A DNA stretch of 64,000 nucleotides, from positions 62,001-126,000 of the forward strand of contig NZ_JAASRW010000002.1 of the NCBI RefSeq assembly GCF_011761355.1. The letters run 5' to 3'. Shown here in pieces: positions 1 through 64,000 of this stretch. The stretch's first letter is position 1. The number at the start of each line of letters is the position of its first letter. Under the pieces are notes generated by a model. It was not told the DNA's origin, searched no databases, and saw only the letters and a list, made by a program, of their open reading frames with translations. The position numbers and the translations under genes were made by a program. The DNA is from Paenibacillus lupini (GTDB lineage Bacteria > Bacillota > Bacilli > Paenibacillales > Paenibacillaceae).

Positions 1-2
1 GA

Positions 3-593
3 GTAGGCGGCAACAACCATCACGTCATTTTCGCGTTTAAGGATGCCTGGTATATTGCCTATCATGCTCAGACTTTATCAAAAGCGATGGGGGTTCCGAA
101 GGGTTATCGTTCCACGCATCTGAATGAGGTCAAATTCCAGGATGCCGACCAGTCCATTCAAGAAATTACGGCTAATTACGAAGGTGTTTCGCAAATGCAA
201 TCTTTCAATCCATTTGAGCGCGTAGAAGCGGCAACGATTGGATGGAGTGCTGGAATTGCAACGGAGGCTTCTTCTGACGGCAGTGTGGCTGTAACAGATA
301 TTGACAGTGGCGATTGGCTCGCATTGTCCAAGGTTGATTTTGACAGCAACGGCGCTTCCGGGTTTTCTGCATCTGTATCGGAATCAAGCTCGGCTGCAGT
401 TATTGAGCTGCGGTTGGATGCGGCAGATGGCCAGTTAATTGGGACCTTGCAGATTCCTGCTGCAAAGATGGAGGCAGCTGAATATCACACTGAGGTAACT
501 GGTGCCAATGGTATTCATGATTTGTACTTACTGTTCAAGGGCAAGCCTGGCAGCAAGCTGTTCAAGCTGCATAGCTGGCAGTTCAGCCAATAA
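3..593 (+). CDS. 3' part of a GH43 arabinoxylan hydrolase with C-terminal CBM6 (partial)
   Basis: The frame is open from the left edge, so the gene starts outside the window; the ATG at 87 is internal. The visible 196 residues begin with VGGNNHH, DAWYIAYHAQ and GYRSTHLNEV, typical of the last blades of a GH43 five-bladed propeller of the XynD/arabinoxylan arabinofuranohydrolase kind. A CBM6-like beta-sandwich follows (FERVEAATIGW, then ISSGDWLALSKVDF-type strands, ending LYLLFKG and KLHSWQF). Such enzymes remove arabinofuranosyl side chains from, or cut, xylan outside the cell; the CBM binds xylan. The catalytic residues and any signal peptide lie upstream and cannot be checked. A hairpin terminator follows at once. 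Family assignment is confident, exact specificity is not. Confidence 0.8.
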   Translation, partial: VGGNNHHVIFAFKDAWYIAYHAQTLSKAMGVPKGYRSTHLNEVKFQDADQSIQEITANYEGVSQMQSFNPFERVEAATIGWSAGIATEASSDGSVAVTDIDSGDWLALSKVDFDSNGASGFSASVSESSSAAVIELRLDAADGQLIGTLQIPAAKMEAAEYHTEVTGANGIHDLYLLFKGKPGSKLFKLHSWQFSQ

Positions 594-614
594 GTATGGT
601 TTTGTGAAGCAGAG

Positions 615-646
615 GATCGCGGCAAGAAAGAGCCGCGGTCTTTTTT
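615..646 (+). terminator. intrinsic terminator after GH43-CBM6 gene
   Basis: A nine-base-pair stem (615-623 with 632-640, core CGCGGC/GCCGCG) with an 8-nt loop is followed by six T. It ends the GH43 transcript about 20 nt before the next start codon, so the AraC gene probably depends on read-through or on a promoter inside the upstream gene. Confidence 0.8.
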
Positions 647-666
647 GCAGGCCGGAAAGGATACGG

Positions 667-1533
667 ATGTTGATTATGAAGCAGATTCGAATCTTTGATA
701 CCTTTAACAGTAGTCAGTTGATTTGCACCTACAGCGGTTATAAACCTGCCAATAGGCATAAGTGGGGGCCGGGCGTACGTGATATTTATGCTTTGCACTT
801 CATTGTAAGCGGGAAGGGAACGCTGGAGACGCATAATCAGCGGTATCTGTTAACAGCAGGCGACAGCTTCATGATCTTTCCGCAAACGGAGATTCACTAC
901 TATCCGGATCCGGAGGATCCTTGGGAGTATGTATGGATTGAGTTTAAGGGGGATGAAGCGAAGCGTTTAGTGGCGATGACGGAGCTTGAGCCGGATAAGC
1001 CAGTAGTCACTGTATGTAAGGTTGATTTAAAGCCGTATTTCCCTGTGGTGCCAGGTGCTGAAGCGAGACCTTTTGAGAAGATGAGAACAGAGGCGCAATT
1101 ACGTTTACTGCTCTCTTATTATGTGGAATTTTATCCAAGAGAATCTCCTTCGATCAATTACGTCCAGCTGGCGAAGGAATATATCATGATTAATTATTGG
1201 CGGACAACCTTAACCGTATCAGATATTGTCCATGCTGTCAGCCTGGAGCGCAGCTACCTGTTCCGCCTGTTCAAGGAAGCGGAAGGGATGTCTATATCAA
1301 GCTATTTGACTGCATACCGGATTGAACGAGCCTGCGAGCTGCTGAGGTCACCTGGATTGTCCATCAAGTCGGTCGCATGTTCGGTAGGTTACAAAGATCA
1401 GCTCTACTTTTCCAAGATATTTAAGAAAGCAGCGTCATATACGCCATCTGAATATATGACGCTGCATAGCCAAGACACGAATGCTTTAGCGGAAGAGGAC
1501 GCAGTTGCCGGATTCCCGGAAATATCGAATTAG
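667..1533 (+). CDS. AraC-family transcriptional regulator
   Basis: A 288-aa AraC/XylS regulator. The N-terminal half is a cupin-like ligand-binding domain (YALHFIVSGKG, FMIFPQTEIHYYPDPEDPWEYVWIEF). The C-terminal half carries two helix-turn-helix units (VSDIVHAVSLERSYLFRLFKE and IKSVACSVGYKDQLYFSKIFKK, ending TPSEY). Proteins of this class bind a mono- or oligosaccharide and activate nearby glycosidase genes. The start at 667 is chosen because GGAAAGG lies 6 nt upstream; an ATG at 676 is the alternative, and the longer upstream frame runs through the previous gene and terminator. It converges on the zinc-ribbon/GH27 operon and overlaps its last gene by 48 nt. Likely target is the GH27 or xylan genes, by proximity only. 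Confidence 0.85.
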   Translation: MLIMKQIRIFDTFNSSQLICTYSGYKPANRHKWGPGVRDIYALHFIVSGKGTLETHNQRYLLTAGDSFMIFPQTEIHYYPDPEDPWEYVWIEFKGDEAKRLVAMTELEPDKPVVTVCKVDLKPYFPVVPGAEARPFEKMRTEAQLRLLLSYYVEFYPRESPSINYVQLAKEYIMINYWRTTLTVSDIVHAVSLERSYLFRLFKEAEGMSISSYLTAYRIERACELLRSPGLSIKSVACSVGYKDQLYFSKIFKKAASYTPSEYMTLHSQDTNALAEEDAVAGFPEISN

Positions 1534-1686
1534 CTTCTCGATAGGCTCACGTCCGCAGTCTAGTTTGACCCCCAAACAATCAATGCATAAAAAGTGCTGA
1601 GCTGTTCTGGAGACAAGCTTCATATAGATCGCTCTGTCATCTGCCTGAAGGGGAGCCTGACAGGCCTTGCAGTCTTTACTATTCAT
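1486..1686 (-). CDS. small zinc-ribbon protein (four-cysteine, unknown function)
   Basis: A 66-aa protein with two CxxC pairs (CKAC near residue 6 and CIDC near residue 34), the layout of a treble-clef or zinc-ribbon fold, then a helical tail (EKLIRYFRESGNCVLF). It resembles a conserved firmicute family of short proteins with KKLI-type and FLCIDCL segments; no function is established as far as I know. The start lies 2 nt downstream of the GH27 stop, so it should be translated from the same mRNA. Its 3' end overlaps the convergent AraC gene by 48 nt, suggesting antisense interference between the two transcripts. The spaced cysteines and operon position argue that it is a real gene rather than a shadow. 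Confidence 0.65.
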   Translation of the reverse strand: MNSKDCKACQAPLQADDRAIYMKLVSRTAQHFLCIDCLGVKLDCGREPIEKLIRYFRESGNCVLFR

Positions 1687-1688
1687 CT

Positions 1689-2849
1689 TTATTTGACAAG
1701 CTTCGCCCGTACAATCAGGCAGTCATGTGCCGGCACAACGGGAGCGAACCGTTCCTTGAACACGCCAAGCTCCTTATGCTCCCAGCAGTCGTACATAGAT
1801 AAGGAGAACCCGGAAGCGTAGGGAAGGCCGATATCCCAGAATTGCAGCGACAACTCTCGTTGACTATCGCTCAGATTAAAGAAGCCGATCGCTACGTCAC
1901 CGTCTGTAAGTACTTTTACCAGCATAAAGACATCCTCAGCATGGAACCATTGCGGCTCTGGCTTGATCCGGTAAGCCCCACGGCTCTCGATATCTTGATT
2001 AATGGCGATTAAATCCGGGTTCAACAGTATATCTTTTGTCGCTTGATTAGCCGTACGGATATCGCAGCCGATCATGAGCGGAGAACCCATTAAGCTCCAT
2101 AATGAGAAATGAGTTTTGTATTCATTGTCGTTGCAGCCGCCTATCTTACTGCCAATAAACGAGTTATTGCTGCCTCCATACATGCCAACAACGAGCATAT
2201 CCATATCGTTATGACAGAAGGATCCGGTGTAGCATTCTTTGTCCAGCTGAGAGAGAGCAAGATTTTTGATAGAGTCCCAATGATCCTGAATATCGCCTGT
2301 TGACCGATACATATGGGCACCGGACTCACGTATCCACTGATAGACATTGTCCTCGCCCCAATTGCAGGCAGAGAAGAGGATTTCTCGTCCGCTGTTTTTC
2401 AGGGCAAGACTCATTCGTTTGTACAACAGTTCACCAGAGATATGCCGGGGCTTGAAGCAGTAATCGTACTTCAAATAATCGACGCCCCATTCGGCGAATA
2501 ATTGAGCATCTTGAAATTCATGCTCAAAGCTGCCGGGATAACCCGCGCAAGTATGGGTGCCAACGCAGGAGTACATGCCGAATTTCAAGCCTTTCGAATG
2601 AATATAATCGGCGAGTGCTTTCATTCCGCTCGGAAACTTGGCAGGATCTGCAATAAGATTCCCTTGCTGGTCACGTTGTTTCAAGCTCCAGCAATCATCA
2701 ATGACGATGTATTCATACCCTGCGTCCTTATAGCCCTCCGTTACGAATAGATCGGCAACATCACGAATTAACTGTTCGTTGATGTCCCAGGTGAAGGTAT
2801 TCCAAGAATTCCATCCCAAGGCGGGAGTAAGGCCAAGCTGCTTGTCCAC
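1689..2849 (-). CDS. GH27 alpha-galactosidase (or beta-L-arabinopyranosidase)
   Basis: A 386-aa intracellular glycoside hydrolase of clan GH-D. The barrel opens with PALGWNSWNTF and contains YIVIDDCW, GMYSCVGTHTC and the nucleophile motif KYDYC (Asp129); the acid/base Asp186 lies in RSTGDI. GH27 enzymes release terminal alpha-D-galactose with retention; a minority act on beta-L-arabinopyranosides, and the two cannot be told apart here. There is no signal peptide, so it should act on imported oligosaccharides. Length is normal for a bacterial two-domain GH27. The start is GTG with AAAGGA about 11 nt upstream; ATGs further upstream are out of frame. It heads a two-gene minus-strand operon divergent from the GH43/GH10 operon. 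Confidence 0.9.
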   Translation of the reverse strand: MDKQLGLTPALGWNSWNTFTWDINEQLIRDVADLFVTEGYKDAGYEYIVIDDCWSLKQRDQQGNLIADPAKFPSGMKALADYIHSKGLKFGMYSCVGTHTCAGYPGSFEHEFQDAQLFAEWGVDYLKYDYCFKPRHISGELLYKRMSLALKNSGREILFSACNWGEDNVYQWIRESGAHMYRSTGDIQDHWDSIKNLALSQLDKECYTGSFCHNDMDMLVVGMYGGSNNSFIGSKIGGCNDNEYKTHFSLWSLMGSPLMIGCDIRTANQATKDILLNPDLIAINQDIESRGAYRIKPEPQWFHAEDVFMLVKVLTDGDVAIGFFNLSDSQRELSLQFWDIGLPYASGFSLSMYDCWEHKELGVFKERFAPVVPAHDCLIVRAKLVK

Positions 2850-3004
2850 TAGTCATACATCCTTTCTTATGCCGAGAATTAAGAGTTTAATGAAAAGAGC
2901 TGTTTGTATTACAACATAAGCGTGCCTTATCAGCCTATAGCCTAATGATGCTTTTATATGGATTGTTGTTGTTTCTGATACAGCTATCATTCTAAAAGCT
3001 ATTA

Positions 3005-3073
3005 ACCTATAACTTGGCAGGTAATAAATCCGCAATCCAGCAGGTTGCTGGAGCCGTCGGCTAGAGCTACACT
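3005..3073 (+). promoter_or_regulatory. regulated promoter of the GH43-GH10 operon with two tandem operator sites
   Basis: Site 1 is ACCTATAACTTGGCAGGT at 3005-3022. Site 2, 23 bp further at 3028-3045, is ATCCGCAATCCAGCAGGT and runs into the -35 TTGCTG (3045-3050). A 17-bp spacer leads to the -10 TACACT (3068-3073). The GH43 start is about 60 nt downstream. The same arrangement recurs at 5853-5920 and 15330-15398. An activator touching the -35 from tandem sites is typical of AraC-type regulators (family knowledge); the identity of the protein is inference. Confidence 0.7.
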
Positions 3074-3135
3074 GTCCTTGTTGCGCCAATAAACAAGGGA
3101 TAGCAATACCTTGATGAATGGAGAGGGAACTGCAC

Positions 3136-4662
3136 ATGAGCAGCATTGTTATAACGAACCCTATTATTTGGGCGGATGTACCTGATATTGATATGATTCG
3201 CGTAGAAGATACCTTTTATATGGTTAGCACTAGTATGCATTCGATGCCAGGGTGTCCGATTATGAAGTCTAATAATCTGAAGGATTGGGAGATCGTAAAT
3301 TATGTTTTTGATACGATCGAAGATAATGATGCCCACAATCTATCAGACGGTAAAGGCATTTATGGGCAAGGCTCATGGGCTTCCAGCCTGCGCTATCATA
3401 ACGGAACCTATTATGTATGCTTCTCCTGCAATGATAGTCAGCAGTTCTATATTTACCGGACGCTGGATATCCAGCACGGCACATGGGAGCGCTCGGTTAT
3501 TAATGGGCTTCTGCATGATCCTGGACTACTGTTTGATGAAGATCGTGTCTTTGTATTCAGCGGCAACGGGAATATCTATATTACCGAATTAACAGCTGAC
3601 GCTTCCGAGATCAAGCCTGACGGAATCCGTCAGCTATTAATTGAAGGGGAGCGTGAAGGCATGGGGCTGCGGATAGAGGGCTGCCATGCTTATAAGCTGA
3701 ACGGTTATTATTATTTATTCTTCATAGATTGGCCGCGAACCGGTCATGGACGCCGCCGAGAGCTGTGTTACCGTTCGAAGGAGCTTCTTGGACCTTATGA
3801 ACATAAAGTCATTCTCGATGATGATCTTGGCTATCACAACAAGGGAGTTGCGCAAGGCGGTATAATCGATACGCCTATTGGTGAATGGTTTACCTTCTTA
3901 TTTCAGGATCATGATGCTGTTGGCCGGATTCCATGCGTGCTGCCGATGTCCTGGGAGGATGGCTGGCCGGTTATCGTAAATGATGGTAAAGCGCCAATCT
4001 CCTTCGAAGCAAATCTTCCGGAATCGGTTTCCAAGCCGATTGTCATCAGCGATGAATTCGACTATCAAGAGAACAAACTCGCTCTGAACTGGCAATGGAA
4101 CCATAATCCCGACAACAAGCGGTGGTCAGTTACAGCCCGGCCGGGTTATCTGCGTCTGGAGACTAGTCAAATCACTGATCGTGTCGTGCTTGCCCGTAAT
4201 ACGTTGACCCAGCGGACGGAAGGTCCGGCATGCAGCGGGAAAACGGTATTTGATTTGTCCTATATGAAAGCTGGTGATCATGCTGGTCTTGTCGCCCTGC
4301 AAAGCGGATATGGTACGGTTGGCGTTCAAGCAGAGGATAACGGCGAACGTTATGTCGTAATGGGGATTAATCGTGGCGACGGCGGTATGGAAACGGTGGA
4401 AAAGCACCGGTACGAAGAAAGCCAAATTCATGTGAAAATTAATTTTGATTTCCGCGACAGCATTGATCTTGCCTATTTCTATTATTCAACTGACGGATTG
4501 GAGTGGACGCAGATCGGCCGTCCTCTGCAGATGAGATACACACTGGATCATTTTATGGGCTACCGGATTGGTCTGTATAACTATGCCACGAAGCAACCCG
4601 GTGGCTATGTCGACTTCGATTATTTCCGTTACAGCAAGTCAATTGAAGAAAAGGGGATATGA
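3136..4662 (+). CDS. GH43 beta-xylosidase / alpha-L-arabinofuranosidase
   Basis: A 508-aa cytoplasmic GH43 enzyme. The propeller domain begins NPIIWADVPDIDM, where Asp17 is the likely general base; Asp128 (HDPGLLFDED) fits the pKa modulator and Glu181 (RIEGCHAYK) the general acid. From about residue 310 a beta-sandwich of the GH43_C2 kind follows (ISDEFDYQENKLALNWQWNHNP, GYLRLE). This layout is that of beta-xylosidases or arabinofuranosidases acting on short xylo-oligosaccharides with inversion. No signal peptide. The start at 3136 is preferred because GGAGAGG sits 9 nt upstream; the ATG at 3118 is itself part of that ribosome-binding region. It is followed after 3 nt by a GH10 gene, so the two are probably translationally coupled. 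Confidence 0.88.
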   Translation: MSSIVITNPIIWADVPDIDMIRVEDTFYMVSTSMHSMPGCPIMKSNNLKDWEIVNYVFDTIEDNDAHNLSDGKGIYGQGSWASSLRYHNGTYYVCFSCNDSQQFYIYRTLDIQHGTWERSVINGLLHDPGLLFDEDRVFVFSGNGNIYITELTADASEIKPDGIRQLLIEGEREGMGLRIEGCHAYKLNGYYYLFFIDWPRTGHGRRRELCYRSKELLGPYEHKVILDDDLGYHNKGVAQGGIIDTPIGEWFTFLFQDHDAVGRIPCVLPMSWEDGWPVIVNDGKAPISFEANLPESVSKPIVISDEFDYQENKLALNWQWNHNPDNKRWSVTARPGYLRLETSQITDRVVLARNTLTQRTEGPACSGKTVFDLSYMKAGDHAGLVALQSGYGTVGVQAEDNGERYVVMGINRGDGGMETVEKHRYEESQIHVKINFDFRDSIDLAYFYYSTDGLEWTQIGRPLQMRYTLDHFMGYRIGLYNYATKQPGGYVDFDYFRYSKSIEEKGI

Positions 4663-4665
4663 TTC

Positions 4666-5679
4666 ATGACATCAGATCAAAAACAGCTGCAAACAGAGGT
4701 TTCGTTAGCTAAAGCCTTCCAGGATGATTTTCTTATTGGAGCAGCAGTAAATAAACGGACAATCGTCAGTCAGAGTGATCTTTTGAAGGAGCATTATAAC
4801 AGCTTAACCGCAGAGAACGAGATGAAGTTCGAAAGCCTGCATCCGGAGGAGCATCGTTATACCTTTGAGGAGGCTGACCGGATTGCGGGGTTCGCGCGCG
4901 AGAACGGCATGAAGCTGAGAGGACATACGCTTGTATGGCATAATCAAACGCCAGACTGGGTATTTGACGATGGCAATGGCGGGAAGGCTGGTCGTGACTT
5001 GCTTCTTGACCGAATGAAGTCACATATTGAGACTGTAGTATCGCGTTACAAGGATACGATCTATTGCTGGGATGTTGTGAACGAAGCGGTAACGGATGAG
5101 GGAGCAGAATGGATGCGTCCAACCAAATGGCTGCATGGCATTGGTGAGGATTACATCGAGCAGGCTTTCAGGTTTGCACATGAGGCCGATCCGCAAGCGC
5201 TGTTATTTTACAACGATTACAATGAGTGTAATCCCGGCAAACGTGAGAAAATCTACTTCATGGTCAAATCACTGCTGGAAAAAGGTGTTCCTGTTCACGG
5301 GATCGGACTTCAGGCGCATTGGAATCTGTATGATCCATCTCTCGGCCAAATACGTGAAGCCATTGAGCGTTATGCCTCACTAGGCGTAAAGCTGCAAATG
5401 ACGGAGATGGATGTGTCTATGTTTGCTTTTGACGATAGACGGACGGATCTGACGGAGCCTACGTCGGAAATGATGCGTCTGCAGGAAGTAAGATACAAGC
5501 AGTTCTTCGAACTGTTCCGGGAATATAAAGAGGTCCTGACCAGCGTAACCTTCTGGGGGGCGGCAGATGATTATACCTGGCTGGATCATTTCCCTGTTAG
5601 AGGCAGGAAAAACTGGCCGCTCTTATTCGATACCGATCAGCGTCCGAAGGATGCGGTCAAAACCATCATCGGACAATAA
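4666..5679 (+). CDS. intracellular GH10 endo-1,4-beta-xylanase
   Basis: A 337-aa single-domain GH10 (beta/alpha)8 xylanase without signal peptide, anchors or binding modules. Family signatures are clear: NSLTAENEMKFESLHP, LRGHTLVWHNQTP, acid/base Glu140 in WDVVNE and nucleophile Glu247 in MTEMDVS. Intracellular GH10 enzymes of xylanolytic paenibacilli trim imported xylo- or methylglucuronoxylo-oligosaccharides; that role is inferred here from the lack of a secretion signal and from the coupled GH43 gene. The start codon is 3 nt after the GH43 stop with AAGGGG upstream. A terminator hairpin follows directly, closing a two-gene operon driven by the promoter at 3005-3073. Confidence 0.93.
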   Translation: MTSDQKQLQTEVSLAKAFQDDFLIGAAVNKRTIVSQSDLLKEHYNSLTAENEMKFESLHPEEHRYTFEEADRIAGFARENGMKLRGHTLVWHNQTPDWVFDDGNGGKAGRDLLLDRMKSHIETVVSRYKDTIYCWDVVNEAVTDEGAEWMRPTKWLHGIGEDYIEQAFRFAHEADPQALLFYNDYNECNPGKREKIYFMVKSLLEKGVPVHGIGLQAHWNLYDPSLGQIREAIERYASLGVKLQMTEMDVSMFAFDDRRTDLTEPTSEMMRLQEVRYKQFFELFREYKEVLTSVTFWGAADDYTWLDHFPVRGRKNWPLLFDTDQRPKDAVKTIIGQ

Positions 5680-5691
5680 CAAATAGAGAGA

Positions 5692-5720
5692 AACGCGTTC
5701 CCTACGGGAGCGCGTTTTTT
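5692..5720 (+). terminator. intrinsic terminator after intracellular xylanase
   Basis: AACGCGTTCCC pairs with GGGAGCGCGTT around a 3-nt loop and is followed by a run of T. It ends the GH43-GH10 operon. Confidence 0.85.
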
Positions 5721-5721
5721 C

Positions 5722-5829
5722 GAATTCTAAGAATTTATAAGTTTCATTCTATAAACAGGGCTTAGAATTCTCCGGAATGAAACGCGCCCCGCTGCCAAGG
5801 ACGGCGAAGCCGTTTCACCTTGTGTGAAA
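5722..5829. repeat. structured intergenic element with interleaved inverted repeats
   Basis: The non-coding stretch between the xylanase terminator and the next promoter holds four nested or crossed inverted repeats. GAATTCTAAG (5722-5731) pairs with CTTAGAATTC (5761-5770), and GTTTCATTC (5741-5749) pairs with GAATGAAAC (5775-5783); the two cross, giving pseudoknot topology. A smaller hairpin TTTATA/TATAAA (5734-5739, 5750-5755) encloses GTTTCATTC in its loop. ACGGC-GAA-GCCGT (5801-5813) and TTTCAC/GTGAAA (5813-5829) follow. It looks like a dispersed intergenic repeat of paenibacilli, but copies elsewhere cannot be checked here. The rest of the 308-bp gap 5680-5987 holds the terminator, the promoter at 5853-5920 and the leader. 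Confidence 0.55.
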
Positions 5830-5852
5830 GCTGCCAGCGGTCATCCGGTTAT

Positions 5853-5920
5853 TTCTATAGCTTGGCGGGTGTTCTACCAAAGAGCGACAGGTTGTTGCCT
5901 CTTTCTGTAAGCACTACACT
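5853..5920 (+). promoter_or_regulatory. regulated promoter of the MacB-like ABC operon (same family as 3.0 and 15.4 kb)
   Basis: Site 1 TTCTATAGCTTGGCGGGT (5853-5870) matches the 3.0-kb site at 14 of 18 positions. Site 2 (5875-5892) ends GCGACAGGT and runs into the -35 TTGTTG (5892-5897). A 17-bp spacer leads to TACACT (5915-5920). The spacer segment TGTAAGCAC followed by TACACTTTT is nearly identical to that at 15.4 kb. The first upstream half-site is the weakest of the three promoters. Confidence 0.6.
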
Positions 5921-5987
5921 TTTTAAGAAAGCAATTGCGGGGGTGTTGGCCATTAGGAAACAACGCATAGAGGAAAGGGAAATAGCT

Positions 5988-6716
5988 GTGCTGGCACTGG
6001 AGGAAGAGCAAATAGAAGCAGGTGGTCAGGCGCTTCTTACGGCAACGGGGATTAAGCGGGTATTCGGAAAAGGTAATACCGCTGTTACCGCGTTGTCTGA
6101 TATTGAGCTTGATGTACCTGCCGGCTCGATGGTTGCCCTGAAAGGGCGGTCGGGCTCGGGCAAGACAACATTGCTCAATATTTTAAGTGCGTTGGATGAG
6201 CCGACAGAAGGCCAGGTTTTTTTTCGTGGTAAGGAAATTACCGGATTATCTGGTAAGGCGAGGAATGCATTGCGGCGTAAAGAGATCGGGCTGGTGTTCC
6301 AATCCTTTGGTTTGATCCCGCTGATGTCTGCTTACGAGAATGTTGAGTTCGGTCTTCGCATTGCGGGGACACCGGTCAAGGGCAACCGTGAAGCTGCGGA
6401 ACGGGCGCTTGAACGGGTAGGAATGCGCGAGCGGATGAAGCATCGTCCAATGGAGCTGTCGGGTGGTGAGCAGCAGCGCGTGGCTATAGCCCGTGCAATT
6501 GCACATGAACCGGCGCTGCTAATTGCTGACGAGCCAACTGCTGAGTTGGACAGTCGAATGGGTCTGCAGGTGATGCGGGTATTCAGGGATCTAGTCAGAC
6601 ATGCCGGTATGACCATTCTTCTTACTACCCATGACCCGGGAATGATGGAGCTCGTTGATTATGTTATTGCATTGGAGGATGGGAAAATTGTTTCCAAAAC
6701 AGCGAATCAATTCTAA
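5988..6716 (+). CDS. ABC transporter ATP-binding protein (MacB/LolD type)
   Basis: A 242-aa ABC ATPase of the MacB/LolD/FtsE group. Walker A is GRSGSGKTT (residues 53-61), the signature is LSGGEQQR, Walker B is [12 protein letters not shown] and the H-loop is LLTTHD. With the adaptor and FtsX-like permease downstream it should form a mechanotransmission or export complex at the membrane. The start is taken as GTG 5988 with AGGAAAGGG 8 nt upstream; the frame stays open to 5820, but that part runs through the promoter and repeat. Its last 29 nt overlap the adaptor gene. It is the first gene after the regulated promoter at 5853-5920, linking this system to the xylan genes. Confidence 0.85.
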   Translation: MLALEEEQIEAGGQALLTATGIKRVFGKGNTAVTALSDIELDVPAGSMVALKGRSGSGKTTLLNILSALDEPTEGQVFFRGKEITGLSGKARNALRRKEIGLVFQSFGLIPLMSAYENVEFGLRIAGTPVKGNREAAERALERVGMRERMKHRPMELSGGEQQRVAIARAIAHEPALLIADEPTAELDSRMGLQVMRVFRDLVRHAGMTILLTTHDPGMMELVDYVIALEDGKIVSKTANQF

Positions 6717-7737
6717 TTGGAAGTCGTTTGCAAAGCGGACTGCGGTCGTGGCATTCACAGCGATTGCCTTGTCCGGCTGCTCGCTTCTTCCCCGTGAGGA
6801 AGCGGCACTGCAGCCCCCACTAATTCAGCCGGTTCAGGAAAAGCTGGATCTGGTTGCTGTAACCCGAGGCAATATACAAACCTCACTGAAGGGCACGGCA
6901 ACCTTTGTCTCCTCGAATGTGAAGACGCTGTCATTTATCGAATCAGGCGGACAGCTGAAATCCGTTAACGTTAAGCTTGGACAAGAGGTAAAGGCCGGTG
7001 AACTATTGGCTGAGCTGGAGACAGAGGATCTGGCACTGCAGGTTCGACTGCAAAAGCTAAGCGTAGAGCGAGTGCAGCTTCTGTATAAAGAAGCCGTGCA
7101 GGGCGGAGTGTCCGGGACGGAGAAACGGCTGAAAGAAATTGACCTTGAAAGGGAACAAATATCGCTGCAGGCGATGGAAGGCAAGCTTAACAAGTCGCAG
7201 CTGTACTCGCCAATCTCGGGAACGGTTATATACGTCGATTCTATTAAAACTGGCGACCGTGTAAATGCCTATCAAACGATTGTAACGGTAGCTGACCCTT
7301 CCAGCATGCAGCTGACTTATGTGGCATCGGATGCCAAAGATGTTCTTGGTATTGAAGCTGGCATGCCCATCAGCTTGAAGTATAAGGGGAAGGACTACAC
7401 TGGTAAGGTGCTGCAGTCTCCATCGAGTGCACCTGTCAGTACAGATCAGTCAAAGGCTGACAGCAATGCTATAACAATCGTAATGGGGATAGATCATCCG
7501 CCGGAAGGGATTCAAATCGGCCATAGCGCCGACATGATGATTGATCTTCAGAAGCGGGAAAATGTCATCGTGCTGCCGCGGAAAGCGATCCGCTCCTATA
7601 TGGGACGCAATTATGTGCAAATTGCAGACGGTGAACGTAAAAAAGAAGTCGATGTTGAAGTTGGCCTGACGACGCCAACTGAAGTGGAGATTGTAAAAGG
7701 CCTGGAGGAAGGACAACAGGTTATTCTAAACAACTGA
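6688..7737 (+). CDS. efflux adaptor lipoprotein (HlyD/MacA-like, membrane-fusion family)
   Basis: A 349-aa protein with a lipoprotein signal (lysine-rich start, hydrophobic stretch VVAFTAIA, lipobox LSGC). Then come a biotinyl-lipoyl-like hairpin (LKSVNVKLGQEVKAGELLAEL and LYSPISGTVIYVDSIKTGDRV), a short coiled coil between the halves (LQKLSVERVQLLYKEA to SLQAMEGKLNK) and a beta-barrel (GKVLQSPSSAP, MMIDLQKRENVIVLPRKAI). In Gram-positives such adaptors partner MacB-like permeases, spanning the space outside the membrane. The start is set at TTG 6688 because GGAGG lies 9 nt upstream and this yields a compact signal peptide; starts at 6655, 6661 or 6679 lack a well-spaced site. It overlaps the ATPase gene. 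Confidence 0.85.
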   Translation: MFPKQRINSNWKSFAKRTAVVAFTAIALSGCSLLPREEAALQPPLIQPVQEKLDLVAVTRGNIQTSLKGTATFVSSNVKTLSFIESGGQLKSVNVKLGQEVKAGELLAELETEDLALQVRLQKLSVERVQLLYKEAVQGGVSGTEKRLKEIDLEREQISLQAMEGKLNKSQLYSPISGTVIYVDSIKTGDRVNAYQTIVTVADPSSMQLTYVASDAKDVLGIEAGMPISLKYKGKDYTGKVLQSPSSAPVSTDQSKADSNAITIVMGIDHPPEGIQIGHSADMMIDLQKRENVIVLPRKAIRSYMGRNYVQIADGERKKEVDVEVGLTTPTEVEIVKGLEEGQQVILNN

Positions 7738-7785
7738 CGGTACTATGAAAGCCCGGGTGACAGGGCGCAAGAATGAGGTGTACGC

Positions 7786-10653
7786 ATGGCATTATGGACA
7801 ATGATTCTCCGCAAGATGGCAAATAACAAATGGCTGCAGTTGAATTTATGGTTTGGTCTTACCGTTTGTGTAGCTCTGTTCAGCTCAATGCCGCTTTATT
7901 CGGATGCCATCTTGCAGAGGACTTTGCAGAAGGAACTTCAGATGGTTCAAAGCAAGAACTCCGAGTATCCGGGTTATGTGCGGGTCAGCACATCGGTCTC
8001 CTCTTCCAAGATAGATCAGAAAACAGTAGAGGCGATTGGACGTGCGGACCGATTCATACAATCGATTCCTGAGCGCATGGGGCTGGAGGATCTATCTTTT
8101 TATCAACAGCGCTTCACCCAGAAAATGAAGGTATATGGAGCGGATGCATCGGAGCAGGAAATCAAGACACAGAAGACGACAGGCGGCTTCAAGTCACTGT
8201 CTGATATGGAAAAGCGGGTTCGTCTCATTGATGGCCGGATGCCGGTTGACCGTTCGGATGGTCTGTTTGAAGCGCTGGTAACGCAAAAGTTTCTTAACTC
8301 TACCAAGCGCGATCTGGGAGAGGAGCTTCTGGCAGAATCGGCGGATAAGCAATTGTTTCGAGTCATTCCTGTTGGGATTATTGATACGGACCCGTCAGCA
8401 GATCCGTACCTGCCTTTTTTGGTGACAGATGAACCAGACGGTTTTATGATACCCTTCCAGCAATTCGAGCGCGAATTCATTACGAAGGATGGCAAAGTAA
8501 GGGTATCCGATCTGGAATGGCGTTATGCAATGGACTATAAGCAGATGAGTATTGATAAGATCGAGGAATTTAATGAAGCCAACCGGGCGATCCGAAGCTA
8601 CTTCCGCGGACGACTTGGTTCGGCAGAGGTTAATATTCCTGCGAATGAAACCATTGCTTCCTATCAAGGCAAGAAAGAAAAGCTTGATGTCATGATGCTG
8701 TCGCTGTATTCCCCCGTTATGCTCATGCTGGCATTCTATTTGTTTATGGCGGCTAATCTCGTAATTGAGAGGCAGAAAACGGAAATATCCGTGCTGCGAA
8801 GCCGCGGAGCCAGCCGGCTGCAGATCATGACTGCGTATACCTTGGAAAGCATGCTGCTTGGTGCAAGCGCACTTGCGGCTGGTCCGTTTATTGGGGTTAC
8901 CTTTACCAAAGTGCTCGGGGCATCCAACGGATTCCTTGAATTTGTTCAGCGCTCGGCACTGGAGGTCAGTCTTAACAGCAGTGCATACAAAGTCGCTGTT
9001 ACAGCAGTAGTTGGAGCCATTGTACTTATCTTGATACCGGCTTTTTTGGCGACCAGGGTATCGATTGTAAGTCACAAGCAGCAGGCGGCAAGGCTTACCA
9101 AGATGTCCTTTTGGCATAAGACGGGCATCGATATTGTACTTGTCGGTCTGGCATTATATCTACTCTATAATTTCAATAACCGGCAGGAGGATTTGAAGCG
9201 TCTGGCGCTGGATTCAGATGCCCTGCAGGTGGATCCGCTGCTGTTCCTGATGCCTGCTCTCTTCGCGTTAGGGGCCGGACTATTGGTACTTCGAATTTAT
9301 CCATGGTTTATCCTGCTTGTTTATTGGGCGGGACGCAGGTGGTGGCCGCCAGCACTATACAACACGCTTATACAAATCAGCCGTTCATCAAGGCAGTATC
9401 TAACGATTAAAGTGTTTCTTGTGCTGACGGTGTCTACCGGCTTGTTCAGTGCCAATGCAGCCCGGACGATTAACGATAATATGGAAAGTAAAATCCAATA
9501 TAACATTGGGGCAGACATAACCTTGACCACCCGCTGGGAAAGCGATGCACCTCCGCCAAGCCTGCAGGGGGGAGAGCCTCAGACACAGGCGGCGCAAGGC
9601 ACGGGTGACAAACGGGTGCAATATACCGAGCCGCCGTTTCAGCCATTCCAAAATCTGAAAGGCATAGAAGCATCAGCTAAGGTATTCCGGAAGGATGGGG
9701 CAAGATTTAGTGCAGGCAGCAAAAATACATCCGGAGCAACTACTCTGGTAGGCGTCGACACCATGGCATTTGGTCAAACCGCATGGATGAAAGATGGTCT
9801 GCTGGATCATCCGATCAACAGTTATTTGAATCTGATAGCAACTAATCCGAAGGCCGTATTAATCTCGCGGTCGTTGGCAGACGCATCCAAGGTGAAACCT
9901 GGAGATCCGATTCGTATTTATTGGGATGGATTAGATGAGGCCATATTTACCGTTTACGGCATTATCGATTATTGGCCGGGCTGGAATCCACTGCCAGTTA
10001 CCGCGGATGGAGAGGAGAAGGCCTCCAAGCCTAATCTAATCGTGGGCAATCTGAGCACCATTCAGAACAGGCTGGCTGTTGAACCATATGAGGTATGGCT
10101 TAAGCTGAAGGATGGCATTTCCAGCCAATCCATTTATGATCAGCTGACCACAGCCAAAATCAATGTTACCGGACTTCAAGATGCAAAGCAGGAGCTGATC
10201 ACGTCCAGGAACGATCCGTTCCGCATGGCGATTAATGGCGTCATGACGCTGGGCTTTGTAATCTCCATGCTGATCAGCTTCTTTGGATTTCTTTTATTCT
10301 GGGTTCTGGCCTTGTCAGGCAGAACGCTGCAGTATGGTGTTCTTCGGGCGATGGGGATTCCGTTCCCACAAATTATCGGTATGCTGCTCAGTGAGCAGCT
10401 GCTTACCTCCGGCGCAGCAGTTATTATCGGTGTGCTGATCGGCAACATGACGAGTGAACTATTCGTACCCTTATTCGAAATGTCATTTGCAACGGCAGAG
10501 CAGGTTCCGCCATTCGAGATTGTATATAAGCTAAGCGATTATGTGCAGCTGTACACCATTATTGGCCTGACACTAACCATAGGTCTGCTTATTCTTGGAT
10601 ATCGGTTGTCTAGGACCAAAATTGCTCAAGCCTTAAAGCTGGGGGAGGAGTAA
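7786..10653 (+). CDS. FtsX/MacB-like ABC permease, large two-module form
   Basis: A 955-aa membrane protein. It has an N-terminal transmembrane helix (residues about 20-38), a long extracellular region, and an FtsX-type membrane module near residues 300-450 carrying the motif ERQKTEISVLRSRGAS. Central helices follow at about 450-560, then a second extracellular region (GADITLTTRWESDAPPP onward) and a second FtsX module near 815-950 with LSGRTLQYGVLRAMGIP. Duplicated FtsX modules in one chain occur in Gram-positive permeases of the lipoprotein or peptide type. Substrate is unknown. It lies between the adaptor and a second ATPase gene 3 nt downstream, in the operon co-regulated with xylan enzymes. 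Confidence 0.85.
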   Translation: MALWTMILRKMANNKWLQLNLWFGLTVCVALFSSMPLYSDAILQRTLQKELQMVQSKNSEYPGYVRVSTSVSSSKIDQKTVEAIGRADRFIQSIPERMGLEDLSFYQQRFTQKMKVYGADASEQEIKTQKTTGGFKSLSDMEKRVRLIDGRMPVDRSDGLFEALVTQKFLNSTKRDLGEELLAESADKQLFRVIPVGIIDTDPSADPYLPFLVTDEPDGFMIPFQQFEREFITKDGKVRVSDLEWRYAMDYKQMSIDKIEEFNEANRAIRSYFRGRLGSAEVNIPANETIASYQGKKEKLDVMMLSLYSPVMLMLAFYLFMAANLVIERQKTEISVLRSRGASRLQIMTAYTLESMLLGASALAAGPFIGVTFTKVLGASNGFLEFVQRSALEVSLNSSAYKVAVTAVVGAIVLILIPAFLATRVSIVSHKQQAARLTKMSFWHKTGIDIVLVGLALYLLYNFNNRQEDLKRLALDSDALQVDPLLFLMPALFALGAGLLVLRIYPWFILLVYWAGRRWWPPALYNTLIQISRSSRQYLTIKVFLVLTVSTGLFSANAARTINDNMESKIQYNIGADITLTTRWESDAPPPSLQGGEPQTQAAQGTGDKRVQYTEPPFQPFQNLKGIEASAKVFRKDGARFSAGSKNTSGATTLVGVDTMAFGQTAWMKDGLLDHPINSYLNLIATNPKAVLISRSLADASKVKPGDPIRIYWDGLDEAIFTVYGIIDYWPGWNPLPVTADGEEKASKPNLIVGNLSTIQNRLAVEPYEVWLKLKDGISSQSIYDQLTTAKINVTGLQDAKQELITSRNDPFRMAINGVMTLGFVISMLISFFGFLLFWVLALSGRTLQYGVLRAMGIPFPQIIGMLLSEQLLTSGAAVIIGVLIGNMTSELFVPLFEMSFATAEQVPPFEIVYKLSDYVQLYTIIGLTLTIGLLILGYRLSRTKIAQALKLGEE

Positions 10654-10656
10654 AGC

Positions 10657-11547
10657 ATGATCAGATGCGAGGAACTTGTGAAAATCTACAAAACGGCCGA
10701 TCTCGAGGTTGTTGCTCTTCAAGGGCTGGATATGCAGGTGAACGATGGAGAGTTAATGGCGATTATCGGCAATTCAGGAAGCGGGAAATCTACGCTGCTG
10801 AATATGCTGGGCGGATTAGATAAGCCGTCTGCAGGCAAGTTGTTTGTTGATGGTAAGGATTTGCTTTCGTTCGGTGAAAAGGAGCTTGTGAACTATAAGC
10901 GTGAAACGGTTGGTTTCGTATGGCAGAATAATGCCCGCAATCTGATTCCTTACCTGACCGCACTAGAGAATGTGGAGCTTCCTGTTCTCCTGAAGGGCAG
11001 AAGGTGCAGGGCGCGTGCCATCGAACTGCTTGAGGCAGTAGGTCTTGGCCATCGGTTTAAAAATAAGCTCAGTGAGCTGTCTGGCGGCGAGCAACAGCGG
11101 GTCGCTATCGCCATCGCATTGGCAAACGAGCCTAGGCTTCTTCTTGCAGATGAACCAACAGGTTCACTGGATACGAAGACCTCCGATCAGGTACTAGATC
11201 TGTTCCGTACCCTGAATCAGACGATGGGGATAACGATTGTGATCGTCACACATGATCCGCTGCTCGCCCGTAAGGTAGACCGGGTTGTCCAAATCAGGGA
11301 TGGTAAAACCTCTGCTGAAATGATCCGCAGAGAATCCTATGCCGATGAGCTGGCAAGGCTTGATGCCGAGGATGCGATGTCTGGTCAGCAGGAGAGCCAC
11401 ATTGAGTACGCCGTGCTGGACAAAGCTGGCCGGCTTCAAATTCCGGCTGGCTATCTGGACGCAGATGGTTTCAAGGACAGCAATAAGGTGCGGGTGGAGA
11501 TGGAGGAAGGCCGTATTATCCTCTATCCGCAGGAAATGATGCCATGA
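10657..11547 (+). CDS. ABC ATP-binding protein with C-terminal AbrB-like domain
   Basis: A 296-aa protein. Residues 1-225 are a MacB/LolD-type ATPase: Walker A GNSGSGKST, signature LSGGEQQR, Walker B LLLADEPTGSLD, H-loop IVTHD. After a linker the last 50 residues (AVLDKAGRLQIPAGYL, then KVRVEMEEGRIILYP) match the swapped-hairpin AbrB/SpoVT pattern (DxxGRxxIP ... DGRIILxP). AbrB-like domains dimerise and often bind DNA, so the tail might dimerise the ATPases or act in regulation; that is inference. It is the second ATPase in an operon with a single permease, suggesting a heterodimeric nucleotide-binding pair on the two-module permease. Its start is 3 nt after the permease stop. Confidence 0.85.
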   Translation: MIRCEELVKIYKTADLEVVALQGLDMQVNDGELMAIIGNSGSGKSTLLNMLGGLDKPSAGKLFVDGKDLLSFGEKELVNYKRETVGFVWQNNARNLIPYLTALENVELPVLLKGRRCRARAIELLEAVGLGHRFKNKLSELSGGEQQRVAIAIALANEPRLLLADEPTGSLDTKTSDQVLDLFRTLNQTMGITIVIVTHDPLLARKVDRVVQIRDGKTSAEMIRRESYADELARLDAEDAMSGQQESHIEYAVLDKAGRLQIPAGYLDADGFKDSNKVRVEMEEGRIILYPQEMMP

Positions 11548-11609
11548 TCCGCCCCGTAAGGGGTGTTTATATGGAATATTCAAAAAAAAGGGAAAAGTGA
11601 GGTGTATTA

Positions 11610-14291
11610 ATGTTAATGAAGAAACTTGGATGGAAGCGTTCACTATCAGGCGTTTTGGCCGCTGTTGTAATGCTCGTGTCTTTGTCGCTTAGCGTACTGC
11701 CGAAACAAGCAGGGGCGGAAGCGGGAACAGAGCGAATGGCAACGGACTTTGAGGATGGCACGATTCAAGGATGGACTGGACGCGGGGGGAATGAAGTGCT
11801 GACTGCTTCGGAGCTTGCGGCCCACTCAGGTGCATACGGACTGCAGGTAACAGGAAGGTCGCAAAGCTGGAATGGTCCACAGCTGGATGTGACCTCCATT
11901 ATGGCGGAAGGAAAAACCTATGTGCTTACCGCATGGGTCAAGCTTCCGGCAGGATCAGCAGCCTCATCCGTATCGATGACTGTACAGCGTACAACTGATG
12001 GCACGACTAATTATGAAGGGGTCAATGCCGGGAATGCAACTGCGGACGGCTGGGTGAAGCTTAGCGGTCAATATCTATTGAAGCAGCCGGTTCAGAGTCT
12101 CTCTGTTTATTTTGAAGCATCAGCAAACCCTACATTGGACTTCTATGTCGATGATTTCTCCATTGAGAGGCTTCCGGATCCGGAGCCGATTGTCATTGAG
12201 CAGAATATTCCTTCTCTCAAAGACGTATTTGCCGATGATTTCAAACTCGGTACAGCTATTCTCGTTAATGAGATTGAAGAGCAGAGCGGACCCGATGCAC
12301 AGCTGATTAAGAAGCATTTCAACAGCTTAACGGCTGGCAATGAGCTGAAATGGGATGCTACGGAGCCACAGGAAGGTCAGTTCAACTTTACACGTTCGGA
12401 TAAAATCGTTGATTTTGCCGTTGAGAATGGTATTGCCATGCGTGGTCATACGCTGATCTGGCATTCTCAAACCCCGAACTGGGTGTTCTACGATGAGAAT
12501 GGTAACCTTGCAAGCAAAGAGCTGCTGTTTGCTAGGATGAAACGTCATATTGAGACTGTGGTTGGACGGTATAAGGGCAAGATCTACGCATGGGATGTTG
12601 TTAATGAAGTACTTGAGCCAGGTGATAATCAGCCGGGCGGTCTCCGCAACAGCTTATGGTATAAGATTGCAGGTGAAGAGTTTATTGAGAAGGCATTCGA
12701 GTATGCGCATGAAGCAGATCCGGATGCGAAGCTCTTTATCAATGATTACAATACGAATATACCGGATAAGCGGCAGGATTTGCATGACTTGATTAAGAGG
12801 CTGAAAGATAAAGGCATTCCTGTTGACGGCGTTGGTCATCAGACACATATCGGCATTGAAAATCCACAGGTTCAAGAGCTTGATGATATGATTCAAGCCT
12901 TTACTGATCTGAACATTGAACAGCAGATTACAGAGCTTGATATGAGTGTATACACCAATGACAATGATGCCTATGAGACATTCCCGCTAGACCTGCAGAT
13001 TAAGCAGGCGAAAAGGTATAAGGAAATATTCGATGTGTTCAGAAAACATGCGGATCAGTTAACGGCTGTTATTTTCTGGGGCAAGGATGATCTGAATACT
13101 TGGCTGCGAACCTTCCCAGTCGACCGCAACAACTGGCCGCTGTTGTTTGATGAGCGGCTTCAAGCGAAATATGCTTATTGGGCATTGGCAGACCCGAGCA
13201 AGCTGCCTGTGGACATTCAAAATACAACAGCAGCGAATGCAGGTGCTGACATTGATGGTAAGCTGGAGGATGCTTGGAGCAAGGCTTCTGCCGTATCCAT
13301 ATTAAACGAAGGTGCAGCTGTAGCGAAGTTCAAGACCTTATGGGATACAGACCATCTTTATATTACAGTTGATGTATCGGATGCGAGCACAAACGGAAAT
13401 GATGCAGTAGAAGTATTCATTGATGGCAATAACGGTAAGACAACAGCATACGAAGCGGATGACAAGAAATATACCTTCCGCCGGAGTGGAGCAAATCCCG
13501 GTAAGCCTGCTGCTTATAAAGTGATTAAGCTTACTGATGGATACCGGATTGAAGCAGCCATTCCGGTTGATCATGCATCGCTAAACGATAAGCTTGGATT
13601 TGATGTTCGTATTTTAGATAAGGCTGGCAGCACAGTAAAGAATACTTCATGGAACGATAGAACGGGTTCACAGGATACGGATACATCCAAATATGGCGTA
13701 TTAACCTTAATTCAGGGGCCACAATATTCAGAAGCTCTGATGGGTGCGCCAGTTATAGACGGCAATATGGATTCCCTATGGAGCAAGGCAAATATTGTAA
13801 CAACTGACCGCTGGGTACAAGGAACCAATGGGTCAAAAGCAAAGGTTAGAACGCTGTGGGACGCAGGACGTTTATACGTTCTCGCGGAAGTGACGGATTC
13901 ACTGCTATCCAAGCAAAGTCCTAATGTGTGGGAGCAGGATTCACTAGAGATATTTGTTGATCAGAACAAAGCGGCGACTGCCAGCTATCAAGCAGATGAC
14001 GGTCAATATCGGATCAACTTTGATAATCAGCAAAGCGTAAATCCGGTGGCGCTTGGTGGAAATCTGGTATCTGCAGTGAAACAAACGGCGAACGGTTATG
14101 TCGTAGAAGCTTCAATTAAATGGAACGGAACACCACCGGCAGCCGGGGACATCATCGGCTTTGATGTTCAGGTAAATAACGATGAAGACGGCGACGGGGA
14201 CCGTGACAGTGTGGCGATATGGAATGACCGTTCCGGTCTATCCTACACGAATACTTCCGGCTTTGGACTACTGAAGCTGGGTGGGCAATAA
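11610..14291 (+). CDS. secreted multidomain xylanase CBM22-GH10-CBM9-CBM9
   Basis: An 893-aa extracellular endo-xylanase. A signal peptide covers about residues 1-36 (cleavage near QAGA). A CBM22 module follows (FEDGTIQGWTGRGG to FYVDDFSIERL, about 42-190). The GH10 catalytic domain (about 195-535) has acid/base Glu333 in WDVVNE and nucleophile Glu442 in ITELDMS. Two CBM9 modules (about 545-705 and 712-893) share strand patterns such as AKFKTLWDTDHLYITVDVSD. CBM22 and CBM9 bind xylan and reducing chain ends. There are no SLH repeats or sorting motif, so it should be released or bind the substrate. It lies 62 bp after the ABC operon without a terminator between, and may be co-transcribed with it. 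The ATG at 11610 has GAGG 7 nt upstream. Confidence 0.93.
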   Translation: MLMKKLGWKRSLSGVLAAVVMLVSLSLSVLPKQAGAEAGTERMATDFEDGTIQGWTGRGGNEVLTASELAAHSGAYGLQVTGRSQSWNGPQLDVTSIMAEGKTYVLTAWVKLPAGSAASSVSMTVQRTTDGTTNYEGVNAGNATADGWVKLSGQYLLKQPVQSLSVYFEASANPTLDFYVDDFSIERLPDPEPIVIEQNIPSLKDVFADDFKLGTAILVNEIEEQSGPDAQLIKKHFNSLTAGNELKWDATEPQEGQFNFTRSDKIVDFAVENGIAMRGHTLIWHSQTPNWVFYDENGNLASKELLFARMKRHIETVVGRYKGKIYAWDVVNEVLEPGDNQPGGLRNSLWYKIAGEEFIEKAFEYAHEADPDAKLFINDYNTNIPDKRQDLHDLIKRLKDKGIPVDGVGHQTHIGIENPQVQELDDMIQAFTDLNIEQQITELDMSVYTNDNDAYETFPLDLQIKQAKRYKEIFDVFRKHADQLTAVIFWGKDDLNTWLRTFPVDRNNWPLLFDERLQAKYAYWALADPSKLPVDIQNTTAANAGADIDGKLEDAWSKASAVSILNEGAAVAKFKTLWDTDHLYITVDVSDASTNGNDAVEVFIDGNNGKTTAYEADDKKYTFRRSGANPGKPAAYKVIKLTDGYRIEAAIPVDHASLNDKLGFDVRILDKAGSTVKNTSWNDRTGSQDTDTSKYGVLTLIQGPQYSEALMGAPVIDGNMDSLWSKANIVTTDRWVQGTNGSKAKVRTLWDAGRLYVLAEVTDSLLSKQSPNVWEQDSLEIFVDQNKAATASYQADDGQYRINFDNQQSVNPVALGGNLVSAVKQTANGYVVEASIKWNGTPPAAGDIIGFDVQVNNDEDGDGDRDSVAIWNDRSGLSYTNTSGFGLLKLGGQ

Positions 14292-14321
14292 AGCAGAACG
14301 GAGTAACGATCGCAACAAAGA

Positions 14322-14380
14322 AAACCGGTTAAAGTTCGGGACTTATGGATAAGTCCAAAGCTTTAGCCGGTTTATTTTTT
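14322..14380 (+). terminator. strong terminator after multidomain xylanase
   Basis: A long stem pairs AAACCGGTTAAAG with CTTTAGCCGGTTT (one G-U pair) around an inner hairpin GGACTTA-TGGA-TAAGTCC, followed by TATTTTTT. It sits between convergent genes and could work on both strands. Confidence 0.85.
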
Positions 14381-14415
14381 ATGACTGCAAGCGCTTTCCA
14401 AAAAGACATTTCGAA

Positions 14416-15171
14416 CTATGCAATAACCGTGCTTTGCTTGCGATACTCATTAGCGCTTGCGCCGGTGTATTCCTTGAACTTCTTATAGAACCAGTCAATT
14501 TCCGTATATCCGACTTCATTGGCAATCTCATAGATTCGCATGTCTGTTCTTTCAAGCAGAATTTTTGCCTTCTCCATTCGCTGCTGAAGAAGATACTCGT
14601 TAAACGACATATTCTCCTGGTCTTTGAACTTCTGGCCAAGATAGGCACAGTTGAAATGCAGCAGGCTGGAGATTTTTTTTAAGGTAATGTTTTGATGTAA
14701 CTGCTCCTGTACATATTGTTTGACGAGGTCAATGATGGACGGATTCAGATTTTTTTTCTTCTCATAACTTAAGGTTATCCGATGGGAGTGAACAGATTGA
14801 GCGTCAAGCTCTTTCTTCACCTTACGCAGGCTGGCAGCCAGATCCTCCGGTTGTACGGGATCCGCAATGTAATCGCTTACCTGAAAGGCCATCGCTTTCC
14901 GCAGCAGCTGGAAATCATGACTGCCTCCAAGAAGAATAATAGGTACCCGGCTATACTCACGGATCCGTTCACAGAGCAGCATGCCGCTGGACTGCGAGTG
15001 TTTAAGATCTATTAGAACAAGGTCAACTGACAGTGTACTGAGTATGTCTTGAATGTCAGAGAGAGAATACGCGTCGGCTTGGAGCATGAAGCCATGCTGC
15101 TCCCAATGAAACATAAGTCGGGTTTCTTCTCTGGAATAACGGTCAGGTTGAACTAGCAACGCCTTATACAT
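14416..15171 (-). CDS. AraC-type regulator with degenerate receiver domain (YesN-like)
   Basis: A 251-aa protein with a receiver-like N-terminus (about 1-120) and an AraC DNA-binding C-terminus (about 150-250: LKKISSLLHFNCAYLGQKFKDQ and IYEIANEVGYTEIDWFYKKFKEYTG). The phospho-acceptor position is kept (Asp55 in LVLIDLKHS). The acidic pocket, normally DD, is Gln8-Pro9 (LLVQPD), and the conserved Lys of the KP motif is Asp104 (YIADPV). Ordinary phosphorelay control is therefore doubtful. No histidine kinase is adjacent, unlike the two YesM/YesN pairs in this window. It is divergent from the importer operon across a 259-bp gap holding the tandem operators, making it the best local candidate to bind them (inference). 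GGGAGG precedes the ATG. Confidence 0.85.
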   Translation of the reverse strand: MYKALLVQPDRYSREETRLMFHWEQHGFMLQADAYSLSDIQDILSTLSVDLVLIDLKHSQSSGMLLCERIREYSRVPIILLGGSHDFQLLRKAMAFQVSDYIADPVQPEDLAASLRKVKKELDAQSVHSHRITLSYEKKKNLNPSIIDLVKQYVQEQLHQNITLKKISSLLHFNCAYLGQKFKDQENMSFNEYLLQQRMEKAKILLERTDMRIYEIANEVGYTEIDWFYKKFKEYTGASANEYRKQSTVIA

Positions 15172-15329
15172 AGGCTGAACCTCCCTTTCTAAGGAATCGT
15201 CTCTGACGGATTATGGTTTTTATTATTGTTCATTCAGTGGACAGGTGACAATGTGCATTTCTTTATCCATCATCCATTTGTTTACTTCTTGGTTTAATAG
15301 CTGGCTGACAATCCGCGTTATTCCTCAAA

Positions 15330-15398
15330 ACCTATAAATTGACAGGTCATTGACCTATTTAAAGGCAGGTTGTTGGTCAGAAATGTAAGCGCTACACT
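15330..15398 (+). promoter_or_regulatory. regulated promoter of the nine-gene importer operon with two tandem operators
   Basis: Site 1 ACCTATAAATTGACAGGT (15330-15347) and site 2 ACCTATTTAAAGGCAGGT (15353-15370) are both near-perfect copies, 23 bp apart. Site 2 overlaps the -35 TTGTTG (15370-15375); a 17-bp spacer leads to TACACT (15393-15398). The GTG start is about 33 nt downstream. The spacer contains TGTAAGCGC, and together with TACA this resembles a cre site that lacks one base. This is the best-preserved of the three related promoters. Confidence 0.75.
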
Positions 15399-15430
15399 TT
15401 TCCCTGTAAACCAAATTAGGGGGGACCAAT

Positions 15431-16828
15431 GTGAAAGTAAAAAAGACGGTTATGATGCTTTCGACTTTGATGTTAGCTGCTTCATTAACGGCATGCAGCA
15501 GTAGCAGCGGCAGTAATGGTAACGGGAACAGCAATGCTAACAACACAGATGCGACGGCAAGCAATAATGCAGCCGCCTCTAATAACGCCGCAGCATCAAA
15601 TAATGCCGGGAACGCTGAAGAGGATCCTTCATCGCCTGAGATGGACTTCGACATGGGCGGCAGAACAATCAAGGTTGTATCCTGGTGGGATATGACGATT
15701 GGGGAAGACAATCCGGACAATATCCAGCGTAAGAAGAACCTGGAGGAGCTTGAGAAGAAGCATAACTTCAAGATGGAATTCATTGCGGTTGACTACGGCG
15801 AATACCAGCAAAAAGTTGTTGCATCCCTGCTTGCTGGTGAGCCCCTTGGCGATATTGTGAGATTGGGTAAAAACTACACCATTCCGACCTTGGTGCAGCA
15901 AGACCTGCTATGGCCGGTTGATGAATATACGAAAAACACAAAAGTATTTAATCCAAAGGCTACAGAGTTTATGTCCTACAATGGCCGCGGTTACGCCTTC
16001 ACTGAAGGTCAAGGTAACTTGATTACCGGTATTTTCTATAACCGTACTCTCCTTAACAAGCTTGGTATTAAGTCTCCCCAAGATTATGTGAAAGAGGACA
16101 ACTGGAACTGGGATACATTCACTCAAGTAGCTAAAGATGCGAACAAAGATACGAATAATGACGGAAAGCTGGATACATGGGGACTAGCGTCAGGCGGATT
16201 TATGGATCCAGCTCTTGTATCCAATGAAACGAGCCTAACCAATGGAGATAAGCAAAATCTGGACGATCCAAAAACCGTTGAGGTATTTAATTTCCTCTCC
16301 AAACTGGCGACAGAGAAAGTGGCCCGCCCAACAGAAGGCGGCGACTGGACAGAACCAGGTCAATTCTTCCGTCAAGGCAATACGCTTATGTATGCCGGTG
16401 CTATGTATGAAATTGGCGGCTTGAAAACGGATATGAAGGACTACGATATCGGCTTTGTGCCATTCCCTAAAGGTCCAAGTGCTACGGCATACCATTCCTC
16501 TGAGGGTGCATTCCAAGCTCTGACCATTCCGAAGAGTGTAGAGAATCCTGATCAGCTGGTATATATCTGGGAAAAAATCAATGATATCGATTCGATCTAC
16601 GACTATGCGGATCAAGCATCGCTTGAGAGCAACTTCACGGATGAGAACGATATCCAAAACGCCCGTGATGCAGGCGCAGGCATGCTGGTGCTGGACAGCG
16701 GCACATTCCCTAAATTCCCTTACTACGAAATGATTGGTGAGCTGACCTCTGGCAACTCGGTATCTACTGTCATCGACACGTATAAAGCACCGGCTCAAGC
16801 CGCAATTGACGAGGTTTACAAAAAGTAA
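15431..16828 (+). CDS. ABC sugar-binding lipoprotein (CUT1, family 1)
   Basis: A 465-aa extracellular solute-binding protein. The lipobox is LTACSSSSG near residue 22, followed by an Asn/Ser/Ala-rich linker to about residue 60. The mature domain starts RTIKVVSWWDMTIGE and continues with typical family-1 features (LEELEKKHNFKMEFIAVDYGEYQQKV, GRGYAFTEGQ, FYNRTLLNKLG). Such proteins capture oligosaccharides, here probably xylan-derived, and deliver them to MalF/MalG-type permeases. GTG start with AGGGGGG upstream. It is the first gene behind the promoter at 15330-15398. A 12-bp stem-loop follows it at 16847-16881. Confidence 0.88.
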   Translation: MKVKKTVMMLSTLMLAASLTACSSSSGSNGNGNSNANNTDATASNNAAASNNAAASNNAGNAEEDPSSPEMDFDMGGRTIKVVSWWDMTIGEDNPDNIQRKKNLEELEKKHNFKMEFIAVDYGEYQQKVVASLLAGEPLGDIVRLGKNYTIPTLVQQDLLWPVDEYTKNTKVFNPKATEFMSYNGRGYAFTEGQGNLITGIFYNRTLLNKLGIKSPQDYVKEDNWNWDTFTQVAKDANKDTNNDGKLDTWGLASGGFMDPALVSNETSLTNGDKQNLDDPKTVEVFNFLSKLATEKVARPTEGGDWTEPGQFFRQGNTLMYAGAMYEIGGLKTDMKDYDIGFVPFPKGPSATAYHSSEGAFQALTIPKSVENPDQLVYIWEKINDIDSIYDYADQASLESNFTDENDIQNARDAGAGMLVLDSGTFPKFPYYEMIGELTSGNSVSTVIDTYKAPAQAAIDEVYKK

Positions 16829-16846
16829 CAATTGAAGTTAATGCCG

Positions 16847-16881
16847 ACAGTCCCCATTTCGAATATGGCAATGGGGACTGT
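16847..16881 (+). promoter_or_regulatory. intercistronic stem-loop after sugar-binding gene
   Basis: ACAGTCCCCATT (16847-16858) pairs perfectly with AATGGGGACTGT (16870-16881) around an 11-nt loop; no T-run follows. It probably protects the upstream mRNA or lowers read-through into the permease genes. Equivalent hairpins follow the other three importer-heading binding-protein genes. Confidence 0.65.
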
Positions 16882-16920
16882 TGCTAAAGTGAAATCTCTT
16901 GCCGCAGGAGGGGAGAAGAG

Positions 16921-19821
16921 TTGAGTAACAAAAGAAGAAAGCGCTACGGAATTGCCGTACTGGTTCTACTCGTATTTTTTTTGTCCATTTGGACTTTCTA
17001 CCCTTCGGGTCAGCTGCATAACGGACGTGCTCAGGCGATGGGCGGATTTCAGGCGATTACAGATACGGATGATAAAGGCGGTTATAACGAGTATTTAAAA
17101 AGTTATTCTGCTGATGACAGACCTTCTCAAGTCATTCGTATAGAAGGCGAAAGCTTCGCTGAGAGCGATGGAGAAGGGTTTGAGGTGGACGATCATCCGG
17201 AAGGATTGAACGGAAAAGCAGTCATTACGCCAGATGCCGGCTCGATCAGCTGGAACGTTCCTATTGAGCAAGCCGGACTCTATAATCTTCGGATTCACTA
17301 TTATCCAATTGAGGGGAAAAGCTCAGCCATTGAACGCAAGCTCACGATTAATGATGAGCAGCCGTTTACAGGAGCAGAAGATCTGTTGTTTGACCGGTTA
17401 TGGGGCAACCGTGATGCCAAGATCGAAAGAGATGACCGGGGAAATGATCTTCGTCCAAGGCAGATTGAGAAGCCGGCTTGGCAGCTCAAGCCATTGATGG
17501 ACAGTGAAGGTTATTATGCAGAGCCCTATTTATTCCATTTCGACAAGGGGACACAGAAGCTTACGCTGACGGCTTCCCGAGAGCCGATGGCCATCGACTA
17601 TATCGAGCTGTATCAGGATCAAGCCATCAAGTCCTATGAGGACTTAAAGAAGGATTATGAAGCGGAAGGCTTAAAGCCTGCCAAGGATCAATCTATGATG
17701 ATTCAAGCGGAGGACGCGATGCTAAAATCATCTCCTACGCTATATCCATTGTCTGACAAGTCAAGCCCTGCCGTTATTCCGTATGATGTGTCCAAGATCC
17801 GGATTAACGCAATCGGCGGCGTGAACTGGAAGCTGCCGGGGCAGTGGATGGAGTGGGAAGTGGATGTACAACAGGATGGATTATATCAGATTGCTTTAAA
17901 AAGAAAACAGGATCAGCTTCGTGGTGTATTCAGCACACGCAGTCTGATGATTGATGGCGAATATCCGTTTAAAGAAATGAAGCAGATTCCGTTTAATTTC
18001 GATATGGACTGGAAAATGGACGTCATGGGCGGTGATGAGCCTTATTTGTTCCATTTGACGAAAGGCAAGCACATGCTTCGTTTGTCCGTATCCCTGGGCG
18101 AGATCGCTCCGCTGCTACAGACGATTGAATCAAGCGTCCTGCAGCTTAATGAGATATACAGAAAGATTCTGATCATTACCTCCAATTCGCCTGATCCGTA
18201 CCGTGATTATCAGCTCGAGAAGCGGATTCCGGAGATGACAGAGGTGTTCAAGACGCAGGCAGCTACGATAAAGAGTGTTGCCGATTATCTCGAACAAACA
18301 ACAGGCGAGCAAAGCGATAAAGTAGCGGTTCTCCATACGATGGTGACTCAGCTTGAGGAGATGGCTGCAAAGCCTGAAACGGTTGCTAAACGGCTGACCG
18401 CTTTCAAGATTAATGTCGGCGGACTTGGTACTTGGATATTGAATGTCAGAGTACAGCCGCTTACGCTGGACTATTTAGTCGTATCTTCCCCTGAAGCAGA
18501 GCTTCCGCGGGCAAGTGCAACCTTTTTCCAAAAGGTTAAGCATGAGCTTGGAGGACTGATTGCTTCTTACACGGAGGACTACGACAGCATCGGCAATACA
18601 AAGAAAAGCGACAAGTCAATCACCGTATGGATTACGACCGGCCGGGATCAGGCGCAAGTATTAAAGAGCCTGATCGATGAGAGCTTCACGCCGGAGTCGA
18701 AAATATCCGTGAAGCTAAGGCTTGTTCCGGCTAATATTCTGCTTCCTGCGACGCTAGCTGATGAGGGACCTGATGTTGCCATGCAGATTGGGGAAGATGT
18801 GCCGGTCAACTATGCGATGAGGAAAGCTTCAGCGGATTTGTCCGAATTCCCTGACTTCAAAGAAGTTGCCTCCAGGTTCAACGACAGCGCTTTGGTTCCT
18901 TATAAATACAGCAATGGCGTATACGCCTTGCCGGAGCAGCAGACCTTCCCGATGCTCTTCTACCGGAAAGACGTGCTGGCAGAGCTTGGATTAACACCAC
19001 CTCAAACCTGGCAGGAAGTATACAATATGATTTCCGTGCTGCAGAAGCATAATATGGAATTCTGGCTTCCAATCGACGACGTAAAGAATAATGCGAATCT
19101 GATACCGAACACAACTTTCTCGATGATGCTCTATCAGAATAACGGTAAGTTCTATACCGATGATGACAAGAAAAGCGCACTCGATTCGGACATTTCCATG
19201 GAAGTTTTCAAGAAATGGACGCAGTTCTATACCAACTATAAGTTTCCGCTGATTGCGGATTTCCCGAACCGGTTCCGTACCGGCGAGATGCCGATTGGGA
19301 TTGCGGATTATACGACTTACAACAACTTGACGGTAATGGCGCCTGAGATTAAGGGGCTATGGGACTTTACGATGGTGCCGGGGACGGAAATGCCTGACGG
19401 TACGGTAAATCATGAAGTGGCCAGCCATACAACCGCTGTGATGATGCTGGAGAATGCCAAGGATAAGGATGCGTCATGGGAGTTCATGAAATGGTGGACC
19501 AGCAAGGAGACACAAATTGCATACGGCCGCGAGATGGAAGGACTGCTCGGAGAAGCCGCTCGTTATCCGACCGCTAATATTGAAGCACTCGAAGAATTAC
19601 CATGGCCAGTCAAGGATTATCAGAACCTCCAAAGCCAGTGGCAATGGGTGGAAGGAATTCCTCAGGTTCCGGGCGGCTATTTCACCGGACGCCATCTGGA
19701 TAATGCCTTCCGGAAAGTAGTCAACGGCAGTGAGAATCCTCGTGAAGCCTTATCGGATTATCTCTTGTATATCAATGATGAAATCGCAATTAAGCGAAAA
19801 GAATTTAAATTACCGAACTAG
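16921..19821 (+). CDS. membrane-anchored solute-binding protein with N-terminal carbohydrate-binding-like modules
   Basis: A 966-aa protein. It has an uncleaved anchor or signal (GIAVLVLLVFFLSIWTF, about residues 9-27) and two beta-sandwich regions resembling CBM35/CBM6 (about 60-225, RIEGESFAESDGEGFEV and YNLRIHYYPIEG; about 255-400, IQAEDAMLKSSPTLY and GLYQIALKRK). A helical segment (about 410-520) precedes a family-1 solute-binding domain from about 565 (ITVWITTGRDQAQVLKSL, PMLFYRKDVLAELGL, MPIGIADYTTYNNL). This is about twice the usual binding-protein length. The surface-fixed layout suggests it holds polymer ends close to the permeases (inference). TTG start with GCAGGAGGGG upstream. Second gene of the importer operon. 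Confidence 0.75.
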   Translation: MSNKRRKRYGIAVLVLLVFFLSIWTFYPSGQLHNGRAQAMGGFQAITDTDDKGGYNEYLKSYSADDRPSQVIRIEGESFAESDGEGFEVDDHPEGLNGKAVITPDAGSISWNVPIEQAGLYNLRIHYYPIEGKSSAIERKLTINDEQPFTGAEDLLFDRLWGNRDAKIERDDRGNDLRPRQIEKPAWQLKPLMDSEGYYAEPYLFHFDKGTQKLTLTASREPMAIDYIELYQDQAIKSYEDLKKDYEAEGLKPAKDQSMMIQAEDAMLKSSPTLYPLSDKSSPAVIPYDVSKIRINAIGGVNWKLPGQWMEWEVDVQQDGLYQIALKRKQDQLRGVFSTRSLMIDGEYPFKEMKQIPFNFDMDWKMDVMGGDEPYLFHLTKGKHMLRLSVSLGEIAPLLQTIESSVLQLNEIYRKILIITSNSPDPYRDYQLEKRIPEMTEVFKTQAATIKSVADYLEQTTGEQSDKVAVLHTMVTQLEEMAAKPETVAKRLTAFKINVGGLGTWILNVRVQPLTLDYLVVSSPEAELPRASATFFQKVKHELGGLIASYTEDYDSIGNTKKSDKSITVWITTGRDQAQVLKSLIDESFTPESKISVKLRLVPANILLPATLADEGPDVAMQIGEDVPVNYAMRKASADLSEFPDFKEVASRFNDSALVPYKYSNGVYALPEQQTFPMLFYRKDVLAELGLTPPQTWQEVYNMISVLQKHNMEFWLPIDDVKNNANLIPNTTFSMMLYQNNGKFYTDDDKKSALDSDISMEVFKKWTQFYTNYKFPLIADFPNRFRTGEMPIGIADYTTYNNLTVMAPEIKGLWDFTMVPGTEMPDGTVNHEVASHTTAVMMLENAKDKDASWEFMKWWTSKETQIAYGREMEGLLGEAARYPTANIEALEELPWPVKDYQNLQSQWQWVEGIPQVPGGYFTGRHLDNAFRKVVNGSENPREALSDYLLYINDEIAIKRKEFKLPN

Positions 19822-19838
19822 CTTGGGGGTGAATTCCG

Positions 19839-20804
19839 ATGCCTGAAACGAGTCAAACCGTAATCGTGCCTGTGCCTGATCTCATTAAGCAGCCAGTCAA
19901 GGTATCAAGATTGGCGCAAACGTTCCAAGAGATCAAGAAAAACAAGCACTATTATATCCTGATGAGCCCTTACATGATTATTTTCACCCTGTTTACCATT
20001 ATTCCGGTTGTATTCTCGATCTGTCTCAGTTTTTTCTATTTCAATATGCTCGAATTCCCAAGGTTCGTAGGATGGGACAATTATTCCAGGCTGTTTCTGA
20101 ATGATGATGTCTTTATGATTGCCTTGCGGAATACCTTCATGTTCGCTGTCATTACAGGACCAATCAGCTATCTCGCCTGCTTCCTATTTGCCTGGATTAT
20201 TAATGAGCTGTCTCCGAAAATCCGGGCGATTATGACTTTGATTTTTTATGCTCCATCAATTGCAGGAAATGTGTATTTCATATGGCTGATCGTATTTTCA
20301 GGAGACCGTTACGGTTACTTGAATGGTTTCCTGATCAAATTCGGCTTTATTCTGGAGCCGATCCAATGGCTTACGAACGAGAATTATATTCTGACCATCG
20401 TTATTATCGTTCAGTTGTGGCTGAGCCTTGGTACCAGCTTCCTTGCGTTTATCGCAGGGCTTCAGACGATTGATCGAACACTTATAGAAGCAGGCGCAGT
20501 TGACGGAATCCGGAACCGTTGGCAGGAGCTGTGGTTCATTACGCTTCCATCGATGAGGCCGCAGCTGTTATTCGGCGCAGTTCTTCAAATTACTGCTTCG
20601 TTCGCCGTAGCGGATGTTTCCATCGCGCTGGCGGGCTTCCCAAGTGTTAACTACGCAGCGCACACAATTGTCACACATCTGATGGATTATGGCACAATCC
20701 GCTTTGAGATGGGTTATGCCTCGGCCATTGCAACCGTTCTATTCCTGATTATGGTGGGTGCCAATAAGCTGACCCAGAAATTGCTTAGAAAGGTCGGTGA
20801 GTGA
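19839..20804 (+). CDS. CUT1 sugar ABC permease, MalF/LplB type (pair 1)
   Basis: A 321-aa inner-membrane permease with six predicted helices (first near YMIIFTLFTIIPVVFSICLS). The cytoplasmic EAA loop is EAGAVDGIRNRWQELWFITLP, which docks the shared ATPase. It partners the next gene, whose start overlaps its stop by 4 nt. GGGGGTG precedes the ATG at 19839. No ATPase gene lies in the operon, as usual for firmicute importers that use a MsmX-type ATPase encoded elsewhere. Confidence 0.9.
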   Translation: MPETSQTVIVPVPDLIKQPVKVSRLAQTFQEIKKNKHYYILMSPYMIIFTLFTIIPVVFSICLSFFYFNMLEFPRFVGWDNYSRLFLNDDVFMIALRNTFMFAVITGPISYLACFLFAWIINELSPKIRAIMTLIFYAPSIAGNVYFIWLIVFSGDRYGYLNGFLIKFGFILEPIQWLTNENYILTIVIIVQLWLSLGTSFLAFIAGLQTIDRTLIEAGAVDGIRNRWQELWFITLPSMRPQLLFGAVLQITASFAVADVSIALAGFPSVNYAAHTIVTHLMDYGTIRFEMGYASAIATVLFLIMVGANKLTQKLLRKVGE

Positions 20805-21679
20805 CGTTGAACAGTTGGACGGCGGTTTTCCGTATTCAGAAAAAACTTAACCGGTCCCTTACCGTCAGTTTTTTACTCTTCCTGCTTCTTGCCGTGTTCG
20901 GCCTGTTTATGGCCATTCCGCTAGTCTACGCAGTGAACAATGCCTTCAAACCGCTGGATGAGTTGTTTATCTTCCCGCCTAGGGTAATGGTAAACAATCC
21001 GACGCTGGATAATTTCTTTGACTTATTTGCTCTAATGGGTAATTCCTGGGTTCCATTGTCCCGCTATATCGCTAATACGCTGGTTATTACGCTTGTGGGA
21101 ACCTTTGGGCATATTCTTCTTGCATCAGCAGCAGCTTATCCGCTTGCCAAGCATAAGTTTCCAGGCTCCCAGATCATTTTCTCGACCGTAGTCTTGTCAC
21201 TGATGTTCTCTGGCACGGTTACAGCCATCCCAAACTATATGATGATGTCTTGGCTGGGCTGGATTAACACGCATTTATCAATTATTGTTCCATCGCTTGC
21301 TTTCCCACTGGGGCTATTCCTAATGAAGCAGTTCATGGAACAGATCCCGGATGCGTTAGTGGAAGCTGCCAAGATTGATGGAGCAAGCGAGTACCGGATC
21401 TATTGGCAGATTGTGATGCCCAATGTAAAGCCTGCATGGCTCACCCTTATGATTTTGCAATTCCCTATGCTGTGGGGCTCTGACGGGGGCAACTTTATCT
21501 ACAGTGAAAATCTCAAGACGCTTCATTACGCATTGGGACAAATATCTGCCGGAGGAATTGCCAGGGCTGGCGTTGGGGCTGCCGTTGCGCTCATTCTGAT
21601 GGTCGTTCCAATCACGCTCTTCATCATATCCCAGAGCAGTGTCATCCAGACGATGGCCACTTCCGGGATGAAAGAGTAG
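20801..21679 (+). CDS. CUT1 sugar ABC permease, MalG type (pair 1)
   Basis: A 292-aa permease with a first helix LLFLLLAVFGLFMAIPLVYAV and the EAA loop EAAKIDGASEYRIYWQIVMP. It starts at GTG 20801, overlapping the previous stop in GTGA, so translation is coupled. Together with the preceding protein it forms the first of two heterodimeric channels in this operon. Substrate is inferred to be a xylan or arabinoxylan oligosaccharide from the neighbouring enzymes. Confidence 0.9.
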   Translation: MTLNSWTAVFRIQKKLNRSLTVSFLLFLLLAVFGLFMAIPLVYAVNNAFKPLDELFIFPPRVMVNNPTLDNFFDLFALMGNSWVPLSRYIANTLVITLVGTFGHILLASAAAYPLAKHKFPGSQIIFSTVVLSLMFSGTVTAIPNYMMMSWLGWINTHLSIIVPSLAFPLGLFLMKQFMEQIPDALVEAAKIDGASEYRIYWQIVMPNVKPAWLTLMILQFPMLWGSDGGNFIYSENLKTLHYALGQISAGGIARAGVGAAVALILMVVPITLFIISQSSVIQTMATSGMKE

Positions 21680-21693
21680 AAGGGAGCCAAAGC

Positions 21694-23151
21694 ATGATGT
21701 GGGTACAGAAAAAAATATACCTCCTCATTGCCCTATGCTGCTTAGTGGGTATAGGCGCAGGAGGAACAATGGTTCAGGCGGCGGATGGCGCAGAATCCTA
21801 TAACTATTCTTATTGGGGGTTAACTACCGTTGCTCCAGCAGCCTATCAGGCAAATGTTTTGTGGAACGGTGAAAGTATAGGAGCAGGAGCTTTCAAAGAG
21901 CCAAGCGATTTTCATGTGACAGAGGATCAACAAATCTATGTGCTTGATTCAGGCAATAACCGAGTTGTCGTGCTGGATAACAAGTTCCAGCAAGTACAGA
22001 CGATCAGTTCGTTTGTCCATGGCGGCAAAGAAGAGACCTTTAATAATCCCCAAGGATTGTTCGTTACCGGCAATAAGCAGCTTGTAGTAGCAGACACCGG
22101 CAATAAACGGATTGTCCAGCTTGATCAGAGCAATAATCTGATAAAAGTTATTGAAGCTCCAAAGTCAGATATGCTGAACGAGAAATTTGATTTTCAGCCG
22201 GTACGGGTTGTTGTTGATAAGGCGCAGCGGATTTATGTCATGTCCACTGGCGTGTACGACGGATTTATGGAATTTAGTCCGGACGGCACGTTTACTTCGT
22301 TCGTTGGAGCGAACAAGGTCTTCTTTAATCCGACGGATTATTTATGGAAGATGCTATCGACCAAAGCACAGAAAAGCCAGATGGTCATGTTTACGCCAAC
22401 CGAATTTACGAATCTGGACATCGACCAGGAAGGCTTTATTTATGCAACGAACGGTCAGGAAAGCGGGAATGTCAAAAAACTGAATGCCCAGGGCAATGAT
22501 ATCTTACGGAGAAACGGATACTTTGCCCCCGAAGGTGACATTCGCTATAGGACTGCTGATGGACCATCCCGATTAATCGATATTGACGTAGGTGACAGCG
22601 AGATTTTCTCCATTCTGGACGGCAAACGGGGCAGAATTTTTACTTACGACGGAGATGGCCATTTGTTGTATGTGTTCGGCGGAATGGGCAATCAAATGGG
22701 GCAATTCAATACGCCGGTGGCTATTGAGCGACTTGGCGATGAATTCCTCGTGCTTGATAAAGCACTTGGTGAGATTACTGTATTCCAGACAACCGAGTAC
22801 GGCCGCACGCTTAATGAAGCTGTCAGAGCTTATTACAATGGTGATGAAGATAAAGCCTATAGCTTGTATCAGCAGACAATCAACATGAACTCCAATCTGG
22901 AATTTGCGTATGCGGGGATTGGTAAGTCACTGCTGCGTCAAGGCGATTATCACGAAGCCATGAAATATTTCAAGGAGAGTATGGATCAGAAGGATTATTC
23001 CAAGGCCTTCCTGCTTTACCGCAAAGAAGTGCTCCGCGAGTATTTCCCCGGAATCATGACAGGCGTTCTTCTAGTCATTGTTTGTTGGTTCGGGATCAGC
23101 AAGTACCGGAAACGGAAAGGGGTGAAGAAGGTTGCCTTCATGGAACAGTGA
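21694..23151 (+). CDS. membrane-anchored NHL-repeat/TPR protein
   Basis: A 485-aa protein with a signal peptide (about residues 1-28, ending MVQA) and a beta-propeller of NHL-type repeats (FKEPSDFHVTEDQQIYVLDSGNNRVVVLD, FNNPQGLFVTGNKQLVVADTGNKRIVQLD). Two TPR-like helical hairpins follow near 375-435 (AVRAYYNGDEDKAYSLYQQT, LRQGDYHEAMKYFKES). A C-terminal transmembrane helix (GVLLVIVCWFGI) is followed by a basic tail. The propeller should face outside. NHL propellers bind proteins, sugars or nucleic acids; none is assigned here. It lies between permease pair 1 and a Yip1 gene, overlapping the latter by 20 nt, so it is probably an accessory part of the uptake machinery (inference). Confidence 0.8.
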   Translation: MMWVQKKIYLLIALCCLVGIGAGGTMVQAADGAESYNYSYWGLTTVAPAAYQANVLWNGESIGAGAFKEPSDFHVTEDQQIYVLDSGNNRVVVLDNKFQQVQTISSFVHGGKEETFNNPQGLFVTGNKQLVVADTGNKRIVQLDQSNNLIKVIEAPKSDMLNEKFDFQPVRVVVDKAQRIYVMSTGVYDGFMEFSPDGTFTSFVGANKVFFNPTDYLWKMLSTKAQKSQMVMFTPTEFTNLDIDQEGFIYATNGQESGNVKKLNAQGNDILRRNGYFAPEGDIRYRTADGPSRLIDIDVGDSEIFSILDGKRGRIFTYDGDGHLLYVFGGMGNQMGQFNTPVAIERLGDEFLVLDKALGEITVFQTTEYGRTLNEAVRAYYNGDEDKAYSLYQQTINMNSNLEFAYAGIGKSLLRQGDYHEAMKYFKESMDQKDYSKAFLLYRKEVLREYFPGIMTGVLLVIVCWFGISKYRKRKGVKKVAFMEQ

Positions 23152-23767
23152 GCTGTACAAATATCCGTTATATTTGATTCTGCATCCCTTTAATGGCTTC
23201 TGGGAATTGAAATATGAACGCAGTCGGAAGATGAATCTGGTCATCTCCTTGGTCATCTTGTTCCTGCTGATCGTCATGAAGATTATGAAGACCCAGTACA
23301 GCGGATTTCTTGTCAACATTGTATATCCGGACAGTATTAACAGTCTGATGGAGACGTTATATGTCGTGGTGCCTGTCCTGTTCTGGTGTGTAGCGAATTG
23401 GTCGCTGACAACCTTAATGGACGGGGAAGGCAAATTTGTCGATATCTTTACCTCGACTTGCTTTGCCTTGGTACCCCTCCTGGTCATTCAATTGCCATGG
23501 ATCGGGCTGAGTAACCTCATTTCGCTGGAAGAGGTATCTTTCTATCAATTTTTCAATAGTTTGTCTGTACTCTGGTGCGCCTATCTCCTGTTTGTCGGCA
23601 ATATGACAGTACAGCAATATTCACCGTCGAAGACAATCGGAACCATTATTCTCACTATTGTGGCCATGGCGTTTATGGCTTTCTTATGCTTATTATTCTT
23701 TAGTTTGATTCAGCAGATGATCGCTTTCGTACAAGTCATTCACCAGGAAATCGTGCTTAGGCGTTAG
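23132..23767 (+). CDS. Yip1-family integral membrane protein
   Basis: A 211-aa protein with five predicted helices (LVISLVILFLLIVMK, LYVVVPVLFWCVANW, ALVPLLVIQLPW, LSVLWCAYLLFVGNM, IILTIVAMAFMAFLCLLFFSL). The N-terminal segment YKYPLYLILHPFNGFWELKYE is typical of bacterial Yip1-domain proteins. Their function in bacteria is not established. TTG start with AAAGGGGTG upstream; the gene overlaps the NHL gene by 20 nt, implying coupled synthesis and perhaps a complex between the two. A pair of structured repeats follows before the next gene. Confidence 0.75.
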   Translation: MPSWNSELYKYPLYLILHPFNGFWELKYERSRKMNLVISLVILFLLIVMKIMKTQYSGFLVNIVYPDSINSLMETLYVVVPVLFWCVANWSLTTLMDGEGKFVDIFTSTCFALVPLLVIQLPWIGLSNLISLEEVSFYQFFNSLSVLWCAYLLFVGNMTVQQYSPSKTIGTIILTIVAMAFMAFLCLLFFSLIQQMIAFVQVIHQEIVLRR

Positions 23768-23771
23768 CAGC

Positions 23772-23975
23772 GCTTTCGAAGCAAGAATTGCTTCACAATT
23801 CTTTTGAGCTTACGAAGTATGAATCATCACAATGGCCTGAAGCTGGCCATTGGGTGATCATTCATGAGGCATATGCTTTCGAAGCAAGAATTGCTTCACA
23901 ATTCTTTTAAGTTGATGCTTACGAAGTATGAATCATCACAATGGCCAGAAGCTGGCCATTTGGGTGATCATTCAT
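23772..23975 (+). repeat. two tandem copies of a structured about 95-100 bp intergenic repeat
   Basis: Copy 1 spans 23772-23865 and copy 2 spans 23875-23975. They are nearly identical apart from a short insertion in copy 2. Each begins GCTTTCGAAGC, has a hairpin GAAGCAA-GAA-TTGCTTC, and ends in a long imperfect stem joining ATGAATCATCACAATGGCC with GGCCATT and GGTGATCATTCAT. Both lie inside the operon between the Yip1 gene and the DUF5696-type gene. The second copy ends 17 nt before the start codon and just upstream of its ribosome-binding site. Confidence 0.85.
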
Positions 23976-23991
23976 TTGAGGAGGCAAGAAG

Positions 23992-26544
23992 ATGAATAAG
24001 GCCAGAATGGCCCTGCTGACCGCATGCTGTCTGGTTGGGATCATGCTTGCCGGATGCTCGGATTCCACATCGGGCAAACAGGCGGGAGAAGCCGAGCAAG
24101 CCGCAATGGCGTTTACGCAGGGAAAGGCTTTGAGCGCGTCCTTCAGTGATCCCCGCTTTGCCGACATGAAAGGGGTGGCCGAGAATGATCAACTTCAGTT
24201 ATTCGCAGATGATCAGACTGGTGCTATCGCTGTTCTTAATAAGCAAAGCGGAGATGTTTGGCGCAGTAACCCACCCGGCAGCAACGGGGATACTCTTGCT
24301 GCCGGGGTAAATAAGGACTTATTATCAGCTCAGATCAAGCTGGACTTCTACAATAATTTCGGTCAGCTTAACTCGATTAATTCCTATTCGGACAGCGTAG
24401 TTAACAAACAGATCAACATGGAGAAACTTCCGAATGGTCTCAGCGTTACCTATCAATTCGGCAAGGCGGAGAAAACGCTTGAAGATATGCCCAAGATGAT
24501 GACTACTGAGCGGTTTGAGGCATTAAACAAGAAGCTGGACAAAACGGGACAACGTGCGCTAAAAATCGCCTATAAAGAAAATAAGGAACAGACGGCGTAT
24601 GAACGAAATGACAGCGCGTTAAACGGGCTTCAGCTTGACCGGGCACTAAAAGCGATCGAAGCTGCCGGCTATTCGGAGGAAGATCTGAAGAAAGATATGG
24701 AGGAGCTTCATTTCTCTCAGGAGAAAACAGCCCCGAGAATATTCGAAGCTACACTTGAGTACACCTTGGACGGCAACAGTCTGATTGCTACCGTCCCGGT
24801 GAAAGATATTCACTACCCCAAAGAGTATCCGGTAAACAGTGTATCCTTCCTTAATTTCTTTGGAGCAGGCGGGACAGACGAGAAAGGAACGATGCTTGTT
24901 CCTGACGGCTCCGGTGCACTTATTAACTTTAACAGCGGAAAAACCAGATACCCTTCTTATCAGCAGCTTGTCTATGGTCAAGACAAAACAATGGCAAGAA
25001 CAGAAGATGCTGCAAGAGAAGAGGCAGTCAGACTTCCGGTATTCGGTATCATTCGTGAGAACAGCGCTTTCCTTGGCATTATAGAGCAAGGGGAATCAAT
25101 TGCAACGATTAATGCGGATATTAGCGGCAGGCTGAACAGCTATAACTACGTTTACCCAAGTTTTAATGTCGTCAATAAAGGCGAGGTAACGTTGGATGCC
25201 AACGGTCAGCAGCGTTCTCTTCCGAAGTTCCAGGAAAATCCGATGAAGTCTGATTTTGTTGTTCGATATGCCTTCCTGAACGGGAAGGATGCCACTTATC
25301 AGGGAATGGCCAGCTATTACAAAGAGTACCTGGTCAATAACAAAGCTTTGCCTGTTCGGGAGAAAGCTGCAGTTGAGGATAACATTCCATTCTACCTCCA
25401 ACTGGACGGAAGTATTACGGATAAAAAGCATTTTATGGGCATTCCGTATCGTGCGCTAGAGACATTGACTACCTTCAGTGAAGCTAAAGCGATTATCAAT
25501 CAGATGAAGCAGCTGGATATTCATAATATTAAGCTGAAGTATGCCGGATGGTTTAACGGGGGGCTTGATCATAAAGTGCCCAAATCTATTTCGGTAGACA
25601 GTGAGATCGGTGGAAGCAAAGGGCTGAAGGACTTGGCATCGTTTGCTGCAGGCAACGGGGTTACGCTTTATCCAGACGTAGCGCTCCTGACGGCAAATAG
25701 TGGCGCGGATTTTGATGAATCCAAATCGGCATCCAGAACGCTAAGAGGGAACCCTGCAGCGATTTATCCGGTAGACTTGGCTTTAAATCGGCGAGATATT
25801 AACAAATCTCCATCTTATATCGTTTCGCCTCGGCTTGTTGAGAGCTATGTAGATTCAACTTTGAAAGCGATCAGTAAATTTAATACGGATGGCATTTCGC
25901 TCAGGGACCTTGCCGATCAATTGAACAGTGATTACCGGAAGCATGATCAGATCGACAGAACAGAGTCCGAGAAGATATCCAAGGCGGCACTAGCGAAGCT
26001 GCAGGATGGGAATCTGCAGGTGATGGGTAACGGCGGTAATGCTTATGCGCTTTCCTACTTATCTGACCTTACTGATGCTCCGATGGGTAACAGCGGCTTT
26101 AAGCTGGAGGATGAGCAAATTCCGTTCTATCAGATGGTTGTCCGCGGATTTGTGGATTATACGGGAGCTCCTTATAACCTGTCCAATTATACCAATGAGA
26201 AGCAATATATTCTGCAGTGTCTGGAGTATGGCGCTAATGTGTATTTCGAATGGATCTATGAGCCGAATTATTCGGTGAAGGACACCGATCATAACGAGCT
26301 GTTTGCGGTGAACTACAAGCTGTGGATTGACAAGGCTGCAGGCATGTATCAAGAGGTGAACAAGGTTCTGAAGAGTGTCCAACATGAGCCGATTACAGGA
26401 CATGAGAAGCTGCAACAAGGCGTTTATAAGACGGTGTATGGAAATGGCATGTATGTCATTGTCAACTATAACCACTCACAAGTGACGATAGAAGGCAAGA
26501 CCATTGAAGCTGAGAGCTACATGACGGGTGGTGGCCAATCTTGA
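23992..26544 (+). CDS. DUF5696-type surface lipoprotein
   Basis: An 850-aa lipoprotein (signal MALLTACCLVGIM, lipobox LAGC near residue 22). I recognise the DUF5696 family of paenibacilli from features such as GAIAVLNKQSGDVWRSNP, an N-terminal beta-rich domain, and a barrel-like C-terminal half (DGISLRDLADQLNSDY, NVYFEWIYEP, VYGNGMYVIVNYN). The family has no established function known to me. The barrel plus C-terminal sandwich is reminiscent of large glycoside hydrolases, but I cannot name catalytic residues. GGAGGCAAGAAG precedes the ATG. It lies between the two permease pairs, and its stop overlaps the next start by 4 nt, marking it as part of the uptake complex or its surface processing. 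Confidence 0.7.
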   Translation: MNKARMALLTACCLVGIMLAGCSDSTSGKQAGEAEQAAMAFTQGKALSASFSDPRFADMKGVAENDQLQLFADDQTGAIAVLNKQSGDVWRSNPPGSNGDTLAAGVNKDLLSAQIKLDFYNNFGQLNSINSYSDSVVNKQINMEKLPNGLSVTYQFGKAEKTLEDMPKMMTTERFEALNKKLDKTGQRALKIAYKENKEQTAYERNDSALNGLQLDRALKAIEAAGYSEEDLKKDMEELHFSQEKTAPRIFEATLEYTLDGNSLIATVPVKDIHYPKEYPVNSVSFLNFFGAGGTDEKGTMLVPDGSGALINFNSGKTRYPSYQQLVYGQDKTMARTEDAAREEAVRLPVFGIIRENSAFLGIIEQGESIATINADISGRLNSYNYVYPSFNVVNKGEVTLDANGQQRSLPKFQENPMKSDFVVRYAFLNGKDATYQGMASYYKEYLVNNKALPVREKAAVEDNIPFYLQLDGSITDKKHFMGIPYRALETLTTFSEAKAIINQMKQLDIHNIKLKYAGWFNGGLDHKVPKSISVDSEIGGSKGLKDLASFAAGNGVTLYPDVALLTANSGADFDESKSASRTLRGNPAAIYPVDLALNRRDINKSPSYIVSPRLVESYVDSTLKAISKFNTDGISLRDLADQLNSDYRKHDQIDRTESEKISKAALAKLQDGNLQVMGNGGNAYALSYLSDLTDAPMGNSGFKLEDEQIPFYQMVVRGFVDYTGAPYNLSNYTNEKQYILQCLEYGANVYFEWIYEPNYSVKDTDHNELFAVNYKLWIDKAAGMYQEVNKVLKSVQHEPITGHEKLQQGVYKTVYGNGMYVIVNYNHSQVTIEGKTIEAESYMTGGGQS

Positions 26545-27455
26545 AACTGATATCCAAGCTCGGCATGAAGAATAGAACCTATGCAGAGCAAAAGGCGCTG
26601 CTCGGATTTCTGTTTGTATTGCCTTGGCTGCTAGGGTTCATCTTCTTCTTTATTATTCCGCTGGTCAACTCTTTCCGATATAGTCTCAGCAAGATTGAAG
26701 CAAATTCATCCGGTATGAAAATCAGTTTCATCGGCTTTGAGAACTATATCAATGCTCTGACCGTGAACACAAGCTTTAACCGTACGCTGACGGAGTCCAT
26801 CATTAACATGGTTGTTAATGTCCCGTTAATTGTAATATTCAGCTTGTTCCTGGCCGTTCTGCTTAATCAGAAGTTTATTGGCCGTTCCATTGCGCGTTCG
26901 ATCTTTTTCCTGCCTGTTATCCTAGCTTCCGGTGTAATTATGACGCTGGAGACATCAAGCCTGGTTCAAGCGGTTAACGATCAGAACCAAGGCTCCGGCG
27001 GTGCTATTCATGCTTTAGGCGCATATGAGCTGGCGGGACTAATGCTGGATGCAGGCGTAAGTGAGAGCATTGTTAATTATTTGACTAGTGCGGTAGAAAG
27101 AATCTACCTGATCGTCAGCCAATCAGGGGTACAGATTCTTATCTTCCTGGCAGGCATTCAGACTATCTCCCCGCAGCTGTATGAAGCTTCCAAAATGGAA
27201 GGGGCAACAGGCTACGAGGCGTTCTGGAAAATTACGTTCCCGATGGTCAGCCCTCTAATTCTAGTTAATATGATCTATACCATTATTGATTCCTTCTCTA
27301 GGAACGAAATGACAGATCTCATTAAAGAGACGGGGTTTACCAACTTTGACTTTGGACTTAGTTCGGCAATGGCTTGGCTTTATTTCGTGTCAATTATGCT
27401 GATTCTGCTGATTAGTTCCTATATCGTTTCGAGGAAGGTCTTCTACCAGGAATAG
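26541..27455 (+). CDS. CUT1 sugar ABC permease, MalF type (pair 2)
   Basis: A 304-aa permease with a first helix FLFVLPWLLGFIFFFIIPLV and the EAA loop EASKMEGATGYEAFWKITFP. TTG start at 26541 overlaps the stop of the DUF5696-type gene. It is longer in the second periplasmic-side loop than pair 1 (LVQAVNDQNQGSGGAIHAL). Belongs to the second permease heterodimer of the operon. Confidence 0.88.
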   Translation: MKLISKLGMKNRTYAEQKALLGFLFVLPWLLGFIFFFIIPLVNSFRYSLSKIEANSSGMKISFIGFENYINALTVNTSFNRTLTESIINMVVNVPLIVIFSLFLAVLLNQKFIGRSIARSIFFLPVILASGVIMTLETSSLVQAVNDQNQGSGGAIHALGAYELAGLMLDAGVSESIVNYLTSAVERIYLIVSQSGVQILIFLAGIQTISPQLYEASKMEGATGYEAFWKITFPMVSPLILVNMIYTIIDSFSRNEMTDLIKETGFTNFDFGLSSAMAWLYFVSIMLILLISSYIVSRKVFYQE

Positions 27456-27462
27456 AAAGAAG

Positions 27463-28416
27463 GTGAGTTCGTTGATTATAGCCCGATTGTTATCCTTTGA
27501 AAGCTGGAAGCGCTGGATTTGGTCGTTCGTCCGACTTGTCTTGATTGCCGGACTTTCGTTTGTTATTTTATACCCAATCATTCAGAAAATATCTACTGCT
27601 ATAAAAGCAAAAACGGATCTATATTCACCCATTGTCGTGTGGATTCCCGAGCATTATTCGCTTGAGAACTTCAAGAATGCGATCTCCATTATGGACTACT
27701 GGAAGACGCTCCTGAATACATTCACGCTGTCGGCTACAACGACAATTCTGACGGCTCTCTCTTGCGCGCTGGCGGGATATGCCTTTGCAAGATTGAAATT
27801 CAAAGGCAGTAACCTGTTGTTTGCCGGTGTTATCCTAACGATCATGGTCCCACCTACAACGATACTTATACCGATGTATCTGAATCTGAAAGACTTCAGT
27901 CTGATGGGGATTATTCCTCTTATTACCGGAAAACCTGTCAATTTGCTGAATTCCTATTGGCCGTTTATCTTAACCTCCATAACAGCAAATTCCCTGAAAG
28001 CCGGATTATATATTTTTATCTTTCGGCAGTTCTTCCGGGGCATTCCGCGGGAGGTCGAAGAAGCAGCTTATATGGATGGAGCGAGTGTCGGTCAGACGTT
28101 CCTGCGAATTATGCTTCCTAATGCGATTCCTTCCATTATTACGGTACTGCTCTTCTCGTTTGTTTGGCAGTGGAATGACAGCTTTTTTACGACAACCTAT
28201 CTCACCTCGAGCAATGTCATGTCAACGCAGCTTTCGTCCTTGCCTTATAATCTGTCTATCGTTCTTGGGAATGACGCATCAGCGAAGGATCCGTTCTACT
28301 TAAGTATGGTGCAGGATACAGGGATTCTGCTTGCTATTCTGCCTCTTATCATTATGTATCTGTTCGTGCAGCGATACTTCGTCGAAAGTATCGAGCGGAC
28401 AGGACTTGTTGGGTAA
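27463..28416 (+). CDS. CUT1 sugar ABC permease, MalG type (pair 2)
   Basis: A 317-aa permease with six helices (first WSFVRLVLIAGLSFVILYPI) and the EAA loop EAAYMDGASVGQTFLRIMLP. The start may be GTG 27463 or TTG 27472; AAGGTGAG just before the second fits better as a ribosome-binding site and would remove three residues. It is the last gene of the importer operon and is followed by a hairpin terminator. Confidence 0.88.
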   Translation: MSSLIIARLLSFESWKRWIWSFVRLVLIAGLSFVILYPIIQKISTAIKAKTDLYSPIVVWIPEHYSLENFKNAISIMDYWKTLLNTFTLSATTTILTALSCALAGYAFARLKFKGSNLLFAGVILTIMVPPTTILIPMYLNLKDFSLMGIIPLITGKPVNLLNSYWPFILTSITANSLKAGLYIFIFRQFFRGIPREVEEAAYMDGASVGQTFLRIMLPNAIPSIITVLLFSFVWQWNDSFFTTTYLTSSNVMSTQLSSLPYNLSIVLGNDASAKDPFYLSMVQDTGILLAILPLIIMYLFVQRYFVESIERTGLVG

Positions 28417-28432
28417 AATAGGGTTGGGGATT

Positions 28433-28484
28433 CACCTAGTGGGAAATGGCTGGACACAGCATTCTCACTAGGTGTTTCTTATTT
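28433..28484 (+). terminator. terminator of the importer operon
   Basis: CACCTAGTG (28433-28441) pairs perfectly with CACTAGGTG (28466-28474), with a partly paired interior, followed by TTTCTTATTT. The T-tract is interrupted, so termination may be incomplete and some read-through to the xylanase gene is possible. Confidence 0.65.
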
Positions 28485-28507
28485 CAAAAGAAGAAGGCGG
28501 GTTTCTT

Positions 28508-29767
28508 ATGCTTCAAGTACGTAAGAAAGTTTTTTTTGCTATTATTCTCTCTGCAGCTCTCCTCGCTGTAATCCTACTAGTACTAGCGTTGAACAAATCC
28601 GGAGAAACCGATCAGACTGCTGAGGCTCCTGTTCAAACCACGGAACAACCAGATTCCGTAACACCACAAGAACCGAAACGCAGTACAGAGCCGTCTAAGC
28701 AGCCGGCTGAAGCCGCAGCGCCTTCCATTCAGAAGGATATACCGTCGCTGGCGGCAACCTTCAAGAATGATTTTGCCATTGGAGCTGCTCTTGAGCCGAA
28801 TCAGACGAGCGGATTATCGGCAGATCTGATGAAGAAGCAAGTGAATATGCTAGTCGCCGAAAATGCGATGAAGCCGGCTTCCATCCAGCCGGTAGAAGGG
28901 CAATTTAAATGGGATCAGGCGGATCTGATTGTCGCTTTTGCCAAGGCGAATGGGATGGCTGTCCGCTTCCATACCCTTGTATGGCACAGTCAGGTGCCGG
29001 ACTGGTTTTTCCTGGATACACAAGGGAAAGCGATGGTAGATGAGACAGATACCAAGAAGCGTGAAGCCAATAAGAAACTTCTGCTGGACCGCCTGGATGC
29101 TCATATCCAGGCCATTGTTAGTCGCTATAAGGATGATATTCAATATTGGGATGTCGTTAACGAAGTAATTGAGCCTGCAGATCCAGACGGCATGCGGAAC
29201 AGCAACTGGTATAAAATAACGGGAACCGACTATATTGCGACAGCCTTCCGGGCTGCAAGGGAAGCGGGAGGTCCTGGAATTAAGCTGTATATTAATGATT
29301 ATGGAACCGATGATCCGAAGAAGCGGGATCGACTGTATGCCTTGGTAAAAGAGATGCTCGATAAAGGTGTTCCGATTGACGGTGTTGGCCATCAGACCCA
29401 TATTAGCATTTATAACCCGTCAGTAATGAATATTATTGATTCTATGAAGAAATTCAAGGAGCTGGGGCTCGATAACCAGATTACCGAGCTTGATATGAGC
29501 CTCTATAACTGGAATGACCGTTCCGATCTTGGAGCTGCTGTACCGGATGACATTCTCCAGAAGCAGGCACAGCGATATAAGGAGCTGTTCGAAGCATTAA
29601 AGACCAACGCAGGACTGGTCAGTGCCGTTGTATTCTGGGGGATCGCTGACGATCATACCTGGTTAAGCACATTTCCGGTCACTAGGACGGAAGCACCGCT
29701 TCTGTTTGACAAGCAGCTGCAGGCGAAGCCTGCATTCTGGGCGATCGTAGATCCTTCAAAGCTCTAG
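28508..29767 (+). CDS. surface-anchored GH10 endo-xylanase
   Basis: A 419-aa protein with a membrane helix or signal anchor (about residues 8-28, VFFAIILSAALLAVILLVLAL). A Thr/Pro/Glu/Gln-rich linker (about 31-75) leads to a GH10 catalytic domain (about 78-419). Acid/base Glu219 lies in WDVVNE and nucleophile Glu327 in ITELDMS; other signatures are LVAENAMKP and RFHTLVWHSQVP. No cleavage site of the usual AxA form is evident after the helix and there is no lipobox, so it is probably tethered to the membrane outside. The start at 28508 has GAAGGCGGG upstream; the longer frame from 28472 runs through the terminator. It is the third GH10 of the window and the only one with this tether. Confidence 0.9.
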   Translation: MLQVRKKVFFAIILSAALLAVILLVLALNKSGETDQTAEAPVQTTEQPDSVTPQEPKRSTEPSKQPAEAAAPSIQKDIPSLAATFKNDFAIGAALEPNQTSGLSADLMKKQVNMLVAENAMKPASIQPVEGQFKWDQADLIVAFAKANGMAVRFHTLVWHSQVPDWFFLDTQGKAMVDETDTKKREANKKLLLDRLDAHIQAIVSRYKDDIQYWDVVNEVIEPADPDGMRNSNWYKITGTDYIATAFRAAREAGGPGIKLYINDYGTDDPKKRDRLYALVKEMLDKGVPIDGVGHQTHISIYNPSVMNIIDSMKKFKELGLDNQITELDMSLYNWNDRSDLGAAVPDDILQKQAQRYKELFEALKTNAGLVSAVVFWGIADDHTWLSTFPVTRTEAPLLFDKQLQAKPAFWAIVDPSKL

Positions 29768-29777
29768 TACAAGGTGT

Positions 29778-29805
29778 GGCCGCTCCAAGAGGAGCGGCCT
29801 TTTTT
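29778..29805 (+). terminator. intrinsic terminator after anchored xylanase
   Basis: GGCCGCTCC-AAGA-GGAGCGGCC, a perfect nine-base-pair stem, followed by six T. Confidence 0.92.
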
Positions 29806-29837
29806 GCTCGATTAGAAAGGTGAAAAGTAACGTAAAA

Positions 29838-29927
29838 TTACTCATCATCTTTAAGAAACCAAACCTTCGTAATGATATCATCTTCTATTTCATACATGGC
29901 AACGGCCTCCAAACAGTTGCGATCATA
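29838..29927 (-). pseudogene. remnant of the C-terminus of a SnoaL/NTF2-like protein
   Basis: Read on the minus strand, the segment encodes YDRNCLEAVAMYEIEDD and then ITKVWFLKDDE before TAA (29838-29840). This looks like the final strands of a SnoaL-like (NTF2 fold) protein, where YEIEDG..TKVWF is common. A stop codon at 29928-29930 lies directly upstream in frame, and nothing recognisable continues beyond it. No ribosome-binding site or plausible start gives a complete protein. It is most simply a leftover after deletion, next to the RNase H-like gene. Confidence 0.4.
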
Positions 29928-29946
29928 TTAGGGTATGTTATGATAA

Positions 29947-30465
29947 TCAGGTTTTTAAGGCAGTTTCCCTAGCCGTATTGTGAGCCAGTCTATGCAAGTG
30001 GTTGTTTTTCTTATGTTTACTAATATATTTGATCTGAATATCAACCTCGGGATACATACGTTTGAGATTGTCTAGAACCGATAATAGTTCATCTCTTCCT
30101 TGTTTTTCAACGTGCTGCGAAAATTTTTCTTGATTTAAGAGATGCGAAATGCGGATACAGTCGGTAAATATGACGGCGATTTTTGGCTGATGTTCCACTA
30201 ATGCTGCAGCAAGTGTTTCTAGACTTAGAATGATCGCCATTAATTCGCCGTAGTTCGAACCTTGATCCCGTGTAATCGGCAGTTTCTTGGCTGTTATGCT
30301 TATCACTCGATTAAACACCATACAACAAGCTGCTCCGTAAACGTTACGCGAAGCGAAGCCGGCGTAATCGCAATAAAGAAACATCGTTCCTTTATTTAAA
30401 ATATATGGTCTCAGCTTAGGGCTCGTAAAGGCTTTTTTGACCAGCAGGTCATTCATTACATCCAT
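29947..30465 (-). CDS. RNase H-like domain protein, probably catalytically altered
   Basis: A 172-aa protein with an RNase HI-like fold. Asp33 (YCDYAGF), Glu74 (NYGELMAI) and Asp102 (FTDCIRI) fit the first three acidic ligands. In the last motif the usual AD is AR (HNTARETA, Arg166), so the fourth ligand is missing. Family members degrade RNA in RNA-DNA hybrids, but many firmicute homologues of this short kind are uncharacterised. The start is placed at ATG 30463-30465 with AGGAG about 11 nt upstream; the frame continues to TTG at 30496-30498. It stands alone, outside the sugar genes by content. Activity is doubtful. Confidence 0.65.
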   Translation of the reverse strand: MDVMNDLLVKKAFTSPKLRPYILNKGTMFLYCDYAGFASRNVYGAACCMVFNRVISITAKKLPITRDQGSNYGELMAIILSLETLAAALVEHQPKIAVIFTDCIRISHLLNQEKFSQHVEKQGRDELLSVLDNLKRMYPEVDIQIKYISKHKKNNHLHRLAHNTARETALKT

Positions 30466-30620
30466 GAGCAGCGTATCTCCTATTAATAGATGGAACAAGT
30501 AATTAGTACTCGATCAGCATAACCGAAGGTATACAATTTAAACCTGCGCAGTACAAAACCGATACACTGCTGGATAGCGGAATTAGATCCCGTTATAATT
30601 GGAATTATCAGTTTTTAACC

Positions 30621-30639
30621 AAGATGTCGTTAACATCTT
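30621..30639 (+). promoter_or_regulatory. candidate operator upstream of aldo/keto reductase
   Basis: AAGATGT (30621-30627) and ACATCTT (30633-30639) form a perfect inverted repeat with a 5-nt centre, about 30 nt upstream of the reductase start and next to the AT-rich CTATAAAAAG. It could bind a dimeric regulator. No cognate regulator gene is adjacent. Confidence 0.4.
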
Positions 30640-30669
30640 ACTATAAAAAGATAAATATGGAGGGAACTT

Positions 30670-31638
30670 ATGGAACAGGTGAAGATACCAGGTACAGAGC
30701 TTACGAGTTCATCGCTCGCGCTTGGCGGTGTGCCGTTTGGCAGCACATTGGATGAGAAGAAGTCTTTTGCACTCATGGACGCGTATGTGGCAAACGGCGG
30801 GAATATGATCGATACAGCCGAGGTGTATGCGAATTGGCTGCCGGGTGAAAAAAGCATCAGCGAATCCACGATTGGCCATTGGATGAAGGTGAGAGGCAAC
30901 CGTAATAAGTTGATCGTGACGACTAAGGGAGCGCATCCTCGTATGTCGACGATGCAGATCTCTCGTTTATCGCGTGAGGAAATTTCAGAAGATGTTGAAG
31001 GAAGCCTGAGGAGATTGCAGGTAGACACCATCGATTTGTACTGGCTGCATCGTGATGATCGAGATCGCAATGCTGGTGAGATTATGGAGACTTTGAATGA
31101 CCTGGCTAAAGAGGGGAAGATCCGATATTTCGGCTGTTCCAACTGGACAACGGAAAGGATTCTAGAAGCTCAGCTTTATGCTGAATCTCATGGACTTCAA
31201 GCTTTTAGTGCGAATCAGCCGATGTGGAGTCTAGCTTCCGTTGATCCCTCAAAAAATGAAGATCCAACTTTGGTTGTCATGGATGAGAATATGTTCAAGC
31301 TGCATTGCGACACAGGTCTAACTTCCATTCCATATTCCTCACAAGCGCAAGGTTTGTTCACCAAGCTTAATGAAGGCCGGCTCTCCTTTAACAATGACAG
31401 CGTGGCAGCCATTTATCGATCGAATTCCAATCGAGAAAAATTTGATCGGATTCGTATCCTCGCGGAGTAGAAGGGAATTACGGTTAGTCAAGTTGCCCTA
31501 GGTTACATGCTGTCACAGCCGTTCCCAACTATTCCGATCATCGGCTGCCATACACATGATCAGCTTGAAGATTGCTTGAAGGCTGATAAGGTCCGCTTTA
31601 CTGAAGCGGAGATGAAATACCTGAGCTTACGGGATTAA
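30670..31638 (+). pseudogene. aldo/keto reductase interrupted by an in-frame TAG
   Basis: The reading frame encodes an aldo/keto reductase (barrel signatures LALGGVPFGSTL, MIDTAEVYANW, IVTTKGAHP, LYWLHRDD, FGCSNW) of NADPH-dependent oxidoreductase type. A TAG at 31468-31470 stops it at 266 residues. The next codons continue in the same frame with the expected C-terminus (KGITVSQVALGYMLSQ, IPIIGCHTHDQLEDCL) to TAA at 31636-31638. The missing part contains the NADP-phosphate-binding end, so the short product should be inactive. A point mutation or a base-calling error explains it; stop-codon read-through is less likely. GGAGGG precedes the ATG. Confidence 0.8.
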
Positions 31639-31728
31639 GGGATAACCGATGTGTTTGTTGTTGTAAAAAGGATATAATAGAATGACTGCCTTAATAGGTA
31701 TTATTCTTATACATCATTGGAGGATTAC

Positions 31729-32298
31729 ATGTCCTGGAGTAAATTGAAGCAACAATTGGAGAGTTTTCTCTGTCCTGCATTAATTGGGAAGGTCGAATAT
31801 ACGGCAACCAGCTATCGTTATTCACCCGATAAAGCAGGTCATTGTTATATTGCCGTAGACAAAAAGAACGTACTTAATATGAGTGATGCTACGACATTAA
31901 TCAGATGGTATCAAACGGAGATGGAAATTAAGAATGATCCAGATCTCTATATTCCTATTACCACTCAAGAAATTGAAGCGGTCAGAAAAGGTGCCAAGGG
32001 GCCGATTCCGGAGGATCGTTTAAAAATAATGGCTAGAGGCAGAAAAATATCTGAACTTGCAAAGGAGCTTATTTCAGCGCAGTCAACATTAAGTAAATCA
32101 AACTTTACAGTTGAAGCTACTAAGTTTCTAGCCAGTTCTATTGAGGAAAGCCTAGAGAGCAATAATATCTTGTTAAATATTCTGGCGTTAGTTGACAGAC
32201 GAGTTGGAAAAAAGCGGATTGTAAACATGAAGGATACAATAAAGCTAAAGCATCCAAGTGTGCAGTATTTTTATGAACTACGACTTAGTACGTTTTGA
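31729..32298 (+). CDS. SF0329-like conserved hypothetical protein
   Basis: A 189-aa soluble protein beginning MSWSKLKQQLESFLCPALIGKV. It resembles a conserved family I know as SF0329 (features YTATSYRY, PDKAGHCYIAVDKKNVLNMSD, SIEESLESNNILLNILALVDRRVGKKRI). No function is established; the C-terminal part is helical and basic. The start at 31729 is preferred because GGAGG lies 7 nt upstream; the TTG at 31717 is part of that site. TATAAT at 31673-31678 is a likely -10. A hairpin terminator follows. It is unrelated to the sugar genes by content. Confidence 0.7.
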   Translation: MSWSKLKQQLESFLCPALIGKVEYTATSYRYSPDKAGHCYIAVDKKNVLNMSDATTLIRWYQTEMEIKNDPDLYIPITTQEIEAVRKGAKGPIPEDRLKIMARGRKISELAKELISAQSTLSKSNFTVEATKFLASSIEESLESNNILLNILALVDRRVGKKRIVNMKDTIKLKHPSVQYFYELRLSTF

Positions 32299-32323
32299 GA
32301 AATCTATAAATGAACCTCTATGG

Positions 32324-32366
32324 AATGAGCCAATCGTTGTGACATCACAATGGTTGGCTCATTTTT
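32324..32366 (+). terminator. intrinsic terminator after SF0329-like gene
   Basis: AATGAGCCAATCGTTGTGA pairs with TCACAATGGTTGGCTCATT apart from one internal mismatch, followed by TTTT. The rest of the 301-bp gap 32299-32599 holds the AAAGCG operator cluster and leader of the next operon. Confidence 0.85.
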
Positions 32367-32390
32367 ATTGCCATGAATGATAATGGTTGG

Positions 32391-32467
32391 TTAAGCGCTT
32401 TATATTTTTTTGGATTCATATTTTAAACCGCTTTAAAAAATGACATTCTTTCAAATAAAGCGCATAC
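32391..32467 (+). promoter_or_regulatory. cluster of three AAAGCG half-site operators upstream of the Opp-like operon
   Basis: TTAAGCGCTTTATA begins at 32391, TTTAAACCGCTTTAAA lies at 32422-32437 and AAATAAAGCGCATAC lies at 32453-32467. The middle one is a near-perfect 16-bp palindrome centred on CG, the usual centre of LacI-family operators. A LacI regulator gene ends this same operon (39549-40595), so autoregulation by that protein is a reasonable inference. The sites also resemble cre boxes with two mismatches, so CcpA is the alternative. Confidence 0.5.
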
Positions 32468-32599
32468 AATTTACAAAAAATTAATATATCGGAGGTGAGC
32501 CTTGGGGTCTTACTAGCAGCCAAGAATCGGTTCATAGCAAGAAAGAAGGGGAGCGCAGCATAGTCGATACAAGCAAAGTTCACGAATGGAGGGGTTCAT

Positions 32600-34597
32600 G
32601 TGAGGAGACAGCGGAAGCTTCTAGCTGTTCTATTAGTCATCCTTTCTATTATTTCGGCAGGGTGCACGAATAACAATAATTCACCGGCGCCGTCGAACTC
32701 GGCCGGAGAGCCGAGCAACGACAATAAGGGCACGAACAAGGAGGAAGACAAGGGAGGAGGCGGGGGTGCGGGCACGACAGCAGCCAAAGAAGCGCCAATG
32801 CTAGCCAAGCTCGCAGCAGACGGCACGCTCCCTCCGCTGGCGGAACGCCTCCCGGTCCAAGCAGACGTCATGGTAGAGCCCGTGGTCAACGAAATCGGAC
32901 GGTATGGCGGCGATTGGACGATGGCCTGGACGGGGCCTGGCGACAAGTGGTCCGTCGGACAGCCGACGGAGGAGGCGCTTTTCCGTTTCAACAAGGATGG
33001 CAGCGGCGTAGAACCGAACGTAGCCAAAAGCTATGAGGTCAACGAAGATTCGACCGAATTTATTATTCATCTTAGAGAAGGTATGAAATGGTCCGACGGA
33101 GTACCTTTTACAGCGGACGACGTGTTGTTCTATTGGGAGCACATGTTGACAAAGGAAACCTTCGGCAAGGCGATCTATGATGCCTATTATTCGGTTGATC
33201 CGGTTACGGGAGATAAGGCTCTGGCCACGGTAACGAAGGTGGACGATTACACGTTCAAGGTTGTTCACAAGTACCCGAGCGTACAGTTTCTTGAACGTGT
33301 CGCGATCGACAACAAGTGGTTTTTCGCGCCGGCCCATTTCCACAAGACAATCCTGCCCGAGTTTGTCGGCGAGGACAAAGCACTGGAGATCGCCAAGCAA
33401 TGGGGCTTCGAGGATACGACAGCCTTCCTGAAGGAAACCGGTTATTATTACTGGCTTTACCCGCAGATCCCAACGCTCCGGCCATGGGTGGCCAAGAACG
33501 ATCCGAACAGCGATCAGTTCATCATGGAGCGGAACCCGTACTATTGGAAAACAGACAAGGAAGGCAATCAGCTGCCCTACATGGACCGAATCGTCGCAAC
33601 GAAAATTCAAGATCCGAGCCAACGGGTTCTTGGCACGCTGGCGGGCGACTTTAACCTATCTACGTTCGGAGCGCAGGATTTCACCGTACTGAAGGAAAAC
33701 GAGAAGAAGGGTGATTTCCGTGTCATCACTTGGCAGCAGCCGGCTTGGATGACTTCGGGTATCCAGCTCAACCAAACGATCGACGATCCAAATCTTCGTA
33801 AATTGTTCCAGGATATCCGCTTTAGGGAGGCTCTTTCAATTGGGGTTAACCGCACTGAAATTACAGAAATCGTGACGAATGGCATCGCGGATCCAATCCA
33901 GGCCTCCGTTCAGGAAGGGCTTGTCGGCTATCAGGAAGGCTGGGCGGACCAATGGTCAAGCTTCGACCCCGAGCGGGCTAACTCACTGCTCGACGAGATT
34001 GGATTAACGAAGCGCGACAAGAACGACTTCCGGTTGTTCCCGGATGGCAAGGATGTGACCCTCACCATTATGGATTCTTCAGAGGATAGCGCCAATTACA
34101 CCGAGCTCCTCAAGAAGTATTACGAGGATATGGGCATTAAGACAAACGTGAAGCTCGTTGATCAGGCGACGCTGCAGGAGCTGAAATATTCGAATCAGGT
34201 GCCGGTGAGCATTGAGAACATTTCCGTTGTGAACGTCGCATACCGTCCCGACGCGCTTGTGCCGCTTCGAGTCCTGACCCCGTGGTATGGACAATACGGC
34301 TTGTACGTTTCATCGGGAGGTAAGGAAGGCATGAAGCCGGAGGGTGACATCGCCAAAATTCTAGAGTACTGGGATCAGATTAAGGCGGCAGGAACGACCG
34401 AAGAGATTAACAGGCTCGGCGACGAGATCGTCAAGCTGCATATGAAAAACCAATGGGTGATCGGATACGCCGGCCCGACGCCAACCTTGATCGCCGCTTC
34501 GAACAAGATGGGCAACATCCCGGAGGATCTGATCTGGGCTGACGAGTTCCGTTCGCTTGGAGCGGCCCACCCCGCGCAGTTCTATTTGAATCCATAA
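32600..34597 (+). CDS. family-5 (Opp/Dpp-like) solute-binding lipoprotein
   Basis: A 665-aa lipoprotein (lipobox ISAGC near residue 21), then an Asn/Gly-rich linker. The mature domain carries family-5 features: VEPNVAKSYEVNEDSTEFIIHLREGMKWSDGVPFTADDV, ERNPYYWKTDKEGNQLPYMDRIV. Some long members of this family bind oligosaccharides rather than peptides, and the neighbouring HAD phosphatase, LacI regulator and xylan genes favour a sugar here (inference). GTG start at 32600 with GGAGGGG upstream; an overlapping ATG at 32598 is followed at once by a stop. A stem-loop separates it from the permeases. Confidence 0.85.
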   Translation: MRRQRKLLAVLLVILSIISAGCTNNNNSPAPSNSAGEPSNDNKGTNKEEDKGGGGGAGTTAAKEAPMLAKLAADGTLPPLAERLPVQADVMVEPVVNEIGRYGGDWTMAWTGPGDKWSVGQPTEEALFRFNKDGSGVEPNVAKSYEVNEDSTEFIIHLREGMKWSDGVPFTADDVLFYWEHMLTKETFGKAIYDAYYSVDPVTGDKALATVTKVDDYTFKVVHKYPSVQFLERVAIDNKWFFAPAHFHKTILPEFVGEDKALEIAKQWGFEDTTAFLKETGYYYWLYPQIPTLRPWVAKNDPNSDQFIMERNPYYWKTDKEGNQLPYMDRIVATKIQDPSQRVLGTLAGDFNLSTFGAQDFTVLKENEKKGDFRVITWQQPAWMTSGIQLNQTIDDPNLRKLFQDIRFREALSIGVNRTEITEIVTNGIADPIQASVQEGLVGYQEGWADQWSSFDPERANSLLDEIGLTKRDKNDFRLFPDGKDVTLTIMDSSEDSANYTELLKKYYEDMGIKTNVKLVDQATLQELKYSNQVPVSIENISVVNVAYRPDALVPLRVLTPWYGQYGLYVSSGGKEGMKPEGDIAKILEYWDQIKAAGTTEEINRLGDEIVKLHMKNQWVIGYAGPTPTLIAASNKMGNIPEDLIWADEFRSLGAAHPAQFYLNP

Positions 34598-34606
34598 CTT
34601 TATTTT

Positions 34607-34655
34607 ACATGCATACCGCAAGGGGGAGCGGTGGCTTTCCCTTGCGGCGGCATGT
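34607..34655 (+). promoter_or_regulatory. intercistronic stem-loop after family-5 binding protein
   Basis: CCGCAAGGG (34616-34624) pairs with CCCTTGCGG (34639-34647), extended by ACATGC/GCATGT (34607-34612, 34650-34655). There is no T-run afterwards, so it probably tunes mRNA stability or read-through rather than ending transcription. Confidence 0.65.
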
Positions 34656-34716
34656 TCATTCTAAAGATAATTCATTCAGGCAACGAAGAGTGGTGAAAGG
34701 GAAGGGAGGATAACAG

Positions 34717-35715
34717 GTGCTACAGTATACGTTGAAGCGTATTTTGCTGGCTATCCCGGTCGTGTTTTTCATCTCCGTTATCGTGTTCTATATCATACAG
34801 CTGCCACCCGGCGATTACGTATCCAATTACGCGGCTGAGGCTTCAGTTGCAGGAGAGATATTCACGCAGGAAGACATGGATGCGATGCGGGCGGATCTCG
34901 GTCTTGATCGTCCCGTTTACGAGCAGTACTTCATTTGGGTGAAGGACATCGTATTGTACGGAGACTTTGGGTTCTCCTTTAACTATAACAAGCCTGTGCT
35001 AGACGTGATTGAACAATATATGGGTCTGACGTTAACCGTATCTTTGGTCACAATGGCTTTCCAATATCTTGTGGCCATTCCGATCGGAATCTACTGCGCG
35101 GTCAAGCAATATTCGGTAGGCGACTATTTCTTCTCCGGGCTGAGCTTTCTCGGAATGGCGACGCCGCATTTTCTGATGGCCGTCATACTGATGTTCCTCT
35201 CCTATACCTGGTTTGGCGACCCGCTGCTCGGTTTGTTCTCCGCCGAATACGTAAATGCGCCGTGGTCAATGGACAAGGCTGTCGATCTGGCAAAGCATAT
35301 GGTCATACCCGTCATCGTCATCGGGTTGTCTGGGACGGCGGATTTGATTCGCGTTATGCGGGGTCAGATGCTGGATGAGTTAAATAAGCCGAACGTCATT
35401 ACGGCAAGAGCGAAAGGCTTATCGGAGGGAAGGATATTGTTCAAGTACCCGACAAGGGCTGCTCTGAACCCGATTGTCAGCACGTTCGGCTGGTCGCTTA
35501 CGTCGATCTTCACCGGATCCACGATAACGGCGATCGTTCTTAATTTGCCGATTCAAGGGCCGGTCATGTTTAATGCCTTGCTTGGACAGGACATGTATCT
35601 GGCGGGGACTTGGCTGCTGTTCATGGCTCTCTTGACGGTGCTCGGAACATTGATTTCGGACATTTTGCTCGCATGGCTGGATCCAAAAATCCGTACAGAA
35701 TTCAGGGGAACGTAG
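34717..35715 (+). CDS. Opp/Dpp-type ABC permease (B subunit)
   Basis: A 332-aa permease. The first helix is RILLAIPVVFFISVIVFYII, followed by an extracytoplasmic loop (ADLGLDRPVYEQYFIWVKDIVLYGDFGFSF) typical of OppB/DppB proteins, four to five more helices, and the cytoplasmic loop ITARAKGLSEGRILFKYPTRAALNP that contacts the ATPase. GTG start with AAGGGAGGA upstream. Forms a heterodimer with the next gene product, 3 nt downstream. Confidence 0.9.
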   Translation: MLQYTLKRILLAIPVVFFISVIVFYIIQLPPGDYVSNYAAEASVAGEIFTQEDMDAMRADLGLDRPVYEQYFIWVKDIVLYGDFGFSFNYNKPVLDVIEQYMGLTLTVSLVTMAFQYLVAIPIGIYCAVKQYSVGDYFFSGLSFLGMATPHFLMAVILMFLSYTWFGDPLLGLFSAEYVNAPWSMDKAVDLAKHMVIPVIVIGLSGTADLIRVMRGQMLDELNKPNVITARAKGLSEGRILFKYPTRAALNPIVSTFGWSLTSIFTGSTITAIVLNLPIQGPVMFNALLGQDMYLAGTWLLFMALLTVLGTLISDILLAWLDPKIRTEFRGT

Positions 35716-35718
35716 ACA

Positions 35719-36864
35719 ATGAAACTACTGCCGGTATTCGGAAGACGACAAGAGTCTGGCGATGAGCCAGCTGTGGACAAGGACGCGAACTATAGCTCGC
35801 AATGGCGGCTTATGTACGTAAGGTTCAAGAAGCATAAGCTCGCCCGAATCAGCTTGATCGTACTGGCGCTTTTATATGCGGGAGCGTTATTCGCCCAATT
35901 TCTAGCCCCCTACGGACTGGAAAACTACGACAGCAAATACGTAAACGCCTCGCCGATGAAGCTGCGATTCGTCGATACGGAAGGAAAGTTCCATATTCGG
36001 CCATTCGTATACGGGCTGAAGTCGGGGCGCGATCCAGAGACAATGCGCAAAATCTTTACGGCTGACACGAAGAAGAAGTATCCTCTTCAGTTATTTGTTA
36101 AAGGGGAGCGCTACAAGTTTCTCGGCCTCATACCTTCCTCCACGCATCTAATCGGTGTCGAGGAGCCCGGTCGTCTCTTTCTGCTCGGCACGGACTCGCT
36201 TGGCAGAGACTTATTTTCCCGCATTTTGCTAGGAAGCCAGGTATCGTTAAGCATTCCTCTGGTTGGGGTTGGCATCAGCTTTGTATTGGGCTTGATTATC
36301 GGCGGAGTTTCCGGCTATTTCGGAGGCTGGCTGGATGCCGTCATTCAACGGGTTATCGAAATTATACGCTCCTTCCCGACGCTTCCGTTATGGATGGCGC
36401 TGTCCGCGGCGATTCCACCACGCATTCCGGTCGTCCGAATGTACTTCTATATCGTTATCATCTTCGCGTTTATTGAATGGACGGGACTAGCGCGGGTCGT
36501 ACGGGGCAAGTTTATCTCTCTTAAAAACGAGGATTACGTCGTTGCAGCCAAAATCGCCGGCGTCAGTGACGCGAAAATTATCGCCAAGCATTTGCTGCCC
36601 GGCTTTATAAGCTACCTGGTCGTAGCCACGACGCTGGCAATTCCCGGGATGATTCTGGCCGAGACCGCTATGAGCTTCCTCGGGCTTGGCATTCGGTCAC
36701 CCGCCACCAGCTGGGGCGTGCTGCTGCAGGAAGCCCAGAAGATCGATAATATTGCTCTTTATCCATGGAAAATCATTCCGCTCGGCACGGTTATTCTCAC
36801 CGTCTTGACGTTCAACTTTTTGGGCGACGGCCTGCGCGACGCGGCGGATCCATACAAAAGGTAG
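35719..36864 (+). CDS. Opp/Dpp-type ABC permease (C subunit)
   Basis: A 381-aa permease with an N-terminal cytoplasmic segment, a first helix ISLIVLALLYAGALFAQFLAPYG and a long extracytoplasmic insertion (about residues 65-145). The transport domain carries LLGTDSLGRDLFSRILLGSQVSL, the signature of OppC/DppC proteins. The ATPase-contact loop is VVAAKIAGVSDAKIIAKHLLP. It is longer than standard DppC proteins because of the insertion, as seen in the sugar-associated branch of the family. Confidence 0.88.
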   Translation: MKLLPVFGRRQESGDEPAVDKDANYSSQWRLMYVRFKKHKLARISLIVLALLYAGALFAQFLAPYGLENYDSKYVNASPMKLRFVDTEGKFHIRPFVYGLKSGRDPETMRKIFTADTKKKYPLQLFVKGERYKFLGLIPSSTHLIGVEEPGRLFLLGTDSLGRDLFSRILLGSQVSLSIPLVGVGISFVLGLIIGGVSGYFGGWLDAVIQRVIEIIRSFPTLPLWMALSAAIPPRIPVVRMYFYIVIIFAFIEWTGLARVVRGKFISLKNEDYVVAAKIAGVSDAKIIAKHLLPGFISYLVVATTLAIPGMILAETAMSFLGLGIRSPATSWGVLLQEAQKIDNIALYPWKIIPLGTVILTVLTFNFLGDGLRDAADPYKR

Positions 36865-36897
36865 GTCAAAATATAAGGTTATAGCGAGGGGATACCT

Positions 36898-37971
36898 ATG
36901 ACAGCAGAAGCCGCTCAACCGCAAATGCCACTTCTCCGTGTTCGGGACCTGAAAATTCGGATTCAAATGGATAACGGAGTGATGAATGCGGTGGACGGGG
37001 TCGATTTCGAAATCCGCAGAGGCAAGACATTAGGTCTCGTAGGCGAGTCAGGCTGCGGTAAAAGCTTGACGAGCCGGGCGCTTATCGGCATTAATCCGAA
37101 GGAATGCGAGACGTCCGGGACGATCTCTTATCGGTCGTCGTCGATAGAACCCGAGGCGAAGGAGGAACCGCTGGATCTGCTTACGCTGGACCCAAACGGC
37201 CGTAAGATCCGTTCTATTCGCGGGCGGAGGATCGCAATGATCTTCCAAGAGCCGATGACGGCTTTCTCGCCGATGTACACGATCGGAAATCAGATTATGG
37301 AAGCGATATTGATCCATCGGACCAAGAACAAAAAGGAAGCGAAGAAGATTACGCTCGAGATGCTGAGCAAGGTCGGTATATCGGATCAGGAAAAGCGATT
37401 CGACCAGTACCCGCATGAATTCTCAGGCGGGATGCGCCAACGGGCGATGATCTCGATGGCATTGTCATGCAACCCTGAGCTGCTGATCGCCGACGAGCCG
37501 ACGACAGCGCTTGATGTGACGATTCAAGCACAGGTGCTGGAGCTGATGAAGCGGCTGCAGCAGGAATTCGGGATGGCGATCCTGCTGGTGACGCATGATC
37601 TGGGCATCATCGCGGAAATGTGCGATGAGGTTGCCGTTATGTATCTTGGGAAAATCGTCGAGCAGGCGCCAATGAAGGAGATTTTCCGTAATCCGAAGCA
37701 CCCTTATACGAAAGGACTCTTACGCTCGATGCCTAGACTTGGCGGCAATAAGACGAAACGGCTGGAATCGATCGAGGGTTCGGTTCCGATTCCGATCAAT
37801 ATGCCGCCGATGTGCGGCTTCTACGAACGCTGCAAGGACCGGATCGAAGGCGTATGCAATATGCGGTCCGTGCCCGTGACGCAAATTTCGGGCAGCCATA
37901 CAGTCAGATGCTTCCTATATTCGGACCAGCAGGGAGGGGATAACGATGGCGAAGCCCATATTGGAAATTAA
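36898..37971 (+). CDS. Opp/Dpp-type ABC ATP-binding protein (D subunit)
   Basis: A 357-aa ATPase: Walker A GESGCGKS, signature FSGGMRQR, Walker [14 protein letters not shown]-loop LVTHD. The C-terminal oligopeptide-ABC extension has cysteines spaced CGFYERC ... CNM ... CFL, the usual iron-sulphur or structural cysteine set of DppD/DppF proteins. Its end overlaps the next gene by 26 nt. It energises the permease pair upstream. Confidence 0.9.
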
Positions 37972-38965
37972 AAATCTCAATAAGGATTTCAAAGTAAAGT
38001 CCAAGAAGGCATTGTTCGCGAAACCGGTATCCGTGCGCGTACTGCAGGATGTTTCCTTTCAGCTGCTGGAGGGGGAGACGCTGAGCATCGTCGGGGAATC
38101 CGGCTGCGGCAAGACAACGCTGGGCCGGTGCATCGTGAGGGGCATGAATGCCACCTCCGGCGAAGTCGTCTACCGTACGGAGGGTGGAGAGGCCGTTGAT
38201 TTTCTTAAACTAAAAGGCGCCGAATCGAAGAAGTTCAGGAAAGACGTTCAGATGATTTTTCAGGATCCTTACTCCTCACTAAGCCCGCGGATGAGCGTGT
38301 ACGATATCATATCCGAGCCTCTGATCGCCAACTTCAAGCTGCCCAAATCGGAGGTAGAGCGGAAGGTGTCGGCCATCGCGGAGAAAACGGGATTAAACGT
38401 CAGCTATCTTAAACGTTATCCGCATGCCTTCTCCGGCGGACAGCGTCAGCGGATCGCCATTGCCCGGGCATTAATTACCCAGCCGAGGCTTATCGTATGC
38501 GATGAAGCGGTATCCGCGCTGGACGTGTCGATTCAAGCCCAAATCATTAATCTGTTGAAGGATCTGCAGGAGCAATATAAAATCACTTATATATTCATCT
38601 CGCACGATCTATCGATCGTCGAGAACATTTCTGACCGCGTGGCGGTTATGCATTTGGGCAAGGTGGTGGAGATGGCTGGCGTAGACTCCATGTTTAAGCA
38701 GCCCAGACATCCGTATACCGAGGCACTTCTCTCCGCCGTGCCGCAGCCGGATCCGGATCTGAAGAAGGATAGGATCGTCCTGGAGGGGGAGGTGCCTAAT
38801 CCAGCGAATCCGCCAAGCGGCTGCCACTTTCATCCTCGCTGCGCATACAAGACGGAGAAATGCGTCAAGGAAATACCCGCATTGCGGGATATCGGAGACA
38901 ACCATATGGCGGCATGCCATTACGCAGAACAATTAACATTAAGGGGGGCAAGGCATGAACGGTGA
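37946..38965 (+). CDS. Opp/Dpp-type ABC ATP-binding protein (F subunit)
   Basis: A 339-aa ATPase: Walker A GESGCGKTT, signature FSGGQRQR, Walker B LIVCDEAVSALD, H-loop FISHD. The C-terminal extension contains CHFHPRC, CVKE and CHYAEQ cysteines as in OppF/DppF. The Walker B Glu is kept (CDEAVSALD). The gene starts inside the D-subunit gene and overlaps the HAD gene by 11 nt, so the four genes are tightly coupled. Confidence 0.9.
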   Translation: MAKPILEIKNLNKDFKVKSKKALFAKPVSVRVLQDVSFQLLEGETLSIVGESGCGKTTLGRCIVRGMNATSGEVVYRTEGGEAVDFLKLKGAESKKFRKDVQMIFQDPYSSLSPRMSVYDIISEPLIANFKLPKSEVERKVSAIAEKTGLNVSYLKRYPHAFSGGQRQRIAIARALITQPRLIVCDEAVSALDVSIQAQIINLLKDLQEQYKITYIFISHDLSIVENISDRVAVMHLGKVVEMAGVDSMFKQPRHPYTEALLSAVPQPDPDLKKDRIVLEGEVPNPANPPSGCHFHPRCAYKTEKCVKEIPALRDIGDNHMAACHYAEQLTLRGARHER

Positions 38966-39530
38966 ACTAGCGCTGAACAATGATCTGAAAGAACTTATTA
39001 TTTTTCTTGATTGTGGAGATACGATTATCGATGAAGGAACGGAAGTGCGCGACGAGCACGGCACAGTTATAGAGGGGAAAGTTATTCCAGGAGCCGATGA
39101 GATGGTTAGAACTCTAGCGGAGCGTGGTTACCGGCTTGCGATCGTAGCCGACGGTTTGGCCCAATCGTTCAAAAATTTATTAACGATAAATGGCCTATAC
39201 GATTACTTCGAAGTATTGATCTACTCCGAGCAGTTGAAGGTCGAGAAGCCAAGTCCGCGCATGTTCAGAGCGGCTATGGGCGCGATGGAGCTTAGCGAGC
39301 AGGATAGGAGCCGGATCATCATGGTCGGAAACAACTTGTCGCGCGATGTCAGGGGAGCCAATCAGGCCGGCATTACAAGCGTGCATCTGAACTGGACCTC
39401 ACGTTACCCGAAGACATCGCTTGATCCCGCGGAGCAGCCGGATTACACGATCGAGCAGCCGCTTGCGCTCGTGGAACTTGCGGATCGTTTGAATGAGGAA
39501 CTCGCTTTGAAGAAGCGGGTTCAGGCTTAA
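38955..39530 (+). CDS. HAD-superfamily phosphatase
   Basis: A 191-aa HAD hydrolase: motif I FLDCGDTI (nucleophile Asp and Asp/Thr positions in DCGDT), a small cap, motif II-like IVADGL, Lys in LKVEKPSPRMFRAA, and motif IV IIMVGNNLSRDVRGANQAG. It should hydrolyse a phosphate ester, perhaps a sugar phosphate, in the cytoplasm; the substrate is unknown. GGGGGGC precedes the ATG inside the end of the ATPase gene. Position between importer and regulator ties it to the same pathway. Confidence 0.8.
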   Translation: MNGELALNNDLKELIIFLDCGDTIIDEGTEVRDEHGTVIEGKVIPGADEMVRTLAERGYRLAIVADGLAQSFKNLLTINGLYDYFEVLIYSEQLKVEKPSPRMFRAAMGAMELSEQDRSRIIMVGNNLSRDVRGANQAGITSVHLNWTSRYPKTSLDPAEQPDYTIEQPLALVELADRLNEELALKKRVQA

Positions 39531-39548
39531 AGGGAGCAGCAGCTAACC

Positions 39549-40595
39549 ATGGCGAAAATCGATGATGTGGCGCGTCTTGCCGGCGTATCCAAAGGAACCG
39601 TCTCCAACGTGTTCAGTCAAAAGAGGCCGACCAGCAAGAAAGTGACGGAAAGAGTGCTTAAGGCATCCAAGGAACTGAATTACGTTCCGAATCACATCGC
39701 GAGAAGCCTGGTGACAAAAAAGACGATGGCGATCGGGCTAACTATCCCGCACGGCAACTTCTTTTTCAGCGCCTTTCACAACCAATTTATTAACGGCGTC
39801 GTGCTGGAGGCCTCCCGGTTCGGCTACAGAGTGCTGCTCGATATGCTTCCGATGCTGGAGGTGAGGACGCCTTCCTTGGCCAGCTACCCCATCGACGGCG
39901 CGATTGTGCTTGGGCCGACGGAGGAGGATGAAAGGATTCGCTTGCTTCACTTTAACGGCATTCCCTTTGTGACGGTAGGCAAAATTTTTAATGCGCAGGT
40001 AGAGGAAGCTCCTACGGTAAACAACGATAACGCTCGGATCGTGCATGACATTTGCGATTATTTGATTGCCAGAGGACATAAGAATCTCATGTTTCTGAAC
40101 GCATCGAAAGGGACGACCGTCTCCATGGAGAGAAGAACGGCATTCATGGAAGCGCTGGCAAAGCATCGGCTCCTTATGCGGGATTCTGTGCACCATTACA
40201 AGCCGCACATCCAATCGGATCATTATTTGCATTACGGCTATGCTGAGACGATCCGCGTTATCCGGGAAAGCAGCGAGAAGGTGACGGCGATCATTGCGGA
40301 CGACGACCGAGCAGCCTTCAACGCCATGAATGCGATTAAGGATTTGGGCCTGCGCATCCCCGAGGATATCTCCCTGTTTGTCATATGCGGCGATCTTTCG
40401 ATGATGCACCAGACAATGCCGCCGCTGACCGGTATGGATTTGCAGCCCTCCGAGCTGGGGGCGCAGTCCGTCAAGCTGCTTATGCATAAGCTTGGCATCA
40501 GCAACGAGGGCGATTACCCGGACCATTTAATCATCGAAAGTAAAATCGTCGAGGGAGCTTCCTGTTCTTCGATAGAAGGAGAGTGGCAAGGTTGA
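39549..40595 (+). CDS. LacI-family transcriptional regulator
   Basis: A 348-aa regulator. The N-terminal helix-turn-helix and hinge are typical (IDDVARLAGVSKGTVSNVFS and LNYVPNHIARSLVTKKT). The effector domain follows (IGLTIPHGNFFFSAFHNQF, PIDGAIVLGP, AIIADDDRAAFNAMNAIKDLGLRIPEDISLFVICG). LacI proteins of this type usually repress sugar genes until an imported sugar binds. It is the last recognised gene of the Opp-like operon, 18 nt after the HAD gene. The palindromes at 32391-32467 are candidate operators. A tiny basic ORF overlaps its stop. Confidence 0.88.
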   Translation: MAKIDDVARLAGVSKGTVSNVFSQKRPTSKKVTERVLKASKELNYVPNHIARSLVTKKTMAIGLTIPHGNFFFSAFHNQFINGVVLEASRFGYRVLLDMLPMLEVRTPSLASYPIDGAIVLGPTEEDERIRLLHFNGIPFVTVGKIFNAQVEEAPTVNNDNARIVHDICDYLIARGHKNLMFLNASKGTTVSMERRTAFMEALAKHRLLMRDSVHHYKPHIQSDHYLHYGYAETIRVIRESSEKVTAIIADDDRAAFNAMNAIKDLGLRIPEDISLFVICGDLSMMHQTMPPLTGMDLQPSELGAQSVKLLMHKLGISNEGDYPDHLIIESKIVEGASCSSIEGEWQG

Positions 40596-40663
40596 AACGG
40601 CTAATGGTAGGCGCCCGCCCATACGGGAAGCGGCGCAAGTCCAGGCGCGGAAGCCGGAGATGA
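40592..40663 (+). CDS. possible 23-aa arginine-rich microprotein
   Basis: TTG 40592 overlaps the LacI stop (TTGA) and is preceded at 8 nt by a strong ribosome-binding site GAAGGAGAG (40575-40583). The frame encodes 23 residues, ten or so of them Lys or Arg (MKRLMVGARPYGKRRKSRRG, then SRR). It could be a translated small protein or chance. No homologue is known to me, and a hairpin terminator follows about 30 nt later. Confidence 0.25.
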   Translation: MKRLMVGARPYGKRRKSRRGSRR

Positions 40664-40695
40664 TGCTTGGTTTCCTAACTACATAGTTCAAGATT

Positions 40696-40732
40696 AACCG
40701 ACCACTGTCTCTGACGGCGGGCGGTTTTTTTT
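40696..40732 (+). terminator. terminator of the Opp-like operon
   Basis: AACCG pairs with CGGTT at the base, CC with GG and GTC with GAC inside, and the stem is followed by a long T-run. It closes the operon after the LacI gene. Confidence 0.75.
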
Positions 40733-40815
40733 GCCGCAATGTAAAAAAATCAATAATGCATGGAAGACTCCTTAATCGGGCTGCTGAACCGCTAGATATA
40801 TAATTCATAAGGTTA

Positions 40816-40835
40816 CATGTCTCTTTATCGACATG
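40816..40835 (+). promoter_or_regulatory. inverted repeat upstream of esterase
   Basis: CATGTC (40816-40821) and GACATG (40830-40835) form a perfect inverted repeat with 8 nt between, about 50 nt before the esterase start and just upstream of TATAAC. It is a candidate operator; no regulator is assigned. The rest of the 286-bp gap 40596-40881 holds the small ORF and terminator. Confidence 0.35.
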
Positions 40836-40881
40836 ATAGTATTGATCTATAACAATGCGACCGAAGGGACGATAATGAACC

Positions 40882-41952
40882 ATGAAAAATAGGAATGTAA
40901 CGGCGGTGCCTGCCGAATATTTGAGGTCCGTTAATGAAGAGCTTCAAGGGACGATTCAAGAGGTTTCCTATGAGGTAAGCAACTATATTCATTTATCGCG
41001 ACAGCTTGTAACAGATCGGAACATCGCTATAAGTGAAGCAGGAAGAGAAACCGTTAAAGGTGATTCCATATGGAAGAAATGCAACGTCTACCTGCCAGCG
41101 GGCTATGACCCGAACGACACAGCCGTCAGATATAATGTATTGTATTTACTTCATGGAGTCGGCGGGGATCATTATGAGTGGTTAAGCAGCAATGGTAAGG
41201 TTGACGGACGATTTATTATTTGCAATCTATTCGACAATCTTATTGCAAACGGCGATATCGATCCGCTGATCATCGTCTTTCCCAACGGAAGAAGCGCGCA
41301 TGACTGGATGGATACTTCCTTCACTTCGGAGGGTACCAATATGCTGGGATTCTATTACTTCGATTATGAGCTGAGATATGATTTGATTCCATTGATAGAA
41401 TCTAAATACAAAACCTACGCGAAAATAACAGACACATCACCGGAGGGAATTGTATATAATCGCAGTCATCGAGCGATTGCCGGGCTTTCGATGGGGGGAA
41501 TGCAAGCTCTGAACCTGACTCTCGGAGGTTACAGATATGATTCGACACGATTTACTGGAACCAAGAGTATCTGGGACAACGGACTAGATAACACGGTGCT
41601 CGCGTCAGGCATGTTAGATTTGTTCGCTTATGTCGGAGCTTTTTCAAATGCTCCCACATCGAGTGACGGCAACGTTCTTGGAGCAAGTCTCGCATCATGC
41701 GATCATAAGCTTCATTTGCTATATATGACCTGTGGAGATGCCGATGGTGTCGCTATTGGCAGCTATGCAAAATCGATAGAAGGTCTATTAGAACAAGCGA
41801 GGAATCATCTTGGTCATTACTATCAAATTTTGATAAAGGATGGTTTCCATGATTTCAACGTTTGGAATAACGGTGCCTACAATTATAGTCGCTTGATATT
41901 TAGAAATAGCGATGAATATATGTCCGATATTGTTCAGAAGACGCTTACCTAA
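40882..41952 (+). CDS. CE1-type esterase (feruloyl or acetyl-xylan esterase-like)
   Basis: A 356-aa alpha/beta-hydrolase of the esterase D/CE1 group. Signatures: NVYLPAGYDP, YNVLYLLHGVGGDHYEW, PLIIVFPNGRS, nucleophile Ser203 in GLSMGG, an acidic residue in MTCGDADG (Asp286 or Asp288) and His323 in DGFHDFNVW. Such enzymes split ferulate or acetate esters from xylan. There is no signal peptide, so this one may act on imported esterified oligosaccharides; that is unusual and makes the substrate uncertain. The ATG at 40882 has GAAGGGA upstream at about 12 nt. It precedes a YesM/YesN pair and importer. Confidence 0.8.
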   Translation: MKNRNVTAVPAEYLRSVNEELQGTIQEVSYEVSNYIHLSRQLVTDRNIAISEAGRETVKGDSIWKKCNVYLPAGYDPNDTAVRYNVLYLLHGVGGDHYEWLSSNGKVDGRFIICNLFDNLIANGDIDPLIIVFPNGRSAHDWMDTSFTSEGTNMLGFYYFDYELRYDLIPLIESKYKTYAKITDTSPEGIVYNRSHRAIAGLSMGGMQALNLTLGGYRYDSTRFTGTKSIWDNGLDNTVLASGMLDLFAYVGAFSNAPTSSDGNVLGASLASCDHKLHLLYMTCGDADGVAIGSYAKSIEGLLEQARNHLGHYYQILIKDGFHDFNVWNNGAYNYSRLIFRNSDEYMSDIVQKTLT

Positions 41953-42007
41953 TCATTCCTTCCACCATCATTTTTGTCGTATTGAAGAGAAAGGAAGTAA
42001 TCGCGAG

Positions 42008-43804
42008 ATGAAAGGGTTCTCGAAGTATATAGGCGGGATTTCCATTAAGAATAAAATATTCGTTGCGAATATTTTAATCATTGTCGTATTTATTTCCACC
42101 CAGTCGATCTTCGCCAACACGATTTCGCAGAAGGCTATTATAGAGAAAGCCATGAACAACTCATCCAGGGAGCTTGTGCTCATCAAAAACAACCTTCAAA
42201 CCTTGTTATCCACCATTGAAGATTATTCCAAAATTCTGGCAAGCGATTATCGATTGCAGAGCGTGCTCTATAACGATTATTTGATCAATAATAAGGTTAA
42301 TGCAGGCAAACCGGTTGAAGGATTAAATAACCTCTCGATGAACAAAACCCTTTCAGAGACGATTAGCAATATTGTGGAGCCTAATACAAAAATCAAAGCA
42401 GTCAGCATTCTTACCTCCAATCAACATTGGGTGGACGTTGGGTTTGCCGACAACGCCTACGCTTCCCGCCTATTCGGTTACGGTTATGGGGCGGATGACC
42501 AAACCTATTTGCCCATTTGGACAGGTTTGATCAAATTCAAATTCTTATATGAAGGGGAAGACAACGTATTTGCGGTTTCCAAAACGGTTATTCACAAAGA
42601 TACAGGAAAAACGATCGGCCGAGTTTTTTTGTACGTGAAAGAAACGACCATTGCCTCGATTTACGAAGAGGGGAAAAATAAGGGCGGCGAGTTTTATATC
42701 GTCGATTCCGCCGGGCGTATTATTTCCTCACAGAATAAAGCCATGTTATACCGGTATTTCAAGGAAGCCGTCTCTATCAGCATTCCGGGGGACGGTAAAG
42801 ACGCAAGCTTCATCCAAGGCAGCGGAAGGCAAGAAAAGCTGATACTCACCTACCGCTTTGAACCGTTGCAATGGACAATTGTAAGCGCTATCCCCATGGA
42901 TGAGATTACTTCGGAGCGTGAGGAAATCAATCAATTGATTATCGGGCTTGGGGCTGCATGCTTGCTGCTGGCATTAATGGTGTCCTTCCTGTTGTCCCGA
43001 TCGATCACGAGACCCATCTTCCGGCTTGCCAAGACAATGAGAGAAATCCGAACGGGAAAGATGCAAGTCAGAAGCTCGTACCAATCAACGGACGAGATCG
43101 GATATTTAAGCGAGGGCTTCAATAGTTTAATGGATCGCATTGAGGCGCTAATGGCCGAGAACGTCGAGAAACAAAGGACAAAAGCCGAAATCGAATTTAA
43201 ATTGCTGCAATCGCAAGTGAAGCCTCATTTTTTGTACAACACGGTCGAAACCATTATTTCCCTTATCAAGCTGGGCCTTGGGAAGCAAGCCATAACGGCG
43301 GCACAATACATGGCGAATTTCTATAAGATCTCGTTAAGCAAAGGCAGCGATATCATTTCGATAGGCGAGGAGATGCGTTTAACGGAAAGCTATTTGGAAA
43401 TTCAGCAGCTGCGTTACGTGGAATACATGGCTTACACGATGGAAATCGACAATGACATTTTGGCCTATTCAATACCGAAGCTAACCTTGCAGCCAATCGT
43501 TGAGAATGCCATCTATCACGGGTTGAAGCTCAAAAAGGAAAAAGGAATCATTCGCATTACCGGAAGGCGCTGCGGCAACAATGTGGAAATCGAAATTTAC
43601 GATAACGGGGCTGGCATGCACAAGGATCAAACCCAGGCGATAATGGCAGGATCCGGGGTTCCCAATGAAGCCGGCGGTTTTGGGATCAGAAGCGTATCTA
43701 ATCGGATCCGAATGCTGTACGGGGACAGATACGGACTGAAAGTTGAAAGCGAATACGGCGTTTACACGAAAATTATCATCGTACTGCCTCTTCATTCTCA
43801 TTAG
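42008..43804 (+). CDS. YesM-type sensor histidine kinase
   Basis: A 598-aa membrane kinase: first helix KIFVANILIIVVFISTQSI, an extracellular Cache-like sensor (about 40-295), second helix (LIIGLGAACLLLALMVSFLLS), HAMP domain, a His_kinase region with phosphorylated His407 in QVKPHFLYNT, and a HATPase domain (PIVENAIYHGL, DNGAGM, GFGIRSV). YesM kinases sense extracellular oligosaccharides, often with a binding protein, and phosphorylate the YesN partner encoded next. The start is placed at ATG 42008 with AAAGGAAG upstream; the open frame to 41912 overlaps the esterase and is not credible. Confidence 0.9.
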   Translation: MKGFSKYIGGISIKNKIFVANILIIVVFISTQSIFANTISQKAIIEKAMNNSSRELVLIKNNLQTLLSTIEDYSKILASDYRLQSVLYNDYLINNKVNAGKPVEGLNNLSMNKTLSETISNIVEPNTKIKAVSILTSNQHWVDVGFADNAYASRLFGYGYGADDQTYLPIWTGLIKFKFLYEGEDNVFAVSKTVIHKDTGKTIGRVFLYVKETTIASIYEEGKNKGGEFYIVDSAGRIISSQNKAMLYRYFKEAVSISIPGDGKDASFIQGSGRQEKLILTYRFEPLQWTIVSAIPMDEITSEREEINQLIIGLGAACLLLALMVSFLLSRSITRPIFRLAKTMREIRTGKMQVRSSYQSTDEIGYLSEGFNSLMDRIEALMAENVEKQRTKAEIEFKLLQSQVKPHFLYNTVETIISLIKLGLGKQAITAAQYMANFYKISLSKGSDIISIGEEMRLTESYLEIQQLRYVEYMAYTMEIDNDILAYSIPKLTLQPIVENAIYHGLKLKKEKGIIRITGRRCGNNVEIEIYDNGAGMHKDQTQAIMAGSGVPNEAGGFGIRSVSNRIRMLYGDRYGLKVESEYGVYTKIIIVLPLHSH

Positions 43805-43875
43805 CTCCTGCAGCATTCATTAGGCTCATTTCTAATATTCGCATGCTAAGGATGAAATAGGACAGGAGGAAAGAC

Positions 43876-45483
43876 ATGTACAAAGTACTTATCGTCGATG
43901 ACGAATATTATTTCAGACAAGCCTTGAAGATTTCGCTGCCATGGAGTGAGCTGGGGTTTCAAATCGCGGGGGAAGCAAAAAACGGGGCGGAAGCGCTGGA
44001 GATGATGCCTGAAGTTGAACCGGATGTCGTATTGGTCGATATGAATATGCCGATCATGGATGGTTTGGAGTTTATACATAAAGCCAAGGAACTCGGCCGG
44101 AAAACAAAATTTCTGGTGTTGTCGGGACACAGCGAATTCGCGTATGCCAGACAAGCCGTGCAATTAGGCGTGTTTAATTACGTGCTTAAACCCATTAACG
44201 AAGAAGAACTCCAAGGCTGTTTGCTGGATATGAGGGAGCTGATACGAACGGAGCGCCGGGGCGAGCTTGAGTTGGACGATTTAAGAAAGCAGGCGAGCGA
44301 AGGCTTGTCTGTCAGGAAGGAGCAAGTGTTAATCGGTTGGCTGCAAGGCAATGGACAAGATATCTCTGGAGCTGAGCAGGATCGGTTAAGGGAATTGGGA
44401 ATAAAGCTGGAAGGACTGCATTATCGAGCGGTTGTCGTCGATCTGGATGCAAACGAGGAGAGGAATCTTGAGGAGGGTATGCCGATCCGCAAAGCCAAGG
44501 TGCAAGAAATTGCTCAACACCATATACAAAGCGCCTTTCCGTGTGTCAGCTGTCACGATCAAGATACGCGTCTAGTTTTGATCATTGGCTCCCCTGACGG
44601 CTCCTTCAACAGCTTGGAAACGATTTGTGAACGGATTCGATTAAACGTACAGAACGACATGGCCAGAACGGTAACAATCGGCGTAGGGAATAGCTGCGAA
44701 GCGTTTGAGTTCATTCCGGTGTCATACAAAGAAGCGTTAATCGCCTTGAAGCAACGTTTTGTATGGGGAGGCAACAAGGTGTTTGTTCATTCCATGCTTA
44801 CGGAAACCGGTATGAAAGTCGGTTTGTTCTCGGTGGAAAAAAGAAGCGGCTTGCTGATGTTCATGAGAGTCGGAAATTTGTCCGAGACGGAAGAGTGGCT
44901 CTCCCGTTTTTTTCATGATGCTCGCGTTCAAAAGGCTTCCATGGAAATGCTGCTCCTCGCCGGGATTGAAATCGTATCCACCTGCCTTGAATTTTTGGCC
45001 GAAGCGTCGCAAAGCTTTGAAGACGTCTTCCAAAATACGACGCAACCCGATATGATACAGCACGTTCAGCGGATGAAAACCTTTAATGAACTGGAGAACT
45101 GGACACGTACTACAATTCTAAGGGCCATGAGCCATGTGCATAGTCGCAAGCCCAATAGAGCCGCCAAAGTCATAGAGGAGGTTAAATTGTATATAACGAG
45201 GCATTACGGCAACGAGGAATTGCGGATCGAAGATATCGCGAGAAGCGTTCATGTCAATTACAATCATCTTTGCTTCGTGTTCAAAAAGGAAACGACCTTC
45301 ACGATCAATGACTACCTGACCGAAGTACGGATCATGAAAGCAAAAGAACTGTTTGATCAGGGAGAGAAGGTTATCCAAAACGTAGCAAACCGGGTGGGCT
45401 ATGCGGACGCCAATTATTTCAGCAAATGCTTTAAAAAGTATATGGGAATCACGCCCAGCAAATATGTGAATCAAATCCAATAA
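43876..45483 (+). CDS. YesN-type response regulator (receiver + AraC)
   Basis: A 535-aa regulator. Receiver domain: Asp8-Asp9 (IVDDEYY), phospho-acceptor Asp55 (VVLVDMNMP), Lys105 (YVLKPIN). A long middle region follows (about 130-420). The C-terminal AraC domain contains IEDIARSVHVNYNHLCFVFKKE and IQNVANRVGYADANYFSKCFKK, ending ITPSKY. All phosphorelay residues are present, unlike the regulator at 14416-15171. It should activate the importer operon that starts 200 nt downstream. AGGAGGAAAG precedes the ATG. Confidence 0.92.
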   Translation: MYKVLIVDDEYYFRQALKISLPWSELGFQIAGEAKNGAEALEMMPEVEPDVVLVDMNMPIMDGLEFIHKAKELGRKTKFLVLSGHSEFAYARQAVQLGVFNYVLKPINEEELQGCLLDMRELIRTERRGELELDDLRKQASEGLSVRKEQVLIGWLQGNGQDISGAEQDRLRELGIKLEGLHYRAVVVDLDANEERNLEEGMPIRKAKVQEIAQHHIQSAFPCVSCHDQDTRLVLIIGSPDGSFNSLETICERIRLNVQNDMARTVTIGVGNSCEAFEFIPVSYKEALIALKQRFVWGGNKVFVHSMLTETGMKVGLFSVEKRSGLLMFMRVGNLSETEEWLSRFFHDARVQKASMEMLLLAGIEIVSTCLEFLAEASQSFEDVFQNTTQPDMIQHVQRMKTFNELENWTRTTILRAMSHVHSRKPNRAAKVIEEVKLYITRHYGNEELRIEDIARSVHVNYNHLCFVFKKETTFTINDYLTEVRIMKAKELFDQGEKVIQNVANRVGYADANYFSKCFKKYMGITPSKYVNQIQ

Positions 45484-45507
45484 AGCTATTTAAAGCAGGC
45501 GCTGGAC

Positions 45508-45543
45508 GAGAGTGAGAACTTTCCTCTATCGTCTATTTTTTTG
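45508..45543 (+). terminator. weak terminator after YesN gene
   Basis: GACGAGAG pairs imperfectly with CTCTATCGTC around an AT-rich loop and is followed by TATTTTTTTG. It separates the two-component genes from the importer. Confidence 0.5.
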
Positions 45544-45623
45544 CCGTTAATTTTACTGCTGGCCCGAGAATACTCTCTGTACTAAATTTAGGAAGATTCG
45601 TAAAATTAGCTCAAGGTCAAGGT

Positions 45624-45638
45624 TGATACCGCTTTCAA
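45624..45638 (-). promoter_or_regulatory. cre site (CcpA catabolite control) upstream of CUT1 importer
   Basis: On the minus strand the site reads TTGAAAGCGGTATCA, matching the degenerate cre consensus WTGNAARCGNWWWCA at all positions. It lies about 50 nt before the binding-protein start, where CcpA would block transcription when a preferred sugar is present (established for firmicutes). Confidence 0.7.
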
Positions 45639-45686
45639 CAGCTAGACTCAACCAATATCCGTTTCGACAAATAGGGGAGGTTTACA

Positions 45687-47054
45687 ATGAAAACGAAGTC
45701 AAAAGCAGCAGCTATGTTCCTTATGGCAAATATTCTTCTAGTTTCATCGGCATGCAGCAGCGGGAATGAAACAAAGTCCAACCAGCCGTCCAACAATCCG
45801 TCGCCTTCGGCAGCTAGTACGGAAGATAACAAGGAGACTGCTGCACCGGACGGCAAAAAAATCAAGATGAGAGTTATAACGATTACGACCGACGAGAATC
45901 GCAATAACATCATGGAAAAATTCATCAAGCCTAACATTGCCGCTGCGCTTCCCAATCTTGAAGTCGAGTTTGAGCCGGGCGGCGGCGGCGAGGATATGGC
46001 AAACAAATTGAAGACGTTGAATTCGTCCGGGGATATGCCGGACGTATTCTGGAACGATGCGGGCTACTTTACCCCGCTGAAGAACACGGGCAGCATTTTG
46101 GATCTGACACCCTATATTTCCAAAGACGGCTTCTTGGACAAATATGCGGTGCCGGATGCGTTAAAGCATGTCGATAACGGAATTTACAGCCTATCCTCCG
46201 GAGCCGACACGTATTTCACCCCCGTCATCTTTTACCATAAAGACATGTTTGAGGAAGCAGGGGTTAAGGTGCCGACGACGTTCGATGAGCTGATCCAAAT
46301 CTCGAAGACACTCAAGAGCAAGGGCATGGTTCCAGCCGTTACTCCCGGCAAGGACGGGTGGGGTCCGAAAATCTTCATGCTGCAGCAAATGATTCAAATC
46401 GGGGATCCGCAGGCGATGGCGGACCTCGTCAGCAACAAAACAGACTTTACCAATCCATCCGTCAAGGAAGGGGCGGCCCGCATTGAAACGCTGGTCAAGG
46501 AAGGCGTGTTCCCAGACGGAATAGCCAACCTGGATTACGGTCCGGCGATGGAGATGTTTACGTCTGAAAAAGCGGCAATGTTATGGATGTTTACTTGGGA
46601 GCTGCCAAATCTGGCAAAAGACGAAACGGTTGATTTCTTCCCGTTCCCAAGCGCGAGCGATAAGTATGATCCTGCACAGACCGTACAGTTCTGGGGTTCT
46701 CCGGTTAACGGCTATGCGGTCAACGGCAAAACCGAGCATCCGGAAGAGGCCGTTAAGCTTGCCGAATTTCTGGCCATGGCGGATGCGTTATACTTCGAAA
46801 CTACAGGAGCACCAATATCCTTGCAGACCGGCAACCAGGCAAATGACAGGAGCCCGCTCATGCAGAAGTTCGTTGACTGGTACAATCCAATCCCTAATAA
46901 AATCGCGTCCTTTGCTCTTAATTCGCTAGATGCGAGAACTTCTGCCGAAGTGTCTACGCAAGGAGCGAACTTATTGACGGGCGAGTACGCTGCCGAAGAC
47001 TTTAATGCCGCGATGAACAAGATTTGGGGCGAAAATACGTGGTTTAACAAGTAA
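45687..47054 (+). CDS. CUT1 sugar-binding lipoprotein
   Basis: A 455-aa lipoprotein (lipobox VSSACSSG near residue 21, then an Asn/Pro/Ser linker). The mature family-1 binding domain starts KIKMRVITITTDENRNNIMEKFIKP and includes LNSSGDMPDVFWNDAGYFTPL, FYHKDMFEEAGVKVPTTFDEL and AAMLWMFTWELP. It supplies the two permeases downstream and may also feed the YesM sensor. GGGGAGG precedes the ATG. A cre site lies upstream and a stem-loop downstream. Confidence 0.88.
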   Translation: MKTKSKAAAMFLMANILLVSSACSSGNETKSNQPSNNPSPSAASTEDNKETAAPDGKKIKMRVITITTDENRNNIMEKFIKPNIAAALPNLEVEFEPGGGGEDMANKLKTLNSSGDMPDVFWNDAGYFTPLKNTGSILDLTPYISKDGFLDKYAVPDALKHVDNGIYSLSSGADTYFTPVIFYHKDMFEEAGVKVPTTFDELIQISKTLKSKGMVPAVTPGKDGWGPKIFMLQQMIQIGDPQAMADLVSNKTDFTNPSVKEGAARIETLVKEGVFPDGIANLDYGPAMEMFTSEKAAMLWMFTWELPNLAKDETVDFFPFPSASDKYDPAQTVQFWGSPVNGYAVNGKTEHPEEAVKLAEFLAMADALYFETTGAPISLQTGNQANDRSPLMQKFVDWYNPIPNKIASFALNSLDARTSAEVSTQGANLLTGEYAAEDFNAAMNKIWGENTWFNK

Positions 47055-47071
47055 AAAAGAGGCGATAACAG

Positions 47072-47106
47072 CTAAATCCCCTTCGGCTAAACCCGGGGGG
47101 ATTTAG
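47072..47106 (+). promoter_or_regulatory. intercistronic stem-loop after sugar-binding gene
   Basis: CTAAATCCCC (47072-47081) pairs perfectly with GGGGATTTAG (47097-47106) around a 15-nt GC-rich loop, with no T-run. Likely an mRNA stabiliser or partial attenuator between binding protein and permease. Confidence 0.65.
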
Positions 47107-47132
47107 ACACAAATTAAATGGTGGAGAGAGCG

Positions 47133-48017
47133 ATGAACAAGTACTTTAGCACCAAAATGTCCATATTTGTTTTTGCTTCCCCGGCCTTGCTGCTGTTTAC
47201 TGTATTTTGCGTATACCCCTTGCTGCCGGAGATCTGGATGAGCTTGCATAAGCATGACGGATTTCGAAATTTGGGTTTTGTTGGTTTAGATAATTACAAA
47301 GACGTGATGGCTTCGCCATCCTTTTGGACCGCTCATAAAAATACGTATCTTATTGTAGCGATCTCCTTATTGCTAGGGCTGCCCCTATCCATGATGCTAT
47401 CGCTTTTTATGGACGCTCAAACACCAAGGTTTCGTCGATTCTTCAAGACGGCGGCGATGTTCCCCGCTATCTTGTCGGTTACGGTTGTTGCCCAGATCTG
47501 GCTGGCGTTCTACGAACCAAATTGGGGATTGTTCAACAGCATTCTTCATTCTTTCGGTCTGAGCTCCTGGACGCATTCGTGGTTAACGGAAAAGAAAACG
47601 GTAATGCCCAGCATCGGGCTGACATTCTTATGGCAATATATTGGTCTCAACGCGATGCTGTTTTATACAGGTATCAAGACCATACCGAAGAGCTACTATG
47701 AAGCGGCTTTGATCGACGGCGCCAATTTTGTTCAAGTCTGCTTGCGAATTACGATCCCCTTGCTGCAGAATGTCATCAAATACGTACTTATTCTGTCTAC
47801 ATTAGGCTCAATGGCCTTCTACTCGCATGTGCGAGTCATGACGGCAGGAGGCCCGGGCGACCTATCCAGGACGGTCATCTACCAGATGTATTATACGGCA
47901 TTTGATACTTCCGAGTTTGGCAAAGGTACTGCAATCGCCGTTATCTTTATTCTGGAATGCCTTTTGATCTCCTTTATCATCCAAAGGTACGTAGCCAGGG
48001 AAAAACTAGAGTTTTAA
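47133..48017 (+). CDS. CUT1 sugar ABC permease, MalF/UgpA type
   Basis: A 294-aa permease: first helix SIFVFASPALLLFTVFCVYPLL, EAA loop EAALIDGANFVQVCLRITIP, last helix IAVIFILECLLISFII. The start at ATG 47133 has GGAG 6 nt upstream; the in-frame ATG at 47118 overlaps that site. It is followed 16 nt later by the MalG-type partner. Confidence 0.9.
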   Translation: MNKYFSTKMSIFVFASPALLLFTVFCVYPLLPEIWMSLHKHDGFRNLGFVGLDNYKDVMASPSFWTAHKNTYLIVAISLLLGLPLSMMLSLFMDAQTPRFRRFFKTAAMFPAILSVTVVAQIWLAFYEPNWGLFNSILHSFGLSSWTHSWLTEKKTVMPSIGLTFLWQYIGLNAMLFYTGIKTIPKSYYEAALIDGANFVQVCLRITIPLLQNVIKYVLILSTLGSMAFYSHVRVMTAGGPGDLSRTVIYQMYYTAFDTSEFGKGTAIAVIFILECLLISFIIQRYVAREKLEF

Positions 48018-48033
48018 GCTAGGGGGGAGCTTT

Positions 48034-48846
48034 CTGAAAGTATTAAATCGAGTGTTTTGGGTAGCCGTCGGGTGCACGTTTCTGTTTCCCTTGTACTGGA
48101 TGGTAACGATGTCGTTGAAGTCCAAGAGCGAAGCTTATGACAATCCTTTTGGCGTACCGTCTTCCTTGGATTGGCTGAACTTCAGCGAAGCGTTGTCCAA
48201 ATATCATTTTTATACGTATTTCGAGAACAGCTTGATTTATACGGTTGGCACAATTGCCATAACGCTCGCAACGGGCAGCATGCTTGCTTATTGCCTCAGC
48301 CGCATGCAATGGAAACTCAATTCGGCTGTGCTGTTTTATGTATCTATGGGATTAATTGTCCCAATCGAGGTAGTCGTTATTCCTTTATTCCAGCTGGTTA
48401 AAACGCTGCATATCAAAAATAGCTATTTCGGTCTTATCCTGCCGTATTCCGGCTTCGCTATCGCTTCCTGCGTACTCATGCTGTATGCCTTTCTCCGTTC
48501 GTTGCCCAAGGAGCTGGAGGAAGCGGCATGCATAGACGGAGCGAATGTCTATCAAACGTATATAAGAATCATATTTCCAATCGTGATGCCAGCGCTGTTG
48601 ACGCAATGCGTCCTTATATTCATTCGGATATGGAACGAATTCCCGCTAGCTTTTATTATTGCCTCCAAGGATCAATTCCGGCCGCTTACCGTGGGCTTGC
48701 TTGGTTTCTTTGTCAACGTGGGAGTTACGGATTGGGGGCTGATCGGGGCGAGTATGCTGCTGTCCAGTCTGCCTATGATTATCGTTTATTTGGTAGGCAA
48801 CGAGAAGATCGAAAATGCTTTGACAGCCGGGGCTATTTTGAAGTGA
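48034..48846 (+). CDS. CUT1 sugar ABC permease, MalG type (possible CTG start)
   Basis: A 270-aa permease when read from CTG 48034, or 264 aa from GTG 48052. Features: FWVAVGCTFLFPLYWMVTMSLKSKSE and the EAA loop EAACIDGANVYQTYIRIIFP. The only strong ribosome-binding site, AGGGGGGAG (48021-48029), is 4-7 nt from the CTG but over 20 nt from the GTG, so I prefer the CTG. Upstream of the CTG the frame offers no ATG, GTG or TTG at a workable distance. It completes the importer; no ATPase gene is nearby. Confidence 0.8.
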   Translation: MKVLNRVFWVAVGCTFLFPLYWMVTMSLKSKSEAYDNPFGVPSSLDWLNFSEALSKYHFYTYFENSLIYTVGTIAITLATGSMLAYCLSRMQWKLNSAVLFYVSMGLIVPIEVVVIPLFQLVKTLHIKNSYFGLILPYSGFAIASCVLMLYAFLRSLPKELEEAACIDGANVYQTYIRIIFPIVMPALLTQCVLIFIRIWNEFPLAFIIASKDQFRPLTVGLLGFFVNVGVTDWGLIGASMLLSSLPMIIVYLVGNEKIENALTAGAILK

Positions 48847-48895
48847 ATTAGCCGGCACATGTGTATAGTATTTTACTTACATCCAAGGAGGTTTT

Positions 48896-51800
48896 ATGGA
48901 AGTGAGAAAAAGAGCATTCGTTTGGATTATGACTTTCGTAATGGTATTTTCCATGCTGCCCTTTTCAAGGTCGGTAGTCTCGGCTGACAGTGCGACTAGT
49001 ACTACTATCTATGTTGCTGCAAACGGCAATGATAACACAGGTGACGGAACGCAAGGAAAACCGTACAAAACGATTGCCAAGGCAAAAGCGGAAGTAAGGA
49101 CTCTGCCTAAGACCGGCGGTGATATTGTCGTTCAAATTGCGGATGGATTTTATTCGCTAAATGAAACCCTGGTTTTTACACAGGAAGATTCCGGAAGTGC
49201 AAGCAGCACGATTCGCTATGAGGCGGCACCGGGTGCGAAGCCGGTAATCAGCGCCGGTGAAATGCTGGAAAAAGGCGTATGGACAGAAGCGGTTGGCCTT
49301 ACCCAGACTGGCGGCTTAAAGGCGTATAAAACAACCCTTAACCGAAGCGATAAGCTGCGCGCGATCTATGTAAACGATAAGCGCGCCAACATGACGACGA
49401 GCCCGCAAATCGTTTCAACGGGCAGAACCGTCACGGGTACCCCTACAGTCAGCTTTACCTCCGCTGATAACCCTTGGGCGTGGCAGAACGGCAGCAACAT
49501 TCGGGCCGGTATCGTATTCGATGCCAGCGTAGGTCTGACGACGGAAACGAAAAACCCTCAAAACATCGAGGCCGAAAGCATGGGCGGCTCCACCGCCAGA
49601 TGGGCGAGACCTTTTGTCACTTTCGCGTCGATCGAACAAGCGCCGGCAGCCAGCAACAAGCCCGGCGGTGTCATGCTCCGGTTCCAGATGCCGTATGGGG
49701 CGATTTCACAGTCTTTAGGCAATAACACGCAATACAATCCAGGTAACAATCAAGTCATCCGCAACGCCTTCGAGTTCTTCAACAAACGCGGCGATTTCTA
49801 TTTCGACCAGGCAGAAAGCACGCTGTATTACATCCCGCTTGCGGGTGAGGATATTAATACCGCCGAGGTAGTCATTCCAAAGCTTGAGACGGTCCTCGAC
49901 ATTAGAGGAATCCCGGTAGGAGATCGGTTGAATCCTATTGAGGGCTCGGATGATGGACGCGTCAAAAACATAACCTTCAACGGGCTGACATTTGCCCATA
50001 CCGACTACAAACTGTTTGAACTGACAGGCACCTACACACTTAGCGACGGATCCGGTCCAGTAACGACCAGCTCCCACGGCTATGCGTCCGTTCAAGGCTC
50101 AATCGTGAACAAAGTTTACTTCCCAAGCAGCATTAACTGGCATGAGACTTTTTACCGAGGGTATGACATACCGCCTGCAGTCGTAATGATCAACGCAGCG
50201 AGGAACATTAAGGTACTGAACGGCGAGATCGGGCTTGCCGGATTTAATGGCATCCATATTGAAAACGATGTCAAGGATATCGAGGTCACGGGCAACTATA
50301 TCGTGGATACACTCGCTTCGGGCGTTGTAGTCGGACATCCGCAGCATATCTATGAAAACGATGAACCGATTAAGCATGAATCTAGCGTTTCCGTCTCCGG
50401 CACGCCAATAAGGAACTGGGCCGGCGTTAATAAGGAAAAGTTTACGGCGGGTACGGAAGCCGTGCCGGAAAATATTTATATTACCAATAACTTTTTGTAC
50501 AGGACCTGCTACGGATTTCCGGGCGCCAATGCACTAGCCTCTTTCTACACAACGAACATGCAAGTACTGCATAACTACATTTACGACACCACTTACGGCG
50601 CCATGAGCATCGGCTGGGGCTGGGACGAGTACGATGGGTTCGGCTTTACCGCCCAAGGTGCGAACAAGACCGGCGGCCCTTACCATGGTACGCATGAAAC
50701 AAGCGTCGCAAGATCTCCGATCATTTCCACAACCTCAAGAAATAACAAAATAAACTATAACCGGATAGAGGAAATTTGCACGGTAGTTAACGACTCCGGA
50801 GCCATTTATTCGCTGGGACGCCAAGGTGATCCGGGTAATTTGCCGGGCGGAGGGACATGGGACTCCGTCAATAATTTGACTAACGACCCCGTCACCGACA
50901 AGAACAGCAACTGGCATCCCGACAACTGGACGAATTTCACCGAGATGAACTACAACTTTCTTAACCCGAATCCAACTGACAAACCTACAACCTCCAACAA
51001 CTGGACCAACGGATTCCATCCCGACGAAGGCAGCACGTTCATTAAGATGCTGGGCAACGTCGTGCAGTCAAAGCTCTCCCATGCCCCAGGACAAAGCCGT
51101 CTTTTTGAATTTAACAACTGGAAGCGCAAAAGCGATATGATTGCCGCCCAAGGTTACGTGGACGGGAATAACAATCAGAACGGCGCTCCTAGGATTATTA
51201 ACGACAATTACAAAAGCGAAGCCCGCATTTGGCCGGTTAAGGGCAACGAAATCGTTTTGAATTCGGGTCTTGCGAACGAATACACCCATATGATCCCAAG
51301 AAGCCTCATTGCGGATACCGAGTTTGAGCTGGCTTCCAACGTCATCATGGGTAAAGGCGAGAAGCTGAACCGCAGAGGTCTGCTAAGTGCTCAAGACACG
51401 GTTTGGCTCGCGCCTGCGAACTCAACTCTCTTTAACGAAGGCAATACGATGACAAAAGCTGCCGGCGACGCAAAGTCGATCAAAGCACCGTCTGCCGCAG
51501 GTGAATACAAACTCTATATCCAGTACGGAGACGGCAGAGAAACGGCCACTTCCAAGTATACGGTATACGTCGACCAGAACGCGTCAGCGATCAATGTGGC
51601 AGACGGGGAAAATTACGAAGTTTCAGCGGTACGGCCTCTTGAACTAACTTTGAGTAAAGACTACACCTATACGCTGAGCGGCAATCCCGTTGTGAGCGGG
51701 TACAAAATCGCCACCGAAGGAAGCTGGACCTTGGTCGCCAGCACGCCGACGGAGCCAAATGCCATGACCGTCAACTTTACCACGACCGTATCGGTAGCCA

Positions 51801-54133
51801 ACAGGCTGCTCCCGGCGGATGTATCGGTAGCTCCTGGCGGGCAGGTGAGATTTGCTCTCGATTTGGATGACTCGACTAAAAAGATATGGATATCCTCGTC
51901 GAGCGGCGGACATTTCGATGGAGGCGACGATGAAACCGTAGCTTCCGGCGACATGCTCGGGATGACCGCGCCCATGTTGCCTGGTCCGTACATTATTTAC
52001 GTACTGGCGGCAGACGGAGAAGTACTGAGTCAGTCTCACGCTCGCGTTGTGGTGAGCGATAAGACGCCTGCCGATATTCCTAGAAATGGTCTTGACTTAT
52101 GGCTTAAGGCCGATGAAGGCGTGGAAAAAGATAGCAGCGGCAACGTGACTGGATGGACAAATATGGGAAGCGTCTCAGCGAGGCTTGTCCCGGCGAACGT
52201 CCCTGGCAGCGGCGGCGATAATCTTGGAACACCATCCGGCAACCCTACGTTAAAGAAGGATGTATACGACTATATAGAATTCGCCGCGAACTCAAGGCCG
52301 CTGAAGGCTGCAGGCTTTAAAGATTATAACGGCAGTATGCAGATGACGATTTACACGCTGGTTAGACCAACAACCACAGCCAACAACTCCAGCGACCAAA
52401 ATGGCCTTGTTTATTTCGGATTGAACGAGGCTTACCAAACATGGGCTGCCAACGACGGCTGGAGCGGCATTAATCTCGGTGTAGGAACAAACCGAGTTAA
52501 CATCCGCTTTGGTAACGGGGATGGCGGCGTATCGGGCGGCGGGCAGCAAATGACAACCACAGCCACTGACGGCCTCGTCAGCGTTCGTGCTCAGCTAGAC
52601 GGAACCAATAGAGCCGTTTATGTTGATAACAACGTCATCGGCACCCCTGGAACTAACGCTAAGGCGCTTTCCGGGAACAAATCGGACCTTGGCGTAGGAT
52701 ATACGATGGCGGCTGCAACACCTTTCCGCTTCATGGGCAGGGTCGCGCAGATACTCATCTACGACAGGGTGCTTACAGCTGACGAAATTACGAAAGTAGA
52801 AGCTTACTTTAACGAGGTCAAAGCCGGTCGTGGCGGTTCCGCGAACCCAACTACCCCAATGGCAGTCGACAAAATGCTGATGACCTCCTTCATAGGGACT
52901 GTCAACAATCTGGACGATACGCTTTATACCATCGATTCATGGAACAATTTCGCAAGCGCTTTAAGCGAGGCTCAAGCTGCCGTTTCGAATGGCGGAATCG
53001 GGCAGGAAGCAGCCGACAATTCCTATTACGCGCTGCGCAGCGCGTTCAAAGCGCTTCAACTGTCAGAGGAGCTGGAGGTTTCCGGCGAAGCTGGTGCGAC
53101 TTCCATTACGACGAAAGACGGCACGCTGCAAATGCTGGCGAGAGTGCCGGTCGTATGGTCGGTAACCGCAGAAGACGGTTCGGAGACAAATGCGGCGATC
53201 ATTAGCGAGACGGGATTGCTGTCGGCCAAAAAGAACGGCGTCGTGAAAGTAACGGCGAAAGCCGTCGGCTCCAGTTTGAGCGGCAGCGCACGGATCACAA
53301 TCAGCGGTCAAGAAGGCGCGTTGCTGAGCGGAGCTGCTTCCGTCATATCCGGGGAACCATTCAAATTGAACTTTGGCTTGAACAACTTGACGTCCGATGT
53401 TTATGCGATTGATCTGACCGTTCGTTACGACCCTGCGAAGGTGGAATACGTATCGGGCATCTCTCTGGTGGATGGATTCTCGATCGTGCTTGACCAGGAA
53501 GGCACTTCGGGCGGCGGTGAAGCCAAGATCCGATTCCTTGCCGCAGGCGCAGGCCAGGCCATTTCCAATACTGACAATCTTCTGGAGCTGAGCTTCAAGG
53601 CCAAAACCGTCGATGCGACTGTCGAGCTTAACACCATCACGGTCGAAAATGTTATCATCTCGGACGGCGTCACCGAAACGCCGGTAAGCTCGACCAGCCA
53701 TAATGTCGCGATCGAGGTTACCGACAAGACGGTTTTGAGAGCGGCCATTGCCACGGCCGACAGCCGCTTGACCGGCGCGATAGAAGGTTCGTTCATTGGA
53801 CAATATGCGCCTGGTTCGAAAGCGCTGCTGCAAACGAAGCTTGGTGCCGCCAACACCGCGCTGGCCGATACGACCCTGTCCCAGGCAGGAATAGAAGAAG
53901 CTGCAGCGCAGTTGACAGCAGCGATAACCGAATTCGACGGATCGTTAAAAACGTTATCCGGATCAAGCGCGTTGACCGTCGGAGATTTGGCGGTTATCGG
54001 AAGATATTACGGGCAAAGCAGCGCGGACGTCAATTGGCCGCTGTACAAGGCGCTTGGCATTACAACGCCGCGTCCGATCGGGGTGCAGGATCTGGCGGCA
54101 GTAGCTTACCGCATCATGGGAAATCCGCAGTAA
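48896..54133 (+). CDS. giant secreted beta-helix protein with LamG-like, cohesin and dockerin-like modules
   Basis: A 1745-aa secreted protein. After a signal peptide (about 1-30, cleavage near VVSA) comes a right-handed parallel beta-helix region (IYVAANGNDNTGDGTQGKPYKTIAKAK, then repeated NNFLYRT/HNYIYDTTYG-type coils; about 36-700), as in GH141 or GH120-like polysaccharide enzymes. Ig-like strands follow, then a LamG/ConA-like domain (about 1061-1315, NGLDLWLKADEGVEKDSSGN), FIVAR-like helices, a Big-like domain, a cohesin-like domain (about 1478-1611, YAIDLTVRYDPAKVEYVSG), a second FIVAR segment and a dockerin-like end (about 1686-1744, VGDLAVIGRYYG and GVQDLAAVAYRIMG). Both calcium loops of the dockerin lack the Asp/Asn ligands. 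AGGAGG precedes the ATG. Enzyme activity is inferred. Confidence 0.75.
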   Translation: MEVRKRAFVWIMTFVMVFSMLPFSRSVVSADSATSTTIYVAANGNDNTGDGTQGKPYKTIAKAKAEVRTLPKTGGDIVVQIADGFYSLNETLVFTQEDSGSASSTIRYEAAPGAKPVISAGEMLEKGVWTEAVGLTQTGGLKAYKTTLNRSDKLRAIYVNDKRANMTTSPQIVSTGRTVTGTPTVSFTSADNPWAWQNGSNIRAGIVFDASVGLTTETKNPQNIEAESMGGSTARWARPFVTFASIEQAPAASNKPGGVMLRFQMPYGAISQSLGNNTQYNPGNNQVIRNAFEFFNKRGDFYFDQAESTLYYIPLAGEDINTAEVVIPKLETVLDIRGIPVGDRLNPIEGSDDGRVKNITFNGLTFAHTDYKLFELTGTYTLSDGSGPVTTSSHGYASVQGSIVNKVYFPSSINWHETFYRGYDIPPAVVMINAARNIKVLNGEIGLAGFNGIHIENDVKDIEVTGNYIVDTLASGVVVGHPQHIYENDEPIKHESSVSVSGTPIRNWAGVNKEKFTAGTEAVPENIYITNNFLYRTCYGFPGANALASFYTTNMQVLHNYIYDTTYGAMSIGWGWDEYDGFGFTAQGANKTGGPYHGTHETSVARSPIISTTSRNNKINYNRIEEICTVVNDSGAIYSLGRQGDPGNLPGGGTWDSVNNLTNDPVTDKNSNWHPDNWTNFTEMNYNFLNPNPTDKPTTSNNWTNGFHPDEGSTFIKMLGNVVQSKLSHAPGQSRLFEFNNWKRKSDMIAAQGYVDGNNNQNGAPRIINDNYKSEARIWPVKGNEIVLNSGLANEYTHMIPRSLIADTEFELASNVIMGKGEKLNRRGLLSAQDTVWLAPANSTLFNEGNTMTKAAGDAKSIKAPSAAGEYKLYIQYGDGRETATSKYTVYVDQNASAINVADGENYEVSAVRPLELTLSKDYTYTLSGNPVVSGYKIATEGSWTLVASTPTEPNAMTVNFTTTVSVANRLLPADVSVAPGGQVRFALDLDDSTKKIWISSSSGGHFDGGDDETVASGDMLGMTAPMLPGPYIIYVLAADGEVLSQSHARVVVSDKTPADIPRNGLDLWLKADEGVEKDSSGNVTGWTNMGSVSARLVPANVPGSGGDNLGTPSGNPTLKKDVYDYIEFAANSRPLKAAGFKDYNGSMQMTIYTLVRPTTTANNSSDQNGLVYFGLNEAYQTWAANDGWSGINLGVGTNRVNIRFGNGDGGVSGGGQQMTTTATDGLVSVRAQLDGTNRAVYVDNNVIGTPGTNAKALSGNKSDLGVGYTMAAATPFRFMGRVAQILIYDRVLTADEITKVEAYFNEVKAGRGGSANPTTPMAVDKMLMTSFIGTVNNLDDTLYTIDSWNNFASALSEAQAAVSNGGIGQEAADNSYYALRSAFKALQLSEELEVSGEAGATSITTKDGTLQMLARVPVVWSVTAEDGSETNAAIISETGLLSAKKNGVVKVTAKAVGSSLSGSARITISGQEGALLSGAASVISGEPFKLNFGLNNLTSDVYAIDLTVRYDPAKVEYVSGISLVDGFSIVLDQEGTSGGGEAKIRFLAAGAGQAISNTDNLLELSFKAKTVDATVELNTITVENVIISDGVTETPVSSTSHNVAIEVTDKTVLRAAIATADSRLTGAIEGSFIGQYAPGSKALLQTKLGAANTALADTTLSQAGIEEAAAQLTAAITEFDGSLKTLSGSSALTVGDLAVIGRYYGQSSADVNWPLYKALGITTPRPIGVQDLAAVAYRIMGNPQ

Positions 54134-54173
54134 ACGAATCAGGTCCATCATTTAACGATAGGCAATTTTGTTC

Positions 54174-54202
54174 GGGAGGAGGCGCTTACGCGCCTTCCTC
54201 CC
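54174..54202 (+). promoter_or_regulatory. strong hairpin between surface-protein genes
   Basis: GGGAGGA-GGCGC (54174-54185) pairs with GCGCC-TTCCTCCC (54190-54202) around TTAC, with one bulged T and no T-run after it. It may stabilise the upstream mRNA or reduce expression of the SLH gene. Confidence 0.55.
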
Positions 54203-54229
54203 CTATCCATTTGGAAAGGATGTTGGCAA

Positions 54230-56008
54230 ATGATACATACAAAAAGGAAGAGCGCGCTGAGAAAGATCCAACTCGTCTGCGTAAGTCTTCTACTGGCCGG
54301 CTCGATTCTGTTAAGCGGGTTTTCCTTGGCGGCTGATGTCGCTTACGCCGCTCCGTCGTATACGCTTTCCGTTTCGAACAATGAGCCGGTCACCGGCCGT
54401 GAAGTGAGAGTCCAGGTGATCGGTCAGGAGCTGTCCGATGTGTACGCAACGGAGCTTCAAGCGACGTTCGACACCGATCATTTGCGATTCAAAAGCGCAT
54501 CCAGCGACCGATTCGGTTATGCCGTTGCGCCTGCCGTAAAAGGCAGCCAAATTGTATTGGCGTTTACGAAGGTCGGACCGATATCCGGAGAGTACGGGAC
54601 GGTCGTGCTGGCGGAAATGGTTTTTGAGGCGACGGCATTGGGAAGCGGAACGGTCGAGCTGAAAAAAGTAAAAACCGTGGACAGTGCAATGACCGTCGTC
54701 GATCACGACGCGAACGCAATTGCGAGCTTGAAGGTGGTCGCGGCGCCGAACGATCCGGGCCCGGGCACCGACCCGGGAAGCAATGGCGGCTCCGGAGGTG
54801 ATACGCCTGTCGTCATTGCCGAAGAAGGCGGCAAAATCATTATCAAACCGACGCCAAAAGTCGACGGCTCGACGGGCCGGGTCGTATGGACAATTGACGA
54901 GTCGACCTGGTTGAAGGCTATCGCCAAGATGACGGCAGCGGGCGGTGGACTCAAAAAGATTCAATTGGCATTGACCGAGGTGCCCGGCAGCACATCTCAT
55001 GCATTGGAACTGCCTGCTGTGGCGTTTAGTGATACCGCAGATGTTGTGCAGGTCGAGATTTCTACTCCGTTTGGCACGGTAAACGTTCCGAGCAATATGT
55101 TCCGGGACGGCAAGCCCCCGGCGGGGAATATCGAATTTCGCATCGAGCAAGCTGACATCGCCGGATTGGACGAAAAACTGCGCGCGCAGATCGGCGATCA
55201 TCCCGTTATCGAATTGAGTGTTCGCAGCGGCGGACAGGAGATTTCATGGCGCAATCCCAACGCGCCGGCGACGATCAGCATCCCGTATCGTCTGACTGCG
55301 GAGGAAAAGGCAAATCCGGAGCATATTACGATCTGGTCTATTGACGAGCAAGGAAAAGCGATTGCGGTACCAAGCGGCCGCTATGATGCGGCGACGGGGT
55401 CCGTGCTGTTCCAGGCCACGCATTTCGGCAAATTTGCCGTCGTATTCGTGCAGAAGACGTTTGATGACCTGGGCAAATTCGCTTGGGCCAAATCGGCCAT
55501 TGAAGTGATGGCTTCCAAAGGAATTATCAACGGTGTTTCCGTGACCGAATATCGGCCGGGGGCTTCCGTGAGCCGGGCGGATTTCGCGTTGCTGCTCGTC
55601 AGAACGATGGGCTTGCAGGGAGCGAAGGGCGTGGCGTTTTCCGATGTGGCGGCTGACGCGTATTATGCCGAGGCAGTAGCTGTTCTGCGCGGCATGGGCA
55701 TCGCCACGGGCACCGGCGACAATGAGTTCCGTCCAAACGATGCCATTTCGAGGCAAGATATGATGGTGCTGATCACCAAAGCGCTCTCGAACGCGAACAA
55801 AGCCGTACCTGCGCCTGCGGATCCGTTAAGCGGGTTCACAGATGCCGGCAGCGTCGCCGGTTACGCCCGGGACAGCGTTGCCGGACTGATTCATGCGGGT
55901 TTGGTGAACGGGTCGAATCAGAACATCAATCCGAAAGCGTGGACGACGCGGGCGGAAACGGCTGTGTTGATGCATCGCCTGTACAACTATTTTTATAAAA
56001 CACTTTAA
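54230..56008 (+). CDS. SLH-anchored surface protein with cohesin-like domain
   Basis: A 592-aa secreted protein. Signal peptide about 1-40 (VAYA|APSY). A cohesin-like beta-sandwich follows (about 41-170: YTLSVSNNEPVTGREVRVQV, ELQATFDTDHLRFKSAS, GTVVLAEMVFEATALGSG). Then come a Gly/Pro-rich linker (PGPGTDPGSNGGSGG), an uncharacterised beta-rich domain (about 200-410) and three SLH repeats (about 414-592: FDDLGKFAWAKSAIEVMASKGI, FSDVAADAYYAEAVAVLRGMGI, FTDAGSVAGYARDSVAGLIHAGL). SLH repeats bind pyruvylated cell-wall polymer. A cohesin on an SLH anchor is the layout of cellulosome anchoring proteins, so it may hold the neighbouring protein at the surface (inference). ATG start with GGAAAGGA upstream. 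Confidence 0.85.
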   Translation: MIHTKRKSALRKIQLVCVSLLLAGSILLSGFSLAADVAYAAPSYTLSVSNNEPVTGREVRVQVIGQELSDVYATELQATFDTDHLRFKSASSDRFGYAVAPAVKGSQIVLAFTKVGPISGEYGTVVLAEMVFEATALGSGTVELKKVKTVDSAMTVVDHDANAIASLKVVAAPNDPGPGTDPGSNGGSGGDTPVVIAEEGGKIIIKPTPKVDGSTGRVVWTIDESTWLKAIAKMTAAGGGLKKIQLALTEVPGSTSHALELPAVAFSDTADVVQVEISTPFGTVNVPSNMFRDGKPPAGNIEFRIEQADIAGLDEKLRAQIGDHPVIELSVRSGGQEISWRNPNAPATISIPYRLTAEEKANPEHITIWSIDEQGKAIAVPSGRYDAATGSVLFQATHFGKFAVVFVQKTFDDLGKFAWAKSAIEVMASKGIINGVSVTEYRPGASVSRADFALLLVRTMGLQGAKGVAFSDVAADAYYAEAVAVLRGMGIATGTGDNEFRPNDAISRQDMMVLITKALSNANKAVPAPADPLSGFTDAGSVAGYARDSVAGLIHAGLVNGSNQNINPKAWTTRAETAVLMHRLYNYFYKTL

Positions 56009-56013
56009 ATACG

Positions 56014-56064
56014 AATTACGTGACAACGAGCATGTAGATGTAATTTGCGTGACAATCGAGCATG
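56014..56064 (+). repeat. short near-direct repeat downstream of SLH gene
   Basis: AATTACGTGACAACGAGCATG (56014-56034, shown here in parts as AATTACGTGACAA and CGAGCATG) recurs as AATTTGCGTGACAATCGAGCATG (56042-56064). The second copy contributes the 5' arm of the terminator, so the unit may be a duplicated terminator arm. Confidence 0.5.
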
Positions 56065-56119
56065 GAAGAGCTTCGCCCGCGTTGAAACGTGGCGTGGCCT
56101 CTCCATGCTCGTTTTTTTT
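56057..56119 (+). terminator. strong terminator between convergent SLH and YesM genes
   Basis: CGAGCATGG-A-AGAG pairs with CTCT-CCATGCTCG around a structured interior and is followed by eight T. It separates the plus-strand surface genes from the minus-strand kinase. Confidence 0.85.
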
Positions 56120-56166
56120 GCATGCTTAGGACTTACGGTAATTTTTATTTTATTTGAACAAGATGA

Positions 56167-57921
56167 TTACAGGTTATTTTGGATCAGCTTAGGAAGCCGA
56201 ATCGAGACACGGGTACCCCGACCAACTTCACTATCAATCTGTACGGACGCATGGCCTCCGAATAAATGCTCTAGTCGCCTCTTCGTATTATTGAGCCCGA
56301 TGTGCCTCAGGCCGGTGGTGCTCTTTTTCTGCTGTGTTTCCCAGATTGTCTGCAGCCGTTCCGGCTCAATACCGACACCATCGTCCTCGATTGTGAGGAG
56401 GAGCAGGCTTTCAAATTCATGAGCGGCAATACGAATCGTACCGGGCTCGTCCTTTGGACATATGCCGTGGAAAATCGCGTTTTCCACAAACGGCTGAATC
56501 AGAATGCGCGGTACAAGACAATGAAGCGATTGATCATCTAACTCCCACTCCACCTTAAACATATCGGCGTACCTGTACGATTGAATGTCAATGTAATCCC
56601 TTAGCAGCGCGACATCGTCATGGAGCGGGACAAGCGAATCATCTCCACCCGTTCTCACCGCATCCTGAAGCACTCGAATAAAAGCGGCAACCATGCGGAC
56701 GATATCTTCATTCCCTTGCTTTTGGGCCATGTAAATAACGGCATTCAGTGTATTGTACACAAAATGCGGATTAAGCTGCGACAGCAGTAGTTCCATTTCG
56801 AGCTCACGCTTGTCTTTCTCGTGCTGGATCGATTCTTCGATGTGAGTCCTGAGCTGGCTCGTCATTCGGTTGAACCCATTTCCCAGTTTTTCCATCTCAT
56901 CACCTGTATTGATCTGTACGGATGTCTGCAAATTACCGCTCGATACAGCATTCATGGCGCTATACAGCCGCATAACCGGACGCGTAATGCGGAGGATGGC
57001 CGGAATCATAAGGGCAAGGATAAGCGTGGTGCTGACAAGCGTGAAGAAACCGAGCAGGTACAAGACGATCTTGGCCCGGTCGAACAATGACGATTGCGAG
57101 ATGAAGGTGGCTAGCCGCCAGCCGGATGTTTCGAATCGGTCTACCAGCAGGTAACCGTTGTTCGCGCGGAATGCTCCTTCCTTACTCGCGGCATCATTAA
57201 GATCATTGACTAGGCTCGCAACCTCTTGGTTGTCGCCGTTTGGCTTAGCATACAACACGTTGCCGGAATCACTAAGCCAAGCCATGTTCACGAATGGACT
57301 GAAGTCGAGCAGCGACTGAAAATGGGTGTAGTCGAGATTGACGATAAACTTGCCAATCGTCTGTCCTGGTTTCTCGATGTCCCGCACCGTCACGACATAG
57401 CTGATGATTGTCGTTTCGGAAGTTGGTTTCTGATCTGCAAGCATAAGGTGGGGCTCGGTGAAGCCGTACTCAGCACCTGACTGGACGAAGTTCAAGTACC
57501 ACGGCTCCTTCAAGCGCTCGCTAAAATACCCGTCGTTTCCAGCTGCGTTCCAAAACACGCGTCCGTCTGGGAGCACAATCGCGTAGCTAGTTACTTCCTT
57601 GCGGAGGCCTTTATAGCCATCGACGAACTTGAACGTGGTCTGCATCATCTTGAACTGATCAAACGTGTCAAGCTGATCATATGTTTTGTAGAACTCCTGC
57701 AGCTGCTCGGCAATGATAAGCGTTAATGTGAATTTGGAAATGTCATCGGACATATAGTCGAGCTGGCGAACTGTCTGGCTCAGCTTCGCTTTGTCCTCCT
57801 CCATCATTTGACCGATCAGGATATGATTATAGTAGTAGTATGTAAAGGCGATGGACAGCAGGAAACTGACGGCGGCGACGATAACGATTCTCCAAAAAAT
57901 GACGGTGCGAAGTCTGGTCAT
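56167..57921 (-). CDS. YesM-type sensor histidine kinase (second pair)
   Basis: A 584-aa kinase: first helix IVIVAAVSFLLSIAFTYYYY, an extracellular Cache-like sensor, second helix (IVLYLLGFFTLVSTTLILALMIP), HAMP (RPVMRLYSAMNAVSSGNLQTSV), the His_kinase motif SQLNPHFVYNTLNAV and a HATPase domain (PFVENAIFHGI, DDGVGI, GLRHIGLNNTKRRL). It should pass phosphate to the response regulator encoded just upstream in the operon, whose stop overlaps this start as ATGA. Confidence 0.92.
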   Translation of the reverse strand: MTRLRTVIFWRIVIVAAVSFLLSIAFTYYYYNHILIGQMMEEDKAKLSQTVRQLDYMSDDISKFTLTLIIAEQLQEFYKTYDQLDTFDQFKMMQTTFKFVDGYKGLRKEVTSYAIVLPDGRVFWNAAGNDGYFSERLKEPWYLNFVQSGAEYGFTEPHLMLADQKPTSETTIISYVVTVRDIEKPGQTIGKFIVNLDYTHFQSLLDFSPFVNMAWLSDSGNVLYAKPNGDNQEVASLVNDLNDAASKEGAFRANNGYLLVDRFETSGWRLATFISQSSLFDRAKIVLYLLGFFTLVSTTLILALMIPAILRITRPVMRLYSAMNAVSSGNLQTSVQINTGDEMEKLGNGFNRMTSQLRTHIEESIQHEKDKRELEMELLLSQLNPHFVYNTLNAVIYMAQKQGNEDIVRMVAAFIRVLQDAVRTGGDDSLVPLHDDVALLRDYIDIQSYRYADMFKVEWELDDQSLHCLVPRILIQPFVENAIFHGICPKDEPGTIRIAAHEFESLLLLTIEDDGVGIEPERLQTIWETQQKKSTTGLRHIGLNNTKRRLEHLFGGHASVQIDSEVGRGTRVSIRLPKLIQNNL

Positions 57922-59474
57922 CGGGCCTGCTCCTTCGCACGGAACTGATGGGGGAGAACGCCTGTCAGCCGTTTGAACACTTGACTGAAATGCTGGGGAG
58001 AACGGTAGCCGACGCGAGCGGAGACTTCCGCCATTTTGGCGTCCTCGTGCATGAGGATCAGTTTAGCTTGCTTAATTCGGTATTCGGTCAAGTAATCAAG
58101 GAAAGTGCGGTTTAGCTCTCGCTTGAATAGTTCGTGCAAATATCTAACGCTAATGCCGATTGCGAAAGAGACATCCTCTACCCCAATCTCACTTTGAAAG
58201 TTGGCATGGAGGTAGCGCAGCGCCTGCAACAGCTTCGGTGAGAGCTGTTTGTGGGCAGCCGATCCCTGCTCGCGCAGCTCTCCGAAAGCACGGATAAGCC
58301 GCTCGCGTATATCAGCTATATGGTAAAGGGGACCGGCCGTTCTTGGTTCGAGCGGATCTGCTTCGGGAAGTCCCGCTGCCGCAAGTCGTTCGCGATACAG
58401 GGTGGTCAGTGCACGGATGGCTTCGTACAAACCGTGCAAATCGCATTCCGGTCGCGATAGACTGTCGAACCACTCTTTGATAACGCTTTCAAAACTGCCG
58501 TAATCCTCCTGCATTAGAGAGGATGCCGCCGCGTCAAGCCACCGGCGACCACTATTCATATTTACAGGTGCCATTCGTGCCGGCAAAGGAAGATCTTCCG
58601 CACATGCTAGAGCACCACGGCCAGAGAATACGGTATGTCGTGCGGCGTCTTCCAGTTTACGGATTAAGTCAGGCAGCTGCGCTATATCGTTGCATTCAAA
58701 AGCGAAATAGAGCGAGAGGGTATGACCAAGCCGGACTTGAAGCCCTCGCTGCACGGCCGATGCAAGCGCGAAAAAGGCATCACGCTGCAACGGCGCGTTT
58801 TTGTCGCACTGTTCGAACAACGCAACCAGCCGACCTGCTCCATGCGTGAATTCTCCAATTAACTCCCAGTTCGCTGATTTCTCCACATGCTTAAATTCTT
58901 CCTTCCATCCCGTAGTTCCGTTCGTATCGTGAGTTGTCGTGACGGCTGGGATTGTCGTGAATGGCACATCTGCCTGCAAGAGGAGCGCGCAAAGCGGCGG
59001 CCGCGCAATATGTCCGCCGTTCCTGGTCGACTGACCGCTTGCGAAAAACGCTTCCTTCAGCTGCTCGGAGCGGGAGAGCTTACGCTGCTTTTCGCTCATC
59101 TCCCATGCGAGTTTTGCTTTCGCAAGCTCCAGTATAAGCTTATCTCGATCAACTTCGTGTTTGATAAGGTAGCTCGACACGCAGCCAAGCGAAATCGCCT
59201 GACGGGCGTAATTAAAATCCTCGTAAGCGCTCATTACAATGAATTTGACCCCCCAGCCGCGTTCAGCCACCGCGCGGATGAGCTCTAGCCCGTCCATGAC
59301 CGGCATCCGGATGTCCACGATCATGATCTGGGGACGGTGCTCTTCACAGAGGCGAAGCGCGCTTCGCCCGTTTGTTGCCGTCGCTGCGATTTCATATCCG
59401 TTCTCTTCCCATGGGATCAACGTTCTAATATGATCCAGCGCAATACGCTCGTCATCCACCAATATGATCTTCAT
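57918..59474 (-). CDS. YesN-type response regulator (second pair)
   Basis: A 518-aa regulator. Receiver: Asp7-Asp8 (LVDDERI), phospho-acceptor Asp54 (MIVDIRMP), Lys105 (YLIKHEVD, with His in place of the usual Pro). A long middle region leads to an AraC DNA-binding domain (VEDVSFAIGISVRYLHELFKREL, MAEVSARVGYRSPQHFSQVFKRLTG). It precedes the kinase in the operon and is divergent from a CUT1 importer, its probable target. GGGAGG lies 9 nt before the ATG. Confidence 0.92.
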   Translation of the reverse strand: MKIILVDDERIALDHIRTLIPWEENGYEIAATATNGRSALRLCEEHRPQIMIVDIRMPVMDGLELIRAVAERGWGVKFIVMSAYEDFNYARQAISLGCVSSYLIKHEVDRDKLILELAKAKLAWEMSEKQRKLSRSEQLKEAFFASGQSTRNGGHIARPPLCALLLQADVPFTTIPAVTTTHDTNGTTGWKEEFKHVEKSANWELIGEFTHGAGRLVALFEQCDKNAPLQRDAFFALASAVQRGLQVRLGHTLSLYFAFECNDIAQLPDLIRKLEDAARHTVFSGRGALACAEDLPLPARMAPVNMNSGRRWLDAAASSLMQEDYGSFESVIKEWFDSLSRPECDLHGLYEAIRALTTLYRERLAAAGLPEADPLEPRTAGPLYHIADIRERLIRAFGELREQGSAAHKQLSPKLLQALRYLHANFQSEIGVEDVSFAIGISVRYLHELFKRELNRTFLDYLTEYRIKQAKLILMHEDAKMAEVSARVGYRSPQHFSQVFKRLTGVLPHQFRAKEQAR

Positions 59475-59506
59475 CGAGGGCAGCCTCCCATGTCATAAGT
59501 GACTCC

Positions 59507-59535
59507 ATTATACTCTACATATTTGGGGCGGTGAA
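59507..59535 (-). promoter_or_regulatory. probable promoter of the YesN-YesM operon
   Basis: On the minus strand TTCACC (59530-59535), a 17-bp spacer and TATAAT (59507-59512) form a good vegetative promoter about 30 nt before the YesN start. Confidence 0.55.
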
Positions 59536-59537
59536 GC

Positions 59538-59566
59538 AAAGTGCAGGATCCCGACCAAAAGTGCAG
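59538..59566 (+). promoter_or_regulatory. tandem AAAGTGCAG sites between divergent promoters
   Basis: AAAGTGCAG occurs at 59538-59546 and again at 59558-59566, 20 bp apart, i.e. on one face of the helix. They lie just upstream of the importer promoter and of the divergent YesN promoter. Tandem half-sites at this spacing suit an AraC-type response regulator; the adjacent YesN protein is the candidate (inference). Confidence 0.55.
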
Positions 59567-59574
59567 TTTTGTAT

Positions 59575-59606
59575 TGTTTACGCTTTCATAGAGACTTGTA
59601 TATGAT
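59575..59606 (+). promoter_or_regulatory. importer promoter overlapped by a cre site
   Basis: On the minus strand 59575-59589 reads ATGAAAGCGTAAACA, a full match to the cre consensus WTGNAARCGNWWWCA. A likely -35 TTTACG (59577-59582) with an 18-bp spacer to TATGAT (59601-59606) lies under it, so CcpA would occlude the promoter. Confidence 0.6.
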
Positions 59607-59641
59607 GAGAACGTAATCAAAAACCTAAGGGAGGCTTTCGG

Positions 59642-60997
59642 ATGCGTCGTTTGAGATGGGGAAGAGGAATCGCGCAGGCAATGACTACTTTGATTCTAAT
59701 CAGTTTGCTTGCCGCATGTTCAGGCGCGGGTGGAGGCAACAACGGAGAAAACAACAAGACAAGCACCCCAGCGGCAGAAACAGAGAATAACGCTGCTGTA
59801 GAAGACGGCGGCAATAAGGAGCTTTCAGGGGAGTTCGTGCTTTGGACCTGGGAGCCGGAACATCCAACGGCGATAGCGGCCTTTAACGAGAAATATCCGG
59901 GAATCAAAATTAAGCGGGTGCAGGTCGAAGCGGCGGATGTGCCGAAAAAGCTGCAGACGACGATCGCCTCAGGCGGCGAGCTGCCGGACGTTATTCGGAT
60001 CGAGCGAGGGCAGAAGGCAAAGATTTTCAGCATGGATATTCTCGAGGATCTTGAAGCAGACCCCTATGTCGCGGATCGAAACGTGTTATTCGAGTATGAC
60101 GCTCCGGCATTCTCCATGAACGACCATCTGGTTGCTATTCCGGACGATATGAGCGTTGCTGGCGTTGCCTACATCAAGCCGTTAGCCAAAGAGTATCTGG
60201 GTACGGACAATCCCGAAGAGATGGAAGCGATGCTGCCGAACTGGGACGCTTTCATCGATAAGGGCAAAGAAGTTCTCGACAAGAGCGGTGGTAAGGTCAT
60301 GATGTTCCCGAGCCTTGGCGGGGTTTACGATATCTTGAAGGGCCAGCGGGATCAGCCCTACTTCGAGGATAACAAATTAAACGTTCAGCTGCTCCAAAGC
60401 GTAGTATCGCGGCTCGTCCAGTTCCGCGATGCGGGCATTGTAGACAAGCTTGACCAATGGACGCCGGCCTGGAACGCCTCTTTTGGCGGCGACAAATATT
60501 TATTTACGCCAAGCCCGGTATGGATGCCGCAATATGTCATCGGACCAAATGACAAGAAGCCCGATCGGTGGGCGCTTATGGTAGCTCCAGAGGGCGGCTA
60601 TATCCGAGGCGGATCGTCGCACGGTATTCCAAAAGGCGCGAAGAACGCCGACCTCGCATGGAAATGGATCGAGTTTACTTCGATGTCGCAGGCAGGCGCG
60701 GAAGCGCAGAAGAAAGACGGTGTATTTACCCATTTCAAGGAAGCGTATCAAAATAAAGAGTTCTCCAATTGGACATGGGAGAACTTCGGCAGCCAGGATA
60801 TTGGGGAGAAGTTCTTCGTTGACATCTCCGGGGTAACGACTGACGTAGCCGAGAGTGTGAACGATCAAGTGCTCGACGAAGCCATGAGCATTGTGCTGCA
60901 GACTCTAGCGAAGGATAAAAGTTTCGGCGTAGAGCAGGCGATGGACCGGATTCAAAAAGAGCTGAAGGCGAAATTGCCGGACATCACGTTCGGATAA
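59642..60997 (+). CDS. CUT1 sugar-binding lipoprotein
   Basis: A 451-aa lipoprotein (lipobox LAACSGAG near residue 23) with an Asn/Glu-rich linker. The mature family-1 domain starts GEFVLWTWEPEHPTAIAAFNEKYPGIKIKRV and includes LQTTIASGGELPDVIRIERGQ and WMPQYVIGPNDKKPDRWALMVAP. Tryptophans in this region suggest stacking on sugar rings. GGGAGG precedes the ATG. It is followed by a hairpin and two permease genes. Confidence 0.88.
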   Translation: MRRLRWGRGIAQAMTTLILISLLAACSGAGGGNNGENNKTSTPAAETENNAAVEDGGNKELSGEFVLWTWEPEHPTAIAAFNEKYPGIKIKRVQVEAADVPKKLQTTIASGGELPDVIRIERGQKAKIFSMDILEDLEADPYVADRNVLFEYDAPAFSMNDHLVAIPDDMSVAGVAYIKPLAKEYLGTDNPEEMEAMLPNWDAFIDKGKEVLDKSGGKVMMFPSLGGVYDILKGQRDQPYFEDNKLNVQLLQSVVSRLVQFRDAGIVDKLDQWTPAWNASFGGDKYLFTPSPVWMPQYVIGPNDKKPDRWALMVAPEGGYIRGGSSHGIPKGAKNADLAWKWIEFTSMSQAGAEAQKKDGVFTHFKEAYQNKEFSNWTWENFGSQDIGEKFFVDISGVTTDVAESVNDQVLDEAMSIVLQTLAKDKSFGVEQAMDRIQKELKAKLPDITFG

Positions 60998-61026
60998 CGG
61001 CTCGCTGGATGCGGCAGAGACGCTGG

Positions 61027-61046
61027 GAGCGGCCGGGCGGCCGCTC
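61027..61046 (+). promoter_or_regulatory. intercistronic stem-loop after sugar-binding gene
   Basis: GAGCGGCC-GGGC-GGCCGCTC, a perfect 8-bp GC-rich stem with only three T after it. Same position relative to the operon as the hairpins at 16.8, 34.6 and 47.1 kb. Confidence 0.65.
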
Positions 61047-61086
61047 TTTGCGCTTTCCGAAGGCAATTTAAACGATGGGAGTGAGA

Positions 61087-62001
61087 ATGATGGATGCCGT
61101 GAAGCGAAGATGGGTGCCGTATCTATTTCTGTCGCCGTATATGTTGTTCTACGTGGCCTTTGGCCTAATTCCAATCCTGTTTTCGTTCTATGTGAGTCTG
61201 ACGAGTTGGAACGGGATCGGTAAAAAATCATTCGTTGGACTGGACAACTATGCGTTCCTGTTTAACCCAGACTCTTATTTCTTCACATCAGTCGGGAATA
61301 CGCTGCTGTTCGTAGGCGTGTCGCTGCCGCTTCAGATGGCCTTTGGCCTGGCGATCGCCGCGCTGCTCTACAGCAAATTCGTGAAGTGGAAGGCCTTTTT
61401 CCAGCTCGTTAACTTCCTCCCGTATATTGTCACGCCGGTTGCAGTTGGCCTCATGTTTAACCTGCTGTTCGATTGGCAGGCTGGCTTCGTCAACAAGCTG
61501 CTGCTTGAATTTGGTCTCATCGACGAAGGGATCTATTGGCTTGGCGAACCAATCTATGCGCGTATCGTCATCGTGCTGATGCTGTTCTGGAAGGGATTCG
61601 GCTACACGATGATCTTTTATCTCGCGGGGCTTGCAAACATCCCGAAAGATTTGCATGAGGCGGCTGCCGTCGACGGGGCGACCGGCATGAAATCATTCTG
61701 GACGATAACGCTGCCGCTGCTTCGTCCGGTTACAACCTTCGTTGCCATTACGGGGATTATCGGCGGCTTCCAATTGCTCGAAGAGCCGATGCTGCTGCTT
61801 GGCGGCGCTGGAATGGGATCGGCATCGGCGGTCATCGGCGGACCGGAACGCTGCTGCCTGACAACCGTCTGGAATATGTACGATACGGCATTCGGAAGCA
61901 CGACCCGGTACGGATTAGGTGCGGCGATTGCTTATGGGCTTTGCCTCATTATTGCCCTGTTCTCGTTTATTGGCACCAAGTTCTACAGGGAGGACACTTA
62001 A
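61087..62001 (+). CDS. CUT1 sugar ABC permease, MalF/UgpA type
   Basis: A 304-aa permease: first helix YLFLSPYMLFYVAFGLIPILFSFYVSL, EAA loop EAAAVDGATGMKSFWTITLP. The start is ATG 61087 or 61090, with GGGAG upstream; the ATG at 61075 overlaps that site. Its stop is directly followed by the next start. Confidence 0.9.
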   Translation: MMDAVKRRWVPYLFLSPYMLFYVAFGLIPILFSFYVSLTSWNGIGKKSFVGLDNYAFLFNPDSYFFTSVGNTLLFVGVSLPLQMAFGLAIAALLYSKFVKWKAFFQLVNFLPYIVTPVAVGLMFNLLFDWQAGFVNKLLLEFGLIDEGIYWLGEPIYARIVIVLMLFWKGFGYTMIFYLAGLANIPKDLHEAAAVDGATGMKSFWTITLPLLRPVTTFVAITGIIGGFQLLEEPMLLLGGAGMGSASAVIGGPERCCLTTVWNMYDTAFGSTTRYGLGAAIAYGLCLIIALFSFIGTKFYREDT

Positions 62002-62820
62002 ATGACGACACGATCTCGTACCATTACGGCGACGGTCAGTATCGCTCTGCTGTCGATCGTCGCCTTGCTGCCGTTTTACATTATGGTTGTCATGGGCACC
62101 TACAGAAACGAGGATCTTTTTACGAAAATCGTACTCATCCCAGGAAACTACCTTGTGGAAAATTTCAAGACGGTAGCGGCGAGCCGGTTTGATCTGGCCT
62201 ACTGGAACAGCTTTATCGTTTCGGCAGTCAGCACAGTGTTGTCGGTGTTCGTCAGCGCACTTGCGGGTTTTGCGTTTGGGAAATACGAGTTCCGGCATAA
62301 ATCGAAAATATTCGGAGCCGTTCTGCTGACGATGATGATTCCGGGCCAGCTTGGCCTCGTTGCGTATGTCATCGAGATGCGCTATCTGAGCCTGTCCGAT
62401 ACCTTGATGCCGCTCATCCTGCCTTGGGTGGCAAACGCATTTGGCGTATATTGGATGACGCAGTTCATTCGCGGCGCGGTACCAGCGGAGGTGATCGAAA
62501 GCGCGCGGATCGACGGCTGCTCGGATCTCGGGATCTTCTTCCGGATCGTGCTGGCCTTTATTTATCCGGCAGTAACAACGTTGTCTCTGCTTGTCTTCCT
62601 CTGGTCGTGGAATAACTACCTGCTGCCGTTGATCGTCATCAACAAGCCGGAAATGTATACGATCCCGCTTGGCATCACGACGCTGGGTTCTGCATACAGA
62701 ACCGATCTCGCGGCTCAAATTCTGGGATTGTCGATTGGAACTTTGCCGGTGCTCGTTCTATTCGCTATCGGCTCGAAAAGCTTTATTCGAGGTCTGACAG
62801 CAGGATCGGTTAAGGGTTGA
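62002..62820 (+). CDS. CUT1 sugar ABC permease, MalG/UgpE type
   Basis: A 272-aa permease: first helix IALLSIVALLPFYIMVVMGTY, EAA loop ESARIDGCSDLGIFFRIVLAFIYP. It starts immediately after the preceding stop, with AGGGAGG inside the previous gene. It ends the importer operon; ATPase again absent. Confidence 0.9.
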   Translation: MTTRSRTITATVSIALLSIVALLPFYIMVVMGTYRNEDLFTKIVLIPGNYLVENFKTVAASRFDLAYWNSFIVSAVSTVLSVFVSALAGFAFGKYEFRHKSKIFGAVLLTMMIPGQLGLVAYVIEMRYLSLSDTLMPLILPWVANAFGVYWMTQFIRGAVPAEVIESARIDGCSDLGIFFRIVLAFIYPAVTTLSLLVFLWSWNNYLLPLIVINKPEMYTIPLGITTLGSAYRTDLAAQILGLSIGTLPVLVLFAIGSKSFIRGLTAGSVKG

Positions 62821-62845
62821 CGTGGAAGCTTCTTCTTATATAAAA

Positions 62846-62887
62846 ATAAACGAGCCTCCGGAATCTAAATTCCAGAGGCTCGTTTAT
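62846..62887. terminator. bidirectional terminator between importer and aldo/keto reductase
   Basis: ATAAACGAGCCTC pairs with GAGGCTCGTTTAT around an inner GGAAT/ATTCC stem. A-rich and T-rich flanks make it usable on both strands for the convergent genes. Confidence 0.85.
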
Positions 62888-62890
62888 GAT

Positions 62891-63799
62891 TTAATTCGCG
62901 ATTGCCGTCCGCCCGACGGCATCCAGACGTTTCTTCGCTTCCTCGTAGATGTCGCTTGGAAGCGGGCCTAGATCGGCGAAACGAAGATTTTCCGCCAAGT
63001 GGGCGGGATTCTTGGTGCCGACAATTGTTGTCGTCATGGAAGGGTGTGACAAGGTGAAGCGCAGCAGAAACCCGGTACGCTGCTCGCCATGTTCCAATAA
63101 ATCGTCGAGCTTTGCTTGATCCCATGCGCTCCAGCGATCCTCCGAGCCGCGCCCGATGCCCGGCTCGCCTTGGCCAACGCCGCCGCGAACGATAATGCCG
63201 GCCCCGGTATCCGCAGCTTTCGAAATCCATTCCTCGTGTTCGCGTTCCAGAGCGGAGTAGGGCAGCTGGAACGTATCGAACGTTCCCCAGTCCACGAAAG
63301 GAGGAAGGTTCGGAAGGTAAGAGGAGACGCCGATGTAACGGGCTTTGCCGCTAGCTTGAATTTCTTTCAGCACGTCAACCAGCGCGCCTTCCTCGGCTTG
63401 CTGCACCGTTGGTCCATGCAGCTGTAGGATATCGACATAGTCGGTTTTCATTCGTTTTAAGCTCGTATCGATATTATGAAGCAGATTATCACGTGTCCAA
63501 ATATGGGACGTCTCGTCATGATCGCCGCGATCGGTGACGCAGCAACCGCATTTTGTTGCCAGAATGTACTCGTCCCGACGGTGGCTGATGAAACGGCCAA
63601 TCAATTCCTCGCTGCGGCCGTAATCGTAAGAGGTATCGATCAGGTTGATGCCTGCGTCAAGTACGGCATGCAGAATACGTCCCGCATCAGCATCCTCAAC
63701 TGGTCTTCCGCTCCATACACGCGGGCCGCGAATTTCCATAGCACCGTAGCTCAGCTTCGTGACTTGTAATCCGGTGCGGCCTAATATCGCTTTGTCCAT
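62891..63799 (-). CDS. aldo/keto reductase
   Basis: A 302-aa NAD(P)H-dependent aldo/keto reductase barrel. Signatures: LGRTGLQVTKLSYGAMEI, catalytic Asp and Tyr in NLIDTSYDYGRSEELIG, Lys in ILATKCG, His in DILQLHGP, cofactor end MTTTIVGTKNPAHLAENL. Such enzymes reduce sugar aldehydes or other carbonyls. The link to sugar metabolism is by location only. AAAGGAG precedes the ATG. Unlike the reductase at 30.7 kb it is intact. Confidence 0.9.
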   Translation of the reverse strand: MDKAILGRTGLQVTKLSYGAMEIRGPRVWSGRPVEDADAGRILHAVLDAGINLIDTSYDYGRSEELIGRFISHRRDEYILATKCGCCVTDRGDHDETSHIWTRDNLLHNIDTSLKRMKTDYVDILQLHGPTVQQAEEGALVDVLKEIQASGKARYIGVSSYLPNLPPFVDWGTFDTFQLPYSALEREHEEWISKAADTGAGIIVRGGVGQGEPGIGRGSEDRWSAWDQAKLDDLLEHGEQRTGFLLRFTLSHPSMTTTIVGTKNPAHLAENLRFADLGPLPSDIYEEAKKRLDAVGRTAIAN

Positions 63800-63884
63800 C
63801 GTTGATGCTCCTTTTCCACTTTATAACATCTAAGCTGTTTATATCATTAGATTGATAGACTTGCAACTGCAAGTACTGGTTTTC

Positions 63885-64000
63885 TCACAATCGGACATCA
63901 CTGGAAGGACCGTTGTTCTCGTTGCGGCGCGCTTCTTCCAGTTCTTGCTCCCATGTCAAATGCTGATAAGCTGCGGCGGCTTTGTCGGATTCGAACCATT
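63885..64000 (-). CDS. C-terminal end of an unidentified protein (partial)
   Basis: On the minus strand a frame is open from the right edge and ends with TGA at 63885-63887. The visible 38 residues (WFESDKAAAAYQHLTWEQEL, then EEARRNENNGPSSDVRL) are hydrophilic and charged. Codon use fits neighbouring genes. Too little is visible to name a family. It would read in the same direction as the aldo/keto reductase, 85 bp upstream of it. Confidence 0.45.
   Translation of the reverse strand, partial: WFESDKAAAAYQHLTWEQELEEARRNENNGPSSDVRL

Follow-up and report, generated by a model that had tools for sequence, protein, structure and literature searches.

Activators of the AraC/XylS family bind direct-repeat sites that overlap the -35 element, as E. 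coli AraC does at araI1-I2, and XynC is likewise of the AraC type. According to passages of PMC10269863, the Geobacillus system XynDC (kinase XynD, regulator XynC) serves the xylo-oligosaccharide importer XynEFG, and XynDC homologues have been annotated in Paenibacillus sp. LS1; the abstract of PMC3572039 describes XydS/R of Ruminiclostridium (Clostridium) cellulolyticum as another two-component system. How pseudo-receivers are switched in bacteria is called a mystery in part of a 2025 review (PMC12632262), in whose main text the term "arac" has 0 occurrences. Main-text passages on xylan in Paenibacillus sp. JDR-2 (PMC4765114) do not describe the promoter layout, and our searches of an open-access library, outside which most subscription papers fall, brought up no paper on the present system.

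The locus analysed here lies in a 64,000-nt stretch of Paenibacillus lupini DNA, referred to as the window, and its proposed regulator is encoded at 14416-15171. Like AraC/XylS activators, the system combines a double helix-turn-helix (HTH) with a pair of direct repeats spaced by about two helical turns, the inner one touching the -35; unlike E. coli AraC, it has a step of 22-23 bp between repeats, a receiver-like N-terminal domain instead of a sugar-binding domain, and a predicted regulon for xylan rather than arabinose. As in XynDC, a response-regulator-type protein appears tied to a xylo-oligosaccharide ABC importer, although XynC has a partner kinase (PMC10269863, in part) whereas here the receiver is degenerate, with no match to a kinase in the 1.5 kb on either side of the gene. 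It would resemble XydS/R as a dedicated regulator of a hemicellulase gene set, but XydS/R is a two-component system acting on different genes in a different organism (PMC3572039, in part). Finally, the receiver fold without phosphotransfer residues is that of atypical response regulators, and unlike those covered in the relevant part of PMC12632262, this one has a predicted target regulon defined by conserved DNA sites.

Promoter layout and its uniqueness in the genome

The three promoters share one layout and lie where the first-pass annotation had placed them. In each, two 18-bp repeats stand upstream of a -35-like hexamer, the last base of the second repeat being the first base of the -35, an arrangement of direct-repeat sites near the -35 that is itself an AraC/XylS-type trait. 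The step between sites, given as about 23 bp and 22 at 5.9 kb, measures 23, 22 and 23 bp, and from sequence the promoters look like weak, sigma-A-type ones of the form TTGYTG-17-TACACT. The shared 18-bp site is present at all three, with the qualification that the site at 5853 departs from ACCTATNNNTTGRCAGGT at 3 positions. Below, R1 denotes a 75-bp profile whose training set was 27 promoters of other genomes.

3005..3022, plus: promoter 1 site 1 (ACCTATAACTTGGCAGGT), 0 mismatches; R1 match 3004-3073, 26.6 bits
3028..3045, plus: promoter 1 site 2, direct repeat 23 bp on, mainly the right half kept (R1 alignment)
3045..3073, plus: promoter 1 -35 TTGCTG (3045-3050), 17 bp, -10 TACACT (3068-3073)
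3118..4662, plus: GH43 with C-terminal concanavalin-like domain (beta-xylosidase type), first gene of unit 1 (Pfam)
4666..5679, plus: GH10, short form (Pfam)
5853..5870, plus: promoter 2 site 1 (TTCTATAGCTTGGCGGGT), 3 mismatches; R1 match 5853-5922, 37.8 bits
5875..5892, plus: promoter 2 site 2, 22 bp on (R1 alignment, close-genome comparison)
5892..5920, plus: promoter 2 -35 TTGTTG (5892-5897), 17 bp, -10 TACACT (5915-5920)
5988..6716, plus: ABC ATPase of a MacB-like set (Pfam, run on the longest ORF, 5820-6716); the GTG start at 5988 is a guess
6655..7737, plus: HlyD-like membrane-fusion protein (Pfam)
7786..10653, plus: FtsX/MacB-type permease, 955 aa (Pfam)
10657..11547, plus: second ABC ATPase (Pfam)
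11610..14291, plus: CBM4_9-GH10-CBM9 protein, xylanase type (Pfam)
14416..15171, minus: proposed regulator, pseudo-receiver plus AraC-type double HTH, 251 aa (Pfam, alignments, model)
15330..15347, plus: promoter 3 site 1 (ACCTATAAATTGACAGGT); R1 match 15329-15400, 57.6 bits
15353..15370, plus: promoter 3 site 2 (ACCTATTTAAAGGCAGGT), 23 bp on (pattern match)
15370..15398, plus: promoter 3 -35 TTGTTG (15370-15375), 17 bp, -10 TACACT (15393-15398)
15431..28416, plus: nine-gene importer operon (Pfam)
28472..29767, plus: GH10, 431 aa, tenth gene in line after promoter 3 (Pfam)

The importer operon comprises SBP, long SBP, permease, permease, NHL, Yip1, DUF5696 and two further permeases by Pfam, except that the first-listed permease has no Pfam match and is named from its place. 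The GH43 gene has a second in-frame ATG at 3136. In PADLOC, the ATPase of the MacB-like set matched ten families (best mad3, E 2e-31), which we read as shared ATPase sequence, and its permease matched none.

Two features of the first-pass description call for correction or qualification. The sites had been called dyad-like, a reading that we dropped, as the conserved form is a direct repeat (16.7 bits, against 4.2 bits for the best reverse complement). The promoters had also been placed in non-coding gaps, yet mechanical ORF frames cross each of them (2853-3146 minus, 5820-6716 plus and 15355-15783 minus), of which the second merely extends the ABC gene upstream.

The core CAGGTTGYTG-N17-TACACT occurs without mismatch at three places in the 6.67-Mb genome, namely these promoters; at up to 2 mismatches there are 9 places (3 with 0 and 6 with 2), against 10 for the reversed control. 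Within the window, the 33-bp core at up to 3 mismatches gave 3 matches, all exact, whereas shuffled windows gave a mean of 0.45 and reached 3 or more in 1 of 100 shuffles. Of the 79 loci in relatives, 27 went into R1: 13 had been removed by hand (the nearest relatives L010-L014, plus L020, L023, L024, L025, L050, L051, L052 and L070), and the others were filtered so that no two exceeded 80% similarity over the motif blocks. The only confident R1 matches in the P. lupini genome are the three promoters (E 6e-15, 1e-8 and 3e-5). Three of the five weaker matches precede xylan-type genes: a CBM9/esterase-Ig protein gene (C5:161670, E 0.035), a split GH43-CBM6-SLH gene (C2:34366, E 0.068) and an esterase gene (C2:43934, E 0.56). 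Behind the fourth (C1:526852, E 0.016) no same-strand ORF of at least 60 aa starts within 900 bp, and the fifth (C8:339042, E 0.29) lies within a 325-aa ORF with no xylan gene behind it.

Two further patterns were considered at these promoters. The form TGTAAGCGCTACACT occurs only twice in the genome at up to 1 mismatch, at two of the three promoters, and is thus no general promoter form. The operator consensus of CcpA (cre) is TGWAANCGNTNWCA; TGTAAGCGC, which lies directly upstream of the promoter 3 -10 and is frequent in relatives too, may belong to such a catabolite-repression operator overlapping the -10, although the importer promoter fits the consensus at 11/14 positions, nothing unusual in a window with 77 places that reach at least 12.

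Conservation and gene context in relatives

The divergent promoter beside the regulator gene retains the motif in 70 of 79 loci, which include Paenibacillus, Cohnella and several Bacillaceae genera. Of 51 genomes of the genus, P. lupini included, 32 carry the core pattern, at 43 places in all, against 1 for the reversed control, and in footprints of promoters 1 and 2 over P. lupini and five close genomes the motif is the conserved block, promoter 2 site 1 being largely invariant. The spacing of "exactly 17 bp to TACACT" holds for all three P. lupini promoters and for this genome only, since relatives have 17 or 18 bp (16 in L025 alone), and their -10, though often TACACT, can also read TAAACT, TATATT or otherwise.

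With 19 first-look candidates scored per genome, R1 gave at least 150 matches across the family, and at least 76 of those listed are secondary sites remote from the regulator gene. One, at the edge of the fetched stretch, was omitted from the tally (G004:C1:160297, where an open frame begins 33 bp downstream). We looked for the motif within coding regions and before unrelated genes: for 74 of the remaining 75 sites, a same-strand ORF of 90 aa or longer begins no more than 304 bp downstream, the exception being G050:C11:64719, with none starting within 600 bp, and 11 of the 75 fall inside mechanical ORFs of 100 aa or longer, counting both strands. The genes behind the 74 listed sites include GH43, GH10, GH5, esterase and GDSL genes, as well as ABC transporters, an importer protein and another regulator, the clusters having been named from Pfam matches of a few of their members or from BLAST comparison with window proteins. 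The site also stays before the importer where the regulator gene is remote, at a distance of 18.9 kb in G005 and of 22.2 kb in G187 (there the regulator gene has GH43 as its neighbour), and in L013, which has no importer in the flank examined, it precedes a GH10-CBM gene. In L023, L050 and L070 the regulator gene is present and no site was found in the locus DNA examined.

The proposed regulator and its co-occurrence with the motif

By sequence, the 14416-15171 protein is an AraC-type protein with a degenerate receiver. Pfam finds HTH_18 and HTH_AraC, the C-terminal domain of roughly 100 aa thus carrying a pair of HTH motifs, and by PDB sequence there is a match to a YesN HTH chain, 3lsg. The receiver fold is kept (Pfam Response_reg, E 2.3e-11), and the predicted model alternates strands and helices over residues 1-132, with block pLDDT of 81-90 to residue 120. 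The residue alignment of 76 orthologues (the 79 loci plus the window protein, minus L052, L070, L079 and L086, whose frames are under 235 aa from the match start) contains no complete phosphotransfer site: the lysine and the acid pair are kept in 0, the aspartate in 10, the P. lupini protein among them, and serine at the Ser/Thr position in 4. Mean identity to the P. lupini protein is 76% over the HTH and 42% over the receiver. The first-pass annotation had not mentioned the degeneracy.

With the two window kinases as queries, which match mainly over the kinase end, none of the 79 loci shows a kinase match up to 1.5 kb from the regulator gene; 22 have one at 1.6-2.0 kb, and 35 have one anywhere in the locus. 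In 20 of those 22 a second REC-AraC match lies between, and a canonical pair therefore sometimes adjoins the regulator gene.

Among 245 family genomes, R1 matches 83 and an orthologue of the regulator is present in 83, with both in 80 (Fisher P 9e-57, uncorrected for descent among related genomes). G090, G220 and G264 have the motif alone, and G108, G230 and G238 the orthologue alone. The association is partly built in, as the training promoters of R1 adjoin the regulator gene and some training genomes are among the 245, and the orthologue threshold (E 1e-45) was set post hoc at the gap between per-genome best values of 4.9e-47 and 6.8e-36. The AraC-cupin protein encoded at 502-1533, considered as an alternative regulator, co-occurs more weakly, with close orthologues in 49 of the same 83 genomes at a threshold (E 1e-90) likewise placed at a gap after the lists were seen.

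Proposed mechanism and competing explanations

Comparison lends good support, as a prediction, to the earlier proposal that the 14416-15171 protein controls a xylan regulon: an independent profile recovers the same three sites, the context in the family is of xylan type, and motif and protein co-occur. That it is a conserved regulon of three promoters, activated by this protein independently of phosphorylation, we regard as probable. The protein, divergent from the importer operon, would bind the repeats as a dimer, the two HTH motifs of each subunit covering one 18-bp repeat, and would activate transcription from the -35 in the manner of class II activators. Since the receiver lacks the phosphotransfer residues, the switch is probably not a histidine kinase; it could be a ligand, a partner protein or the level of the regulator itself.

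One could instead suppose that the main binder is another AraC-type regulator, for instance the AraC-cupin protein or a YesN/XynC-type response regulator whose HTH is related, leaving the pseudo-receiver protein as accessory, heterodimer partner or competitor. A longer protein in the same genome (532-aa frame, G000:C8:299037) has an HTH 51% identical to that of the regulator, the kinase matches near the pseudo-receiver gene in 22 loci usually come with a REC-AraC gene of their own, and a REC-AraC gene follows 11 listed family sites (Pfam on one of the 11). Furthermore, a perfect tandem of CTATAATTSCTSAGGT, again repeating every 23 bp, is present once elsewhere in the genome, and related proteins may thus recognise related sites. 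We nevertheless consider this unlikely, as the motif tracks the pseudo-receiver orthologue better than the AraC-cupin protein, and the orthologues conserve the HTH far more than the receiver. Still less probable are operators of a dyad-binding dimeric repressor released by xylo-oligosaccharides: importer site 1 is an imperfect palindrome, its reverse complement fitting the pattern at 3 mismatches, but the conserved signal is the direct repeat, the sites stop at the -35 of weak promoters and leave the -10 and the predicted start uncovered, and the co-occurring regulator is AraC-type. Chance resemblance among three short sites chosen by eye from 64 kb, or a recent segmental duplication, can practically be dismissed given the independent profile, the genome-wide uniqueness, the conservation in many genomes and the mutually dissimilar flanks (13-20 of 60 positions identical), which speak against a recent segmental copy.

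For the activator proposed here, imported xylo-oligosaccharide is a reasonable first candidate signal, xylan fragments being the obvious one for such a pseudo-receiver regulator, and one could tentatively speculate that the pseudo-receiver senses it, or another small molecule, directly. If so, a two-component regulator would have turned into a one-component sugar switch, conserved across the Paenibacillaceae and some Bacillaceae. The system offers a pseudo-receiver regulator with a defined, predicted DNA site, a compact target set and 80 genomes containing both parts, and the site profile could be used to predict xylan genes, including exporters and unknown proteins.

Shared promoters in the P. 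lupini genome

3005-3073: promoter 1, before GH43-GH10
5853-5920: promoter 2, before the MacB-like ABC set
15330-15398: promoter 3, before the importer operon
14416-15171, minus strand: proposed regulator, 251 aa, divergent from the importer operon

We placed the promoter elements by direct reading of all three sequences and by pattern matching. The layout described in the first-pass annotation is indeed shared by these promoters. The 33-bp core CAGGTTGYTG-N17-TACACT has three exact matches in the 6,666,604-base genome, all inside the window. Allowing up to two mismatches brings the genome-wide number to nine places, the exact ones included, versus ten for the reversed control. The longer pattern CTAT-N4-TGNCRGGT-N18-CAGGTTG is exact at two of the three promoters, missing the MacB promoter because its step is 22 bp, and has nine further places at three mismatches (control, four). 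The flanking DNA differs among the three promoters, and across our genome and five close ones the motif stands out at promoters 1 and 2 as a conserved block.

For an independent view we built R1, a 75-bp sequence-only profile, starting from 79 loci in named genomes with relatives of the 14416-15171 protein. In 67 of these a homologue of the importer binding protein SBP1 lies divergently within 1.2 kb of the regulator gene, and in most of the 67 the intervening DNA shows the same layout. Training used 27 aligned divergent promoters, no two of which exceeded 80% likeness across the motif blocks; the nearest relatives were excluded. R1 scores 57.6, 37.8 and 26.6 bits at the three promoters (E 6.0e-15, 9.7e-9 and 3.1e-5), the only confident matches in the genome; since the genes behind promoters 1 and 2 have no relation to the ones that the training promoters precede, these matches constitute a real prediction. 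The next best match has E 0.016, and three of the five weaker ones precede xylan-type genes.

Weaker R1 matches in the P. lupini genome (contig:position)
C1:526852, E 0.016, no same-strand ORF of at least 60 aa starting within 900 bp
C5:161670, E 0.035, precedes gene with CBM9 and esterase-Ig domains
C2:34366, E 0.068, precedes GH43-CBM6-SLH gene with split reading frame
C8:339042, E 0.29, within 325-aa ORF
C2:43934, E 0.56, precedes esterase gene

The secreted GH43-CBM6-SLH gene, about 320 bp downstream of its weak site, occupies two reading frames (L255:1743-4540, equal to C2:34742-37539), through a frameshift or an assembly error. At C1:526853-526891 (loci L253, L259) lies a perfect tandem of CTATAATTSCTSAGGT with the 23-bp period of the regulon sites; it is the sole genome match at up to three mismatches and perhaps a candidate site of a related regulator.

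Architecture of the sites

Across the alignment of 27 promoters, site 1 scores 16.7 bits against the same strand 23 bp downstream, versus 4.2 bits for its best reverse-complement comparison. The sites, previously read as dyad-like, are thus direct repeats of the form roughly A-c-CTA-N8-GaCRGGT, and the best-conserved portion of site 2 continues into the -35 (CAGGTTG). The proposed exact 17 bp to TACACT holds at all three P. lupini promoters; among the relatives used the distance is 17 or 18 bp and the -10 sequence varies. Immediately upstream of the -10 (window 15384-15392) stands TGTAAGCGC, an element also present in many relatives; a group including P. amylolyticus carries a similar one, GTTTGCGCTTTCA, on the opposite strand of the spacer. 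This element may be a CcpA site.

Motif, proposed regulator and candidate target genes across genomes

R1 matches the divergent promoter in 70 of the 79 loci, the training 27 included. Among loci lacking this match, a site lies at another place in the locus in L013, L020, L024, L051 and L052 (E at most 1e-3), and L025 has a weaker one (E 0.0015); L023, L050 and L070 gave no R1 site in the scanned locus DNA. The core pattern occurs at 43 places in 32 of 51 same-genus genomes (reversed control, 1). Across 245 family genomes, 83 have an R1 match (E at most 0.001) and 83 an orthologue of the 14416-15171 protein: both occur in 80, the motif alone in 3, the gene alone in 3 and neither in 159. Of the 162 genomes without the orthologue, 3 have any match. 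The motif tracks this orthologue. As a control, 55 genomes have a close orthologue of the AraC-cupin protein (502-1533), and 49 of these belong to the 83. The training promoters of R1 stand next to the regulator gene, and some training genomes are among the 245; sites away from the gene are therefore more telling.

At least 76 of the 150 listed R1 matches lie more than 700 bp from the regulator gene or on another contig. At 74 of the 75 listed distant sites examined, a same-strand ORF of at least 90 aa starts within 304 bp downstream; 11 of the 75 also fall within some mechanical ORF.

Gene clusters behind the listed distant sites
GDSL hydrolase, 17, plus one fragment of the same cluster
REC-AraC regulator, 11
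Other GH43, 8
GH43-CBM6, 7
Importer SBP, 7
MacB-type ATPase, 6
ABC exporter, 6
GH10, 5
GH5, 2
Esterase, 2
Without family, 2

Two proteins behind regulon sites, L205:1308-2999 (minus strand, 564 aa) and L200:1278-3026 (minus strand, 583 aa), gave no Pfam match, and the 564-aa protein no NCBIfam match. In L248 (genome G007) a 730-aa ABC exporter gene separates promoter and GH43, which are directly adjacent in the window and G010. The MacB-like set (window 5988-11547), placed within the proposed xylan regulon, comprises an ATPase, a fusion protein, a 955-aa permease and a second ATPase; the permease has homologues (at least 50% identity) in 32 of the 79 regulator loci. At the same identity, the NHL, Yip1 and DUF5696 proteins of the importer operon (window 21694-26544) have homologues in 70, 68 and 66 of them.

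The putative regulator and a proposed mechanism

Pfam assigns the 14416-15171 protein a Response_reg and an AraC HTH domain. Scored against two canonical regulators from the window, 76 orthologues retain the acid pair in none, the lysine in none, and the aspartate in 10 (this protein among them); in 4 the Ser/Thr position is occupied by Ser. Unlike a canonical response regulator, the 14416-15171 protein lacks a complete phosphotransfer site, and it is a pseudo-receiver by the published definition (PMC12632262). Mean identity to it is 42% in the receiver and 76% in the HTH domain. Both folds are present in its structure prediction (mean pLDDT 82.7, pTM 0.53), in which the linker at 128-143 is disordered. 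In none of the 79 loci does a kinase match come within 1.5 kb of the regulator gene; 22 loci have one at 1.6-2.0 kb, and in 20 of the 22 a second REC-AraC match stands in between, while 35 have one anywhere in the locus.

We found no description of this regulon in the mainly open-access literature searched. Judging by the AraC-type family, the geometry of the two repeats, and a -35 and a -10 that are both weak, the protein would most likely bind the repeats as a dimer and contact polymerase at the -35. The system so proposed would act in the manner of AraC-type class II activators; in the genes served it resembles XynDC and XydS/R. The activating input could be a ligand, the regulator's own level, or a partner protein; in loci with a canonical regulator next door, that regulator may be the partner.
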